From Gracilariopsis chorda (taxonomy: Eukaryota > Rhodophyta > Florideophyceae > Gracilariales > Gracilariaceae): a DNA stretch of 64,000 nt. Below are positions 1-64,000 of the stretch, one piece after another. Numbering within the stretch: position 1 is the first letter of the stretch; every line of letters begins with the position of its first letter. The DNA lies in the NCBI GenBank assembly GCA_003194525.1, contig NBIV01000179.1:96346-160345 (forward strand), read 5' to 3'. Both the position numbers and the translations under genes were made by a program. The notes under the pieces are model-generated. The model saw only the letters and a list, made by a program, of their open reading frames with translations. It searched no databases and was not told where the DNA came from.

Positions 1-2258
1 TTTATAGTAGCATCAAGGTCATTGCCGGAAAATTCGCATGTATACTGGGCGTGAGGCCGTTGGCCCCAGTATGCAGAAACGTTTTCATCGGAAGCCCTTG
101 CCCTCATTGCAGGGCACAAGCTGATCCGCCTACATGAGATAGGCCCGTCTTCTCCTATGTGTGATAAGGGAAACGAAATGAACTTGAGACTGAGTTTCTG
201 CAAGGGAACAACGACAGACCGGCCGCAACAACAACAAAACAGACGTGCCGTGTCACTGACTATTGGTTAGGTGGTGGTGTTTCTGGGCGAACGAAGCCTA
301 ATTCCGACTCTAACGTACTATTTAAGAAGCTATTGCGAAGGGTAGCAGTTAGCGGTTTTTACCGCTACCTGCCACGAAGGCCAAGTTCCCGAAGCAGACT
401 CCATTGCGCATCCATTTTGAATTCATACGTCATATGTAGTCGTACGTGGGAATTGTACTTCAGTATCCAAAAAGTCGCGCACTAACCTTATGTAAACCCA
501 ATCCACTGGAGTAGTCTAGCTCCCGACAGACTTGTGCCGACTCTGTTGTTTGTACATTGCTGCGACGTTCTCCCTCTTCGTTATCGATCATGAACGGAAA
601 CCTCGTGTCTAACTTTCAACCAACAACATCTGTGTTCAGTCCCTTTTAAGACCAATAATTGAGATTATTTCAAGGGGCAAATGTCCTTTTATACGGCGGA
701 TACCTGTGTTCGCGGTGGTTTTATTCAAGCTTGTACTTATTCTAGTTTTCTTTGAGACAGGAGATGCGTGGGCATGTGAGGAGAAGTCTGCTCTGACGCA
801 CAGTTGGACTACCCAAAGGTTTCTGCTGCGGTTTGACGCGAAACCAGTGATCTAGAGATGGAGGCCGGGCGTTTTCTGCAGAACTTATCCAGCTTTTGCC
901 CGATTTAAAGGATTGAGAGAAAGCTGAGTAATGTCTAAATCATTCACGATGGTGACTGCTCTTTGCGGTATTGAAAAAGCCTCATGATGAAGCTAAAGTT
1001 TATTTCAATCGCTGCAACGAGGTGACGGACTGTCAAACATTAACTGATCATTATCCTCATCTCAAGTCCTTTACAGGACCAGGTACTGGTCCTATCACAG
1101 ACGCCGAATGACTCGAGGAAAGTGATATGAATGAATCATCTTGTTTGCATCCATTTCAGCTATGATGTGGCGGCTCAATCACGGACATCTTGGTCAAACT
1201 GGCGAGGTTTCTTGGTGCTTTTATCTGTACTATTGGGGGATAAAGTCCGTTAAAAGGCTTGAGTGCGAATGTTGAGGGTCGCCCCCAATTCCCCATCCTG
1301 TAGCAGGTAAGCGGGGCAACGAGACAACCTTACATTTCAACGAACAAATCTTCCTAAACAATTACGGAAGGAAAAATCGGTGCTTATGTCAATAACACGA
1401 ACTTCAAATCAGTGGCCGTCTCTCATTCAGATTTATAGTCGACCTTAAGTGTTAAAACTACGACGAAATTGATCCTTCTGATTGAGAACAACACAAAGAT
1501 CTTGAGGTGGCTTGTATCGCGACGAAAATGAGCTACCCAGGGTACTTCAAACCCATTGACCATTTTGCTTTCTGAAAAAGCTCCAGACCCGGTTGGGATA
1601 CTTATTGGAAATAAAGCGGAAGGCAATGGTGGAGGCATGTTGTTTCAAATGTTTTTAGTGCTTACTCTTTCGGTTGAATGCCTTTCTAGTTGTGGTTCTG
1701 TCGGCTGCAGATGGCAGTCACAGAGTCACGATAACATCTCGGGCGGTGTGGCTTGAGGTCACAACACCCTGAGCAGCCATAGCTCAATCGGTAACAACCT
1801 TCGTGTGCTTTTTTTGCGGACCCGGGGTTCAGAGTTCGAACCCCGGCCTGCCGCGCTTCCACACGGTTCACTACACTAGTCAAGATATCTTTCTTGCAGA
1901 AAACGGCGGTCTGCCTCATTAGAAAGACGAACTGCTCATCGTTTTGTTCCGCAAGTATTTCTGTCTTGATCAAGACTTTGTAGTGTATGGGTCTGGATGC
2001 AACATACTTAGTGACGCGAAATAGATTTTCAAAAGGCTTTCAAACCATTCATTAATGTTTCTTTACTCTCATTCAAAAGATAAGCTGATCGTATCTGTGT
2101 ACAAAGAGGGGTACAAAAGCAGTTCTACATCATACGACATTCTTCGCGTATGAAAAGTGCAGAAACAAACGAGCAGACGACCACGCTTATGTTCGTCTGC
2201 CAACAATACCACTGTAGCTGTGGTCATGGACCGTGATCCTGAAAACTCGCTTGGATGT
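1..2258. other. Intergenic / unassigned sequence
   Basis: No convincing coding region is visible; the few open frames are short (up to 95 codons), lack family motifs and often lack ATG. The only structured item is the tRNA-like sequence near 1772-1853. The stretch may be old repeat DNA, since the neighbouring 5-12 kb is retrotransposon, but I recognise no element in it. Confidence 0.5.
1772..1853 (+). pseudogene. tRNA-like sequence with A and B boxes, probably decayed
   Basis: An A-box-like TAGCTCAATCGG (1780-1791) and a B-box-like AGTTCGAACCC (about 1833-1843) lie at tRNA-like spacing. The T-arm region holds a small direct duplication (GTTC-aga-GTTC), which gives a CCGGGG/CCCCGG stem with an oversized loop. 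The acceptor strands GCAGCC and GGCCTGC pair only with a bulge. No convincing anticodon arm can be drawn, and a T7 run lies inside it. It could be a tRNA pseudogene, a tRNA-derived SINE head, or a tRNA with an unusual intron as known in some red algae. Confidence 0.25.
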
Positions 2259-2840
2259 TTAGAATAAGGTCATGTTAAACAAGCGAGAAAAGCCTGGTAC
2301 TGGGAGCAAAGCAATGCCCAACTCAGTCGCACCCTCACAGATCAGCTTGCGCTTCCTGCAGAACCTCGCAACTTTCCGAACAGTACGGCCAACCCTCTTC
2401 ACGGATTTCTTAACTCTCTTTCCAACCTTCTTCACGAACTTCCTGAATCCACGTCTAAATGGCAAGAACCTATTTGTGGTCTCCAATGCATCTGTGTCGG
2501 GGTCACTTGCCTTTATTCCATCTTCTTCTTCCTCTGCAGCCGCATACTCCTTCAGAACTACAACACACTCATTGGCAGACAGTTTTCCTGCCCAATCACC
2601 CCACGCACACATACCGACTGGAACTTCGTCAACATCTTGCTGCAACTCTCCGCTTCTTTGAGAAGAGTACGTCTTGAAATTACTTCCCAGATGTATCATG
2701 TCCAGACAATATGCCACAACGGGGGGCACATCACATTCCTCATTGATGATATCTGTCTCATCGATTTCGTGCACACGTGCTGCCGATGCAGAGAAGACGA
2801 TCAAGAAAGCAGAGAAAAAGCAAAGAATTAGAAGCTTCAT
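2259..2840 (-). CDS. Secreted Cys-containing protein with a strongly cationic amphipathic segment (antimicrobial-peptide-precursor-like)
   Basis: 193 residues from the ATG at 2838-2840. Residues 1-20 form a classical signal peptide (MKLLILCFFSAFLIVFSASA). An acidic region with two Cys pairs follows (about 21-127), including the run EEEED at 103-107. Residues 128-165 contain 20 Lys/Arg and no acidic residue, with Val spaced like a heptad (FVKKVGKRVKKSVKRVGRTV), as expected for an amphipathic helix. A short hydrophobic tail ends the protein. Signal peptide, acidic pro-region and cationic helix is the layout of several antimicrobial peptide precursors, where the acidic part masks the cationic part until cleavage. 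I recognise no named family, and the function is inferred from layout alone. An upstream in-frame extension of 47 codons exists but would start before the TATA box. Alternative: a secreted polyanion-binding (cell-wall polysaccharide) protein. Confidence 0.7.
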   Translation of the reverse strand: MKLLILCFFSAFLIVFSASAARVHEIDETDIINEECDVPPVVAYCLDMIHLGSNFKTYSSQRSGELQQDVDEVPVGMCAWGDWAGKLSANECVVVLKEYAAAEEEEDGIKASDPDTDALETTNRFLPFRRGFRKFVKKVGKRVKKSVKRVGRTVRKVARFCRKRKLICEGATELGIALLPVPGFSRLFNMTLF

Positions 2841-2964
2841 GATGAGATGGCCTAGAATTTGGAAGAACAAAGAAAGATCGATGGAAAAAGCAGTTCGCAA
2901 CGTGGATTGAACTTGATGTGCGAAGACTGGGTTTTGGAATGTTGATTTCGCGACAAGGCATGCC

Positions 2965-2972
2965 TTTTTATA
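2965..2972 (-). promoter_or_regulatory. TATA box of the cationic secreted-peptide gene
   Basis: Read on the minus strand this is TATAAAAA followed by GGC, about 125 bp upstream of the ATG at 2840. It lies downstream of the furthest in-frame upstream start, which supports 2840 as the true start. Confidence 0.55.
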
Positions 2973-4990
2973 CCCGTTCAAAACGCTGTGCCCGCGTTTT
3001 CCAACTCGATCTTCAACGTGAAACCGTGTGTCCCATACCGAAACTTGAAAACTATGGTTTCATGATGGACTACAATGATGCGGTAGATGCAACTTTCAGT
3101 TTCATATGTAACAAAGTTCGCTACCAAACAGTACATGAGACAAAACTTGGCAGGCCTGTACTGCAGTTCTTGATTGCATCTGACGTACACAATAATTCAT
3201 TCAGAGCCACTCTGCGTCATCCCTTTCAGAGCATCCTACACAAATACTTGGAAGAATATGGGATGACCTTACTTGTTCGCACCATCGGTGATATTGCGCA
3301 ATTGCGTCTCTGTTCGTGTATTAGTGATACCCGACAAACCAAAGCTGCACAGTGTGCAAAAATGCTTACTGGCCAAACATTCTTTGCGGTGCAAACTTTC
3401 GATTTTCGTGCTTTAGTGTTAAGCGTGAAGTAGAGCCCTACCGTCGCTATCTTTTCTTTGGAGGAAATGGAGCTTAGGAATATTGATCGATGTGTCGTAA
3501 TTAGATCAAAAACGAGAAGGAATAAGAAGAGTTTTAATCGCCCCAAAGGTTGAAATGACAACCAGTTGACACGTGTATACTTTTTTTTAGACGTTTATGA
3601 CGAACCTCTCAGAGAACCTTCCCGAGCGCCAGGAGTGTCTCATGTCAACAGAAGTAAGGTTGCTTGTTGCTTTTGCTAACTAGTTTACAACAAGAACGTC
3701 GCCTAGGTGCCAAACGTCTTGCCAAAGATGGGACTTGAAGGCATTGCCTCCTTTTCTCTCGCGTGCTGAACGCTCGCATGGATAGCATGCGCTACTTCCA
3801 TGGGCACTGTTTGAAAACAAGTTGAAGTATCCAAATCAAAACCCCATGAGGTAAGGCAATGCACATTCTACACAGTTTAATTGTAGCTGAGTTGTAGATT
3901 CCATACTGATGACCTGGATTATTGTGTTAAATAGTGGAAAGAATATTACTTGTGCCTGTTCAGAGGCTGTTGTAAAGAGTTGCCTCTCTCCGTGCATCTT
4001 AAGGTGAACTCCATTCTCCGCCCTTTGAAAATTTGAATAAATGAAATACCCAGGGAAAACCAAGAAGAAAATTGAATCGGAGAAGCAATATGCTGGTACG
4101 GGTTCAAAAGTCCAGGAACATGGTTTCGCAGCTCTATGTAGATATCTAGCTTGTGAATATCATTAGACTCAAATTGTGCACTTCAAAGCTCATGATTTCC
4201 AACTTGGAGCACCCAGCGATACACATGACTGCTTCACTGCGTTTCTTTTCTGCATTGTTATACTAAGAATATGGACTACCGAAACCTGAAAAGCATTGTA
4301 TCAGAACAATGCGATGATGTCCAGAAGACGGAGCTGACATGTAAATGGTAGCACGTCATTCATATAGAGGCGCGCGTCAAGCGGAGACTATCTGATGGCA
4401 ATGAAATCCGATTCCTCCTGCCTTACTACATGCAAATCGTGAAAGGCTTTGTCTGACTCCGGTATATGCGTCGAGTTGGCACTAGTGCCAATTGGTGCCA
4501 ACCACATGCCCCGTCGTTGGGTCTGTAGTCCTCCCGAGAACTAATATTATCTTCCCAGATTTCCAGAATGTTGACATACTATTCCGCTGTCGTATGCCGC
4601 CAGAACTGAAGCAGCTGTAGAGTAGAACCATTGGTTTCTTTAACCTATTTCGAATAATCTCCATTTCTTGTGGGCAGTTTCTTTCGTCTTGTCGGGAAAT
4701 CGCAGCGATTGAAGCAGTCAACATGCGGAAGAGCGATTCAGTCACAGTCTCTCGTGACGCCAGCGCCGTAAGGCTTATTGTCCCTAAAAACGCAATAGAA
4801 ACGACTACAGGTAACGTAATAAATGCACTCTATTGTGCTTTGTAGGGAGGGCGGGTGGAACCTGACACCAAATCTTCCTGATGTTCAGCAGCAGTGAAAA
4901 TGCTGTTTTTCTGTTCTGCGCAAAGTGCGGCTGCGTTACGCAACACCGCAGTATCTGAAAGCCCACCCTCTTAAACACATCTGTTCGGTA
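2973..4990. other. Intergenic / unassigned sequence
   Basis: Open frames here (for example up to 171 codons on the plus strand at 2918-3433, overlapping the promoter of the secreted-peptide gene) show no domain, low-complexity tract or start context that would support them. Part of 4.4-5.0 kb may belong to the 5' half of the DIRS-type element, but I cannot place its terminus. Confidence 0.45.
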
Positions 4991-4991
4991 A

Positions 4992-5366
4992 TGATGCTAC
5001 AGCTTTTGGGTTGCCGATGAAGGGGTTGCCGAGTTATCCAACCATGCAGTCGTCGTCCTTCATATTATAGACGATTTGAATCTCGCTCTTCCCGGATGGC
5101 CCAAAGAGCAGGCTACTAAGCTTCAAAGTACCATTCAGTCCGTACTAGAAGCCAATAAGCTGCCAATTAAGCGGGCCAAGTCATCCCCTCTAGGAACGCT
5201 AGAGTCGAATCAACTACCATTCATAGGATGGATATGGTACCTGCGTCAGAATATAATTCGTCCCAAGCTAGAAAAGCTCGTCCCCGCAGTGGATAGCGTT
5301 TCGAAAGCAACATTGGTACCGCTCAATGAAGCCGTTATACGATCATCTGTAGGAAAGCTTATCTGA
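4992..5366 (+). pseudogene. Reverse transcriptase fragment of the DIRS-type element
   Basis: In one frame the catalytic-box-like HIIDDLNLALPGW (the DD at 5070-5075) is followed by the RT thumb-side pattern with KLPIKRAKSS and the LPFIGW hexamer. In DIRS and related RTs the box is xxDD followed by a hydrophobic segment and later a F(L/I)GW motif, which matches. The N-terminal two thirds of an RT are missing or scrambled. There is no ATG at the head of the frame. Confidence 0.6.
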
Positions 5367-5486
5367 ATTGCACTGGGATGTAGACCTTTACTGTCCGTGC
5401 TCTTTCAGACTTTCCAATACTAGACACTAGAGAACCCATCAAAACACAATTACAGGATTCAAACTGCAGTATTTTGAGAACTGACA

Positions 5487-6030
5487 ATGCTGGCAAGGCT
5501 CATTCCATTTTCGGGAATTCGTCTTAACCGTTTGTCTTGGAATCGAGTAATTGCTTTCGATGCATCCGAAACGTCATGCGCAGTAGTATACACACAGGTT
5601 TCGCCGTCATGGATTGCAAGACTCACTTCATTCGCCTTTAGTTCAAGCGCCGAAAGCTCCGAATCGAGAATCAAACTTGCAGAGTTTGTCCAAGGGCACA
5701 GTTGGACAACAGCCCTTGTGCACAATTGGAGACGGACACAGCATATAAACGCTCTCGAAGCTGACACGGCTATCTTGCCTTGGAATGTGCTACATCATTC
5801 AACATCACAGGCCGCAGAGTCGTACTCCTTTCTGACTCGATGGTAACCATTGCTGCTTTCCGCAAAAGGCGATCTTCTTCCGCAAAGGTTTGTCTCCCTT
5901 GCAGGAGATGCGCCGCGCTATGTCTCGCCAGTGACATAGAACCTCTTTTCCTTCACATCTCTACACAACACAATCCCGCCGATGGCCCCTCACGTGGCTG
6001 GTCTACGGCGGGACAGCCATGGCCGCCTCC
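5487..6030 (+). pseudogene. RNase H domain of the DIRS-type element, frameshifted
   Basis: One frame (to about 5790) has RVIAFDASETSCAVVY, the first RNase H Asp motif, and INALEAD-like sequence giving the catalytic Glu. A second frame, shifted near 5780-5800, continues with VVLLSDSMVTIAAF (the Asp motif) and ends HISTQHNPADGPSRGW, the N-x-A-D-x-x-S-R signature of DIRS RNase H. The need to change frame shows a disabling indel. Confidence 0.65.
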
Positions 6031-6249
6031 GCGACCACTTCCAAGGCGCGTCAAGGGCGATTTACGCGCCTCAGATGAATACAGGGCTGCAGCTTCGACC
6101 CGTAGCTGCGCTTAGCCCTCTCCACGTTTCATTTGAACGGCAATGGAATAAAGCGCTTCGCAAGCGTTTCAGTGCGTTCATTAATACGCACAGAAGAAGT
6201 GCTCCAGTGACCCCCAGCATAGCACAACCTCTTGGAAAACGCAGATGAA

Positions 6250-6847
6250 AAGAGTTTCGTCATCTCCCTAATATTGATTATCTTAGCCGCTACCCGCTTG
6301 TGTCCGTCACTATATCCGAAAAGACAGAGACCCTTTACCGCAACGCCTATGCTAGTTTCTGGAACTCTATCTTCATCAACCACAGCTCAGTAGACGAGCT
6401 GGATGAATGTCTTGCGGACTATATTCACGAAAAGTATTCGCAGGACTCATCGCCTGGGAACCGCCAACAAATGATATACGCTTTGTCTTTCTTGCAGCTT
6501 TTTCGCCCATCTCTCAGATCGAAACGTGGTTTATCCCGTCGGGCGCTTGCTGGATGGAACAGCATCAAACCACTTCTACCAGCTTTACCGCTTACACGCG
6601 TCCTCATGAAAGCCTTTGCGCAGTGTTTCTTGCAAAGAAGCAATTTACCCTCCGCCGTTGCCGTTTTTGTCCAATGGGCATGCTACATGAGAGCATCAGA
6701 GATTCTATCACTAAGAACAGCGGATATGATCTTCCCAGAAGACGTCCGATCAACGCAATCTGGCATGGAGCGGTAGGAATTAACATTCGCAATTCAAAGA
6801 CAGGTCTGATGCAGTTCAATCCCTTACATGACAAAGAAATTGTTGCT
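6250..6847 (+). pseudogene. Tyrosine recombinase, N-terminal and first catalytic part
   Basis: From 6300 the frame encodes a helical core-binding-like region (KTETLYRNAYASFWNSIF) and the first catalytic Arg motif CYMRASEILSLRTADM, typical of the tyrosine recombinases of DIRS, PAT and Ngaro elements. After a frameshift near 6765 the beta-strand region with KTGLMQFNPLHDKEI follows, and the gene is then cut at 6847 by the Ty3 insertion. The remainder lies at 12142-12394. Confidence 0.7.
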
Positions 6848-7069
6848 TGTAACAATACGTTGCAGTACGCTACAGACTCCTCTCCTGTTACGTTAGAGTT
6901 TGTGATCGTTATCTATCTACTTACAACGATAGGATAGAAGATATAGAACGTTACCTTTATGTAGAGAAGCTAGCACTACATAAAGGCTTGAACAGCTGAT
7001 TCTGCGAGAGCTCGGCTAGACCCCAGCCACAAGCACATTCTACAACTTCTTATTTGCTTTTGTGTTACA
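6848..7069 (+). repeat. 5' LTR of the chromovirus
   Basis: 222 bp, beginning TGTA and ending TTACA. It matches 11915-12136 end to end without gaps and with about eight substitutions. The preceding five bases TTGCT are the target duplication. Confidence 0.93.
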
Positions 7070-7071
7070 TT

Positions 7072-7081
7072 TGGTAGCATC
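7072..7081 (+). promoter_or_regulatory. Probable primer-binding site
   Basis: TGGTAGCATC starts two bases after the 5' LTR. TGGTA at this place is the start of primer-binding sites that pair with initiator-Met-type tRNA 3' ends in many Ty3 elements. Only the first seven or so bases fit. Confidence 0.5.
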
Positions 7082-7133
7082 TTTTTGAAGTTCCCACCGC
7101 TCGGAACTCGCTCAGTCTCGCTCAGTTTACGCA

Positions 7134-8420
7134 ATGCCGTTAGCCTCAGAAAGCTTAATAGCTACTCGATCGAAAGCAGCCAAGCTTACGATGTCTAAAT
7201 CAGGTGGAGCTTCGTCGTCAATGCAGCCGGCGTCCACCTCGCTTGCTAAGAATGCCGCGTCTTCTTCAGCTCGCTCAACACAAATTGCCAACGATGAGCA
7301 GCCCAGCGCTCTCTCCGAAGTTCGTTCACTCCCGCCACTGACAAACCCAGATGACTTCGCAAGAGCGACAAGTGGGGCCGTCTTGTTGCAAATGCTTGAA
7401 ACACAACAAGCGCCCATCGAAGCACTCAGGTCACAATTGTCCGCACTACGCGCAAGTGACAATACCCATTCAAGTTCGGTGCCAGCCATAGTGCAGGAAA
7501 AGGGAGCACCACCAGATGCAAGAACCGCATAGCATGACCCATCACACTTGCACTCTACGTTTCAGAAACAGTCAAAACAGAACCAGACGCCGTTGCAAGT
7601 CCTCAAATCGTCCAACTTTCTTCCCTACTGTGGCAAAGAGCATGAACGAAACTCAACGAAGGTTAGGTCATTCATTTCAAGCATTCGCAAAGTGACCAAT
7701 CTTTGTCGAGGACTTACCGCACGAGAAGAGGTTGATATCGCCGTCTGCCTCCTGCGTGATCACACCGAGCTTTGGTACAATCTTGTAACTCTAACTGGAG
7801 AGCAATTTGCCTCTCTTGAACAGCTACAAGTCACCATGATCCAAGAGTTTGTCCCTGCAAACAAACACGCAAACTTTCGGCTCTCGCTAATCCAACTGCG
7901 AAGGAAAGGGTCACTTGAACCCCATATCTCGAAGTTCCGCGAGCTCACCGATATTTGCGCAACGCCGATCAGTGAAGCCTTAAAGTATTTCCAACTCATT
8001 TTGCCTATCCTGTTTCGCAAGAAGCTGTCTGAGCGGTACCCATCTGGACAGCCGCCATCCATGTCGGAAGTGTTCAAATATGTCCGCACGGTGTACATCT
8101 CTGAGCGTTGGGAAGATTCTGGGAAGCATTCCCAACCTTCACGACGGCAGGGATCGTACGCAAAGGACGTCAATCGCTCGCAACGTCCAGCCCGCCGTAA
8201 CACGAAACCGCTAAGTGCTGTGGCAATCAACCAATATCCAGACGACGAAACGGGGGGTCCAGCCGATTTCCAGAACCATCTTGAGCTTGAAATATACCGC
8301 AGCCACGACCGCTGTATGAAATGTGGAAAGAAACCCTGGAGTGATCCGAAGCATCCTTGTCGTATGACAGTTGCTACTGCTTCCGCGCAGAAGCCGTTGA
8401 AGAACAGACCAAAAAACTAA
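7134..8420 (+). pseudogene. gag: gag of the chromovirus, one in-frame TAG
   Basis: The frame opens with ATG at 7134 and runs to 8420, broken only by TAG at 7530-7532. The N-terminal 132 codons are Ser/Ala-rich. The second part has a retrotransposon Gag core (LWYNLVTLTGEQFASLEQL, then QLRRKGSLEPHISKFREL) and a C-terminal Cys pair with His and Cys (CMKCGKKP...HPC), a zinc-knuckle-like motif. Pol overlaps the end of gag in the -1 frame (pol open from about 8357), suggesting -1 frameshifting in the ancestor. Confidence 0.85.
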
Positions 8421-11400
8421 CCACGCCGCACGCCAGTGCGGCTCGTTCAGTTCGTGTTGACACCCTTCCTCGCCTTTCCGCAGTCAATGCGCACCACTCC
8501 GAGGACATAATTTACCACGCATTTGTCAACGGTGTCCGTGTTGCGTTCCACCTGGACCCCGGCGCTTCGCACGCATTTATGTCCCCGGCTGCCGCAAAAC
8601 GATGCGGACTCCAACTCCATTCTTCTGCATGCACTCACGCGCAACTTGGCGATCACAGCTTGATTCCTGTGTTGCATGAAACTTCAGCCGAAGTGGACCT
8701 GAACGAAACTTCCACCACAGTATCTGTCTTTGTCATCGGGATGAACGAAGAGAATGACGGTGTTTCTCTCCTGACAGTAGGAAGTGAATAGTTGGGCGTA
8801 CTCAACCCGCACGTAGACTGGAAGAGACACACAATGACCATCAAGCGCGCAGATGGTTCAACGGCTACAGTGTATCCTCGTCACAATACGGCGGCGTCAG
8901 CCCGACCAAAGCCTCCCACGATGAAAACAATCTCCTTTAAACGACTGCGCAAGCTCTTCAAGCAACGAGCTTGTGAGTTGTATGCACTGCGGTTACAACA
9001 TCCTTCAACCGCTGTTGACTGTCATCCGGAATTGGCAGCCATCGTTGACACGTTCCGCGATGTCTTCAAGGAAGAGCTTCCGTACGAGCTTCCCCCACGC
9101 CGAGAACAGGACTTTGAGATAAATCTCAAACAGGATCCGCCACTGCCAGTTCGTCCAGTCATCCGATTTTCCAATGAAGAACTTCAGCTGCTTCGAAACA
9201 CCTTGGATGAGCTCCTCCGCAAAGGGCTCATTCGACCCTCTTCCTCCCCGTTTGGTGCACCGGTGTTTTTTGTCAGGAACAAGAGTGGTCAGTTACGAAT
9301 GGTATGCGACTGTCGCGCTCTCAATCGAATTACCATACCTGATTCCACCCCATTACCCCTCATCGACGAGGCTCTGGATCAAGTTGCCCGCGCGAAAGTG
9401 GTCTCCCAGATTGACTTAGTAGGTGCGTATCATCAGATGCGCATTCGTGATGAAGATTGTCACAAGACAGCCATCCGAACCCGCTTCGGATCGTTCGAAT
9501 GGAAGGTCCTATGCTTTGGACTAACGAATGCTCCAGCCACCTTCTCGAGGCTGATTGCATCAGCACTGAAGGACCTAAATGGAGAATGTCTGGTTCTGTA
9601 TATTGATGACATATTGGTATACAGCAAATCGATAACACAACACAAAGAGCATCTACGAAAGGTGTTCGTGGCTTTACGTAAGCACAAACTATACGCAAAG
9701 CTCAGCAAATGCGCTTTTGGTGTCAAGGAAGTAGACTTCCTTGGGTTACATGTGTCAGATAAGGGAGTATCCACCCAGGAAAGATTAACTGCGTCAGTCA
9801 GAGACTGGCCTACCCCACAGAATTTACGTCACATTCAACAGTTTGTGGGCCTCACGAACTTCTATCGCCGCTTCATTAAGGGCTACGCTCACATACTCTG
9901 GCCACTGACGGACCTACTGCGATCACATGAGTTCAAGTGGACCGCCCAACAGGAGTCAGCGTTTGATGCAATCAAGCTAGCCCTAACCACCGCTCCCGTC
10001 CTCGCCCATTATTCTCCAGACAAGACGTTGGTCTTGACAACTGACGCCTCGAAGTACGCAGGTAAGGCGACCCTCTCGCAAGACGGTCACCCCATTGCAT
10101 ACCTTTCCCATCACTTCTCGGATACTGAATCGCGATGGGACAGTGGAGACCAAGAACTCCTTGCTGTAATGATTGCCCTTCGTACTTGGGCCCCATGTCC
10201 ACGTGGCCGACATTTCGTTTTACGCACTGACCATGACCCGATTCGATATCTGTACTCGAAGCCGAAGCTTACCGGCCGCCAGTGCAGATGGCTCGACTAA
10301 ATTCAGGAGTACAACTTCGACATCTAACACATTGCCGGACGGTTGAACGTTGTACCAGATGCACTCAGTCGAAGACCCGACCACGCCCCCCACCTTCGCT
10401 CCATCGGGATACAGATCCCTAACCTCTCGGCATCAGTCCGTAATGACTACAGTGACGATTCGTTCGCTACTGAAATGCTCCGCACGCTTCGCGACACCTC
10501 TTACGAACCGTCGGCTCTTGTCCGACGTCATCTACGCAACTTTCGAATCGCGAATGACATGCTGTATTGGACTGGCGCAGGTTCGATCAGAATGTATATT
10601 CCTTCAACCGATCTTCGTCATACAGTGAAGAGGTACTTCCATGGAATAGGACATGTAGATGCCGACAAAGCCTATTATGTGGCACAGAAGTACGTATTCT
10701 GGCCTCAGATGTATGAGATTATCTCCATACACGTACGCAATTGTCGCGACTGTCATACGAACAAGTCATCAAACCGCCTCCGTCAAGGCTTGCTAAAACC
10801 TCTCCCTATCCCAAACCGTTGCTTAGAGATCGTAAACTTTGATTTCCTCACGGAAATCCCAACTTCCAGTGCCGGACATGACGCGATCTTAGTGTTGGTT
10901 GATAAGCTGTTCAAACAAGGAATTTTCGTACCGACTACGACGACTGCCACAGCCCGAGAAACTGCCCATTTGTTCGACGTTCATCTGCTTGCTATCCACG
11001 GTGTACCACATACACTGGTCAGTGATCGCGATCCCGAGGTAACCTCGAACTTCTGGAAGTCCCTCGTCGAACTTTTGAACATCCGCTCCAATCTTTCTAC
11101 CCACAACCATCCCCAGACTGATGGACAGTCCGAGAATATGATCCGAACGCTCTCTTCAATGCTGCGGGCGATTGTACAGAAGAATCCAACGGAATGGCAC
11201 CTGTATCTCCCTATAGCTCAGTTTGAATATAATGCGTCGAGATACGGTTCTACAAAGCTTGCGCCATTTGAAGTAGAGCTTGGATTCATTCCGCATACGC
11301 CTGTCACTCGTAAGCTCGAAGACTGCAGCGTTCGAGCACAGGAAGCATCCGGTGTCGTTGATCGCCGCAACGCGCTGCGTGCCCTGACTAGGGATCATCT

Positions 11401-11893
11401 CGCCGAAGTGGCTGCCCGCCAGAAGTACTATGCAGATCAGCGCGGCAGAGATGTCTCGTTCCAGACAGGCGATCTTGTTCTCCTTGAAGCCGACTCACTC
11501 TCGCTTGCGCGCAGGGCCACTTTGCCGAAGAAGTGGCAGCCTTGATATATCGGACCCTTCCGGATTGTGGATGTTCTTGGCCCCGTGAAATACCGTATTG
11601 AGCTCCCCCCCGCCATGAAGCGAGCCCACGACGTCATTCATGTGTCAAAGTTGAAAGCGTATCACGTTGGGAATCACGGCACTCTTGATATTGTGATCAA
11701 CAACGACGGTGAAGTGGAACAAGAAGTAGCAGATGTGCTGGAAAAGCGCAAGTTTCACAGACGTGTTTTCTACCTCGTGCGATTCACCAACGACACTCGC
11801 GATGACGCGGTTTGGCTCCCAACAACTTTGCTGAAGAACTGCAAAGACGCAGTTCGAAAAGTCAACCGAAAGGGAAAGCCAATGGGACATTGA
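8357..11893 (+). pseudogene. pol: pol of the chromovirus: protease, RT, RNase H, integrase, chromodomain; four in-frame stops
   Basis: A single frame runs through 8357-11893 with TAG at 8789, TAA at 10298, TAA at 10325 and TGA at 11543. The protease motif reads LDPGAS, where active retropepsins have D-S/T-G. RT has QIDLVGAYHQMRI, GLTNAPATF and the catalytic YIDD. RNase H has LTTDASKYAGKATLSQ. Integrase has the zinc-binding CRDC pair, then the DDE acids in FDFLTEIP, VSDRDPEV and QTDGQSENMIR. The C-terminal 60 residues form a chromodomain (EVADVLEKRKF...YLVRF...VWLP). Context around each stop suggests Trp, Gln or Arg codons changed by single C-to-T or G-to-A transitions. The Gln/Trp/Arg assignments rest on family consensus. 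Confidence 0.9.
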
Positions 11894-11900
11894 CTCATCC

Positions 11901-11914
11901 AAGGACGGGGTGAG
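11901..11914 (+). promoter_or_regulatory. Polypurine tract before the 3' LTR
   Basis: AAGGACGGGGTGAG, purine-rich with two pyrimidine interruptions, directly abuts the 3' LTR, the place where plus-strand priming occurs in LTR elements. Confidence 0.55.
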
Positions 11915-12136
11915 TGTACCAATACGTTGCAGTACGCTACAGACTCCTCTCCTGTTACGTTAGAGTTTGTGATCATTATCTATCTACTTACAACGATAGG
12001 ATAGAAGATATAGAACTTTAACTTTATGTAGAGAAGCTAGCACTACATAAAGGCTTGAACAGCTGATTCTGGCAGAGCTCGGCTAGACACCAGCCACAAG
12101 CACATTCTACACCTTCTTATTTGCTTTTGTGTTACA
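11915..12136 (+). repeat. 3' LTR of the chromovirus
   Basis: 222 bp, TGTA...TACA, aligned without gaps to 6848-7069. It is followed by the duplicated target TTGCT (12137-12141). Confidence 0.93.
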
Positions 12137-12394
12137 TTGCTCTGCTTCGAAGCTATGTCGAAACGAAATGTACTTTATCAACCGCTAGGCTTTTCAGTCT
12201 CTCCTATGCTAATTACAACACCTTATTCAAAGAGGCAGCAACGCACTTTGGCCCCAACTACAACCGCTTCACATCACACTCAGCACAAATCAGAGGGGCC
12301 TTCGAAGATCACTTGTGGGGGCACTCATCAATAACCATCGCAATTACTGGTCGTTGGAAGTCTTTCTTCATTGCATCGCTACTAGAGCAATGGT
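12137..12394 (+). pseudogene. Tyrosine recombinase, C-terminal part beyond the Ty3 insertion
   Basis: The frame continues exactly that left at 6847 once the inserted element and one TTGCT are ignored. It carries the His-x-x-Arg motif (SHSAQIRGAF) followed by LWGHSS and TGRWKS, the usual second half of the catalytic site. The expected Tyr nucleophile after GRWKS is not visible (the segment reads FFIASLLEQW), consistent with decay. The first five bases are the right-hand target-site duplication. Confidence 0.7.
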
Positions 12395-14042
12395 AGAGCT
12401 GCAGTAACCAGCACGACTGTATCAGAATTCACGCATTGACGCGTCTGAGAACTCTCCGAAACGTTCAAAGCTCTTCTACATAGATGCATTTGCTACAATA
12501 ATCAATGAAATGCTTTAAGAACCTCTATCAATACAATATATCTAAACATGAGACTTGGGATGAAAAACACAACGCATTGCAGCAGCGTCGCTCGGTACCG
12601 CCAGATATCTTCGCACAACGCGTGATATCATCTTTTTAGCGAAAGAAATGCCTGCATCGCAAAGCAGGCCTTCCAAAATATTGCAATATATGGTTCTGGT
12701 TCGCGCAAGAGCGTAATAACATCCATTTGTACTCAAAACCTTCGCAGTTCGTGATAAAGCTGTCGTTATTAAGCTTATTCTGCAACAAACCTCTGCGGTT
12801 GTTGGTAAGAATGAGACGTTATTTCCATGATAGTTCCTACTTTTTTTCGGTTTCCTCACACCACCTGCTCGAGAAGTCGCAGACAGTTAATAAAGTCGTC
12901 AGTTTAGCTAGGATTTAAACTAGCGTCCATGAGAAAACATTTGTGCACCGCACAAGGTCAGTTGTAGAAGGGCGAACATTCGGTCATCTAGCTCAGACAA
13001 TAGCCTGAGATGTTGCAGCGGTATGAATGCTTGTACGTAGACACGAAAAAACAAAGTGCGCATGTGTATATTACCAACATCTAGGTTGGCAGAAGGGAAT
13101 CCTGCTACTGCTGGGGTTCGTTCAAACTACAAAAGTGCGAATTCTCGGAAGAGCCCAATGAATAATACACTAGATTTCCATAATGCATGCAGCATGCTTG
13201 TCTAGTACAGTCACAACTTTTTAGCTCAATGAACAATACTACCCATACAGTTCAGAATGCCACCCCTCCGTAGCTGTGGAATCCGGTGGGTATCCTGTGC
13301 AAAGGTGGACTCGGAATGGGCACGTGATTTTCACTTTCATGCTTTAATTTTCATCTCGTGAATGGGCAAAGCATATGGGTAGCAGTACAGCCTCGACACT
13401 CATACCTCTTCTTTACGTACCGACAGGCCCAATCATATACGATATTTGTCACTCCCTGATCATATGCGGGAAGCTTACAATTCTGTCCCCAAAAAAGGGG
13501 TTCGAACGCTGACATTCCAGACCCATCACGAAGTTGTGTTATTCGGACCGTACTGAGAGACTTGTATTCAAGTGACTCGAGACGTGGCGCAGTTTGGTTG
13601 ACTCGATGCTCATGTAGCAAGAGGGTTAGGATATTGAAGAGATACAGCTCAGCAATTAGTTGCAGATGTTTTGGAATCGAGCGAAGCTTCGTTGCTGTTT
13701 CGAATTTGGCCCTATGAAGCGACTCCCAGTCTTGTAGATGTGATAATGACGGGGTCATGTTATTCTATGTCATGTTTATCCTCATGGAGGGTGTGTAAGA
13801 AAATATGCAGCGTCTTATGGCCTTGCGCATGATATTGTATTACAAATGTTAGCTTGTCCCCGGAGTATCGCCTCTTCTACTTGCTTTTTGAATGATTGGC
13901 CGGTATTGTTCGTGCGAAGAGTCGGTCGGGTACATAAGGGATTGTATAAGAACTAAGTAGCATTCCTGCACGTTGCTCCGGCTTGTTCTCTTTTGGAAAG
14001 AAAACGATTCCATCTCGAACTGCGACAGAAGCGCTAAACAAC
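12395..14042. other. Intergenic / unassigned sequence
   Basis: No supported gene. The longest frame (135 codons on the minus strand at 13351-13758) has no recognisable motif. The 3' end of the DIRS-type element should lie here but its terminus is not evident. The final 110 bp form the promoter of the secreted carbohydrate-binding-like gene. Confidence 0.4.
13945..13950 (+). promoter_or_regulatory. Possible TATA box of the secreted carbohydrate-binding-like gene
   Basis: TATAAG in the context TTGTATAAGAAC, about 95 bp upstream of the ATG at 14043. Weaker than the (C/T)ATAAAAA boxes seen at other genes in this window. Confidence 0.35.
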
Positions 14043-14771
14043 ATGATGAAAGTAACTTTTCTGTTGCTGCTATGCGCACTAACATGCGCATACGCTGAAG
14101 AATGTAATGTATATTGGCCAAACGCGAATAACAACTTGTTAATGGACACGGAACAACGCGGACCAGGGGGAGGATGGGATTTCAAGTCTGACTTTAGTGG
14201 ATACGAAGGCAGCGGTTATCTAAGTTACAAACCGTGGTCAAACTATGGAGGCACCGAAGCGAAGCCAGAAAGTATGCTGGACACTCGTATAAAGACCTAT
14301 TTCTTCACCGTAAATACAACTGGCAAGTACCGCATTGTTCTAAAATCGGCCGCTCCGCACCCGACAGAACACAACGACTTGTGGATGGCCGTTCCAGAAT
14401 CCGGGGCAATCATGCGCCGATTTGGAAGAGATGTGGACTTAACCTGGCCTGCATCTCGAAATGAAAGGGGTGAATTGATGTTGGATGGTCAGAATTGGTT
14501 CAAGGTGTATCAGAACCAAGGTGGGAATACGTGGAATTATGGGGGGAAAACGGTTGATCACAATGGACATGTGATTATCACTCGGGAGCTGAAGGCGGAT
14601 CATAGCTGGTACTCGGTGCGGATCGCAGGACGATCAACGCAGTTTGCTGTGGATCGAATTATCTTGTACTTGTGTGACGGGGCTCAGTGCGATGATTGGT
14701 CGGAGGAGTTTAAGACGGCGACTGTGCGGGCAACTGAGAGTCATACACCACAAAACAGCTGTGGAATGTAG
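14043..14771 (+). CDS. Secreted protein with a CBM6/CBM35-like carbohydrate-binding fold
   Basis: 242 residues from the ATG at 14043 (a second ATG follows immediately). Residues 1-20 are a clear signal peptide (MMKVTFLLLLCALTCAYAEE). The mature part reads like beta-sandwich carbohydrate-binding modules attached to marine polysaccharide-degrading enzymes: FSGYEGSGYLSY, then TVNTTGKYRIVLKSAA, then HNDLWMAVP, and the closing RIAGRSTQFAVDRIILYL, where a Gly-Arg-Ser then Asp-Arg-Ile pattern ends the last strands. Four Cys remain, two of them near the C-terminus. There is no catalytic domain, so it probably binds polysaccharide in the cell wall or at the surface. An upstream in-frame 20 codons exist, but the signal peptide fixes the start. 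The family assignment is by pattern, not by search. Confidence 0.75.
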   Translation: MMKVTFLLLLCALTCAYAEECNVYWPNANNNLLMDTEQRGPGGGWDFKSDFSGYEGSGYLSYKPWSNYGGTEAKPESMLDTRIKTYFFTVNTTGKYRIVLKSAAPHPTEHNDLWMAVPESGAIMRRFGRDVDLTWPASRNERGELMLDGQNWFKVYQNQGGNTWNYGGKTVDHNGHVIITRELKADHSWYSVRIAGRSTQFAVDRIILYLCDGAQCDDWSEEFKTATVRATESHTPQNSCGM

Positions 14772-15727
14772 ACGAAATGTTTCTGTTGAGGTTTGCTTCT
14801 AGATGAGTTGTTCGTTCGGGGACAGAGAGATTGGTATTGTACATAAGGTTAGCGCGTTCGGGCTAATTGCGTAATAACTTCAAAGACCACGACAGATAAT
14901 CAGGTATTGGTATTGCACATGAGGTTTGTGGAGGCTACAGTAACCGTTGACTTATCTTGCTTCTCGCGCACAACCGTGTCCATCTGAAATGATATGTTCG
15001 GAATGATACACGACGCTCCACTTTCACGGCGCAGGCATGACGGAGCACAATCCGTCCACTCACGTAGCGCTGGCGCGCATTCGTCGTTTCTAAAAAAACC
15101 AAAAAAAGAAATGAGTCCTATTGCATCTGCAGAGTTCTTTGCTTACAGTCACGTTGAGATGCAAAGCGTGATGGTTTTAGCCAATCACAAAGCGAAGCGG
15201 AGGTGGCACACGACCGTTACACAACCTCTTCGATGCGGAATAAGGCGTCACGGCACACGCACAAAAAAAAAAGGGGGAGCTTGAGTATGATAGATATGAA
15301 CAAAGTCAAGGAATGGGGCGACTTACTTAGAGCAGAACAAGTCTCGAGATTGCTTAGTGGGTGCATCTCGCTGTGGGATTGCATACGTTGTGAAGTTGGG
15401 ATTGGGACGGGGAAGACAAGTTTATTTTTGTTTGTTACTACTAGAGTCGGCGGCGTTCTAAATAGCATGATACCAGTCTTTTTACAGCGAACAACAACAG
15501 GTTTAATAAACTGCGTTAGGTGAGATAATAGAGAAGAGCCCAAAGAGCCAGCAAAAGGGAAGCGTTAAAAAAAAAGAAAACAGTCACAAGTGAACAAAAA
15601 AAAGAAACCCAACCGCAGGTGCCTCGAAAAAGGGGGGGCGGACGGGGCGGTATGCACAAAGCCGAGTGGCGGGCTGGGACAAACGGGCGCAATGTTGAGA
15701 TACAGAACATCGAAACGCAGCCTCCTC
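14772..15727. other. Intergenic sequence between the secreted-protein and bZIP genes
   Basis: No supported gene. Small open frames on both strands have A-rich, low-complexity codons and no motifs. The genes on either side converge here, so the stretch is expected to hold both 3' ends. The bZIP stop is at 15728-15730. Confidence 0.45.
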
Positions 15728-16714
15728 TCACATGACACTTCCTGAAACGTCTCCCAGTTGATCCGCACGTAACGATCGTTGACACGTCAACGTGAGCAAT
15801 TTGTGGTGCAAAATTTCCAGCTCGCGATTCTGCTCGGAGAGGGTGCGCGTATAATTCTCCAGCTGTCTTCGTCGCGCCACTTGTTTCTCCCGGTATCGAC
15901 GCGCGCTCTCCTTGTTGCGAAGCTTGCGTTGTGCGAGTTTGTCCTTGCATTTCTGCTCGAGCGAGACGGGGGCGGGGGCTGAGTTGGAGGCTGAGTTGGA
16001 GGCGGAGTTGGAGGCGGAGTCTGAGGCTGTGTTGGAGGCTGTGTTGGTGGCTGTGTTGGTGGTGGTGGCAGCTTTGGAAGCGGTTGGGGCGGGCGTCGGG
16101 GGTGGATTGCAGCGTGGAACTGCTGCGTTTTGGTGAGAGGGTGTTGTGGCGTGTGTGGCCGGTCTCGACGACGTGAGTGATGTTGTAGGCGTAGAGGACT
16201 GGAGTGAGGTCGGAGCAGTGGTATGAATGGGAACAGACAGCGACGAGAAGTTTGGGGGCGGGGCGTTGAAGAGCGGGGCGCAAGCGGAACGGGAGGAGGC
16301 GACGTTGGTAATAATGTTAGCGTCTCCAAGCGGGAACGGTTGAAGCGCGTGTTGCGGTGGTTGGGGTGGGGCGTGAGACGCCAAGGCAGTGGTTCCAAGT
16401 ACATGGGCGACGTTGATGGGCATGTTTTCCTGCTGCGGCGGGCTGGGAGGCGCGTCCAAATGGACGGGGGCGGGGAGGTGAAGAGGGGAGGACACGGCGT
16501 GTAGCGACGGGGAGGAGATGATTTGTGGGACGGTGGCAAGCGGCACTGGTGGGGTGTCGAACGGGTCTAGGACGAGGTTGGAGCGCGGTGGTGGCAGCTG
16601 CATGTCATCCGTTGCGAACGGGTCGTGGAGAAGGAGTTGGGAGGTGGAGAAGGGATCTTCTGCGCGGTCGTCGAAGAGCGGGGACGGAGGCAAAGTGTCC
16701 AACAGGATGTCCAT
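15728..16714 (-). CDS. bZIP transcription factor
   Basis: 328 residues from the ATG at 16712-16714 (MDILLDTLPP). The N-terminal 250 residues are low-complexity, rich in Pro, Ser, Thr and Ala, as in activation regions. They include a tandem Thr/Ser-Ala-Asn block encoded by a roughly 12-bp minisatellite (about 15985-16070). Near the C-terminus, about residues 258-312, lies a canonical bZIP: basic region LRNKESARRYREKQVARRR with the invariant N-x7-R spacing, then a leucine zipper with leucines in LENY, TLSEQ, ELEILH and KLLTL. It should act as a nuclear dimeric DNA-binding regulator; the target is unknown. The frame remains open a few codons further upstream but without an ATG. A CATAAAAA box lies about 200 bp upstream. 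Confidence 0.88.
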   Translation of the reverse strand: MDILLDTLPPSPLFDDRAEDPFSTSQLLLHDPFATDDMQLPPPRSNLVLDPFDTPPVPLATVPQIISSPSLHAVSSPLHLPAPVHLDAPPSPPQQENMPINVAHVLGTTALASHAPPQPPQHALQPFPLGDANIITNVASSRSACAPLFNAPPPNFSSLSVPIHTTAPTSLQSSTPTTSLTSSRPATHATTPSHQNAAVPRCNPPPTPAPTASKAATTTNTATNTASNTASDSASNSASNSASNSAPAPVSLEQKCKDKLAQRKLRNKESARRYREKQVARRRQLENYTRTLSEQNRELEILHHKLLTLTCQRSLRADQLGDVSGSVM

Positions 16715-16915
16715 TGCACTTGGGGGGGTTCGCAAGCGAGAAACTTTCCAGCAAGCGGGGGGGGAAGGGATGCGGAAGGGCGGCGAGGGGTAACCAAAAG
16801 GGGTGTTGCAAGTGCGAGGTGGGAGGGGGGGGGGGGTGGTGGAAGAAAGTTTAGGGGTGGGGATCTGTGGGTATGAGGGGGGGAGGGGGAGGGCTGGTGG
16901 TGCAACAAGGGGGCC

Positions 16916-16923
16916 TTTTTATG
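16916..16923 (-). promoter_or_regulatory. TATA-like box of the bZIP gene
   Basis: Minus-strand CATAAAAA followed by GGCC, about 200 bp upstream of the bZIP ATG, in an otherwise G/C-homopolymer-rich promoter. The same (C/T)ATAAAAA form occurs at the secreted-peptide and Hsp40 genes. Confidence 0.45.
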
Positions 16924-17388
16924 CGGGGGGGGGGAGGGCGGCGGTGAGGCGGCGCGTAACGGACGTGTTTTGGGTGGGACAGGCGCGTGCGGAAAGCTGT
17001 AACGGGACAATGGCGCACACGGCGCGCGTGTGCACGGCGCGTGGCCACGCGCACGCACGCACGCCACCCGCTGCGCATGGCGGCGCTGTCCAGCGCGCAC
17101 ACGTGTTGGACTGGTGCTGTAAGCGCTTACAGCTGAAGCAGCACGCCACAAGTGCGGAAACTGAAGCATATGGCTGTGAGCGCTATGACAGCGCACATAT
17201 ACATAACTTTTGCGGTGAAGGCGGTGACCGCTATGACAGCGCACATATACATAACTTTTGTGATAACCAAAAAAGCACTCGGCCACAAGTGCGGTGTGAA
17301 GCATGGCAGTGACCCCGCCCCCCCCTATGACAGCGCACATACATAAGTCATGTGATAACCAAAACCACTAGGACCCCCCTATGACAGC

Positions 17389-17415
17389 ATATATATATAT
17401 ATATATATATATATA
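17389..17415. repeat. (AT)n microsatellite in repeat copy 1
   Basis: Uninterrupted alternating A/T run inside the first 239-bp unit; shorter than its partner in copy 2. Confidence 0.9.
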
Positions 17416-17625
17416 CATGCACATATACAGCACAAAAGTGTCACCACACGCGTCAGAAGGCGGTGACCGCTATGACAGCGCACATATACATAACTTTTGT
17501 GATAACCAAAAAAGCACTCGGCCACAAGTGCGGTGTGAAGCATGGCAGTGACCCCGCCCCCCCCTATGACAGCGCACATACATAAGTCATGTGATAACCA
17601 AAACCACTAGGACCCCCCTATGACA

Positions 17626-17627
<2 letters not shown>

Positions 17628-17658
<31 letters not shown>
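17628..17658. repeat. (AT)n microsatellite in repeat copy 2
   Basis: Uninterrupted alternating A/T run inside the second unit, a few bases longer than in copy 1, about 40 bp beyond the anoctamin stop codon. Confidence 0.9.
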
Positions 17659-17661
<3 letters not shown>

Positions 17662-17695
17662 GCACATATACAGCACAAAAGTGTCACCACACGCG

Positions 17696-20494
17696 TCACT
17701 CCGCCTCGTCGTCCGAGGCGGAGTCGAACAGGTGCGCGTAGCGCGCGCACAGCTGCTGCTCGCTGTCGTCCACCTGCAGCAGGCTGCTTCCCCGGTACGC
17801 GTCCTTCCAGCCTTCATCAAACCAGCGCGCGACGTCAAAGTTCTGGCGCGCGATGCGGCGCAGCGTTCGGCGCGGAATGTCGCGCACCAGCGCGGCCATG
17901 GCCGCCTTGATGGCCAGCAGCACGTGCTCCACCACGAAGAACGCCACCACGCGGTACAGCAGCTTCTGCCACTTGTCCAGCGGCGACGAGCGCGCCCCCC
18001 GCCACAGCACCTCCACCGCGTCCGACGTGAACACCAGCAACGCCACGTTGGTCCACACCGACAGCACGTTGAGCACCTCCAGAATGGCGTACCACGCGCC
18101 GATATCCGCCGCGTCGTCCGCGTCCACGCGCTGAGACAGCACCAGGATTTTGTACGCATCCGTGCGCACTTCCAGCATGTTGTTCACAATGTTGATCACG
18201 CTGGCGAGCGGGAACGCCACGCCGAACAGCACCAGGAAGCCGAACTGAATCACCAGCTCGCTGTAGTCCTCCATCGTGGAGTGGTACTTGCCCAGCTTGC
18301 TCTCGTACACGTAGCGGTTGCGCGCGCTGCACACCACCAGCTCGTCGTGCTTGCTGCATTGCGACGAGCTGTCGCTCGCTTCCGCCGACGCGTCGTGCGA
18401 GTCGGCGCCGCTGCGGGCGCGTGCGGCGGGCAGAGCGCGCGACTTTCTGGAGCGCCAGCGAGCTTGCCATTGTTTGACGCGACTTGTTATCCACGGAAGT
18501 GCGATTTCCATCACTTGTCCCAACGTGGCCTTTGTGAGCACCAGTGACACCATCTGCGTCTCCAGTTCCCTCATGCATCCGCTTTGCATGTCGATGGCCT
18601 CATCCACGGGGCACGTGTCCTTGAGGTACTTTCGAACAAACGCAATGTACAACAACGAGATATCTACCGCAACAAAAAAAAAAAGCAAAACACACAAGTC
18701 AGCACCGAACTTTCAAGAAGAAAAAGAGAAAGCGCGCGCAAAAACGTACAGTTGGACACAAACATGAACGCAAAGCGTTTGTAAATGAGGCTGTTCTCGA
18801 AGTTTTGGTTGGTGCGATGGTTCTCGCGCCTGGTGAGGCGCAGCGACACGTCCCTCCAAATGGAGTCAAACACAAAGATAAGCACGCCGTTGAGCACACC
18901 GGGCAGCGCGTTTGCAAACGCGTTTCTCATGCGCCGCTGCGCCCACGCCACAATGTGGTTTCGGAACCACAGCAGCAAGAAGGTGAGCGCGCCAACGAGC
19001 ACCACAAACAAGGCCGTAACCGCGACCGACACCAACTTGGCGTTGCGCGCGCGGCGCGGGTGCTGGTACGGATTGCGCGGCAGTTGCAGGTTGTGTTGCT
19101 CGGGCGGTTGCACGCCCTGTTCCTCGCGGTGTGGCGAGTGCGCTTCGGACATGGCCAGGTCGTCCAGCGGGACGAAGCCGCCCTTGCAGTAGAAGCCATA
19201 GCGCGTCTCGCCCTCGAATTGGACGCGCGTGTCGTCGGCGGTCTCGTGCTGGTAGTCGTGCAAGCCCCAATGCGTGTTCACGAGCGCGGTTCTTCTCTTC
19301 CAGTTTTCCAGAAAGTACGTGGTCCACAGCACAATGGCGACGGCGAAGAGCCAGCGTACGATGTTGAGCGCCTCCTCGTTGCGCACGGTGCGGTACACGA
19401 CGTACACCGGGATGGAGAGGATGGCCAGCGGCAACAACCTGCGCGCGTAGAAGCTGACAAACACAAAGTAGAAGGTGACGCGCGCTACGCGACATAAAAG
19501 AGAGCAGGTGAGAATGAGACAGTTTTTTTGAATTCAAAAAAAAGATGATATGTGATATGATGTACACATCATACGTACCTCCCAAATAGTCCTTGAGCTG
19601 GTGGAACGGCGGTTGTGTGGCCGGGTTCCACCACTTGCGCCACACGACGTCGCGGATGAGGGCGCGTCTCTCCGGGGCGGAGTGCGGCGCAAACGCCTGC
19701 ACAATGCAACGTTCCATGAGAAGGCGCTCAATATTAAGGCCGCATCCCCAGTGTTCCTTCGACTGCAGCACGGCCAGCAGCAGCCGCACGCGCTCTGCGG
19801 GCGCAAAGTAGCACGCGCCGCGCTTCTCGCGCTCGGCGTTGACGAAGACGTGCTGGCGGTGGCGCGAGAAGGGGAGGTAGGCGCCGCCGTAGTGCGCGGC
19901 GAGGCGCAGCGGCATGCGCACGCGCTCGGCGCTGAGCTTGAGCTGGTGCGAAGGCAGCGCCAGTCGCAGCACGATGAGCTGCTCGGAGGCGACCAGCAGC
20001 TGCGAGAACACGAAGCGCGCGCTCTTGAGTCGCGCCAGGATGTCGACGCGCTGCTGCTCGGCGCGGCGCGACGCGGCGTCGCGCGAGGCGCCGCGCGGGG
20101 GGGGGATGGCGTCGAGGCGACGCTGCAGCGAGGGGGGGACGGGGAACACAAAGAGGTAGTCCCAACCCCAGGGCGGCTTGTCGCCGTACACGACGCTGCT
20201 GGAGGCGCTCGCGGAGGGCGGCGGCGGCGGCGGCGGCGGGTGGTGGGCGGGGGTGGCAGCGCGGGGGTCGTCGGGCAGCGGGTCGCTGAGGGCGTCGAAG
20301 AAGACGGTGCTGGTTCGGGAGGGCGGGCGCGCGGGGGCAGCGGGGGCGGCGGGGGCGGCAGGCGAGTGCGAGCGCGAGGAGGGCGGAGTGGGCGAGGCGG
20401 AGCGGGGGGCGCTGGGGGGCTGCGAACGCGGCGGACGGCGATGCATGGCGAGGCGGCGGCGGCGGCGGCGGGGGCGGCGGGCGTTGCATCGCAT
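17696..20494 (-). CDS. Anoctamin (TMEM16 family) membrane protein, three exons
   Basis: Exons 20494-19579, 19484-18750 and 18663-17696 join with introns 19485-19578 (94 nt) and 18664-18749 (86 nt). Both introns begin GTACGT and end TAG. The joined frame is 872 residues. Exon 1 has a Pro/Ala-rich disordered head, then anoctamin cytosolic sequence ending at KDYLG, the family's D-Y-(F/L)-G motif before the first membrane helix. Exon 2 has the first helices and a loop with LPGVLNGVLIFVFD and NSLIYKRFAFMFVSN. Exon 3 has the pore region EDYSELVIQFGFLVLFGVAF and NNMLEVRTDAYK, which keep the paired Glu and the Glu/Asp positions that bind Ca2+ in studied members. It is therefore a likely Ca2+-activated channel or lipid scramblase. 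Start: ATG at 20494; the ATG at 20446 is also possible. No upstream ATG lies in frame. Confidence 0.88.
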
Positions 20495-21363
20495 GTAGAC
20501 GACGGTGCGGAAATAGCGTTGGGAAGTGCGGCAGTAGCGAAGGTAACTGGCGGCAGCGGGGGCGCTGACAGCGCAGAGGAGCACGCGCTCAGCGAGCGCG
20601 CGCTGTCAGCGCGCTGTAAGCGCAACATGTGAGAGGAAGACGGTGGTCGTGATGCAGCCGCTCGTTATATGGCGCTCGCTACTGTAATGCTGATTGACAC
20701 AACAGCCACCACTTTTGAAACAACAAAGTTGTACTAGTCGGGCAATGATGTGATGATGGCAATAGATGACACCTGCACACGTGTATCGGCAACGACGGGC
20801 ATTGCAACGCTGGAGTACAGCGGAGTGCGGTCAGTCACAGTTGGACAGTTAAGTATTGCTAACAACAGTCATTTATGAAAGAAATGGCACATCAAAGGCC
20901 ACAAGTGTACTCAACGCTATATACAACTCAAACAATATCCATCAACGTACTGTTCTTGAAATCTTGAGTAGTTGTTGTTGTCCATCCTCAACGTATATAG
21001 AGCCAGTTCACTCGAACCCACTGTTTGAAATGAACCCCAATTATTACGCCACAAGCCGAAACAACACAGCCATCCTATATTCCAAATAACCAATCCTCCA
21101 AACTTGGTTGATTTGTGCATTCTTCTTACTTCAAAAATGCACTTAAAAAATCCACAACATTCTCAAATTATTCCGACTCAACACCCTTAAGTTTCTGTGT
21201 CCTTCTGTTGCTTTCCCAATGACTGCTTAGTTATCTAGAAAACTGTGCCTGCATCGTGATGAGCCTATTCCAAATGCATTGTTCTGCAACTCATACGTTT
21301 TCTGTCGAGCAGGTAAACTTACGTCTATTGACGGCTGCTCTCTAATCAACAAAAAATACACAA
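20495..21363. other. Anoctamin promoter region and unassigned sequence
   Basis: The first 200 bp are GC-rich and hold the anoctamin promoter; a possible TATA (ATATAA on the minus strand) lies near 20665. The rest is AT-richer with no gene seen and probably includes the left flank of the pogo-type element, whose terminal repeats I could not identify. Confidence 0.4.
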
Positions 21364-22893
21364 TTGGCAAGGCAGTACTCAAATTTTACATGGCAAATTC
21401 TACCCCACACTACCAATGAACGCAAAAGTTTTAATGAAGGCATCAAGAAAACCACACGAAAAGCTCTAAACAGTGCAGAGAAACACAATGTGTTTAAGGT
21501 TCTTTGCCATTATGCTAGATACAGACAACCACTCACGCGACAAGATCTCATCGATATGGTTGCAATGCTTGTCCCTCGCATGCCTCCGGACCGTCGTAAA
21601 AATTTAACTTCTCTTGAGGTACAAACAGGACTAGTATTTTGCACGGTATTCAAAACATAGCAAAGTGACGTTATTGCATTCCGAAAAGCTCGGAAAGAAG
21701 ATGCAGAGAGATACCGCGCTACAAACGCGACCGTTCTTTCCAAAAACTTTTCTAGGTTAGGAGCTCTCATCACCGGACACAACATTGATGCGAAGCCAAT
21801 CATTACTGCTGACGAAACCTGAATTTCAGCATGGAGATTTGTTGGGCGAGGAGTGCAAAGAGAGTATACTACCAGATCTCATAAGCCTCTGATATGTGCA
21901 GCTTCGTTTCAAAATGTCAATCGTATAACCATGCTCGTCGCAGTGCATGGAAATGGAGACAATTGTAGACGACTATTTGTGTTTCAGGGCACAATCCCTC
22001 GCAATCGGCGCTATCAGCATCGTTTTGACTTAATTCATCAGTATTTAGAGTCAATTGCGGACAATCGTCTTCGCAGAGCTTTGGTGACGGCAAGGAAAGA
22101 GGTTGTTGCAGTGAATTGGAGCAACCGTCGTTAATTGGGTACTGAATTGATCGATGATACAAAAGATCTACGGGCACATGAACGAATGCTTCTGTTGATC
22201 TACGATCGGTACCGGTCACATCTCTCGGTCTCTGTTCTTGAAGTGTTCCAAGAAGCTGGTATCATCGCTTACGCACTCCCACCTCATACCAGCAGTACGA
22301 CCCAACTGCTTCATGTTTCTGTCTTCTCTCCTTTCAGAAAGTTTGGCATGTTGATAGAATTGTGCACCATGGGACGTATAGCACATGATCTTTACGATGC
22401 ATTCGACGATTGTCGCGTTCTCACACGTTCATATGAAGAACCGTTCACAGATTTGAATATTAAAGCGGGGTCTCGGAAAACACGAGTCATTTTGCTGGAA
22501 GCATATTCGCTGCTCGCCCAAGCAAGACCATACAGTCATAGAGAGCCGTCAGAACTGGCATCGGTAGATGAAATGATTAAAATGTTAGACACTGAACGAA
22601 AACACAACGCGGAAGACATTTTGGGAGACGTTATGATTCACTTGCAAGGATTTCTGGATACAAGATATGGTGCGAATGTCACAAGTGACGCCGCAATGGG
22701 TTTGCTGCGGCTGCAGCATGCAGCAAAGCAGCGCACAAAAGAACAGCAGGAAAAGAAAGACGCGGAGGCAGGTGCAAAGTTGGAAGCGGAGAGACAGGAA
22801 AAGTGTGTTGATCGTCAGGCCTTTCAAATACACCGGGGTCGTGTTCGATCGAAAAGGTATTATGAACCAGTAGTTGCTATAGGGTCACTTTGA
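21364..22893 (+). pseudogene. pogo/Tigger-type (DDE_1) transposase pseudogene
   Basis: One frame runs 21364-22893 with three in-frame stops: TAG at 21658, TGA at 21820 and TAA at 22132. The N-terminal part has a helix-turn-helix-like region (RQPLTRQDLIDMVAMLV). The catalytic core keeps ITADET for the first acid, then IYDRYRSHLS and GIIAYALPPHTSSTTQLL, the D-x-x-x-x-H and L-P-P-H-T-S hallmarks of pogo/Tigger transposases. It ends with a Lys/Glu-rich coiled tail. Typical pogo proteins have PLD after the TSxxxQ motif; here it reads LLHV. No ATG supports the head of the frame (TGGCAA at 21364). Terminal inverted repeats were not found by eye. Confidence 0.78.
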
Positions 22894-23570
22894 GAACGCA
22901 CAGTGCGAGCGAAGCGCCACTTCGAAGGTGAGCATTTATCCCGCGCGGTGCGGTTGAACCTGATTCATGATGGAAATGTCTGATGGGGCTGCATGGAAGG
23001 ACTGGGGATGTTGATGTGCTACAGTGCGCATTTAAGACTGATTTTTATTGGTTGACGCCTTACATACGTAATGACTTGCCAAAAAGTGTCCAGCTTTTGA
23101 CAACCAGTTTTCCCAAATTGGTTTTGTGTGTTTGTGTGTTTGAAGTTAGTAAATGAACGCCCTGCTTCTATAATACTAAGTCATTATTTATAGCGCTTCG
23201 TGAAGTTCTAGAGGTAGTGAAGCAGATTTCAGCGAGGTTCTGACCGCTCGAAACGGCCTACAACCACCCCATCGCCTTCGGCAGGAAACCCAAACTATCC
23301 AAGTTTGAGGATACGACGCTGTACAGGTGTCGCATACGCTTCTTTCAAGTGAGAGAAGTTCATAGTGGCGCATTGTAGGGGGAACTCTGTCACAAGCAAA
23401 TATAATCGGCACAGAAATCTGTCGGGAGTGCATCTATGTTGGCACTACGTCCAATAGGTTCTATCCTATTGGCCAATTAGGAGATTCACGCCACTCGCTA
23501 CTGCGTGAGATTTGCTGCGCAGTCCGCTAGATGGTCTTAGTTTACTACTAAGTACTAGCTTTAGTGTTCT
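22894..23570. other. Unassigned sequence, right part hairpin-LTR-like
   Basis: No gene. At 23438-23450 GTTGGCACTACGT resembles the GTTTGCACTACA terminus of the hairpin-rich LTR family. It is followed by an 8-bp-stem inverted repeat (23451-23472, CCAATAGG/CCTATTGG) and by CTAAGTACTAG (about 23547-23562), the reverse of the CTAGTACTTAG found in that family's LTRs. It is probably a piece of such an LTR. Confidence 0.45.
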
Positions 23571-23746
23571 TACTCTACATCTTCGGGGGAACGAGAATAT
23601 AAACAAGAGGAACAGCAATAAAGTCTACAAAATTGCTTGTGTGCTATTGGGAGTTGGGGATTGCTCCCTGAAGACCTCACAGCTTATTCTCTAACCTACA
23701 CCAGCTGGTTTTCCCCTGCTTTGGGCTGACAGAAAACACGATAATC
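23571..23746 (+). repeat. Left terminal direct repeat (LTR part)
   Basis: Begins TACTCTACATCTTCGGG and ends in ATAATC; partner at 28828-29004. By eye there are on the order of 20 differences over about 176 bp, so it is old. Confidence 0.7.
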
Positions 23747-24024
23747 CGCATTCGGTTTCGACCATAGCGGGTAGTTCAAATGAAGCGCGCCAACAGACGC
23801 ACAGCTGACTTCCCAAACGAGTTGAACGCTTTCGTCCGCTTGAAGACACTCCGAACGTTTTCCAGGATATCGCTACATATTTGTTAGAAACGAATGCCAA
23901 AGATGGATCCCAAAGTCAGCAATCGGTTTAAATAGATGTAAGAGCTCTCCTACCAGCTGATGAAACTGTCTTCACTCGCAGTAATTTCCATAATGGTGGA
24001 TATGCCGCAATTCTTCTGCACCAA

Positions 24025-24984
24025 GTGGCAGAGTTCTATGACGCCTATCCGCCCCTCTTTGAGGTGATAAGCCGTTTATCATATGCCGATAGGTCAAACC
24101 CATGTATTGCTGCTTACGCATGGCTCTCCTCTGTGTATGGTCACTTCCAAAATGTGCCACATTGGCCTAATGCTTTCCGTGAATCTCGTAGTGTTCAGCT
24201 GTACTACCTTGGACCATCTGCTAGTAATCAATCCAGTTTAGTACCACCGCTATCCTTTGCTGGCACTCCATCCGCCGCCCCGAATCAGGCATGGTCACAG
24301 CCAAACAATAGTCCTTTGTCTCAGCCACACACACCGGTAATTGCAACAATTACCAACCAAGTTGTAAACGGAACTCCTTCGTCGAATGTTCCCATTACTG
24401 GAACCACAAGCTACCCAACTTTGGACACATCGAAGAAGGCCGCATCGGTGAAAATTTACTTCACAGACTCTAAGTTTACTGGGGATAAGAACCAATCAGT
24501 TTTTCATACCTTCAGGTATTACGAAGTTTGTGTTACGCAGTACGAACTTTCGTCGGAACAGAAGAAGAACTTCTTAGTTTCGCTCTCCGTGGGACTTGCC
24601 AGGGACTACTACTTTGAGAACACCCATAATGGTATGAACTCCGAAGACCAAAACAAGGTTATGCTTCTGGCGTATGACAATGATGCTAGGCAGCTTCCCA
24701 CACAGGCACAGTTAGAACGCATCACCATGGAAAAGTTCATGAACGACGAAGACATTGCATCTACCGACATTGTACTTACCAAGTTGGTTGATAAGATCAA
24801 CGTCCTTACCCCACAGGCTCCTCCCAAATTTCGTTCTAACGAGCATAAGAAGATATTTCTTCGCAAGGCAGTTCTGACCAAGGCCCGGGCTTCTACACCT
24901 ATTAGTCAAATGACAACCACTAGGTTTATCTTCAATCGATTTGTTACGGCACTCCGAGAACAGATCCAATTATCGAAGAGCTAA
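24025..24984 (+). pseudogene. Gag-like frame of the interrupted LTR element
   Basis: About 319 codons with no ATG at the head (GTG at 24025); the frame continues upstream past 23960. The first half is Ser/Pro/Asn-rich. The second half has a helical Gag-like section (VSLSVGLARDYYFEN, LERITMEKFMNDEDIASTDI) with KIYFTDSKFTGDKNQSVFHTF at its start, the usual position of the capsid domain. No zinc knuckle is seen. The assignment rests on position between LTR repeats and this general pattern. A further short open stretch (25104-25508) continues towards the insertion point. Confidence 0.5.
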
Positions 24985-25513
24985 AGGAAACCTCAGAGTC
25001 TAAGACATAATACCAGCAGTATGGAGTACCGCCCTGTAACCACAAAGGTCGTTTCCTACCGAGGAACAGAAGGAATAACCCAATTGGTAAAGATGGTCGA
25101 TGCATGCTTTGTACGATTTTTGGGACAGATGATCATTTCTTTCGATTACATTCAGATTCTAATCACAGATTCAGATATGCCAGAAATGGTGTGATGACTT
25201 CTCTCCAGAAAGGTGAATCCTCTGTAAATGTACTATCGGAAGTTGTCAACTCGCTCCAGGATCATGATTGTGAGGTCGAACCCATACAGGAAGACCAAGT
25301 GGTGAACACAAACTACGAAGAGCTCGAAGCGTTCCAAACGCTAACAGCAACATCGGGCTCAGATATGGATAAGGACACAGCTCAAGATGAAGCCACTACT
25401 ACCCATTTCGTCGATGAAGCACAAGCTCGCAAATCCCAACCAGATTCACATCACCGCCTCGAATTAAAAACTTCTGCTTCAAGGATGGGCAGGATTTTCC
25501 ACTGGGTGCTTAA

Positions 25514-26517
25514 TGTAGTGCAAACCTCGTGGGTGGAGAGACACTCAAGGTGTTCGAAGCCTTGTTCCCCGGGTGGGTAGCTTGGCTCGCAGAACCCTCC
25601 ATATTGTGGTGCAATCCCGGTGTGGGAAAGGCACCCAAGGCAGCTCGAAGCCTTGCTCTCTTGGAGAGGTAGGCCCAGCTGGGTAGAGCCCTCCGTGTCC
25701 CGTATGACGGGTGTAACTCCGTCGGGAGCCTGGATGTACCTCGGAGGTTTAGGGGTTAGAACGGGTCGGAACCACGGCTGGTACGGAAGTAGCCTGCGAG
25801 CAGGGGAACAAAAGAGGGAAAGGGACCACCCGACGGGGGCGTGCGGAAAGCGGGAACAGACCCCGGAGGAGGGTGCCGATACACACGCACGAACACGCAC
25901 CGCGCGGCGGTTAGTAGATATGAGGGGAAGAGATGGTCTCACGGTCTCACGACACACGTCGGTAATATCAATACCCAAAACTGGGGCGGATATAGGGCCT
26001 GTACTGGCGGTCACACGACAACAATGAATACCACGAGTGGTCACAACCCACTGGGTACGACGAGCACGGTCTCCTCGGTGGTGCGAGTCGGGTGAAACTA
26101 CCGGGCAAGCGGTGTACCTCCGCGAGGAGTTAGACACTTCGCATGGCGAATAGAGTCAGAGCCGAACCCGTTCTTCTCTTCTTAGTGAGCTCGCCGTCGT
26201 GCGGCCGACGCTCAAGTACTAGGTCAGTGCAGTACAGTAGGTAGTGCACTAGCCTAAGTAAAATTAACCCCTAAACTACACTAAAATAAGTAGCCATTTT
26301 GGGCCCCCTGGCCGGGGCTGTAGCCACGTGTCCACCACCCTTGCCAGGCAAGTACCACAAAATATGAATGTTCCCATAACCACCCTGGGTAACCCGATCG
26401 CTAATTAGCCCGGTAAACGGGGGCTAAAATTCATGCATCCCGCTTCATCGCTCGCACCGAGTACACCTCAGATATGAGTTTCACCATCGCCCGTACGCGG
26501 GAATGTATTGCACTACA
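25514..26517 (-). repeat. Hairpin-rich LTR unit a (1004 bp)
   Basis: Bounded by TGTAGTGCAA and TTGCACTACA. On the minus strand it holds CTAGTACTTGAGCG followed by a CGTCGGCC...CGACGG hairpin, matching in layout the CTAGTACTTAGTGCG hairpin of the 59.5-kb element. GAGGGCTCTACCCAGCTGGG near its far end also has a near match in the 59.5-kb LTR (GGGCTCTACCCAACTGGG). Confidence 0.55.
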
Positions 26518-26529
26518 CATATCACACGG

Positions 26530-27363
26530 TGTCGGGTGCAAAACAGACTGTGACTTCGGACACACCATGGATGTGGGGGGTCGTGTTCAATATCCAGGTA
26601 CGTAAAGGGTTGGCGCGTTCCGCGTAGGAGCTGTAGCAACGGTATTACAAGGAGGAAAAAGGGAAAACAAGAGAGAAAGGAATCCGTAAGCACGGTGCTC
26701 TACAGATCCCAGAAGAGGGGTTCTCGTAGCCACGAGAGAGACGAAATAACGAAAAAATAACCCTATACAGGGGCGAAAGAATGTCCTAGATTCGCAGAAA
26801 AAACAACAGGAAAAACACAAGTAAATAAAGCGGGTCACTTCGGGCCAGACTGCCTGGATGACCCTGAAGGGTTGGTACTACCCTACCCAGTCGTGGTTCC
26901 TCCCGAATAGGATACGTAAGCTCACGTAGGCGGCAGGCACCAGAGCCGACACTCTGCAAAGATTAATCCTCAAGGATGAGCCTCAGTTGCCTTTAATAGG
27001 AGGAGGTGATGGCGAGGAGCCATCACCTAAGTAGGCAAGCCCAATGTGTCTGACACTAGGGTGTGCAGGGCATCACACGTGGCATTTCCCAGATCGGGAG
27101 ATGCGCGAGCCTCCTAATGAGGAAAACAAGTACAAAAATTATAAGTAAAAAAGCCTAAAATACTGAGAAAGTTCTATGCAACGATCCGTCTATTCCGATA
27201 TCTTCCAGGTTACCATATATTGGTACACGTCAGACCTGTATCCACAGCCGTGGCATCCCAGCAGGGACACTGTATCTCATAGCCAACACTCCCGAATCAC
27301 ACGGGATGCATGTGATATATTATACCCATCTTCGCTAAGTCGCATGAAGTGCATTGCACTACA
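26530..27363 (-). repeat. Hairpin-rich LTR unit b
   Basis: Minus-strand start TGTAGTGCAATGC at 27363. It has the same layout as unit a but a largely different sequence, with a GGTGATGG/CCATCACC hairpin (about 27006-27028) at the place of the long LTR hairpin. Its left limit is taken at the TTTTGCACCCGACA-like end near 26530 and is uncertain. Confidence 0.4.
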
Positions 27364-27368
27364 CTTAA

Positions 27369-27970
27369 TGTAGTGCAAACCCTGAAAGTTGGATATCACA
27401 TTCAAGGTGACCGGGGCCTTGGTCCCTGTGGAGGCAGATTCAGTAACAGAGCCCTCTGTATTTCTGTAATACGGGCGTAACTCCATAGGTATTTTAGATT
27501 GACCACAGAGGTGGATGAAGAAAGGTAAACCAGAGCCCGAAAGACGGTAAAACCAGATATCGGTGTGCCACGCGATACGGTGGTTTAGAGTATACCCGGT
27601 GAAGGGTGCCTTCCAACGACGGTGAAAAACCACCCGGTGGGTCGTGCGAAAAGCGGAAACAGACCTGACAAAGAGTGCACATGCACGGGATGTAGCGAAA
27701 GAATTACCAAATAAAGGGGCGATAACAGTACCACACGGTAGATAATGTCACACGCCAATTATAACACAGAGTATCTGTAGCTTTACTGAGCGGGTGAGTT
27801 GGGCGAACCGAATGCCGTGACTCCCCGCAAGTAGTAGTACATGGCGCAACGACGTCACAATCCAGAACCGGATACCTCAGGTGGAATTGAACAGTTATGA
27901 ATTACCGAAATCTCGGGTTAGCTTTACTTAGTGCTCTCGACGACGAAGTCGCGCTCACCTAAATAGTTAC
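27369..27970 (-). repeat. Hairpin-rich LTR unit c, partial
   Basis: Starts TGTAGTGCAAACC like unit a, in the same orientation, and continues with related blocks: AGAGCCCTCTGT, ATACGGGCGTAACTCC, and near 27930-27960 a CTTAGTGCTCTCGACGAC hairpin. It lacks the opposite terminus, so it is truncated or older than the CTTAA insertion next to it. Confidence 0.45.
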
Positions 27971-27979
27971 GCAGCAGTA

Positions 27980-28414
27980 ATGGAACGTTCCGTCAATTTC
28001 ACGGCTTTAAAGGAAAGAGTTGCTGAACTACACCCCCTGGTGCAAAGCGCCATCTCAAACAACTGCGCCTCTTCGCGTACCTGGGCTTCAAATTGGCAGC
28101 TTCCTAACTTCTCATGCGGTGATTTTGTTCTTGTTGCACGGGAAGAATTTTACCCGGGTGAAAAGCATCCTTTACGTTGACGGGAGCCAAGAAAAAGCAC
28201 GAATGCTCTCTTTAACTCTGTATTTCAGGTTGAAGACCTCCGAAATGGTTCAATGAATGCAGTTCATGGCTGTCGTTTGCAGTTCTACCACGACCCGTCC
28301 TTCGACAAGGAAGAAATCATGCTACAAGTCATCTTTTCTGAGACTGGGATGCCAGTCTTGCAACGTTTGAAACTTGTTGATACAAAGAAAGAACTACATG
28401 TTCTTGTACGCTGA
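27980..28414 (+). pseudogene. Integrase C-terminal-like remnant
   Basis: The frame reads NFSCGDFVLVAREEFYPG, the G-D-x-V-L strand pattern of integrase C-terminal domains in Ty3 elements, then TGA at 28178 (Trp expected by family pattern). It continues in frame with NALFNSVFQVEDLRNG and MNAVHGCRLQFYHD to TGA at 28412. It is the surviving 3' coding end of the LTR element bounded at 23571 and 29004. Confidence 0.5.
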
Positions 28415-28827
28415 AAACGTTTGGAAAGTAGTGAGGATTCATTAGAACCTTCGGCACAAACTTACTCGGACGTTTCGGAGATGTTGCTTTGGCTGCCCCG
28501 CCGTACGTCCATTTTTTCTTTACTTGGAAAAAGTGCAAAACAGGAACTTTCTCTCTGAAGAAGAGGAGTGTAGTGGGTGGCAAGCATTCTACTAGAAGTA
28601 GCCACGCAATTCAAGGAATGGATGAATTGTTATGAATTCGTTCTATCATCTATCATAGTCCACGCAAGATAACTACCCTCTGCCTAAAAGGTGTTTCCGA
28701 ATAGGGAAAGACCTGAATAGTATATAAGATAGAGATACAACACCACTAAGTAAAGTAGAGGCATCGAACTACGAAGTCTCGACTTCACAACCAACCGCCC
28801 GCGCCTTCCGACCGTAAGAGGGCATAC

Positions 28828-29004
28828 TACTCTACACCTTCGGGAGAACAAGAACATAAACAAGAGGAACAGCAATAAAGTCTACAAAATTGTTTGTGTG
28901 CTATTGCGAGTTGGGGATTGCTCCCTCAAGTCCTCACAGGTTATTCTCCAACCTTCACTAGTTGGTCGTCCACCAGCTTTGGGCTGACAAAAACCACAAT
29001 AATC
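28828..29004 (+). repeat. Right terminal direct repeat (LTR part)
   Basis: Partner of 23571-23746, beginning TACTCTACACCTTCGGG and ending in ATAATC. Confidence 0.7.
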
Positions 29005-29533
29005 TAGTGGGTCTCCTGGGGGATAGGGGCTTTAGTTATATAGGGATACTACGCTACCTTTGGGATACTAAGGTCTGTCAGTGAGGGACGTGGCGCGCAG
29101 ATAATGTACGTTAGTTCTTCTCTGTCAGTGGCGCACTTGTACCTGCGTTCACAACAGTACGTTGACGTAATGTTGCATATACTGCTGCTCTTTCGAGTAA
29201 AGCGCTCAATACAAGTATCGCTGCACAAGCTCGCATCAGTATGTGGCCGCAAACTTTTGTAGCGCAGTCGTTTCACAGTAACACCAGTCGCACTCCTTCT
29301 CAATAGACGAATGATATATATATATCATTAACTTGAAGTCCTACTGCGCCACTGACTCCATACGGTATCCCTCACCCCGCTCGTCTACACTACTACAGTG
29401 CTACGCGCTCGTCCTGCACCAATACCACACACGTACACTAAGCACAGCGCCGCCGCAAAGCCGCAACAAGCGCCGCAACAAACAACAAAACACAACGCCA
29501 GCCGCCCCCCCGACAAAGAAGGGGCGCGCGCGC
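29005..29533. other. Intergenic sequence downstream of the Hsp40 gene
   Basis: No gene seen. A short (AT)n (about 29313-29327) and a GC-rich segment next to the Hsp40 stop are the only features. Confidence 0.45.
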
Positions 29534-30877
29534 CTAACGAAAAACGGACGCCAGTTTGCACGAGCTCTTGGCGAACATGGAGCGCAGCCGCGTGGCCTGT
29601 GCCGCGCGCGTCTTGGCGCCGCCGTGCGCGCCGTGCTCGCGCTCCGCTCGTTCCGCCGCGCCCTCGGCGCTTGCCGCCTCACTGTGCGCGTCGTCGCCGC
29701 CTGGCGCGCCGTCAGCAGCGGTTGGCGCGCCCTCCGCGCGCGCGTCCCCGTCCGCGTCCGCGCGTCCGCAGCGACTGCAGCCGTCGCGAAACGCGTCCTG
29801 CTTTCGCAGCGAGCGCGCGCTGAACACGCTGGACGTGCGCCGCATGGCCGCGCCGCGCTCCAGCTTGGCGAACACGTCGCGCAGCCGCAGCCGCGCCGCG
29901 TCGTCCACGCGCCGCGGGAACACCACCTCGAAGCGCACCACCACGTCGCCAAAGCCGCTGCCGTCCCTGCACGGCAGTCCGCAGTTGGGCACGAGCCGTT
30001 TCATGCCCGGCGTCACCACCGCCGACACCTTGAGGCTCTTCACGCCGCGCGCCGTCTGCAGCGACAGCTTGCACCCCGTCAACGCGTCCACCAGCGCGAT
30101 GCGTACAACCACTAGCACGTCGTCGCCGCGCACTAGCGGCGCGCCCGCGAACGAACTGTGCGCGCTTAGGCTTAGCTTGAACACCACGTCGCCGTCGTTG
30201 GCGAGCACGTTGCGAAAGCGGATGCGGTCGCCGGGGCGGTACCACGGCTTGATCACGATTCTTAACAGCTTGCAGTTGGTGGTGGTGGTGGTGGTGCTGT
30301 CGTTTGCGCTGCTGCCGCTTTCCAACCGGTGCTGCTTCACGCAGCCGTTGGCGTACTCGCACAGCGTCAGCGGCAGTTCGTACACCACGTCGGCGCGCGA
30401 GGACGGCGCGCAGGGGCTGCTGTCGGGAGCGGCGTCATCACACTGATCGTCGTTATCGTACAAGTCGGGCGTGTCGGTGGGGTTAAAGTACTCGTCGTCG
30501 GCGCCGTCAAAGACGTCGTCAAAGTAGAAGGCGGAGTCATCCGTTCTGAAAGAGGGCGAGAAGAAAAAGTGCTGCGTTTTGTTGGCGCCGCTGTGGGCGG
30601 TGGTGGAGCTGCGCGTGTTGTAGCTGGTGCTGTTGGTGGAGTACGACTTGACGAAGCGCGACGAGCGCGGCTGCTTGTCGCAGATGGCGGCGTACGCAAC
30701 GGAGATGTTCTTGAAGTTGGTTTCGGCGCTCTGGCGCGACTGCCCGGGCGGGTGCTTGTCGGGATGCCACTTGAGGCACAGCGCCTTGTACACGCGGCGA
30801 ATGTGGTCGGGCGTGGCTGACGATGGCACGCCTAGAACCTGGTAAGGGTCGCGTGCGCCATCGGTGGGGCCGCACAT
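29534..30877 (-). CDS. Type II Hsp40 (DnaJ/Sis1-like) co-chaperone
   Basis: 447 residues from the ATG at 30875-30877 (MCGPTDGARDPYQVLGV). Residues about 9-75 form a J domain with the HPD motif (KWHPDKHPPG, near residue 38) that stimulates Hsp70 ATPase. A Ser/Thr/Asp-rich linker replaces the Gly/Phe region. Residues about 165-350 match the DnaJ C-terminal substrate-binding beta domains (YELPLTLCEYANGC, KPWYRPGDRIRFRNVLANDGDV, LTGCKLSLQTARGVKSLKV). There is no CxxCxGxG zinc region, hence class II (DnaJB/Sis1). The last roughly 90 residues are a charged Ala/Glu/Arg-rich tail absent from typical members. The frame stays open upstream, but the only ATG in a good position is this one. It is divergent from chlorophyll synthase with a 405-bp shared upstream region. 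Confidence 0.87.
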   Translation of the reverse strand: MCGPTDGARDPYQVLGVPSSATPDHIRRVYKALCLKWHPDKHPPGQSRQSAETNFKNISVAYAAICDKQPRSSRFVKSYSTNSTSYNTRSSTTAHSGANKTQHFFFSPSFRTDDSAFYFDDVFDGADDEYFNPTDTPDLYDNDDQCDDAAPDSSPCAPSSRADVVYELPLTLCEYANGCVKQHRLESGSSANDSTTTTTTNCKLLRIVIKPWYRPGDRIRFRNVLANDGDVVFKLSLSAHSSFAGAPLVRGDDVLVVVRIALVDALTGCKLSLQTARGVKSLKVSAVVTPGMKRLVPNCGLPCRDGSGFGDVVVRFEVVFPRRVDDAARLRLRDVFAKLERGAAMRRTSSVFSARSLRKQDAFRDGCSRCGRADADGDARAEGAPTAADGAPGGDDAHSEAASAEGAAERAEREHGAHGGAKTRAAQATRLRSMFAKSSCKLASVFR

Positions 30878-31060
30878 ACGAGCTGAGAGTGGGCGGGTGG
30901 GGAGGGAAGGAGGAGTTGTAGCTTTGGTGGGGATGGGGTTTGGGAATGAGTAGGTTGGTAGGGTTGTACCCACTGTTGTTGTTGGCTGGTTGATTTGTGG
31001 GCAAGGGTGGGGGGGTGTGCAGCGCGAACAGACGACAGTGTCTCTCTCTCTCTTGCACGA

Positions 31061-31068
31061 TTTTTATG
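31061..31068 (-). promoter_or_regulatory. TATA-like box of the Hsp40 gene
   Basis: Minus-strand CATAAAAA about 185 bp upstream of the ATG at 30877, next to a (TC)n tract. It matches the box form of the bZIP and secreted-peptide genes. Confidence 0.45.
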
Positions 31069-31282
31069 TGGCGCCGGAGGCGATGGTGGCGTGCACACAC
31101 GCAGCCGTTTTCGTTTTTGATTTTATGGCAGTAGCCAACGGCACGTGCGCCTTGCAGTGTAATCAGCGTGTGGCTGCCAGCACGCGTGTGCACACCCGTT
31201 GAGATCTCCCTACAGTACTCACACTCACCGTCTCCCCCGTCCTCCCTCTTCCTTCCCACCCGCCTCCCCTTCGCTCGCCGCC

Positions 31283-32458
31283 ATGCCCCCTTCTCTCGCG
31301 TTTGTTCGCGCTTTCAACCCCGCTGTGGCAAGATCGTCCTTCGCCCTTCCGTCCTCATCATGCCAGCTCTCCCGCCCATTCCCCAAGCCGCTTCGCACCC
31401 GCACCCCCCCGTTCGCGCCGCCGCGAATGACCAACCGCGGAGGCAGCAGCAGCGGCAACGACTCTCACCAAGCAGAGAAAAGCAAAACTCAACCCGACAC
31501 CCAATCGCCCGCCTCCACCGACGTGCGTCAACTGCTAGGCATCCGCGGCGCTGACACAACCACCTCCAAGTGGAAGATCCGTCTTCAGCTCATGAAGCCC
31601 GTCACCTGGGTCCCGCTCATATGGGGAGTCACCTGCGGCGCGGCCGCGTCCGGCCACTTTGCGTGGAACCCTTTGCACATCTCCCAGGCGCTGGCCTGCA
31701 TGTTCTTGGCGGGCCCTTTGTTAACGGGCTACACCCAGACGTTGAACGACTGGTACGACAGGGACATCGACGCCATTAACGAGCCACAGCGACCCATTCC
31801 GTCCGGCGCCATATCCGAGAATGAGGTCAAGACTCAGCTGGTGGCGCTTTTGGTGGCGGGCATTTTGCTCAGCGCCGCCATTGATGTGTGGACGCACCAT
31901 GAGTGGCCGGTCAATACCGCGCTCACGCTGTTCGGTTCGTTCATAGCGTATATATATTCGGCGCCGCCTTTGAAACTCAAGCAGAATGGCTGGCTGGGGT
32001 GTTACGCATTGGGCGCCAGTTACATCAGCCTTCCGTGGTGGTGCGGACACGCCGCCTTTGGCGAGCTTGATTGGAAGGTCATGCTGCTTACTTTGTTCTA
32101 CTCGTTTGCCGGTTTGGGCATTGCCATCGTCAATGATTTCAAGAGCGTTGAGGGCGACAGACAGACAGGCATGCAAAGTCTTCCCGTAATGTTTGGCATC
32201 GATGCTGCCAAATGGATATGTGTCGGAATGATAGATGTGTTCCAGCTCTTGGTAGCCGCCATTATCTACGCGGTCGGGGAGGACAAGTACGCCGCTGCCA
32301 TTTTGGCCTTGCTCTTGCCGCAGGTGTTCTTGCAGTTCAAGTACTTTTTGAACGATCCCGTCAAGAATGACGTCAAGTATCAGGCTGCTGCGCAGCCGTT
32401 CTTGGTCATCGGGATCTTGGTGTCGGCGCTTGCTGTGGGCCATCATGGACCCTTGTAG
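31283..32458 (+). CDS. chlG: Chlorophyll synthase (plastid)
   Basis: 391 residues from the ATG at 31283 (MPPSLAFVRAF). It belongs to the UbiA prenyltransferase family and joins phytyl or geranylgeranyl diphosphate to chlorophyllide in the last step of chlorophyll a synthesis, in the plastid thylakoid membrane. The first 90 or so residues are Ser/Pro/Arg-rich with few acids, as in plastid transit peptides. The core begins WKIRLQLMKPVTWVPLIWGV. The prenyl-diphosphate-binding motif is NDWYDRDIDAINEPQRPIPS (near residue 154) and the second Asp motif is NDFKSVEGDRQTGMQSLPV. About nine hydrophobic helices follow the family. It is intronless. Convergent with the K+ channel gene, 446 bp apart. A nuclear copy of this gene is the main reason to call the organism photosynthetic. 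Confidence 0.95.
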   Translation: MPPSLAFVRAFNPAVARSSFALPSSSCQLSRPFPKPLRTRTPPFAPPRMTNRGGSSSGNDSHQAEKSKTQPDTQSPASTDVRQLLGIRGADTTTSKWKIRLQLMKPVTWVPLIWGVTCGAAASGHFAWNPLHISQALACMFLAGPLLTGYTQTLNDWYDRDIDAINEPQRPIPSGAISENEVKTQLVALLVAGILLSAAIDVWTHHEWPVNTALTLFGSFIAYIYSAPPLKLKQNGWLGCYALGASYISLPWWCGHAAFGELDWKVMLLTLFYSFAGLGIAIVNDFKSVEGDRQTGMQSLPVMFGIDAAKWICVGMIDVFQLLVAAIIYAVGEDKYAAAILALLLPQVFLQFKYFLNDPVKNDVKYQAAAQPFLVIGILVSALAVGHHGPL

Positions 32459-32904
32459 ATGCCTTTCTTGCTACTTGTCGTACATGCAAAGCGCTCTGTA
32501 AATAAATTGCAACCCAGCGTCCTACATGGCTCACCAGTATTAGCTAGCAACTCCTCGTTTCAATCTCCGTATGTGCGACCACACCAAGAGCCGTGTGCTG
32601 TTAGCCAACGTTCGCCCCTTCATCTCCTTCCATACCGATCACTTCCCCTGGCACAAACCCGTGCCTATACATATCAAATGTTACTGTTTAGTAGTGTTCT
32701 CAAAACTTCGTGTAGCCTACTAGTAGTATCAGCCTATCTTCGCAACACTAAAAAGAAAAAAAAACCATTCAACGATCACGGCCGCCACCTTTCCCCACAA
32801 GCTCTACACACACAAAACCTCCCCCTCAGCTTCTCACTCCAGCCCCCAAGCCCAAATGCAAAAAGCAAAGCAAAAACAATCGCCACAGAGCATACTCTCC
32901 GTGC

Positions 32905-35900
32905 TCACCATTCTTCGGGTAGCTGCACGTTTGGCGATACCAAAACGTACACCGCGTCATTATTGGATACAAGCGTGAAAGCTTCCGGATTCGTATACAC
33001 ATAAGGTAGCACATTATCGCCACCAGCAAGTTCCTTGTACCTCGTAGTTCTTCGTGACGAAGGGCACGTGTATTTCCGATGAACTTCTTCCCCATAGTCA
33101 TTGGCCCATTCACCATATGAAGACGGAGCCCGCCCAGACACCACGCTTTCAGCCACACGAAACAGCTCGGGCGGGATTCGACCTCCGTCTCCCCTATCAG
33201 AAATGTCACTCTCTCCACCATCCGACTGACCAAACTCGTACCCTCCCAAGTACCCACGCCGATTTCCTATGGCACCGTATCCACCCAAATCCCGTGCCGT
33301 CGAACGCGTATGCAATAAAGAACTTTGCTCATCTTCCGCACCTTCCGCCTGTGATGGAACGTCGCCTCCAAAGCCCCGCATACTCGCCGGTGGATCATCA
33401 AACGACTCTTCCGCGTTTGTTGCGATACCATCATCTGTCCCCCGCATGCTCCCAAGCGATGACGTCCGACTACTGTACATTGCTGAGGAGCAGTCCGATC
33501 CTGCCATGAATTGCACACGCACATTCACATTACCGGACCGATACAGCCCTAGTGCAATCGCGCCGTATCCGATGAGTACTTCAAACACTTCCCGATACGT
33601 TCGTTCTTCCTTTTCTCGAATCCAGTTTTCTGGGATACTCACTGCCCGAATCCAACTGCGTTTTGGCTTGGTGTTTTTTCCGATTGTGGCCCCAAAGATC
33701 TTTCTCACCACAGCAATCAGGCCCGGCATAGTAAATTCTCGAATCAACAACGACATGTACGTCGACGATATCATCATCTCGCCAGACGCGTATCGCTGCT
33801 TTTCAAACGATTCATCTCGAAAACCGTGTCGTAATCCATTCATCGCACGAAGTCTTCCAGTTTCGTCTCGCAGCGCTTCACCACCTTCCCCGTTATTCGC
33901 TGATGGGCCCAGAAGGATTCTAAAAGCTGAATCACCGGCTAGCGACGGATTCTGCATCAGAGCGCCGTCTTCGTCCTCCCGTATTCTCTGGAATGCTCCG
34001 AACGAGGATGACGACCCCTCACGCCCACCAAATGTATTCTGAGATGGGTACATAAAATCTCCTTGCAAATGCCGGTCCCCGATGAACGAGACAGACCGAG
34101 GTACCCTGCCTGTAGAAGTTATCGCCCCATAGCTCAACGTGCGGCTCGGGAAGCGCTGTGTCGAATCACGCAAGTCTCGGAACTGGCTTGGGAAGCTTGC
34201 AAAGCGATTTTTCGAGGTCATCCGTCGCCGACTCCCATCAGCGCGGGGAGACATTATTGCCAATTCCATGTTTTCTTCAGGCAACCTTCCAAGGAGGGCC
34301 CCACGCCGTCTGGGGTGTCGTGGAGCTCGGAGGAGCTGCATGGATTCTTCGGCGTCGAGCATAGTGCACACGAAAGTTTCTGAGTCTTCTCCGAGAAGAT
34401 GGTCAAGAGTCATTACCGTGAAAATGGCCTTGGCATCCATGTGGTCAATATCATTGACATCTTCGCAAGCAAGAATGACTACGGCCTTGGCTTTTTCGAA
34501 CTGCGCTCGTCGAAGTGTTTTGACGCTCATTGAGTTCCCTTGGATAACCACTAGTGATGGTTGATGACGCCCGGACTCCGCAACCGCGCTTGAGGTCTGC
34601 TTCTTTGTACGAACATCTCGGGTATGGCCATTCGAAGCGTACACTTCCAAGTCAGCTTCTTCTTCCTCAGTCAAACGGGAGCAGATGGCCACAACTGGTG
34701 CTTTTCCCTTTGAAAAGCTTCTCTCTACATTTACTTGGTGCAAGAAGTAACCCAAATTCTGGAGACCCATCCGTCCAATGGTACACACAACTATGTGACC
34801 GCTCAATTTCATGGGGAGCTGTTGGTCACCATGAACCATAACCACAGCACCCTGCTGAGGATACTCACCACGACGAGGTCTGGCTTTCGATGAGGACCTC
34901 TTCGCAACCTTCCTTTCGGCACCCGACGCTTGATTCTGAAACGAGACGTGACGAGCTCCTGGCCGCCTTGCTAAGGGCCCTTCGTCAATCGCCTGCTGCA
35001 TCTCCTGCCTCATTCCAAGGCCTCTGCCATCGCTCGACGAGCCTGCTTGGGCAACGCTAAAGCGAATATCGGTGCTCGGACCGCCCACAGTGTATGACAA
35101 TGTTCCGGTCTTTTCTTCAGGCTGGCTAGGTTCACGGACATCCACGATTCGATCAACACGTGGGTTAGTTTGGGTCTTGGCTTCCAAAAGCATCGTTATT
35201 GGTGCGTCTTCCGCGGCTTTCTGCAACTCTGCCTCCCGGAATGGGATTGTGGGTTGCTGTAGCATGCCCTGATCATTACTTGCATTGGAAAGAGCTGCTA
35301 AATGTTGTGCCGAATCAGTTCTAGTTATCACCAACGGCATTCTGTCCTGGCTTCGCATCTGCGTGGGTATAGAACTGCCGGCAGGCGCACTTCTAACGGG
35401 AGCAATAGCACTAATAACAACCGAAACTCCATCACCCACATCTTTGACTTCCGCGTAGCCACTCTGCTTTTCGGTTCCTGAATAAGGAATGCCTGATGAC
35501 GCGGCTCCTGACGGTGATGCTTCTGACGTGGTAATGCCCAATGGCCCACGAGCGGTGCTCACAAGTTGCCCGGTTTGTTCGCGAGGAGTCATTTCGGACG
35601 GAGTTTCGTCTTGATTGCCGGAAGCATTTTCGCCAGAATGAGACGGAGAGCGCTCCTGTTCGAGATGACCTCTGTGAAGCTCACCGTCTGAGTCATCGAC
35701 GTAATGATACTCAACAGTGAGATCCCCTGTCAAGATGTCTCCAGCCCTTCGAGCACGGTGTTGTTGATCATCAAATGGTGGAATATCTTGAAGGCTGGAC
35801 ATAGACACGGTGTCCGAAAACGTTTCTGTGATACGGGAAGCAATTTCAGACATAACCGTATCAAGGTAGTTTGTTGAATGAAATGTGATTATCAGTGCTA

Positions 35901-37743
35901 TCGAGTTCAAGTGAATGATTGTGTCAGGTGTAACCGCTCTCCATTTCTTCTCCATGAATCTTTTTGTTGCAATCGGAATAACTCCATAGTCATACATGGT
36001 GAGGGCAATCTCCACGAATTTTCTGTTAGTCAACTGCATAGGCAGCTTCACGTATTCGAATCGACATTCTGTGCCCAGCTTGTACTCCCACGCCCACATA
36101 GGGTCTTCATCTTTCAAAATCGGATTGACTCGAAGAATCAAGTTGGCCAGAAGAGTGGAGAGTCCGTTACAGAACACATTCTTCGCCAACAGGGACATTT
36201 CAATCTCTTGCATACAGATCGCCTCTGACTTCAAATCAGATGAGCCATCGTAAGAGGTGACAAGAAGACCATCATCGTCGTCATCCTCGTCCTCAAAATC
36301 ACCCAGGTTGGGACTATGTTCATCAACGAGAGCAGAGACACCGATTATATCTGATGTTGAAGGATCCATCTGCGAACGAAGATTTACACCGGAAGTCCTA
36401 CGTGATAGCCCTTCCTCACCTTCTTCCTGTTCGTCCGTCTGCTCCAGGGCGAACGTGATTTGCAGCATAGAATCGCGCAGCGCACACATGGAGTAAATCG
36501 GGAGATTCGGGGTGTAAGAGCGAATGGTGAGAATTCGTTTGAGAGTTTCAGAATCCTCTGCATACGGGTTGGGATTGTGCTGATTGCAAAGAATGAATAC
36601 GGCTTTGGATGTTTCCACCTGAGCGCGTATCAAGTCATCTCTCGTCACACAAGAGCCCTCAAGGTAGGTAACATGGTCGCGAAACTGAATGTTTGAAGTG
36701 AAAAAGTTGTTCCACACAGTCTCTGACCAGTTGGGCTGATCACAAATGATGACTAGCTTGGTCTTAGTGTTACGGTCATCGCCGTAAAACTCAAGCACAA
36801 ATGCCTTGAGATATTCCCATTTTACATTGCCGCATATAACGCAATGGTCTGTGCCTTCAGTCTTCACAAATGAACCTAGACCCCTACGCAGTCCCGAGAC
36901 CACATCAACGACTTGTCCGATTTTGCGGGTTACCAAATAAGCGCCAAACACAATGATGAAGATGATCCACAACCGACCGAGCAACGTAAACGGGACAAAA
37001 TCTCCGTACCCAACGGTGAAGATGGTGACGACGGTGAAGTAAAAGGAGTTAGCTAATGTGAGGTCAAAGGTGGTGCCGATAAGGGTTTCCCACGGTTCGC
37101 CCAGCTGCTCAAACAGCTGTAGCCCCGAGGCAAAGACGTAAATGAAGACGACGAATTCGAGCGCAAGTCGGGTTAATTGGCGGTGAAACGGGGAGCTCTT
37201 GACCATGAAGAAGATCTCAAGTGTAGGTTCAATCTGGAAGTATCGCGATAGAATAACGTAGGCTTGAAGAAATGAAAAGTTAAGCCAGTCGGTTTGTTTC
37301 GCCATAAGTAAAGAGGCCAGACTGAATACATCCATGGTAGTTTCAAACCCGAGAATGTACGACACTGGCCTTGTAGCGAACAAAACTTTGTACACAACGT
37401 TGAGAAGAAGAATGATGGCAACGAATTTCTGAAAGGCGAGTAGGGCGATATTGATGTGACCGGCGTACGTGGAGTAGACGTAAATGATGCAAATTATGGT
37501 GGAAACAAACATACGCAGAACGCCGAATGTGAAACTTCGGCTGAAGAACACTTTGTCCATTCCGGAGGAGTCGAGCATGTTGTTGACGCCTGAAAAGACG
37601 CCTTCGAATCTGCGTGAAAGGTATATTGGAATGGAGTAGGAGTAGGACACGGTGGCGGCGAGAAAGAAGAGCGCAATGTAAAAGTAGCAGCCGTAGAGCA
37701 ATAAGCGGCCGACATCAGCCCATGGCGGCGGTGAGAAAGTCAT
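32905..37743 (-). CDS. Large-conductance (BK/Slo-type) potassium channel with RCK domains
   Basis: 1612 residues, ATG at 37741-37743, no intron. About six hydrophobic helices occupy residues 10-275, with the K+ selectivity filter TVGYGD at 243-248 between the last two. An RCK (TrkA-N-like) domain follows from about 298 (DHCVICGNVKWEYLKAFVLEF) and a BK-alpha-type segment (RILTIRSYTPNLPIYSM) from about 390. A second RCK-type domain begins with LSGHIVVCTIGRMGLQNLGYF. Between and after them lie long disordered inserts; an acidic run EDEDDDDDG lies in the first. The helix corresponding to a voltage sensor (LSRYFQIEPTLEIF) has few Arg, so voltage sensing may be weak, as in Slo2/KCNT types. Animal Slo proteins are about 1100-1250 residues, so this is long. 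It would be a plasma- or endomembrane channel gated by ions through the RCK ring. Confidence 0.9.
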   Translation of the reverse strand: MTFSPPPWADVGRLLLYGCYFYIALFFLAATVSYSYSIPIYLSRRFEGVFSGVNNMLDSSGMDKVFFSRSFTFGVLRMFVSTIICIIYVYSTYAGHINIALLAFQKFVAIILLLNVVYKVLFATRPVSYILGFETTMDVFSLASLLMAKQTDWLNFSFLQAYVILSRYFQIEPTLEIFFMVKSSPFHRQLTRLALEFVVFIYVFASGLQLFEQLGEPWETLIGTTFDLTLANSFYFTVVTIFTVGYGDFVPFTLLGRLWIIFIIVFGAYLVTRKIGQVVDVVSGLRRGLGSFVKTEGTDHCVICGNVKWEYLKAFVLEFYGDDRNTKTKLVIICDQPNWSETVWNNFFTSNIQFRDHVTYLEGSCVTRDDLIRAQVETSKAVFILCNQHNPNPYAEDSETLKRILTIRSYTPNLPIYSMCALRDSMLQITFALEQTDEQEEGEEGLSRRTSGVNLRSQMDPSTSDIIGVSALVDEHSPNLGDFEDEDDDDDGLLVTSYDGSSDLKSEAICMQEIEMSLLAKNVFCNGLSTLLANLILRVNPILKDEDPMWAWEYKLGTECRFEYVKLPMQLTNRKFVEIALTMYDYGVIPIATKRFMEKKWRAVTPDTIIHLNSIALIITFHSTNYLDTVMSEIASRITETFSDTVSMSSLQDIPPFDDQQHRARRAGDILTGDLTVEYHYVDDSDGELHRGHLEQERSPSHSGENASGNQDETPSEMTPREQTGQLVSTARGPLGITTSEASPSGAASSGIPYSGTEKQSGYAEVKDVGDGVSVVISAIAPVRSAPAGSSIPTQMRSQDRMPLVITRTDSAQHLAALSNASNDQGMLQQPTIPFREAELQKAAEDAPITMLLEAKTQTNPRVDRIVDVREPSQPEEKTGTLSYTVGGPSTDIRFSVAQAGSSSDGRGLGMRQEMQQAIDEGPLARRPGARHVSFQNQASGAERKVAKRSSSKARPRRGEYPQQGAVVMVHGDQQLPMKLSGHIVVCTIGRMGLQNLGYFLHQVNVERSFSKGKAPVVAICSRLTEEEEADLEVYASNGHTRDVRTKKQTSSAVAESGRHQPSLVVIQGNSMSVKTLRRAQFEKAKAVVILACEDVNDIDHMDAKAIFTVMTLDHLLGEDSETFVCTMLDAEESMQLLRAPRHPRRRGALLGRLPEENMELAIMSPRADGSRRRMTSKNRFASFPSQFRDLRDSTQRFPSRTLSYGAITSTGRVPRSVSFIGDRHLQGDFMYPSQNTFGGREGSSSSFGAFQRIREDEDGALMQNPSLAGDSAFRILLGPSANNGEGGEALRDETGRLRAMNGLRHGFRDESFEKQRYASGEMMISSTYMSLLIREFTMPGLIAVVRKIFGATIGKNTKPKRSWIRAVSIPENWIREKEERTYREVFEVLIGYGAIALGLYRSGNVNVRVQFMAGSDCSSAMYSSRTSSLGSMRGTDDGIATNAEESFDDPPASMRGFGGDVPSQAEGAEDEQSSLLHTRSTARDLGGYGAIGNRRGYLGGYEFGQSDGGESDISDRGDGGRIPPELFRVAESVVSGRAPSSYGEWANDYGEEVHRKYTCPSSRRTTRYKELAGGDNVLPYVYTNPEAFTLVSNNDAVYVLVSPNVQLPEEW

Positions 37744-38386
37744 TTTGACAGGGTATGAACAGTGCGCAGTGTGTGAACGTCAGGTTTAGCAGATGGGAGG
37801 AAGGGAAATTGCGCAGACATGGAAACAAAACGGGTAAATGCGTCCAAGTGGGGGTTCAGTGTTTGGGGGGGGGGAGGAGGGGGGGAGAAAGTTGGGGATA
37901 TGTAGGGGATAGGATAGAGACGCAAGCGGGGCCGCCGCGTCAGGACAGGGGAAAACACATTCGAGCGGCGCCTATGATGAAGAAGAAAATGATCAAGCGA
38001 GGAGCAGTGAAGGTGCGGGACGTTGGCGTGACAGCTGCAGAAGGATTGTTGCACGGGGGGTGGAGTTGATGTGGCTCGAGTGTAATAAGCCTTACCCGTT
38101 TAAGTGGCGCTTTGAACTTGTACGGAGTGGAAAGGCTGTGTGGCGTAGGGTTGTAGTCATCTATTCTATCTAAAAAGGTATACGAAGGCTATCTACAGTA
38201 TTTCAGTTACGCCCAATTACGCGCATCTGAGCAGTTCTGGCCCACTGACTGCGCTCGGTGTCGCAGCCCGCGCGCCATGTTACCTTTCGTCCCAGCATGC
38301 TTCTCGTGAAAGACTCCTGCGCTCTCGAGTGCGAGCCGATTAGCCTTAAGACTCTACGAACGGTCGTCTCTCTTTGTGCGCCTTCT
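37744..38386. other. Intergenic: K+ channel promoter and ALG11 3' flank
   Basis: A G-rich homopolymer segment (about 37861-37886) lies about 120 bp upstream of the channel ATG. No gene is seen. Confidence 0.5.
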
Positions 38387-39775
38387 TCAAATGTTGAAAC
38401 TCTCCGCAACAACCTGACCAAACCGCTCTCTAAACACGTGGTCCGCGAATCGTTCACAGCTTCGCAACCCCCGCTCGCGAATCTTCTCCGCCTGTTCGCC
38501 GTCGCGAATCACGCTTGCAACCGCGTCGGCATATTCTTCACCTCTCTGTACCAACAGACCGCTATCCCCGTCACGAACAATATCCGTAGCCACCCCCCCG
38601 CTACGATGCGCCACCACCACGATTCCAGACGCCTGCAACTCCACCACGGAGATACCGAAATGTTCATCGCGCATCGTATGTACGCCCACCCAAGCTTTCC
38701 TCAAGACTTGCTGCAATTCCTGTCTCGAAATGTTGACACGTACGTCCACGTCAAGTTGCTCCCGTCTTGCTGATTTGCGCAGTGCTTCAGCTCGTGCTTT
38801 GTCTGCTTCGTTACGTGCCCCGCCGATCATTACCAGTCGGCATTTCACATCACTGTGTTTCTCACGCAGGTAACGCATCATTTCAAGTTGAAGCTCGTGG
38901 TTTTTCTCGGGACGGAATTGCCCCACAGACACAATCAGACCCGCTTCACGTTCAACCTCCTCAATATCCTTGTGTACGTCGCACGGCGGGAACACGCGAT
39001 GTACATGTCCACGCCATAGTCCGCGTAGATGAGAAGCCGTCCAACTAGAGTTGGCCACCTTGACGTCCACAAAGCGAGCATTAACGCCATACAGCGTGGC
39101 AAACAGTCTGTAGTAAATCGTCTTTGCAAACGATTTTGTACGCGAAGAGGCAATGCTCGCATCATTGTTAAACTGCGTTCTTCTCGACCGAACCAACTCC
39201 AACATATCCATTGAAATCGTTGGGTAGTGCACATAAGACATAGTATGAGCTCCCATGAACTTTGGAACAATCAGAGAGAAGCTCAAATTCGCCGTATCAA
39301 TAAGTAGTTCTACAGGTTGCTTTGCGTATGCCTTGGCGCCCAGGCGCAGCGCCCCCAAAGCCTGGAGCAGCAAAGTCAGTCGCGGATAGTTCCGAGCATC
39401 TGTTAGGTATGACACCTCTGAGATATCAACAGGTTGAAAGTCAATGTCCGTCAAATCGAGCCCGAATTGTTTGCGAACGGTGCTACGAGAAACCTCAACC
39501 GCGTCCAAAACGCCTACTCCGACGCTGCTCCACGCGGAGTAGATAACAATATGACTTCTCGGCCACACCTTCTTGATCGCCTGCACCGCGCACCATAGAA
39601 CTCTTTCGCCACCGCCTCCGTTGAGACTGTGTGGATGGAGGAAACCTATAGATCGAGAGCGTTGTGTTACTTTGATAAGATCCTTTCTCTTTCGTCTAAG
39701 AGCTTTGCGAAATCCCAGTAACGCCAGTAGCAGTAGAAGCAATGTATACCCAAATAACGCGCCCTGTGACACCAT
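38387..39775 (-). CDS. ALG11: GDP-Man:Man3GlcNAc2-PP-dolichol alpha-1,2-mannosyltransferase
   Basis: 462 residues, ATG at 39773-39775, intronless. It adds the fourth and fifth mannoses to the lipid-linked N-glycan precursor on the cytosolic face of the ER. An N-terminal membrane anchor (about residues 8-24, GYTLLLLLLALLGF) is followed by GFLHPHSLNGGGGERVLWCA, the Gly-rich sugar-nucleotide loop specific to ALG11. Further motifs are MSYVHYPTIS, SVGQFRPEKNH and EHFGISVVELQASG, the GT4 E-x7-E motif. Length matches yeast and plant ALG11 (about 460-550). It lies head-to-head with the Uma2-domain gene. Confidence 0.94.
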   Translation of the reverse strand: MVSQGALFGYTLLLLLLALLGFRKALRRKRKDLIKVTQRSRSIGFLHPHSLNGGGGERVLWCAVQAIKKVWPRSHIVIYSAWSSVGVGVLDAVEVSRSTVRKQFGLDLTDIDFQPVDISEVSYLTDARNYPRLTLLLQALGALRLGAKAYAKQPVELLIDTANLSFSLIVPKFMGAHTMSYVHYPTISMDMLELVRSRRTQFNNDASIASSRTKSFAKTIYYRLFATLYGVNARFVDVKVANSSWTASHLRGLWRGHVHRVFPPCDVHKDIEEVEREAGLIVSVGQFRPEKNHELQLEMMRYLREKHSDVKCRLVMIGGARNEADKARAEALRKSARREQLDVDVRVNISRQELQQVLRKAWVGVHTMRDEHFGISVVELQASGIVVVAHRSGGVATDIVRDGDSGLLVQRGEEYADAVASVIRDGEQAEKIRERGLRSCERFADHVFRERFGQVVAESFNI

Positions 39776-40441
39776 TTCGACAGACTCAAATCAGGTGGTA
39801 CTCGCCTGGTGAGCTTTGAGTAGGTAGAGAGAAACGGAGATGTATGCGACTGTGAATGTGCCGTTGAGCGAAGAGCCTCTGAACGGGTTCAGTGTGTTTG
39901 CACACATGACACACTATGACATGGCCCCAACCGCAGCAACAAAGACGTGGCGAGAAACATAGAATAAGGAGCTCCGACACCAATGCTTTATGCTACAGGA
40001 AAGGCGACACAAGTTGATAGTTTGCCAAGTTGCTTTAATAATCAGTGCGTGAACCCTTTTTGCTTACAATTCATGGAAAATCCAGCGTTTCAGAACGCAG
40101 CAACAGCTCTTCTCTTCCGCGCGCTTCCCGATCCAGGAGCAGTTCTCACCATTTCGGGCAGGGAGTTGATGGGAGTGAGGAAGGGAAAGCTACACCTCTA
40201 TGCCTTACACATCTTTGATAACTTGACAATGACCATTTGGGTAGCCCTATGCGGTACGCGCACACCCTCTCGTCATCAACCCAGCGTTGTACCCACATCA
40301 TTCTCAAGCTGCTCTTACATGCAGTCTCGCCGCGATACCACAACACCAAAACAAGAGTGGTCATTTTCGCCTTGGACATACGGTTTGCCAAGCTGTCGGT
40401 CCCGCTCCCCCATCACAGAAAACGCCTGACGCTTAGGCCTA

Positions 40442-41311
40442 ATGAACAGCACCCCATCATTTTCGCGAGTCCTCACATGGTCAAATACCTCCGTCTCCAT
40501 CCCCTGGCACTCCTTCAAGTCTTTTGTGACGCCACCACAACAGTCCTCTCTACTTCCACCTTCAGCAGCACGTATCGCTCTAGTTAACTTTGTCTCGTGC
40601 TCGCTGCTGCAATTTTCACAAGTCCTTCAAACTATTGACGACCGCTTTGAGCTTATCGATGGAATATTGCGTTATCGCCAGGTGCCCGCACCTTCGCAAA
40701 CCATTCGACGCGTAACAGCAAATAAATTGGAACTTTCAAACGACTCGCGCAACCCCAGCACTGGATCTCCGCTACCAGTAGATACAGCAGTAGCCTATAG
40801 CCCTTCAGCAAATTCACCTATATCCTCCAATAGTTCTCGTGGAGACGGCGAATCATGTGTCGCAGCCGACATGTCAGTCGGACCGCATATCTCCTCTGAC
40901 CAGCTCGGAAATTTATCACCGAACCCCAGAGTCATTCATTATCCAGTGAACAAATGGCCACCCTTTCTTGTGATCGAAATCACAAGCACTAACCGCATCA
41001 ATGACATCGTCTTTAGGGCCAAGCTGTACGCTCAGATCGAAATACCAGAGTATGCCATAATCGACCGGCAACGAGAGTGCGTAATTGCGCAAAAGCTGAA
41101 TCCTTCAACCCACGACATCGGTGGACGTAGACCAAGAGCATCACCGCGCTTATCGGACGCCAACGAGCATTCCAGGCTTCATTCATTTATACAGAAATGC
41201 ATATACTCTGGGAATGAACTGGTTGAGGCTTCTTATCTTAGCGATCTGGGCCTAACGGCAATAGAGCTACTAAAACCGACCAGGTATTCTGCAGAAGTAG
41301 CTCATTCGTAG
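40442..41311 (+). CDS. Uma2-family (PD-(D/E)xK-fold) domain protein, frame disturbed at both ends
   Basis: 289 residues from the ATG at 40442. A segment QTIDDRFELIDGIL followed by PPFLVIEITSTNRINDIVFRAKLYA and IPEYAIIDRQRECV fits Uma2 (DUF820) domains, abundant in cyanobacteria and related to restriction nucleases; the E in VIEI and the K in RAKLY are the expected catalytic-type positions. A Ser-rich insert separates the first strand from the core. The same frame is open upstream from an ATG at 39983 except for one TGA at 40427-40429, so the gene may start there. Downstream, in a frame shifted at about 41290-41312, a charged coiled coil (ERDRANSAESRAESTEERY) and a Lys/Arg cluster (KKRAKRTRRFKK) run to 41675, like the coiled tails of cyanobacterial Uma2 proteins. 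It is either a pseudogene, a gene with small introns, or one with sequence errors. Its role in eukaryotes is unknown. Confidence 0.6.
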   Translation: MNSTPSFSRVLTWSNTSVSIPWHSFKSFVTPPQQSSLLPPSAARIALVNFVSCSLLQFSQVLQTIDDRFELIDGILRYRQVPAPSQTIRRVTANKLELSNDSRNPSTGSPLPVDTAVAYSPSANSPISSNSSRGDGESCVAADMSVGPHISSDQLGNLSPNPRVIHYPVNKWPPFLVIEITSTNRINDIVFRAKLYAQIEIPEYAIIDRQRECVIAQKLNPSTHDIGGRRPRASPRLSDANEHSRLHSFIQKCIYSGNELVEASYLSDLGLTAIELLKPTRYSAEVAHS

Positions 41312-41312
41312 G

Positions 41313-41675
41313 GAGCGAGACAGGGCAAACTCGGCAGAGAGTAGAGCCGAATCAACAGAAGAAAGGTATACAGGAGAGAGAGCAGCCAGAATAGAACTTG
41401 AGAAGAAGATGAAAAAGCTGAAAGATAAGCTCCTTTCAAAGAATGCAAATGATGATGACCCATTGTGTCATACAGAGGCTTTAGCTCGCCCTGGTCGCGA
41501 AAAACGTGATTCTGCATGTAGTCTAACAGAGAGAGGTGCTAGCAGTGACAACACAAGCTCATCGTCAGACATGCGATCGCCAGAAAAGAAGAGAGCAAAG
41601 CGCACCCGCCGATTCAAGAAAGAACACCGAACTGGACCTGCCAGGCATTATGTGTGCATTTGTTTTTTAACTTGA
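41313..41675 (+). pseudogene. Coiled-coil and basic tail belonging to the Uma2 gene, in a shifted frame
   Basis: Open from about 41301 in frame 0 relative to the window, whereas Uma2 uses frame 2. The heptad-like KKMKKLKDKLLSKN section is followed by a Ser/Asp-rich linker and a bipartite-NLS-like basic cluster. The ATG at 41409 could start an independent small protein, but the coiled coil clearly begins upstream of it. No GT-AG pair that restores the frame was obvious. Confidence 0.45.
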
Positions 41676-43436
41676 CACAAAAAAAGCAATATGATGCGAA
41701 CACCGAGCTAGTAGTTGGCTTCAATGCCTCTGGTTGTACGAGAGTGTGTAATGCCATTTGTTTCGTTGTCATCAAAGCGGCAGGACGACATTGCAGTTCT
41801 GAATGCGCTTTAATAGCAGTGACTGACCTTAGCCCTACGAAGCTGGTCGAAAGCAGAGTACAAATCGCAGTAAACGATACGTTGTCTTACACAGACCAAC
41901 AGCATATTTCCGTTCACGTTGTTCACCGAGAGGCTGGACATTCTGGACAGAGAAAGCGGGCCAAGTATTTCGGACCGATAAATGTCGTAGCAATGGGGTA
42001 GAGACTTAAGCTGAGAAGGGGACTTCAACAACGTAGAATCAGAAACTGAGGCGTCCCTTAGTGCACAACTTGAAAGGCAAACAGAACTCGGGCGCAAAAA
42101 AAAGAGCCATGCGGGAGGCGAGAAGCTCCCCCAAGAAACCTCAAGCGCATCGTACCGCGGGCGTCAGCTATGATAAGCGTAAGCGACAGTTGTGAAGGAA
42201 GTTCTACTAGTATTATGAATGATGGGCAAATTCTATGCTCGATGTATCACGCTGCGTTGCTTTTGAGTCGAGCATGCCCTTGACATTGGCTAGAAGCTTT
42301 GAACAATTTCAGTGAGCTTCGTTGCAAGCCCCGAAACATGGACGGATACCGACGCGGTTCAAGAAATGACGGTTCCTGGTCTCATCTGCTGTTTACCTTC
42401 GAAAACGTACTATCCGAAACCATGCTTATCGCCCGGACCGTCAACAGCGCAGTTCTCGTTCGATTAAATGAAAGTGGCGGGCACATAAATCCTGACTGAT
42501 TTATCTTTCTGCAAGAACACCAGCGCTTTGAATCCGAATATTTTGTTCGAGCTGCTTTGAAACAAGCACGAAAGCGAAGCTGCAGTTGGTCACATAGGTC
42601 GGCAGGATAGATAAATGCTCCACCGTAGAAAAGAGCACGATGCATGCCAAAAACAATGAATCTCGGGGTACTTGACACTGCGAATGCATTCAGTGGTGGC
42701 TTGGTCACAGTTGGTGCGAATTTGTTTGATGACCGAGTTGATCTTTCAGACCGAAGCGGTTTTGATGTGAAGAAGAGTGCAAGCAAACTCGCCAAGAGAA
42801 AAAAGATGGTAAAGCCATGCGCACCGCTTCCGGACAGGATGTCTACATTGGTGGCGAACCTGTACACAGCAAAACCGGCAACACCGCTTCACGACGGATT
42901 CATGGCCGTCCAAGTTAACGCTGATGGTAGAAGATGAACAGTCACTTCGGGAACGAACATGAACCACAGCTCTTCTACAAGGAGCAGCTGCTGTGTTCTT
43001 TAGTACCAAGGCGCGCAAGGAGAACCAAATGCAGCTCTCAAGGTGGCAGTGCCAGCTTGTGTCCCTGGGCTGTGTCATTGGAGAATGATGCAAAAAAGTG
43101 AGCTCTCTCTTCGATACGGAAGTCTTGCCCCAGGTGCGGCGCAAATACAAGATGATCAGCTGCGGTGCCCGTTGCGCACATCACTGCTTGTCAGGCACTT
43201 TGCCACTCACCCCGCCCTCCCTTGAAGACGGACCATGTGCAACCAGAGTGGGAAGACCGCACCGTGTCGAAGTTTGCAAAGAATTCAAGAACAGACATGT
43301 ACCAAAAAAAAAAAAAAAAAAGGTAGAGTTGAGCTCTTAGCAAAGCGGCGGCACCACGTTTTACTCGCACAAGCGCTCAAGCGCACGCACACAAACACGT
43401 TCATACACACGCACGCATGCACACAAAAAGTAGTAG
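41676..43436. other. Unassigned sequence between the Uma2 and Rpt5 genes
   Basis: Several frames of 60-160 codons on both strands (for example minus 42382-42867, plus 42644-42937) show no motifs I can name and overlap one another, so I do not call them. The region may hold a decayed mobile element. A run of A (about 43304-43321) and a (CA)-rich tract (about 43383-43430) lie next to the Rpt5 stop. Confidence 0.4.
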
Positions 43437-44723
43437 TTACGAATAGTAATGCAACGAGCCCTTTTTCTTGGCCTGCACAGCCAGCACGCCCTCCACAAAG
43501 TCCTCATGCACAATTTCGCCGCGGTCATTTCGGAGCGCCAACATACCAGCCTCCACGGTGACAGCCTTCAACTGGGCGGAATTGAACTGTTGACACTGCG
43601 CCGCAATTTCCCTAAAGTTGACGTCCTTGTTCACATTCATCTTTCTAGAGTGGATCTGCAAAATAATGGTGCGAGCACTTTCATCCGGTAACACGAATTC
43701 AATCTTTCGGTCAATTCGGCCTGAACGCAATAGGGCAGGGTCCAGAATATCGACTCGATTGGTGGCGGCAACGACCTTGATGTTATCATCTGACGAAAAT
43801 CCATCCAGTTGATTGAGCAGTTCAAGCATGGTTCGTTGCACTTCTCGATCTCCACTGAGTTCAGAATCAAATCGCTTCGTACCCACAGCATCAAGTTCAT
43901 CGATGAAAATAATGGTAGGCCCTTTCTCCTTCGCCAATGCAAAGGCATCACGCACAAGTTTGGCGCCATCTCCAATGAACATTTGCACCAATTGCGGTCC
44001 AGCCAGTTTAAGGAAGGTAGCGTTTGTTTGAGCAGCACAAGCCCTTGCTAGAAGGGTCTTTCCGACACCGGGCGGTCCATACATGAGGACTCCCTTTGGC
44101 GGTCGAATACCGACTGCATCGAATCGCTCCTTCTGCGTTAAGGGGAGCACAACGGCCTCCACAAGTTCCTGAATTTGTTTATCCAAACCGCCTACATCGG
44201 CATAAGACTCGGTGGGTTTTTCATCCACTTCCATGGCCTTGACTCTGGAGTCATACTCTGCCGGCAGTTTTTCCAGGATGAGGTAGGAGTCCTTGTTAAC
44301 GCCGACGAGATCGGCTGGTTTAAGTTGATCGGCCGGGACGAGACCAATGACGGGAAGGAAGATAGTTTGTCTGGTAGACGTCTTCAAGACGACAGCTTTT
44401 CCCTTTCTCTGCGAGTCGAGATCGACATTAGCGCCGTCTTCCTCATCCTCCTCATCAATGTCGAGGATTTCGACAATGTTGCCGACGAGGTACGGCAACT
44501 GCTTGTTGAGTTTGACCTTGTCTGTATTGAGACGGATTTTCTCGGTCATGTGGTTCTTTTCATGGTTGAGACGTTGCGCTTCACTGCGGAGTACCTTGAC
44601 CTCTGCTTCGAGCAGACGGACTCTTGTGAGCAGCTCGTCGACGGGGGCGTTTAGGATTTCGTGGTCGAGTTGATCGTCTTGCATGAGCTCGCCGGCGATG
44701 TCTCCCAGCGCTGCGGCGGCCAT
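43437..44723 (-). CDS. RPT5: 26S proteasome regulatory AAA-ATPase subunit Rpt5
   Basis: 428 residues from the ATG at 44721-44723 ([13 protein letters not shown]). One of six ATPases of the 19S base that unfold and translocate ubiquitylated proteins into the 20S core. An N-terminal coiled coil (about residues 25-75) is followed by the OB domain with an acidic loop ([10 protein letters not shown]). The AAA module has Walker A GPPGVGKT, Walker [12 protein letters not shown] and the Arg-finger [10 protein letters not shown]. The C-terminus LHYYS is a HbYX-type docking tail as expected for Rpt5. Residues 1-20 fit Rpt5 rather than the other Rpt subunits. Intronless. The frame is open upstream for 78 codons through a poly-Pro stretch encoded by the G22 tract, which is not part of the protein. 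Confidence 0.96.
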
Positions 44724-44810
44724 TTTGGGGGGGGGCGTGGTTTGGGGCTTGCGGCAGTTAGCGGCGAAGAAGGAGCGGAGTGTGGATTGCGCTTGGAGGG
44801 GTGTGCTGCA

Positions 44811-44832
44811 GGGGGGGGGGGGGGGGGGGGGG
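44811..44832. repeat. G22 homopolymer in the Rpt5/bL36m intergenic region
   Basis: An uninterrupted run of 22 G about 90 bp upstream of the Rpt5 ATG. It could form G-quadruplex DNA and is also a place where assembly length may be unreliable. Confidence 0.85.
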
Positions 44833-44892
44833 CGCGTGGGGGCTGGAAGTTGGAAGGATGCGCTGTCTGGCGGAGTGGCGAGAACAGCAAAT

Positions 44893-45116
44893 GGCAATTT
44901 GGCAGCGCGGCATGTAATTAGCGGAGAGCAGTAAGTGGCAATTGGACAACGCGGCACGTAATTAGCGGAGAGCAGTAAGTGGCAATTTGGCAGCGCGGCA
45001 TGTAATTAGCAGAGAGCAGTAAGTGGCAATTGGACAACGCGGCACGTAATTAGCGGAGAGCAGTAAGTGGCAATTTGGCAGCGCGGCATGTAATTAGCAG
45101 AGAGCAGTAAATGGCC
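44893..45116. repeat. 44-bp tandem repeat, five units alternating A-B-A-B-A, in a bidirectional promoter
   Basis: Units start with GGCAATT at 44893, 44937, 44981, 45025 and 45069. A-type units read GGCAATTTGGCAGCGCGGCA; B-type units read GGCAATTGGACAACGCGGCA; both continue GTAATTAGC and end AGCAGTAAGT. Strict alternation makes an 88-bp higher-order period. The array fills most of the 514 bp between the divergent Rpt5 and bL36m genes. Confidence 0.9.
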
Positions 45117-45237
45117 GTCAAGTCGGTTGACTGCAGTGTTAAGTAAGTTGGACTGGCGAAGCGTGTGTGATCGGCGGCGGAAGGAACAGCAGCTTTTCCC
45201 CCCGCGAGGCGCGCGATCGTTGACGAGAAGAAGAAGC

Positions 45238-45462
45238 ATGTGGAGCGCAATGCAGACGGGGGCGCGGCTGTGGCGCGCGCTGTGGCAGGCGCGGGGCGGC
45301 GCGGCGGGCGGTCGCGGGCTCAAGGTGGTGTCGGCGCTGCAGCGGCGCTGCAACAAGTGCCGCATCGTGAAGCGCGGCAAGAAGCTGTACGTGCTGTGTG
45401 AGCACAACCCGCGCCACAAGCAGCGCCAGGGAAAGGGCGGCGCCGTGTACCGCAGGACGTGA
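45238..45462 (+). CDS. Mitochondrial ribosomal protein bL36m
   Basis: 74 residues from the ATG at 45238. The last roughly 38 residues match bacterial L36: LKVVSALQRRCNKCRIVKRG then LYVLCEHNPRHKQRQG, with the zinc ribbon C-x2-C-x12-C-x4-H intact. L36 is a late-assembling large-subunit protein. The 36-residue N-terminal extension is Arg/Ala/Trp-rich without acids, which suggests a mitochondrial presequence; a plastid isoform would normally be plastid-encoded. The frame is open upstream without an ATG. An A-rich AATAAA-like stretch (about 45484-45500) follows the stop and probably serves polyadenylation. Confidence 0.92.
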   Translation: MWSAMQTGARLWRALWQARGGAAGGRGLKVVSALQRRCNKCRIVKRGKKLYVLCEHNPRHKQRQGKGGAVYRRT

Positions 45463-45816
45463 GCGCGCCGCCGCGCGCCCCTGAAAAATAAAAATAAAAA
45501 GCGCTGTTTGTCGCCCAAACAGTTTTTGCCTCTCTGCGAGCCGTTGCCGAAGCCACGCGCGTGCCGTTACGAAATCCCGCACCGGTGCCCCCGCTCGTCG
45601 CGCTCGTGCCCACGCGCGCTCGCAGCTTCGCGCCCCCCTCCCTCGCACACTTCCCTCCACGACCCACCCCCACAACCCCCTGCTCCTCCAAACGTCAAGC
45701 AAAATCCTCCCCCTCCTCCCCCCCCCCCCCTCCCCCTCCCCAACCCTTTCTCCCTTCCCCCACTGCCTTCCCTTCTTCCCATCCCCCCCCTCCTCCTCTC
45801 CTCCTCCCCCCTAGCA

Positions 45817-48800
45817 ATGCCCGTCCGACCCGGTCATTGCCCCTCGTGCGACGCCCCCTTCGATGCCGACCGTCACTTCCCCATGGTCTCCGTCGTCTGC
45901 GGTCACTCCCTCTGCGAGCAATGCGCCGCCGCTCATTCCACAACTCCAAACCCTTCCCCAACAACCTCCCCCACAAACCCCGAAACAAACTCCTCCTCCT
46001 CCTCTTCAGACGACGATGACGACGATGAACACCACTCTCCACCCCCCCCCTGCCCAGTTTGCAATGCTCTCCTCGCCGGTTTCGTTAAGAATTTTGAAGC
46101 TGTCGCCGCCCTAAACTTGTCCCCAGCCCACACGCAAACCCTCACAACAACCACAACAACATCCGTCACCACCGCCACAACCCACCCCGTCGCCCTCCCC
46201 GCCCCCGACCTCTCCGCCGTCGTCCATCGCGACCTTGTCATTCGTCGCGCAGACATTCTCTTCACCCGTTCCCCGCTCTCAGAGGTGGGTCGCGGCGCTT
46301 CTGCCGTAGTGTATCGAGGCTCCTACGCCTCGCAACCGGTCGCCGTCAAATGCATACGAACCATGAGCGAGTCATTCACCGCCGAAGATCGTTTACGACG
46401 AGAGCTTCGAAACGCGTCGCGTCTTCAACACCCGCACATTGTCCAATTCCGCGGTGCCGCATGGGATCACGAAGCCGGCCCGACGTCGCCCAGAAACATC
46501 CTGCTCGTCACGGAGCTCATGGCCGGTGGAAACTTGAGGGAAAACTTGAATCGACTCTCGGCACACTCTTCCTGTGTGCCCGTGGAGCACTTTGTTCGAA
46601 TTGCTTTGCATGTGGCAAGGGGAATTCTATACCTGCATGATGAGGGTCTGGCACATCGCGATATCAAGAGTGCCAACATTTTACTCACGCAACCGCTCTC
46701 GCTTCAAAACCATCGTTTTCCTGCATCGCTCATGGCGAAGATTGCCGACTTTGGCCTCAGCAAGTACATTGACAAGGCCACGGGCGGCGGAACCGTTATG
46801 CAGAGTCTTATGGAGCCGGGTCGATTAGAGGCCACATATTCCTATTTGGCGCCGGAGGCATTTGGTGGAGACAAATCCAACGTCATTCGTCGCAACGACT
46901 CCGACGATGACGACGAACCTCGCTACGATGAAATGGCGAAGAAGCGCGACATTTACGCGCTCGGCGTGCTCTTTTGGGAGATTCTCACCGCCAAAATTCC
47001 CTGGGCGGGCGTTTCATTGCCCGATGTGTATGTGCGCGTGTGCGTGAGAAGTGATCGCCCTGCACCGGCTCTGGACGATGCTGTCGTTTCCAAGTCGGTG
47101 CGGAGACTTGTTGAAAGGTGCTGGGCACAAAACCCTCTCAAACGACCTTCTGCCAAGTCCATCGTGGCCAAACTGGAGAAACTTGCCGCTCGGTTTGGCG
47201 TCGACGTTTCGGACGACCCCAAGTCAATGCCAAACCGCTCTCTAACAATGCGCTTGCGCCTAAACAAGATGTTAGTGCTGCGCCGCCTGTGGCCGCCAAT
47301 GTTCCGCAGCTTATGGCTCGCGTGGGACAAAGACCGGATATGCATGCTGAGCCGCTTCATGAACATGCGGATTTGCCGCCGCAGCATCCGGCGTATCCCC
47401 AGAAACGCACCCCGTCGGAACCGCTCATCGTGTACCAGAAGATGCCGTCCGCCTCTACGGTGTGCACCGCTCCAGAAGGCGCGAAGACGCATTCCACTGG
47501 ATTCGAGGGCAATGAGGACCGTATTGTCGAGGAGTTTCCAGCCCCGTTGGACGACTCGGCGTGGGTGGACGACGGCGATGCCACATCGCGCTCACATGGT
47601 CAACGTTCGTTGCAAAGCAACCCTGGAGCTAGCTCTTCTGCAAGAGGTAATGATCCTAATGATGCTTCCTCGTCTATCAAACGTCGTCTTTCTCGCTCCC
47701 GACATTCCCCACATGATCACCCCGAGCAAAATCACAACCGCTTTTCCGTCGCACCGGGTTTGCAGCCCTCTGCTACTTCGTCCGTTACACCTAGCCCGTC
47801 ACCTGTCTCACCTGCACCCAAGGCAAAGGCTACTGCTGTTGCTGCCACTGCCGCCGCTATTGCCGCTGCGAAGGATCGCGAACGCAAAAGGGACGATGTA
47901 CGCGCTACGCGTGCTCAGGTGAACCGCATTTCACGTCCACCACCGCCTGCTGGTGAGGCTAGTTTTCAATCGTTACCGGGCGTTGAACCGTGGCAGAAGG
48001 TTGTAGCCAAACCGAATGATATGCGCCCCGTGTTTTACGAAAACTCGGATGAGGAGGCGAATGACTTTGACCCGGAACGCGCCGCCGCGGAAGAAGCGCT
48101 TGCAGAACCCAACAATCATGTCGCTTCTCAAGGTCAGCAAGCCAATTCGCGAGTGGGTACATGTGCTACTAATGCCGTCAGTTCTGCTACCGTGTCCGCA
48201 GCCGCTCAACCTCGTCCGCAATCGCAAGCAGTTCGTAGTACTTCTGTTAGTCGCTTGTCACGGCCTAAGTCACCCGTTGTACGACGCCCCATCTCTCCAA
48301 TGGTTGCACGCCCGTTTTCTTCTGCTCAGAATCAAACGCGTATCGCTGGAGAGGATGAATTTGCGGTGCGACCTTCTACATCCTTACCGCGTAACTCGGA
48401 CGCGTCTATTCCGAAGAAAACTAAGAGCTCGGGAAGCCGTGGAAGGCTGGGCAGGACTATGTCCGCTTCTGCCTCGCAGGCACCGGATGTCAACCGAGCG
48501 TCTACGCCGGTATTCAAGTCGAGCTCTGCGGCTCCTGTTGCCGGCACCACCGAACCTACTGGAAAACGCGCCTTTATTCGACGGATGCGTTCTAATGAGA
48601 TGAATCGACGTATGGCTCGGAGCTCGAGCTCTGCGGATGTGGAAAACAAACGTCGGCAAAACGCTGCGGTTAAGGCGACCCGGTCTTATGCATCAGAATC
48701 TGTGCAACAGACGGGCAACGAAAACGTTCACTATACCGTTGTGCAAGTCGGCTCGGGACCTATGGAGGATTTTGCGAGGACGGTTGATTCGCTCGATAAG

Positions 48801-50168
48801 GATGGGCTTATGCAGTTGTTTGCGGAGCGGATGGCACCATTACGTCTCGCGGCTTTGGCGCATGCGGCCCTCATTAGTGACAAATACAGTGCTGAGGAGG
48901 AGATCATTCGTAACTCATGCGCGATTCTGCACAAATTGACGGTCTTGGAGAACCAAACCTCGCAGAAGAACAGTGTGCATTCGCTTTCTTCAAAGGAGCA
49001 ACTGAGTATACGCAAGTATTTGACTGCGATGCATGGGGTGGATGCCCTTCTTTCCGTTCTGCACCCGCCGGAGAAACGACATCCCACAACGCTTTCTTAC
49101 TGTTTTCTAGCGCTTGGTAATTTGAATGCATGGGATTTGGAAGCTAGAAGACAATTTCGTAACTCGCATGGTGTGCTTCACATCGCTGAGGTTATGGTAG
49201 TGCATCGGAATAACAATGGCGTGCAAGAAAAGGGAAGCTATGCGCTCGCGTGTGTGGGTGGGGCCTACCCTCCGAAAGCGAAGTACATCTTTGAACAAGC
49301 AGGAGCTTTAGACGTTGTTATTCAAGCGCTGTCTGCTGTGCAGGGCGAGAACCCTAACAATGCAGTGACAAAGCAAGCTTGTGCAGCGCTAGGCGCAATG
49401 TGCTCGTCTTGTCCCTCGAATGCACAGTACTCCGCGAATAAGGACGCGCTGCAGTATCTGATCGCGGCTTTCGAACGGTTCCGACGAGCGTCAAGAGTAG
49501 ATGGAGGGAAGAGGGGCGAGATGAGACTGGTATGCAAGGCGTTTATGGATTTGCTGTGTCACCCGGAGAACCGAAAGTTGGCCGGATCTATTGGTGGGTC
49601 TACAATGATCATTCGCGCGATGCGCATCTTCCGGCTGGATGCCGATTTTATTGAGAAGGGACTCACCATGTTGTCCGATTTTTGTACATATCGTTCTAAT
49701 GGCATGCAAATTGTGCAGGCAGGTGGTGTGGACGATATCGTTGCAGCTATGGAGCGATTCCGACTATCGGTCACCATGCAGAAAGAAGGCTCAAGGGTAC
49801 TGACTCTGCTAATGAAAGCAACTGGGGATCAGGCTAGGAGGCGCATGGTACATGCAGGCGGCGCTGAAGCTATTGTTTTTGCACTGGAAAGATTTGGAGC
49901 CATTCCAGACAACAACGTGCCCGTTGTCGTGGAAACGTGCAGAGCTTTGCATATGTTGTTTTTGATGGAGAACACTGCGGAAGGCGAAATACTGGGGAAG
50001 AGAATGAAGAAGGTGAGATGTGACAAGGCCATCAAGACAGCGATGGTGACACACAAAACAAGCCCACAAGTGCAAGAGAAGGGAAGAGAAGCTTTGAAAC
50101 AACTTGGGCATTTGAAAGGAGGGGGTGGAATTTTCGGAAGAATGAGAAGTGGTGCGAAGCGGCGGTAA
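45817..50168 (+). CDS. RING finger - TKL-like protein kinase - armadillo-repeat fusion protein
   Basis: ATG at 45817. Taking 47223-47275 as a 53-nt intron (GTCAAT...CTCTAAC...TTAG) joins two long frames into 1432 residues. Residues about 6-90: RING-type Cys/His pattern (CPSC, VVCGHSLCEQC, CPVC) with an acidic Ser/Asp loop inserted. Residues about 150-450: kinase with GRGASAVVYRG, VAVKCI, LAHRDIKSANIL, ADFGLSKY, YLAPEAF and DIYALGVLFWEILT, all catalytic residues present, TKL/RAF-like. A long disordered middle follows. From about residue 950 to the end are helical armadillo-like repeats (NSCAILHKLTVLEN; ALACVGGAYPPKAKYIFEQAG; VQAGGVDDIVAAMERF). RING suggests ubiquitin ligation coupled to phosphorylation; substrates are unknown. 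The 354 bp before the ATG are C-rich. Without the intron a one-base indel would be needed. Confidence 0.85.
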
Positions 50169-51795
50169 GCGTTAAATGAATACTTGTCTATAGAAGTTGA
50201 TTCGCATTGTTTGCGCATGCTGAAGAAGAAGGGTGAGCACTCGTGCCTTCCGGTAGATATTATTGTAATTTGTAAACATGCTCAACGAGGTCACCCTCGT
50301 GTCGAATTCCACTTAGGTTTCGTTGGTAACGGGCGCTGGACTTGAACTTGGGTTATTCCATTTTGCAATTGGCTACGGTTTCCTCAGAAGAATAGACGGG
50401 CGGCGCCGTTCTCCTTCGCACCTTCTCGTGCGAGCACATGGAACTGAAGGAAACGCACGAGCTGCCGGCCGATTAATCGTCATACTATAGACGCCGTTGT
50501 CGGTTTTGAGGTTTGGACGCAACAGTCAAAAGAGTAACTGGTTCATTGAAGCCGCGGTGTGCTTACAATCCTGATCGTGTAAATAAATATGGAGAGATCT
50601 TTGTTGTGCACTTCAAGCATATAGATAATTGACAGTAGCACCATTCATTCTATCGTGAGAGGTAACTGAAGTGACAAAGGGGGGCAGGGCGCCAAGGACA
50701 TAGTCCAAGCTCACTTGATCGACGAAGGAATGTAAGCGATACAAAATTGGACGTTTCAGGATAAGCGCCTCGTTTCTTCGGTGGTGACATCATTCAAAGT
50801 GATTTATCGATGGTGGTGTACCAAGCAAGCAATCCATGCATACGGCTCCTTTGGTGTGCTTGAAGTGTGCGTCTCCTGAGACTTGTGCAAATTTGCAACA
50901 ACATGGAAATGGTGGGCAACGCATTTGTGAGTCGATGTTCAGTTTGTGCTTCTGTTTTTTGGGGTGTAACGGTGACTCATCCCAGCCATGACGATACAAC
51001 GGATGGAATTCTTGCCAGGCGTTTTTGACAAGTCGTACGTAATCTATGTTCGCGTTCATAAGAGACGTTGCTTTACCGCGTTCAATGAGGACGGCAGATC
51101 GGACGGAGGAAAAGGGTTGGTCAGGATGGTGAGCGAAGGAGGGGAGCACGGCTGTGAAATGCAAAAACAAGACACTTGGACCAAAAATCAGACGGAGGGC
51201 GTAGTGGCTGTGCACAGTGGACTCCGTAACGCTTTGAATGAGGAGAGCTATGAGAAGCGGAAATGATATTGTGACAGAGAGGTGCGTTTAGATATATTTG
51301 GTCTGGGTGGAAGGTTGGATATGCTGGCGCTTCACTTGAACTTGTGTTGTCAAAGGAGGTGTTTGAATGAGAGCGTCGGTTTCTCTGAGACTTTTGAGCC
51401 GTAACAGTCCATGATTAAAATGGGGGTGGAGGCTGAGAGGCCTAGGCGACTCGAGACGACGAAAACGAGCTTAGTCAAGACATAGGACGATGTGGTGTGC
51501 AGCAACAGAGCCAGAGACATGGATCGACGTGGGGATATGTGGACTTTTGCGCGTGTAAGGACAGGGACGGATGATGAGGCGTGTAACTATACGAGTGGTT
51601 TACGCTGTGGATGAGAACTAGAGCGGATCGCAGAGGTGTAGAATGAGTGTGTGATACGCATATGACAAAAGCTTTTTGTTCCCTTGGGGGTTTGGCATTG
51701 ATATGTTTTACGCTCGCAGTTGCTGGCGGTGGTGATGACAAAAAAAGGGATACCAAGGGTAGCTTCATATGATAGCGTTAGTTGACATCGCTCAA
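50169..51795. other. Intergenic / unassigned sequence
   Basis: No gene supported. A tRNA B-box-like sequence (minus strand, about 50331-50350) lacks partner arms. Minus-strand frames at 50790-51215 and 51475-51768 are His/Ser-rich without motifs; they are antisense to nothing and have no start support. Confidence 0.4.
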
Positions 51796-52163
51796 TTACT
51801 TTTTCATGGACTTTGAAATGGGGTTGAGAACGATAGGATCAGCGGCTTCTCGTTCCTTTGCGTGAGAAGCGGCGTCGGTAGCGTCCTGCCATTCCTTGTT
51901 GATGGTGGACGGCACAGGAGCTAGGCGGCAACAAGATGAGGGCAACGGGAGCAGCGGTAAGTAGCGGGCGCGAAAGCGGAAGCGCGTGGAGAGTGAGTGA
52001 GGCGGTGGGTGGGGAACTTACCGCGAGAAGTTCGCGCTTTGAGAAGAAGGGCGGCGGCACCCATGATGGCGGCCACGCCGCCGATGAGCTGGAAGCGCTG
52101 CGGAATGGCGGCGAGACGCGGCCAGGGCGTCCAGTTTGTGTTGGAGCGATCGACGACGGTCAT
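51796..52163 (-). CDS. Small single-pass membrane protein resembling the C-terminus of cytochrome c oxidase subunit IV
   Basis: Exons 52163-52022 and 51920-51796 with a 101-nt intron (GTAAGT...CTAG) give 88 residues. An N-terminal matrix-like segment (NTNWTPWPRLAAIPQRF) leads to one hydrophobic helix (QLIGGVAAIMGAAALLL), then PVPSTINKEWQDATDA and a short tail with ADPIVLNPISK. COX4 proteins have a single helix followed by P-x-T-x-x-x-E-W and a NPI-type tail, which this resembles. It is much shorter than animal COX4 (about 145 mature residues). The splice-defined frame, good donor and matching phase make the gene itself fairly sure; the COX4 link is a pattern match only. It lies head-to-head with AP-1 gamma, 515 bp apart. 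Confidence 0.6.
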
Positions 52164-52678
52164 TGCGTTTTGGGTGGTGGCTTGGCGCGGTTGGCGATGC
52201 GAGCGATGGAAATGGGCGCGGCCGGATGCGCAACTTGGGCTGCAGATCGACTTAACGTTCGCGGCGCTTTGCGCTTCGGTGGTTGTCAAGTGGCGCTGCG
52301 GAAGAGCTGAGCGCACTTGTGGCAGCGCTGCACGGGTGCGGCGGTGACACCGGTGTTGGTGTTTTGTCTCAACAGATAGCTACTTTTACACTTGGCTGTC
52401 GACACATTTCACTGTACAGCGCTGGCCTGTTTCGTCGTCTTCACCTTCATCTTCATCTTCATCCGCACCAACGCGCCCGTTGTCAAGGCCAAAGGAATCG
52501 CCATGACGTCCAGGCAGCTCTGATTCCGTCCTTCTCACCTACCTCGAATTCCGAATCAACTCTTCACACTCCAACTCATCCGTCACTTTCATCGTTTTGT
52601 GCGCCTTCTATCCCCCGCTGACACCATCCATTCACTCGAACAGCTCATTGCAGCTTTCGATTTACGCACCTCCCCATC

Positions 52679-55600
52679 ATGAACGCCAAGAAGTTTATGA
52701 AGAGCGCCAAGTCCAACTGGTCCAAGGCCAAACGCACCTATATGTGTCGCACATTAGAGTATGTAAACCCCTGTTTTCCGCACAACACATATCTGCCCGT
52801 TCCAACATCACTGCGCAGCCAGTCTAACCAAAACCCCCCCCCTCAACCAGAGATGTAGTCAAGGCATACCGTGCGTGCACAACGCGCTCCGAAGAGCGCG
52901 CGCTAGTGAAGAAGGAATCCGCCCACATCCGCGATCTCTTCCGAGAAGGCGACAAGGCCTTTAGACGTCGCAACGTCGCCAAGTTACTCTTCTTCCACAT
53001 GAACGGCTATGAAATCGACTTTGGTATGACCGAGTGTATCAAGCTATGCGCAAGTAACAAATACAAAGACAAGAGAATTGCATACCTAGGTTTAATGATT
53101 CTCGTCGATGAGTCGGAGGACATTCTCATGTTGATTACAAACAGTTTGCAAACCGACCTGCATAGTCACGATGTCAACATTGTCAGTTTGGCGCTCAACC
53201 TGCTCAGCGACATGGCCAGTGTGGAAATGGTCCGCGATTTGTTACCTGAAATAGACCGACATTTGCATTCCACCGTGCCGTACATCCGTAAGAAGGCTGC
53301 TTTGGCTGCGGTTCGAGCGGTGCGAAAGCTCACTCCGGATGAAACTTCGTCCATTTTGGATGCGATTCCTCACTTGTTTGAATCCAAGTCGTCGGGCATG
53401 TATATATCTGCTGCGGCGTTGGTCTCCACGTTGTGCAAGAAGGGAACTTTGGATATGCATGTATTTCAAACTCGCGTCGTTCCTGTTGTCATTGAGGTGT
53501 GTTCCAATTACTTGCTCCGGGAGCGATCGCACGGCTCGTCTGCAAGCGTTTCCAAGGCGTCTGTGAAAAGCCCCGGTGTACATGTCAAACTGTTGTCCGC
53601 GATGAGACTCATGCTGAATGTTGGTCTTCTAGATCAGCATCGGGATCGCGTTTACGAGTTACTCACGGTGATTGCTACCACAACTGAAAGCAAAACGTTG
53701 TCCGGATGCTCTGTACTCTACGAATGTGTTCGCGCAATCATTGCTATGAACCCCGACCAAGCATTATGGGATACATCCATATCCGTTCTGGTCAATTTTC
53801 TTTTGCACAAAGAGGCTACTGTGAGATATATCGGCCTTCAGGAACTCATTTCTGTCGCCGATATCCGCGGCACAGACGCATTGTTGCAAATCGATGGCGT
53901 TAAGAGCAAGGTGCTGTCAAGTTTGTCAGAGTCGGACCCAACTATGAGAAAGAGGGCTGCGGAAGTTGTTTATCGCAGCACGAATGACTCTAATTGTGAG
54001 GAAATGGTATCAGCGCTTCTTGATTACGTCGAGAAGAGTAAGCTTCCGGGGCTGTTGAGGATGGATGTTGGAAGATTGTCTCCTTGCTGGAAAAATGCGC
54101 AGCCCCAGATGATTGGAAGGTTGATATGTTTGTGAGGGCGCTGTCAATAGCAGATATGCGAATGCCGGAGGATCTGGTAAGCTCCTTCTTAGCGATGATA
54201 TCCACCAAGCCTGACGTACGGGCTCATGCCGTTGCACTGCTGTTCAGTGAAGCATTTTCCAAGAAACCAGAAGAGCAGCGTACCCCTCAGCAACAGAAGA
54301 ATCTTCTCGAATTTGGCGACGCGCCTAAAAGGCAGCCAGATCATGTTGTGTTCATCGACCCACGGAATAGGAAACTACGTCTGGAAAGAGTAGCCGTTTA
54401 TGTCATGGGGGAATACGGAGAGACTACTTCCAGCATTGGGTTGCAAATGAATCAAGTATTGGCTGCCTATCGACAAATACTGGCCTCAGCGAAAACTGTG
54501 GAGGACATCTGGCTTGATGCGGACGCTGCTACGCGGAATGAAGAAATGCAAAAGCTTACCGAAATTACGCTGACGAGTCTGGTAAAGTTTGTCTGTCGCC
54601 ATTCTTCTCCGCAATCAGAAGGCGATACAGGACTTGACTCTCTGTTTCAAGCCCTACCGGCTCCGTCCAGTTCACCAGTCAAGGAAAGTACGCTAGCGGA
54701 TGACCTATTGGACAGTTTGAATCTAGGCGACGAGAAACCCAGTCAATCTCTTGTTCCAGTGTCTTCTCATTCTGGAATTACCAGCAATTCACTCGTCAGC
54801 ATTGAGCATGGACAGATAGATTCAGGTATAACCACAGGCGGAAGTATCCCTGATCAAGTCTGCTACATTCTTTCCGCCCATGCGAATTCCGTGGATATTG
54901 AAGTCCAGCAACGTGCCTGTGAATATATGACTTTGCTTAAGGAAGACCTTCGGCCGGCACTAACGAGTGTGATGGCGCATCTTCCGCAACTTGATTTTGC
55001 TGCGGTTCAGAAGAAGGCCAATCAACGAAGGGAAAGCGCTACCGCCACAACAGCGAATGGAACGAATCAAAACGAGGTTTTGCTTGACCTACTGGGTGAT
55101 ATGTCGAGCGAAGCCGGTCCAGCATATCCGGCTCTTCCATCTACGGATGGCACGGGCATGGACTCAATTGTCAACCGCAGTGGTGAGAAAGACACTTCCC
55201 TGTTTGACGTGCTTGGAGGTGCGGGCGTCCAACCAAAAGAGTCAGAAAGTACTGACTCTGATAACCTCATGAACCTCCTTGCAATGCCCAACGTCGATAA
55301 ACCGTCCTTACCTTCAACGGCGCCATCTGAATTGACGCAAGTTGGTCTTACGAATGAGGATCCATCTGAACTGGAACCTGTGTTCAACTCCGAGTCGTTG
55401 ATCGTAAAAGCTGTCCGATCTCAAGAGATGGAGCATGCAGGGTTCGCAGAGCGTGTGAATTTGATATGCACCAACAAGTCTTCGATGCCAATTCACAACT
55501 TCACCTTGATGCTGGCCTTTCCAAAATACATCGAGTTTGAGATCCACCCTCTGAGCTCGGACGAAATAGCAGCAGGAGATCATGTCACGCAGATCGTAAG

Positions 55601-55724
55601 CTACATTAACGCCTCAAGCGAAAACCGCCCATTTCGTATGAGATTCAAACTGGAATTTCAGCTGCAGGGGTCCGAAAGCTTGTCTCAGTACGAAGGGATC
55701 TTTCCAGATACCAAGGGCGTATGA
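52679..55724 (+). CDS. AP-1 clathrin adaptor gamma subunit (gamma-adaptin)
   Basis: Exon 1 52679-52758 and exon 2 from 52851, with a 92-nt intron (GTATGT, branch-like TCTAAC, CAG). Gamma-adaptin is the large subunit of the AP-1 complex for clathrin traffic between the trans-Golgi and endosomes. The trunk starts with the conserved ERALVKKESAHIRDLFRE and YIRKKAALAAVRAVRKL, HEAT-like helices. A Ser/Asp-rich hinge holds LLDLLGDM (a clathrin-box-like motif). The C-terminal about 110 residues form the gamma-ear (LICTNKSSMPIHNFTLMLAF). In the trunk, frame 1 ends (stop at 54133) while frame 0 takes over near 54037-54084 (KIVSLLEKCAAPDDW); no GT-AG intron fits without losing conserved residues, so a one-base indel is likely, either a sequence error or a real lesion. 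About 984 residues if the break is ignored. Confidence 0.88.
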
Positions 55725-56508
55725 GAAGTTTCGTGCCGGTTTGAAGCTACAATGCATTTAGCTAATGCAAGACACACAAGTCTGGCTGTTTCCATGCGGC
55801 GAAAGTTGGGCTGCGAGTGATTATTCTGATTCACCCAAAACATGCGAAGTCAAGTTAAGTAGCCCCGGACGTACGCGTGGTATCAGTGATAACGTGCCCT
55901 CTTTAACCTACTTGAGTTTTCGGCGTAACTTACGGGCATCACAGGGTCTTGAGACTGGCTATTTGCCATTTCGGATGTGCAAGTGTTATCGTGATGTGCC
56001 ACTTTACCACGACGTACGGCATTTGTACATGTACAGCGAGCTTCGTGACGAATTATTCAGCAGTGTGTGTTGATGCTGAACACGCACTTGTTGAGGGGCG
56101 TTAGATTTCACAACGTGGTGGGATTTACTGAAGCACACGGAAATCGTACCAGTTCATCCTGCCGTCCGATGATTGTCTCATGTTCATGATTTGACTCAAT
56201 AACTGCGACGCCTAGTAGTTGACGAAGAGAATACTTTGCACATCTTCAACGCCCAGTCTCCCCGTAGTCCGCGAACATATTCCGGAGGATGCTGTGAAAC
56301 TGGAGTTCCTTTACTGCATCATATCTCATGACCGCACCAATTTGTTTGAAAAGTACTCTGCGCCTCCTTCGTCGTCTCGGCAAAACTAACTTTTTTGACG
56401 TGCTATTATGTCAATTGAATCCAACACACATAGATAGTATTGTACGGTTGTACGGTCCTTGCTTCATGAAGACCCTCAAATTTAAATGAAACTGTTATAC
56501 ATGTATAC
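55725..56508. other. Intergenic; may include a last exon of the membrane-protein gene
   Basis: No separate gene is supported. The left part is the AP-1 gamma 3' flank. Because the frame at 56509 stops inside a strong splice donor, a downstream exon on the minus strand may lie around 56325-56385, but I cannot confirm it. Confidence 0.35.
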
Positions 56509-57156
56509 TTACCTCTCCGTTGTTGTTTGATTCGTTGCTGTCGTATCCGTGGCAGTTGCGTTCGCGGACCCTTCTCCTCCACTTGTATAGTTGCCCAGAG
56601 CTTCACAGATAGGACATACTGGAATGTCCTCCGAAAGGACACACACCTTCGACGAATACACTACCTTGCATATTTGATCTGCTACCGGATTATTCTTCGG
56701 CGCATGTGATAGTTCAACGGCTAGGCGAGCCACGTATGTCTCGCAGCCGTGGCATCCTGGCACAATCGGCAGTTCAATACACACCACCGATATCAAAGCG
56801 ACACACTTTGATAAATAGAGGGTGTTGATCTGCGTTGAATTGCTCCCATTCGAATCAGGAGACGATTCTCCATCCGCGGGTTGACTTGCGTCAAACAATC
56901 CTGTTGAACCGTCGTCATCAACTGAAGAGAATCCAAAGAGCCATGTGATGAACTCTATCCCTTTCTTAAGTGTGCCTGATCCCGTCTTTTCATCTCGTAC
57001 AATCAATTCCACAGCCATGCCTGACAACGAAAGCACTACCAGGGCAATGAGGATCCATCGACGACAGTTCGTCGGACGACGTTCCGAATCGAAGATTCCC
57101 TCATTCCTTCTTAATGAGGAAGCTACGGATTTGATAGCCTGGTATCCTCGAATCAT
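56509..57156 (-). CDS. Predicted single-pass membrane protein with a Cys-rich extracytoplasmic domain
   Basis: 215 residues as an unspliced frame, ATG at 57154-57156. A short basic N-terminus (SLRRNEG...RRPTNCRRW) precedes one hydrophobic helix (ILIALVVLSLSGMAVELIV, residues about 35-53), so a type II orientation is likely. The rest has several N-glycosylation sequons (NGS, NST, NYT, NAT, NQT) and a Cys pattern CHGCETYVARLAVEL...ICKVVYSSKVC...CPIC resembling half of a saposin-like helical domain. The TAA stop is part of AG|GTAAGT (56507-56514), a near-ideal splice donor, so the true protein probably continues in another exon. I know no family for it. Confidence 0.55.
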   Translation of the reverse strand: MIRGYQAIKSVASSLRRNEGIFDSERRPTNCRRWILIALVVLSLSGMAVELIVRDEKTGSGTLKKGIEFITWLFGFSSVDDDGSTGLFDASQPADGESSPDSNGSNSTQINTLYLSKCVALISVVCIELPIVPGCHGCETYVARLAVELSHAPKNNPVADQICKVVYSSKVCVLSEDIPVCPICEALGNYTSGGEGSANATATDTTATNQTTTER

Positions 57157-59487
57157 TTTGATGTACGAGCCAAGCCTTAATCCGGATTACACCTATATCG
57201 CTGCGTCCAAAGAAGGAGTAGTGCTACACTCTGCCTTGTTCTTGAGATGTCGCTTTGCCCATCAGCGTCAGCGCCCACCTTCTCACCTTGTGCGCGTTAC
57301 TTTACCGTGTGCACATTCCTGCCCCATAATGTCTGCAGCAGCGCACTTTCGAAACGAAGCTTCAGTTGACGGGCCATCGCTGACGTCGGGCCACAGCAGG
57401 GTTGTCTCGCTCTGTGTAGCTTGATGAAGTTGTTCTGCTCAACTCCGTTCCATTGAAGCACATGCGTAGTCAGCCACCGATATGTTACATGAACACAGAG
57501 GTACTCCGGAAGCAAACATGTTTCTTTCTTGACAAACAGAACCGCATTGTTTACGCGATTAGTGATGAGCATTCATACCTCGCTACCCCGACTCCCTTTC
57601 ACGATATGGATGTATGTATACCATGCGCATAGCCAACAAGAAGTTGACGCATAGCTACATAATTCTGTTTTGAGCTGCCCAACTCATAGCTCAAGTCCGT
57701 GGGAGAAGAATCATGTTGGCGGTACATTTCACGGTATGGATGCTGCCTCTGTGGCCCAAGGTTTACAGTATCGACCCAATACCAAATTTACTTTTGAAAG
57801 ACCTACGGAAGCGACCGCTGTTCTATCCGTGGCGATGTGGACGTACTCCTCGGCCATATCCTGATGCACTTCACCATTCTTTGACACTTGCTAGACTTCG
57901 CACGACGTTTTATCCCCACGGCTTGGAAATGATATGCCGCTTCCGTCTAGGAAGGGATAGAAAGCAACAATGGCCTTCGGAACCGGGACCAACAAACACG
58001 AAAAACGGTTGGATGGACGGCGTATCGTCATAGTTCTAGATTGAACCGTGATTGTTTTGCGAGAGGCGTTGGAGCATCTCCACCGGGAAGCGCTAAAACT
58101 CAAAAACGGTGGAAATTGAAATTTATAGCGAGCGCTATAGCGCTTTCATGAAACTTTCCTTCTTGTGAGTGTCATTTTGCACGAGGAAACGACACCGGAC
58201 GACGACAGTACTTAATATGCCCCCTTCTTAGCTAGAAGAGGACAAGAAATAAGTTCGTAGCTCGAGAGTACCAGCACAGGCGTGCAATGCCAATGTAGTG
58301 AATAGGCACAAACCGTGACAAAGAACCAAAATGCAAGGTAGAAAGGAAACCCGGTAGTGACCACACAACATCCCGGGACAATGTAGCAAAGCGACTACAC
58401 CAGCGGATAACCAACGCAATCAAAATCTTAGATCTAGCTTAATGCTGATGATCAGTTTTAGTATAGCGCAATGGTTAACACTTCTGACAAAAACCTTAGC
58501 TCTTTTACGTGAACAAAGTGTACCGTGCTACATAAGACGGAATCAAACAAAAACAGTGTAGTACGATCACGCAAGAAGATGTAAAAACCCGAGCCGCAAG
58601 AATTAAAGAGGTGAGTGATGAAAAGTGTGATTAATGGCAAGGAATAGTAGACTGCTCTAAATTAAAGTGGGTGTTGCCAAAAAATGGAGACGTGGTCTGG
58701 CTCTGATTGGCTTGGAGGTCACCAAACTCCGGCTTTTATAGACAATTTTTCTATTTGATTACCTCCTAGTTCTTCATACTAGGTTTAAATAAGCACTCAG
58801 AATAACCTGTTATTTGACACATTCTTTATATGAGGGACCAGCTTAGCAAACGGCGTTATACCTCGTAGGGTATTTGTGTCTTTGAGTGGACGAAACCGCC
58901 GGTTGGCGGAGTTTGAGCGTTGAAGAGGAGCATTCACGACATGATGAGCAATAAAGGAGACATGAAAGGTTTTTGGTAATTAACCGAGTGATTGCAAATA
59001 ATGCACAGTATGATTTGGGAGTGCAGGTTTAGACGACGGATAGCTGGCGTGCTAAAGCGGTGGAAAAGAAGCTGCGGAGCGGCCGGTAGCTTCGGTAGCA
59101 ACGGTAGTTGGTGCTTTTGCGGCAGCGTCGAACGAACAAGCGGGCGGCATGCATACTTATGCGTGAGCATGCCCTCGCCATGATGGCAGAGCATGTAAAT
59201 TTCGGAGGCATGCCCTATCATCATGGCAAGGGCATACGTCCACGTTCACACTTCTCCAGCGGTGCGTTGCCAACCGTAACGACGACATACACTTCTGGAA
59301 CGCTAGAAATCTTGCCATTGGCAGAATTTTAGTGAGCTTTTTACATTCGTTGCTAAATAGAATTGACCAATCGAATACAAGCACTTATGTCTTTGTGATC
59401 ACATGCAAAGTCCACGACTTTTATGAATTGCAACGCCCTCAGGCAGGGATTCTGGGTACTTGAACGCTTTCCCGATATTATCGGTTG
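57157..59487. other. Intergenic / unassigned sequence
   Basis: No supported gene; frames are under 110 codons with no motif. A perfect 14-bp palindrome AGCGCTATAGCGCT lies near 58127-58141. The right limit is the start of the hairpin-rich LTR element. Confidence 0.4.
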
Positions 59488-60248
59488 TGTAGTGTGTATA
59501 TGAATTACGCCCCACTATGGTGGATATGGACACGTGGGACACGGTTATGGGTCAATTGGCGGTTGACCACAGTAGTGGATGTTGCCACGAAATGTGGAGT
59601 ATTTTAGTTAATTTTATTTATTATTTTCACACCCATTTCTGGGAAGCTAGTACTTAGTGCGACGGCGCACTGCCGTCGCACCAGTAAACCTTCCCCAACA
59701 AGGGACCCCAACCTGGGGAATTGGCTCTAGTTGTTGCCACTTGCGCGCGTACTCTACTCCTCCTTGGAGGGAAACGCCGTGAACCACGGGACATCTAACC
59801 CCCTTGCACATCTAAAGGGACCCATCACTGGGAGTATAATTGTTCCAATTGCATTGGTGTTTCGCCCTGTATAGGGATATTGTTACCGGCATCGCCGTAT
59901 CTGTTCGTCGCTCTCGCGACTCACATCGTCCTCTCTTCCTCTTCTTCGCCCTTCCTTTTCCCCCTTTTTAGGGTAGCACCTCCCGCTATCCACGGCCCTC
60001 GTGTGCGCATCCGCTCACACACCCCCACTTACGTGGAAACATACCTCTACTGAGGATCACACCCCGCTCACGCGGATACCGATTCTTCGCCTTCACCTCC
60101 CTGCGCGATTCGCGACAGGTGTCCCTGGTCTTACAAACCGGCTTCGCCGTGACGCCTCTGGTAGGGCTCTACCCAACTGGGTTCACCTCGTGAGAGGAAG
60201 ATCCCGAACGTCTTTCGGTGTTTTTCCCCTTTGGGGCATTGCACCACA
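59488..60248 (+). repeat. 5' LTR (probable limits) of the hairpin-rich element
   Basis: Starts TGTAGTGTG, ends TTGCACCACA; related ends TGTAGTGCAA/TTGCACTACA bound the units at 25.5-27.4 kb. It contains CTAGTACTTAGTGCG leading into a 9-bp-stem hairpin (TGCGACGGC/GCCGTCGCA, about 59658-59680), an AT-rich tract before it and a pyrimidine-rich tract (about 59931-59967) after it. The right limit rests on the terminal similarity only. Confidence 0.5.
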
Positions 60249-60383
60249 AAGTGATCTCCTGACTTAGAATCGGTTTTTGTTTTCCCTCTTACGAGGTTTG
60301 TTTTTATTTACCGGAAGTTCCGTGATCGTTTCCCGTCGTAACGGTATTTTCTCAGGTCGAGAAATCCCTCCGACGCGGAGCCA

Positions 60384-62528
60384 GTGGTTACGCGTAGTCG
60401 CTCCCGCGACAACGCGGACACTTCCGAAGTTCGGTTCGTACCCCGTATCCCCATACGGACAAGTTCCAGCCGTGCTGGCGCCGCTTCATCGCGGAATGAT
60501 ACCCCCGACCGGGAACCCCGGAACCTCCTTTTGCCCTCGTTATCACCCCCGCAGGGGAATGCAGCATCGACTCCGGCTGTTGCCGCAGTGCCCCAGGCAC
60601 CCCGGCCTGCTCCCGCTGTCGCGGCTTCAAGCCCCCGTGGAACGGGCGATAACACCCCCCAGGGGACTTCCCTGGAATCCCAGGTCCGCGCTCTGTGGAC
60701 CGCCCATGACACCCTTGTAGGGGAACTAAAATCCCTCCAAGAGGTGGTCTCGGCAACCCGCGTAAAGGAGGTCGCCGAGGAACTCCGTATTTTACGGTCT
60801 GACGTCAACTCCGTGTTGGAGAGTTTGGGACAACCCACCACCTTCATCGAAGGAGTTGAAGCCCGATTTGATCGGATTGGTGCCCGCCTGGAGACGCTGG
60901 AGCAGTTCGTCCTCATGGACAAATCATCCCCGGGTGATCCGGTAAACGAGTCATCGCACAACGACCAGCTTGCTGGGAAGAAGAAACGCCGTCATCGACG
61001 GAAACACCACCGAAAATATTCGGACTCCGATTCTTCGACATCGTCGGACTCATCCCGAAACCATTCGGTTAGCTCGAGCTCCTCGGACTCCGACTCGGAG
61101 GACGAGAAGCGAGGCTACTCCTCCCGCTCGAAGCGGTCATCGGCCACTGAAGGTGTGGTCCGAACCCGCCAGAAGGGGAGAAGACACCCCGGTCTCCGGG
61201 AATTGAAACCGACAAACCCGGAGTACCGGAAGCTTTTATCATACGGGTACTACCGGCTCGAAGACTCGTCATTTGGAGGTACGCCCCGTGGTACGGGAAA
61301 GGTGCGAGAATGCATTAAGCGAATGCAGCTCTCGCTCCGCAACCAGTATTTTACTGGAGAGGACCCAGTCTTAGTACTGGATTTCCTATCCCGCTTTGTA
61401 GCGGAGGCCGATATCCTCGGTATGAATGAGGGACAAGCCTATTTGGCTTTACCGTATTTCTTACGGGGAGTGGCGGAGGACCAATACACCTCTGTCAGAG
61501 GATCTTCTCGCGCCTCCGAGGGAGGAGTTACTTGCTGGCCGGAGGCTGTGCAGTATCTTCTGCGCTCCTACGCCACCAACACCGCTATTCAGCAGGCTAT
61601 CCTCGTTTTGCGAGATACACGCCAGCGTGCTGGAGAGACCGAGACCGAATACTCGGTGCGCCTTAACAAGGCTTTCCACAGATGTGGTAACGTATACCCC
61701 GCTGGGGAGCGCAGTACCATGTTCATTGATGGTCTTGACCCGGCAATCCGGAGTTTAGTTACCCGTTATTGGGAGGAAAAGCGGAGGATCACCTACCTCG
61801 AGCTAGTCCAACACGCCCGAGCGGAAGGGGATGCACTTCGTGCAAGAACTCCGAACAATCGGTCTAAATCCGCCAAGGCGTTGTTGCTGGAAAGTGAAGC
61901 TTCCTCTCTCCCGCTCACCGCGGATGGGAACCCTGGACAGGGATTTGATACCGTGCATTTAGTGCAGGGGGATGGTGTGTCGATACCCACCAGTGATTTG
62001 CCGTCAACGACGGAGATGACCCGTGATACGGGAACGGAAGACCCCGTTTTGTACAGTGGTAACAGTCGGGTTCAACCCCAACGACTCCCGTTTTCAAACG
62101 GTCAATCCCGTTATCAACGGCCTGGATGGACTGACACCCGCCCTGCGGTTCGCTTCTCCGATACTCGGAATAATAATCCGCGTGTCGCGGTGTTGGCTCT
62201 CATATGCCACCTGTGCTATACCCATGGCCATACCTCACCTCAGTGTATTTGTTCACTGAAGGATATGGCCAAGGTAGTGGCAAATTATGAGGCCCTCACT
62301 CCAGAGGAGAAACGTTCCGTCCCGACGGCTTCCTACCTCCGTGCTAAAACGGACTTTTCCGACGCCCTACCACAGACCCCGCGTGCTCGGCAAGCTTCAT
62401 ACACCCCGATTCGGGAGATCACGCAACCAACCGTTGCAACCCCCGCTTATGCGGATAGAAACCCCCGTCAACGGGATGAAGCACTCGTTGTCGAGGAAAC
62501 CAACCCACCGCCGAAGGCGGAAAACTAA
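60384..62528 (+). CDS. gag: Gag polyprotein of the hairpin-rich Ty3-type element
   Basis: Open for about 714 codons; the head has no ATG (GTG at 60384) and the first in-frame ATG is about 180 codons in, so the start is unresolved. Order: Arg/Ser-rich head; Pro/Ala-rich linker; coiled coil (about residues 110-180, LKSLQEVVSATRVKEVAEEL); a very basic and Ser/Asp-rich block (KKKRRHRRKHHRKYSDSDSS); the Gag core with MFIDGLDPAIRSLVTRYWEE; and a CCHC zinc knuckle C-x2-C-x4-H-x4-C (CHLCYTHGHTSPQC, from residue 608). It ends GAA AAC TAA. The protease frame is -1 relative to gag and open across this stop, so -1 frameshifting is possible, though the site is not a canonical slippery heptamer. Short inverted repeats are as dense here as in the LTR. 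Confidence 0.82.
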   Translation: MVTRSRSRDNADTSEVRFVPRIPIRTSSSRAGAASSRNDTPDREPRNLLLPSLSPPQGNAASTPAVAAVPQAPRPAPAVAASSPRGTGDNTPQGTSLESQVRALWTAHDTLVGELKSLQEVVSATRVKEVAEELRILRSDVNSVLESLGQPTTFIEGVEARFDRIGARLETLEQFVLMDKSSPGDPVNESSHNDQLAGKKKRRHRRKHHRKYSDSDSSTSSDSSRNHSVSSSSSDSDSEDEKRGYSSRSKRSSATEGVVRTRQKGRRHPGLRELKPTNPEYRKLLSYGYYRLEDSSFGGTPRGTGKVRECIKRMQLSLRNQYFTGEDPVLVLDFLSRFVAEADILGMNEGQAYLALPYFLRGVAEDQYTSVRGSSRASEGGVTCWPEAVQYLLRSYATNTAIQQAILVLRDTRQRAGETETEYSVRLNKAFHRCGNVYPAGERSTMFIDGLDPAIRSLVTRYWEEKRRITYLELVQHARAEGDALRARTPNNRSKSAKALLLESEASSLPLTADGNPGQGFDTVHLVQGDGVSIPTSDLPSTTEMTRDTGTEDPVLYSGNSRVQPQRLPFSNGQSRYQRPGWTDTRPAVRFSDTRNNNPRVAVLALICHLCYTHGHTSPQCICSLKDMAKVVANYEALTPEEKRSVPTASYLRAKTDFSDALPQTPRARQASYTPIREITQPTVATPAYADRNPRQRDEALVVEETNPPPKAEN

Positions 62529-62545
62529 CTAAGGGAGTCTCCCCT

Positions 62546-63463
62546 TTGGGAGAGGCGTCCTCAAGAACGAGGCTGTTGGCGCCCGAGGCGTCCTCGCCTC
62601 GCTCCCCGGTGAAAGTCCTCTCGAGGAAAGACACTGCCGACGCGGACTCTGCGCACCTCGGTGTGTTGCGTCGCCCGTGGATACGGAGTAAAAATCCCCG
62701 GATTCCCGGTAGAGTCTTGGTCTTGGCCAAACGCAATTATAAGGTCTATGCCGACCTTGGCCTTGACCCCCAGTTTATGGTGAGGTTTCTGACCGTCCTG
62801 GATACAGGTGCAGGCCCCAACTTTGTTGTGGAATCATTGTTACCCCCGCTTGTGCGGTCGCGTATCCGCTCTGACGCGGTCCCCGACATTTCGGATGCGA
62901 ACAACAATCCGTTACAAACGGTGGGCACAGTGTACCTCTTCGTGAGACTTGGTACCTCTGTGGTGAAGTTGAACTTCATCGTTTGCCGTTCATTGGCAGC
63001 ACCAGTCATACTGGGATGTGATTACTGCGACAGATTTGTCGACGCAATCAGGCCCCGCCTCAGGCGTGTAGAACTTGACGACGGTTCGTCGGTTCCGATT
63101 GTTCGCCGCCCGCTAAAGCGGTCCTCTCGGACACAAGTTGCGCTCCCTGCTGCGCAGGAACCACCGCCCACGTCCCGCGAGTCCACCAAGCTCCGCGTCG
63201 CTGCCTCGGTTTCTATACCGGCTGAGTCCCAAGTCTGGGTGCAGGTAAATTCCCGTCAACACGGTCTTCGGGTTATACAACCCCTCGCCTCGTTGTACGA
63301 GAAATCCCAGCTGGCGCTGGCTAATGGAATTGTCTCCATTTCCCCGGATGTCCCTTTCTGGATATTGGTTGCCAACCTTGGCAAACACCCCCAGTATCTG
63401 GTCAAACACCAAGTAGTTGGGAGTGTAACCCCCATTCTATGGGAATGTTGCCAACAAAGATGA
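62546..63463 (+). CDS. pro: Aspartic protease region of the hairpin-rich element
   Basis: About 305 codons in the -1 frame relative to gag, no ATG (TTG at 62546), and open further upstream across the gag stop. The retropepsin motif VLDTGAGPNFV (Asp codon at 62801, residue 86) is intact, and the second conserved Gly segment VILGCDYCDRFVD follows at the usual distance. The rest is a spacer before RT. It stops with TGA at 63461. Confidence 0.78.
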   Translation: MGEASSRTRLLAPEASSPRSPVKVLSRKDTADADSAHLGVLRRPWIRSKNPRIPGRVLVLAKRNYKVYADLGLDPQFMVRFLTVLDTGAGPNFVVESLLPPLVRSRIRSDAVPDISDANNNPLQTVGTVYLFVRLGTSVVKLNFIVCRSLAAPVILGCDYCDRFVDAIRPRLRRVELDDGSSVPIVRRPLKRSSRTQVALPAAQEPPPTSRESTKLRVAASVSIPAESQVWVQVNSRQHGLRVIQPLASLYEKSQLALANGIVSISPDVPFWILVANLGKHPQYLVKHQVVGSVTPILWECCQQR

Positions 63464-63522
63464 CGGCCGCCGATGTACTCGGAGTTACCACCTCTTCTGA
63501 GGAGTTCGCCCCGCCGTCCTAA

Positions 63523-64000
63523 GACGTCAAGTCTAAGGAGGGGGAGGAAACCGCTACTTCAGCGTCGAACATACCGAGTAACTCGGAATTGCGAACCATA
63601 CCTGTTCCACAGGACAATGCTCCATCGAGCAACCACCGGATTGATCCGGAAAAAGCACTGGAAGCGCTGGACTTCAGCCACGTGCCAGAGTCGCACCGCG
63701 ACAAACTCCGTACTATGTTACGGGAATTCACCACAATGTGGGATGGCTCGCTTGGCGAGATTAATGCAACGGAACACCGGATCGATTTAATCCCCGGTGC
63801 GCGACCGGTTGCACAACCCCCTTACAGGGCAGGTCCGAAAGCTTGGGAAGAGGAGCAGTCCCAAGTGGACAAGATGCTCCGCGCAGGTGTAATTGAGCCC
63901 GCTCAATCACCCTGGGCATCCCCAGTTGTACTGGCTTTAAAGGCCGACGGAACCTGGAGGTTCTGTGTCGACTACCGCCGGCTCAATGCCGTGACTGTTA
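63523..64000 (+). CDS. pol: Reverse transcriptase N-terminal part, cut by the window end
   Basis: Frame 1 of the window, open from just after TAA (63520-63522) to the end. It has the Ty3-type opening: LREFTTMWDG, then TEHRIDLIPGARPVAQPPYR, MLRAGVIEPAQSPWASPVVL and WRFCVDYRRLNAVT. This frame differs from the protease frame; an ATG at 63460 begins the same frame but is cut off by the TAA. Either a second frameshift or an indel separates protease and RT. The catalytic xxDD lies beyond the window. Confidence 0.85.

What the first reader, a model, noticed from the sequence alone, without database searches (positions are those of the whole stretch)
59488..64000. A retrotransposon saturated with short, unique inverted repeats in both LTR and coding DNA
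Reading along the element, a new short hairpin appears about every 20-40 bp. Checked examples: 60368-60380 (CTCCG/CGGAG), 60397-60410 (GTCGC/GCGAC), 60443-60458 (CCGTAT/ATACGG), 60466-60478 (CCAGC/GCTGG), 60509-60521 (CCGGG/CCCGG), 61343-61357 (CCAGTA/TACTGG), 61391-61404 (CCGCT/AGCGG), 61452-61466 (CCGTA/TACGG), 62088-62101 (CCGTTT/AAACGG), 62108-62120 (CCGTT/AACGG), 63574-63586 (CCGAG/CTCGG), 63601-63613 (CCTGT/ACAGG), 63636-63649 (CCGGA/TCCGG). Stems of 5 bp or more with 3-6 nt loops are expected about once per 256 nt at equal base composition; I see roughly eight in 60,350-60,850. Each stem is different, so this is not an inserted repeat family. Nearly all open with C and close with G, a form identical on both strands. 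The pattern ignores the border between LTR and gag. Possible causes: selection for a highly structured genomic RNA; quasi-palindrome correction by template switching during reverse transcription; or a recognition code for a packaging or silencing factor.
Basis: partly seen in the sequence, partly recalled or inferred. Interest (0 to 1): 0.9.

Follow-up and report, generated by a model that had tools for sequence, protein, structure and literature searches.

The report
Retrotransposon written in tiny hairpins
A jumping gene family in what is probably a red alga carries hundreds of different 11-14-letter hairpins of one standard shape along its whole length, and comparison with close relatives shows that evolution tends to keep the paired letters while the loop letters drift, so the hairpins very likely do something, though what reads them is not yet known.

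Summary
The motif is specific: 5'-CC, 2-3 base pairs, a 3-4-nt loop, GG-3', 11-14 nt in all. Perfect 12/13-mers with CC...GG ends are 21.7-fold enriched, with GG...CC ends 0.8-fold. A full copy of this 11.5-kb chromodomain Ty3/Gypsy element holds 216 motif hairpins, 212 distinct, spread evenly over LTR, gag, pol and an antisense frame. Related families share the motif; remoter ones show it weakly or not. Stems are conserved: synonymous third positions are 77% identical in stems against 47% outside in the closest family pair, and 2 of 74 stem sites differ against 47 of 307 in a diverged LTR; against the remotest gag family the signal is absent. Best reading: dispersed recognition hairpins of the genomic RNA, perhaps bound by Gag for packaging. 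Wobble pairs are not favoured, so a DNA-level reader remains possible. Eight paper searches listed nothing like it.

The parts
59424..64000 (+). 5' part (about 40%) of an 11.5-kb Ty3/Gypsy element carrying the mini-hairpin array; it runs to the end of the window, which is also the end of its contig
   Evidence: 102 motifs (overlaps counted) in 59001-64000, expected 9.0
59424..60248 (+). 5' LTR (TG...CA), itself full of motif hairpins
   Evidence: paired with a 3' LTR in three other copies; 5-bp target duplications read by eye in two of them
60342..62528 (+). gag open frame (728 aa): basic tract, Ser/Asp-rich tract, capsid region, one CCHC zinc knuckle (motifs recognised by eye)
   Evidence: 56 motifs against 6.3 in synonymous shuffles
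62480..63463 (+). open frame with a DTGA protease-like motif (recognised by eye), hairpin-rich
   Evidence: (62480-64000: 32 against 5.4); no Pfam match
63523..64000 (+). open frame running into the start of the reverse-transcriptase region (by eye), hairpin-rich
   Evidence: no Pfam match for this piece; copy L034 continues into RVT_1, RNase H, H2C2, rve
60443..60458 (+). example hairpin CCGTAT-CCCC-ATACGG
60785..60797 (+). example 13-mer CCGTA-TTT-TACGG (5 bp, 3-nt loop)
60989..61001 (+). 13-mer CCGTC-ATC-GACGG; in family L059 the same place reads CCGC-AAAAA-GCGG: fourth pair T-A becomes C-G, fifth pair is lost
59777..59789 (+). LTR hairpin CCGTG-AAC-CACGG; the pair 59781/59785 is G-C here, A-T in 15, mismatched A/C in 9 and G-C in 2 of 29 other copies (3 without data on both sides)
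25650..26520 (-). LTR sequence of related hairpin-bearing family B, lying inside another element

Best explanation
A clade of chromodomain-bearing Ty3/Gypsy LTR retrotransposons, in a host that is probably a red alga, carries a dispersed array of standard mini-hairpins: 5'-CC + 2-3 free base pairs + 3-4-nt loop + the 2-3 complementary bases + GG-3'. 216 lie in 11.5 kb with the LTR counted once, roughly one per 50 nt. Shown by computation: the array, its geometry, its even spread over coding and non-coding parts, its concentration in one clade, and conservation of stems (including synonymous sites) with free loops among close relatives. Inferred: the array works in the plus-strand genomic RNA as many weak copies of one recognition element. 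A protein touches the CC/GG base of the stem and the stem backbone and ignores loop sequence. The likeliest reader is the element's own Gag (basic tract plus CCHC knuckle), so that the genomic RNA is picked out, compacted and packaged by many Gag contacts along its length rather than by one 5' signal. My rough odds: selected array 0.95; acts in the genomic RNA 0.65; reader is Gag, for assembly or packaging 0.4.
For: Excess over dinucleotide and synonymous-codon shuffles. Fixed geometry: stem5/loop3 73 against 7.1, stem4/loop4 104 against 27. Orientation-specific ends: CC 145 against 6.7, GG 6 against 7.2; in relatives CC 62 against 5.7, GG 7 against 5.4. Even density, 3-9 motifs per full 300-nt bin (overlaps counted) across LTR, gag, pol and the antisense-ORF region, which fits a property of the whole genomic molecule rather than of any protein. 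Preferred centre spacing of 16-24 nt and few at 28-32. Conservation: variants shared by >=3 copies average 1.1% in stems, 2.7% outside, 4.9% in loops, while rare variants are 16.4%, 15.1% and 13.7%; third codon positions OUR-L059 0.77 stem, 0.43 loop, 0.47 outside, p=3.6e-8; diverged LTR 2/74 stem, 7/35 loop, 47/307 outside, p=0.0012. Coincident hairpins OUR-L059 18 against 6.3 under a codon-conditional null, maximum 14 of 300. Plus-strand asymmetry in our family: A follows the hairpin in 51% of 233 against 32% of 681 other GG, also in the LTR and the antisense-ORF region; GNRA loops 12 against 4.1, p=0.001, its reverse complement 7 against 5.2. The four aligned Gag families share the basic tract and the zinc knuckle.
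Against: Nothing here ties Gag to the hairpins. Wobble pairs are not favoured: near-hairpins with one G.T 2.13-fold, with one A.C 2.15-fold; aligned hairpins with exactly one broken pair show G.U in 7, A.C in 17, other in 42. An RNA helix that accepts A-U freely would be expected to accept G-U. The plus strand is not more stable than the minus strand; in our element it is less so. The 3' A preference is weak in the relatives taken together (44% against 38%) and reversed in family B integrase (23% against 40%, 13 hairpins). In relatives other stem ends are also enriched (CT 4.8-, CG 4.2-, AC 3.8-fold), so the CC clamp is less exclusive there. GNRA was one of six loop patterns tested; a DNA-type GNA triloop is high in the relatives (8 against 3.0, p=0.011) but not overall (14 against 9.2, p=0.12). 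Stem conservation is significant in only 4 of 12 gag comparisons and 2 of 5 integrase comparisons. In yeast Ty3 nt 429-4979 are dispensable for retrotransposition in trans (PMC4974528, passage), so dispersed packaging hairpins would differ from the best-studied relative; UTR and POL sequences are nonetheless reported to matter for its packaging.
Confidence: 0.4

Rival explanations
1. DNA-level reader: the hairpins or dyads act in single-stranded cDNA or in double-stranded element DNA, recognised by a nuclear or element-coded factor (for example in cDNA compaction, integration-complex assembly or chromatin).
For: Strict Watson-Crick pairing with G.T no better than A.C, as expected if both strands must pair; a motif that reads the same on both strands; A-T and G-C pairs both common inside stems.
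Against: Plus-strand asymmetries of flank and loop in our family; 4-5-bp stems are unlikely to extrude from duplex DNA (general knowledge); a duplex-DNA reader has no evident reason to require complementarity of freely varying inner bases.
Confidence: 0.22
2. RNA shielding: short hairpins everywhere keep the element RNA from pairing with antisense or small RNAs, or otherwise hide it from host RNA silencing (a form of genome-scale ordered RNA structure).
For: Whole-molecule coverage; a Dicer-like open frame lies beside one copy (L035 4205-7099, named by eye), so the host may have RNA silencing.
Against: Small folding-energy gain, no wobble preference, orientation-specific CC/GG ends and no enrichment of GG...CC, and long gaps more common than chance rather than rarer: 72 of 231 gaps are 40-80 nt, 52.5 in random placement.
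Confidence: 0.15
3. Mutational origin: template switching during reverse transcription turns imperfect inverted repeats into perfect ones, without function.
For: Perfect Watson-Crick stems, no wobble preference; reverse transcriptases switch templates (general knowledge).
Against: Fixed length of 11-14 nt and CC...GG ends; stems of close relatives are conserved, not fast-changing, in coding and LTR DNA; little or no motif in the 6848-12136 element and in family F.
Confidence: 0.06
4. A host factor (for RNA decay, export or translation) reads the hairpins and the element exploits it, rather than Gag.
For: CC...GG 12/13-mer hairpins are scarce in 67.8 kb of other sequence from the same genome, 7 against 16.2 expected, Poisson P=0.009, while GG...CC are 14 against 16.4, as if host transcripts avoided them.
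Against: Small numbers, and CC was the lowest of 16 end types so P is not corrected; the stretch mixes genes and other repeats; AC-ended hairpins are also low (13 against 20.6).
Confidence: 0.15

Closest known systems
Dispersed RNA packaging signals (MS2, STNV, parechovirus; also hepatitis B virus)
   Same: Many small stem-loops spread through a genome, degenerate in sequence, proposed to be bound by the shell protein during assembly (search listing and abstract starts of PMC6281560, PMC3593212, PMC4751978, PMC5431903, PMC7612645).
   Different: The parechovirus abstract names 60 RNA sites and the hepatitis B virus abstract a loop motif; here there are 216 hairpins with free loops and fixed CC/GG stem ends, in an LTR retrotransposon, and no binding is shown.
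Yeast Ty3 and Ty1 genomic RNA
   Same: Ty3/Gypsy or other LTR element with Gag and a structured genomic RNA.
   Different: Ty3 cis-acting sequences were delimited to the ends, nt 429-4979 dispensable in trans (PMC4974528, passages); its well-folded core covers about 19.4% of the sequence (PMC11381356, abstract, passages). No array of standard hairpins was mentioned in the passages seen.
Genome-scale ordered RNA structure (GORS) of RNA viruses
   Same: Pairing spread over coding and non-coding parts of a whole genome.
   Different: GORS is defined by excess folding energy (recalled). Here the energy gain is small and the excess lies in one hairpin geometry with fixed ends.

Membership tests
Ty3/Gypsy LTR retrotransposon (with chromodomain) | LTRs with TG...CA and short target duplication | tested here: met
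   LTR pairs in three other copies, 5-bp duplications in the two whose ends were printed
Ty3/Gypsy LTR retrotransposon (with chromodomain) | RT - RNase H - integrase order, chromodomain behind integrase | tested here: met
   RVT_1, RT_RNaseH, Integrase_H2C2 and rve in L034; Chromo in L035 (another copy). The window itself ends in the RT region
Ty3/Gypsy LTR retrotransposon (with chromodomain) | Gag with capsid fold and zinc knuckle | tested here: inconclusive
   7 of 28 relatives carry PF03732 (P0009); CCHC seen by eye; no Pfam match for the window's Gag; structure prediction unavailable
Dispersed RNA packaging signals | Multiple stem-loops of shared geometry across the genome | tested here: met
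Dispersed RNA packaging signals | Evolutionary conservation of the stem-loops | tested here: met
   for close relatives; lost at larger distance
Dispersed RNA packaging signals | Shared sequence motif in the loops | tested here: not met
   loops vary; only a mild GNRA excess
Dispersed RNA packaging signals | Binding by the shell protein and effect on assembly | not testable with these tools
   needs binding and packaging assays
Genome-scale ordered RNA structure | Folding energy well below shuffles across the genome | tested here: inconclusive
   -1.7 kcal/mol per 60 nt in our element, -0.17 in L060 gag although hairpin-rich
Known Rfam element | Match to an Rfam family at its gathering score | tested here: not met
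   (window 59400-64000): one sub-threshold hit only (pemK, E 0.48)

The most novel reading that the evidence does not exclude
The element carries a genome-wide nucleic-acid code of a kind not described before: hundreds of interchangeable 11-14-nt hairpins defined only by stem geometry and a CC/GG base, laid through all coding and non-coding DNA and read by a dedicated partner; related clades may use another hairpin size (10 nt in families D and E, small numbers), so the code and its reader may co-diverge.
Probability: 0.4. Interest if true: 0.95.

Novelty: new variant of a known kind. Interest (0 to 1): 0.85.

Why it matters
It is an unusually clear case of a whole transposable-element genome constrained by a structural code laid over its proteins, visible without experiments and with built-in replicates (several families, dozens of copies).

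Tried and rejected
Chance or base composition: rejected by dinucleotide shuffles. Codon usage or protein: rejected by synonymous and codon-order shuffles and by conservation in the non-coding LTR. An inserted repeat family: 212 of 216 hairpins are distinct. Thermodynamic stability as the driver: GG...CC hairpins are not enriched and the energy gain is small. Known RNA family: none. Relatives outside this genome: none confirmed in viral contigs or genome contigs with one integrase query, so the array could not be tested in other species' DNA. One search was a faulty alignment (copies in mixed orientation) and is not used; one search replaced it. One search stopped on a script error after its hairpin counts and nucleotide identities were printed; redid the rest.

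Results against my reading: no wobble preference; flank asymmetry weak in relatives and reversed in one; third-position stem conservation not significant in 8 of 12 gag comparisons (all 6 with L060, and L059-L058 and L058-L059 at p 0.14 and 0.068) nor in 3 of 5 integrase comparisons; coincident hairpins do not exceed the null maximum for OUR-L060, L058-L060, L059-L060 or B-C. With L033 in place of L037 the LTR test is p=0.07. In one search only 11 shared stem variants exist, so the reference-defined test is modest (p=0.013). The 18 rve loci were picked from 150 listed by spread of score, not at random, and several are copies of one family. The gag families L058, L059 and L060 may belong to integrase families B and C; they were not linked.
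Full report
What is there. The stretch from 59424 to the end of the window is the 5' part of an 11.5-kb LTR retrotransposon; the contig ends with the window. A 2.2-kb query found 40 places, this one included, at 97-98% identity (this one 100%) in the same 91-Mb genome (only the best 40 of 1238 candidates were scored). The LTR is 825 bp here, with TG...CA ends; three other copies have LTR pairs, and the two whose ends were printed have 5-bp target duplications (read by eye). The window holds a gag frame (728 aa); other copies add RVT_1, RNase H, H2C2 and rve domains, a chromodomain, and a 609-aa antisense open frame before the 3' LTR (no Pfam match). The host is probably a red alga: of 28 Gag relatives, the 5 that carry a name are all from Agarophyton chilense. 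That is an inference from protein matches only.

The observation. All 13 listed hairpins are present. In gag, 56 of the refined motif stand against 6.3+-2.4 when synonymous codons are shuffled, maximum 14 of 200. Per kilobase, the refined motif is near expectation through most of the window, high from 59 kb on (102 against 9.0, overlaps counted), and raised at 25-28 kb (18 against 3.7). The latter holds an LTR of a related family.

The motif. A table of stem by loop over the two pieces of copy L033/L035 shows excess at stem 5 loop 3 (73 against 7.1), stem 4 loop 4 (104 against 27), stem 5 loop 4 (27 against 7.2) and stem 4 loop 3 (67 against 27), falling to 42 against 27 at stem 4 loop 6 and mostly near expectation beyond. 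CC-to-GG spacing peaks at gaps of 7-9 (198 against 88 at gap 8), and the pair just outside the clamp is paired less often than chance at gap 9 (20 against 44), so stems tend to stop at the CC/GG. Among perfect 12- and 13-mers, CC...GG is 145 against 6.7 and GG...CC 6 against 7.2; in the relatives CC...GG is 62 against 5.7, with other ends also raised. Both orientations would give much the same stability, so sequence and not energy is selected. In 60-nt windows folding energy is only 1.7 kcal/mol below shuffles, and 0.17 in L060 gag, which still has 16 motifs against 2.1; families D and E, weak in the motif, gain 1.1 and 1.3.

Layout. There are 233 non-overlapping motifs with both LTRs, covering 25% of the bases, and 216 with the LTR counted once, 212 distinct. 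Density is 3-9 motifs per full 300-nt bin, overlaps counted, throughout. Centres prefer 16-24 nt apart and avoid 28-32; in the relatives the numbers are too small to judge. Gaps of 40-80 nt are also over-represented, 72 of 231 against 52.5.

Distribution. Of 18 rve loci picked from 150 listed, five from two further families (B, 66% and C, 57% identical to ours in the integrase region) are rich in the motif: 16, 15, 15, 18 and 16 against 2.2-3.5. Three of family D have 9-11 against 3.8-4.9, seven of family E 4-6 against 2.0-2.9, two of family F 4 and 0 against 2.0 and 1.3, and the single locus L045 3 against 1.4. Gag loci of three other gag families (L058/L061, L059, L060) are rich, 16-29 against 2.1-3.4; they may be the gags of B and C, which was not tested. 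The trait therefore follows one clade.

Selection. Among 29 copies plus the window copy, variants in one or two copies are about as common in stems as outside (16.4% against 15.1%, loops 13.7%), but variants shared by three or more copies are rarer in stems (1.1%) than outside (2.7%) or in loops (4.9%); these are averages over every copy used in turn to define the hairpins. Read simply, decay after insertion is neutral while the replicating lineages are constrained. Between families, at third codon positions of unchanged amino acids, OUR-L059 identity is 0.77 in stems (101 sites), 0.43 in loops (30) and 0.47 outside (318), p=3.6e-8; OUR-L058 is 0.57, 0.35 and 0.45, p=0.045; the signal is absent against L060, and 8 of the 12 ordered gag comparisons are not significant. 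In a diverged LTR copy (L038), 2 of 74 stem sites differ against 7 of 35 loop and 47 of 307 outside sites, p=0.0012; with L033 as the other copy p is 0.07. Coincident hairpins were compared with a null that shuffles codons among sites with the same partner codon and amino acid: OUR-L059 18 against 6.3 (maximum 14 of 300), OUR-L058 11 against 3.9 (maximum 10), OUR-L060 5 against 2.3 (maximum 8, not exceeded); integrase OUR-B 7 against 2.2 (maximum 6), OUR-C 8 against 2.7 (maximum 7), B-C 4 against 2.3 (maximum 5, not exceeded). Examples where both sides of a pair changed and pairing was kept: CCCT-TGT-AGGG / CCTC-GTG-GAGG (third and fourth pair), CCGTC...GACGG / CCGC...GCGG (fourth pair), CCAGC-GT-GCTGG / CCAGA-AA-TCTGG (fifth pair), and in the YSVSE codons CTCCG-TAT-CGGAG / CTCGG-TGT-CCGAG (fourth pair, amino acids unchanged).

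Which molecule. Evidence is mixed. For the plus-strand RNA: A follows the hairpin in 51% of 233 against 32% of 681 other GG, also in the LTR and in the antisense-ORF region, so coding does not explain it; GNRA loops 12 against 4.1 while the reverse complement is 7 against 5.2. For strand neutrality or DNA: G.T is tolerated no better than A.C, the plus strand is not more stable, and the A preference is weak in the relatives. I weigh the RNA reading at about 0.65.

Mechanism. The pattern needs a reader that recognises a short helix with a CC/GG base and ignores the loop. Even coverage of the whole transcribed unit points to the genomic molecule. The element's Gag has a basic tract and a CCHC knuckle, conserved in the four aligned families, and is the natural candidate; many contacts along the RNA would select and condense it. 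This is inference; no tool result links Gag to the hairpins. Dispersed stem-loop packaging signals are the closest described idea (abstract starts seen). Yeast Ty3 differs: the passages seen say that nt 429-4979 are dispensable in trans, although UTRs and POL matter for packaging.

Literature. Searches listed no paper whose title or abstract start describes such an array; that is a statement about those eight searches of open-licence papers only. Of two papers I saw passages (PMC4974528; PMC11381356, abstract and passages); of the others only listings.

Noticed in passing
window 25650-26520 and about 27367-27950: LTR of related hairpin-bearing family B (40 best places listed, this one included; pairs 10.67 kb apart), lying between 144-nt direct repeats at 23571 and 28828; an LTR-like second piece begins with the same TGTAGTGCAAACC words (by eye).
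   Followed up: partly
L035:930-2756 (-): 609-aa antisense open frame between the chromodomain and the 3' LTR, no Pfam match; motif density there is as high as elsewhere.
   Followed up: partly
L035:4205-7099 (+): Long host open frame next to one copy that looks Dicer-like by eye (not tested).
   Followed up: no
L055 (family D), L043 (family E): Hints of a different hairpin size, 10 nt: D stem 5 loop 0 10 against 1.9; E stem 4 loop 2 13 against 4.7. Small numbers.
   Followed up: partly
67.8 kb of other sequence (window outside the element, and flanks of copies): CC...GG 12/13-mer hairpins are scarce, 7 against 16.2 expected, while GG...CC are 14 against 16.4; possible host avoidance, lowest of 16 end types.
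   Followed up: partly
window 16000-21000: Many hairpins of longer stems (77 against 22.3; stem>=6 44 against 5.8) in GC-rich, repeat-bearing sequence; no CC...GG motif excess, so a different cause.
   Followed up: partly
window 59169-59235: 27-nt inverted repeat (85% complementary, 13 nt between arms) just before the LTR.
   Followed up: no
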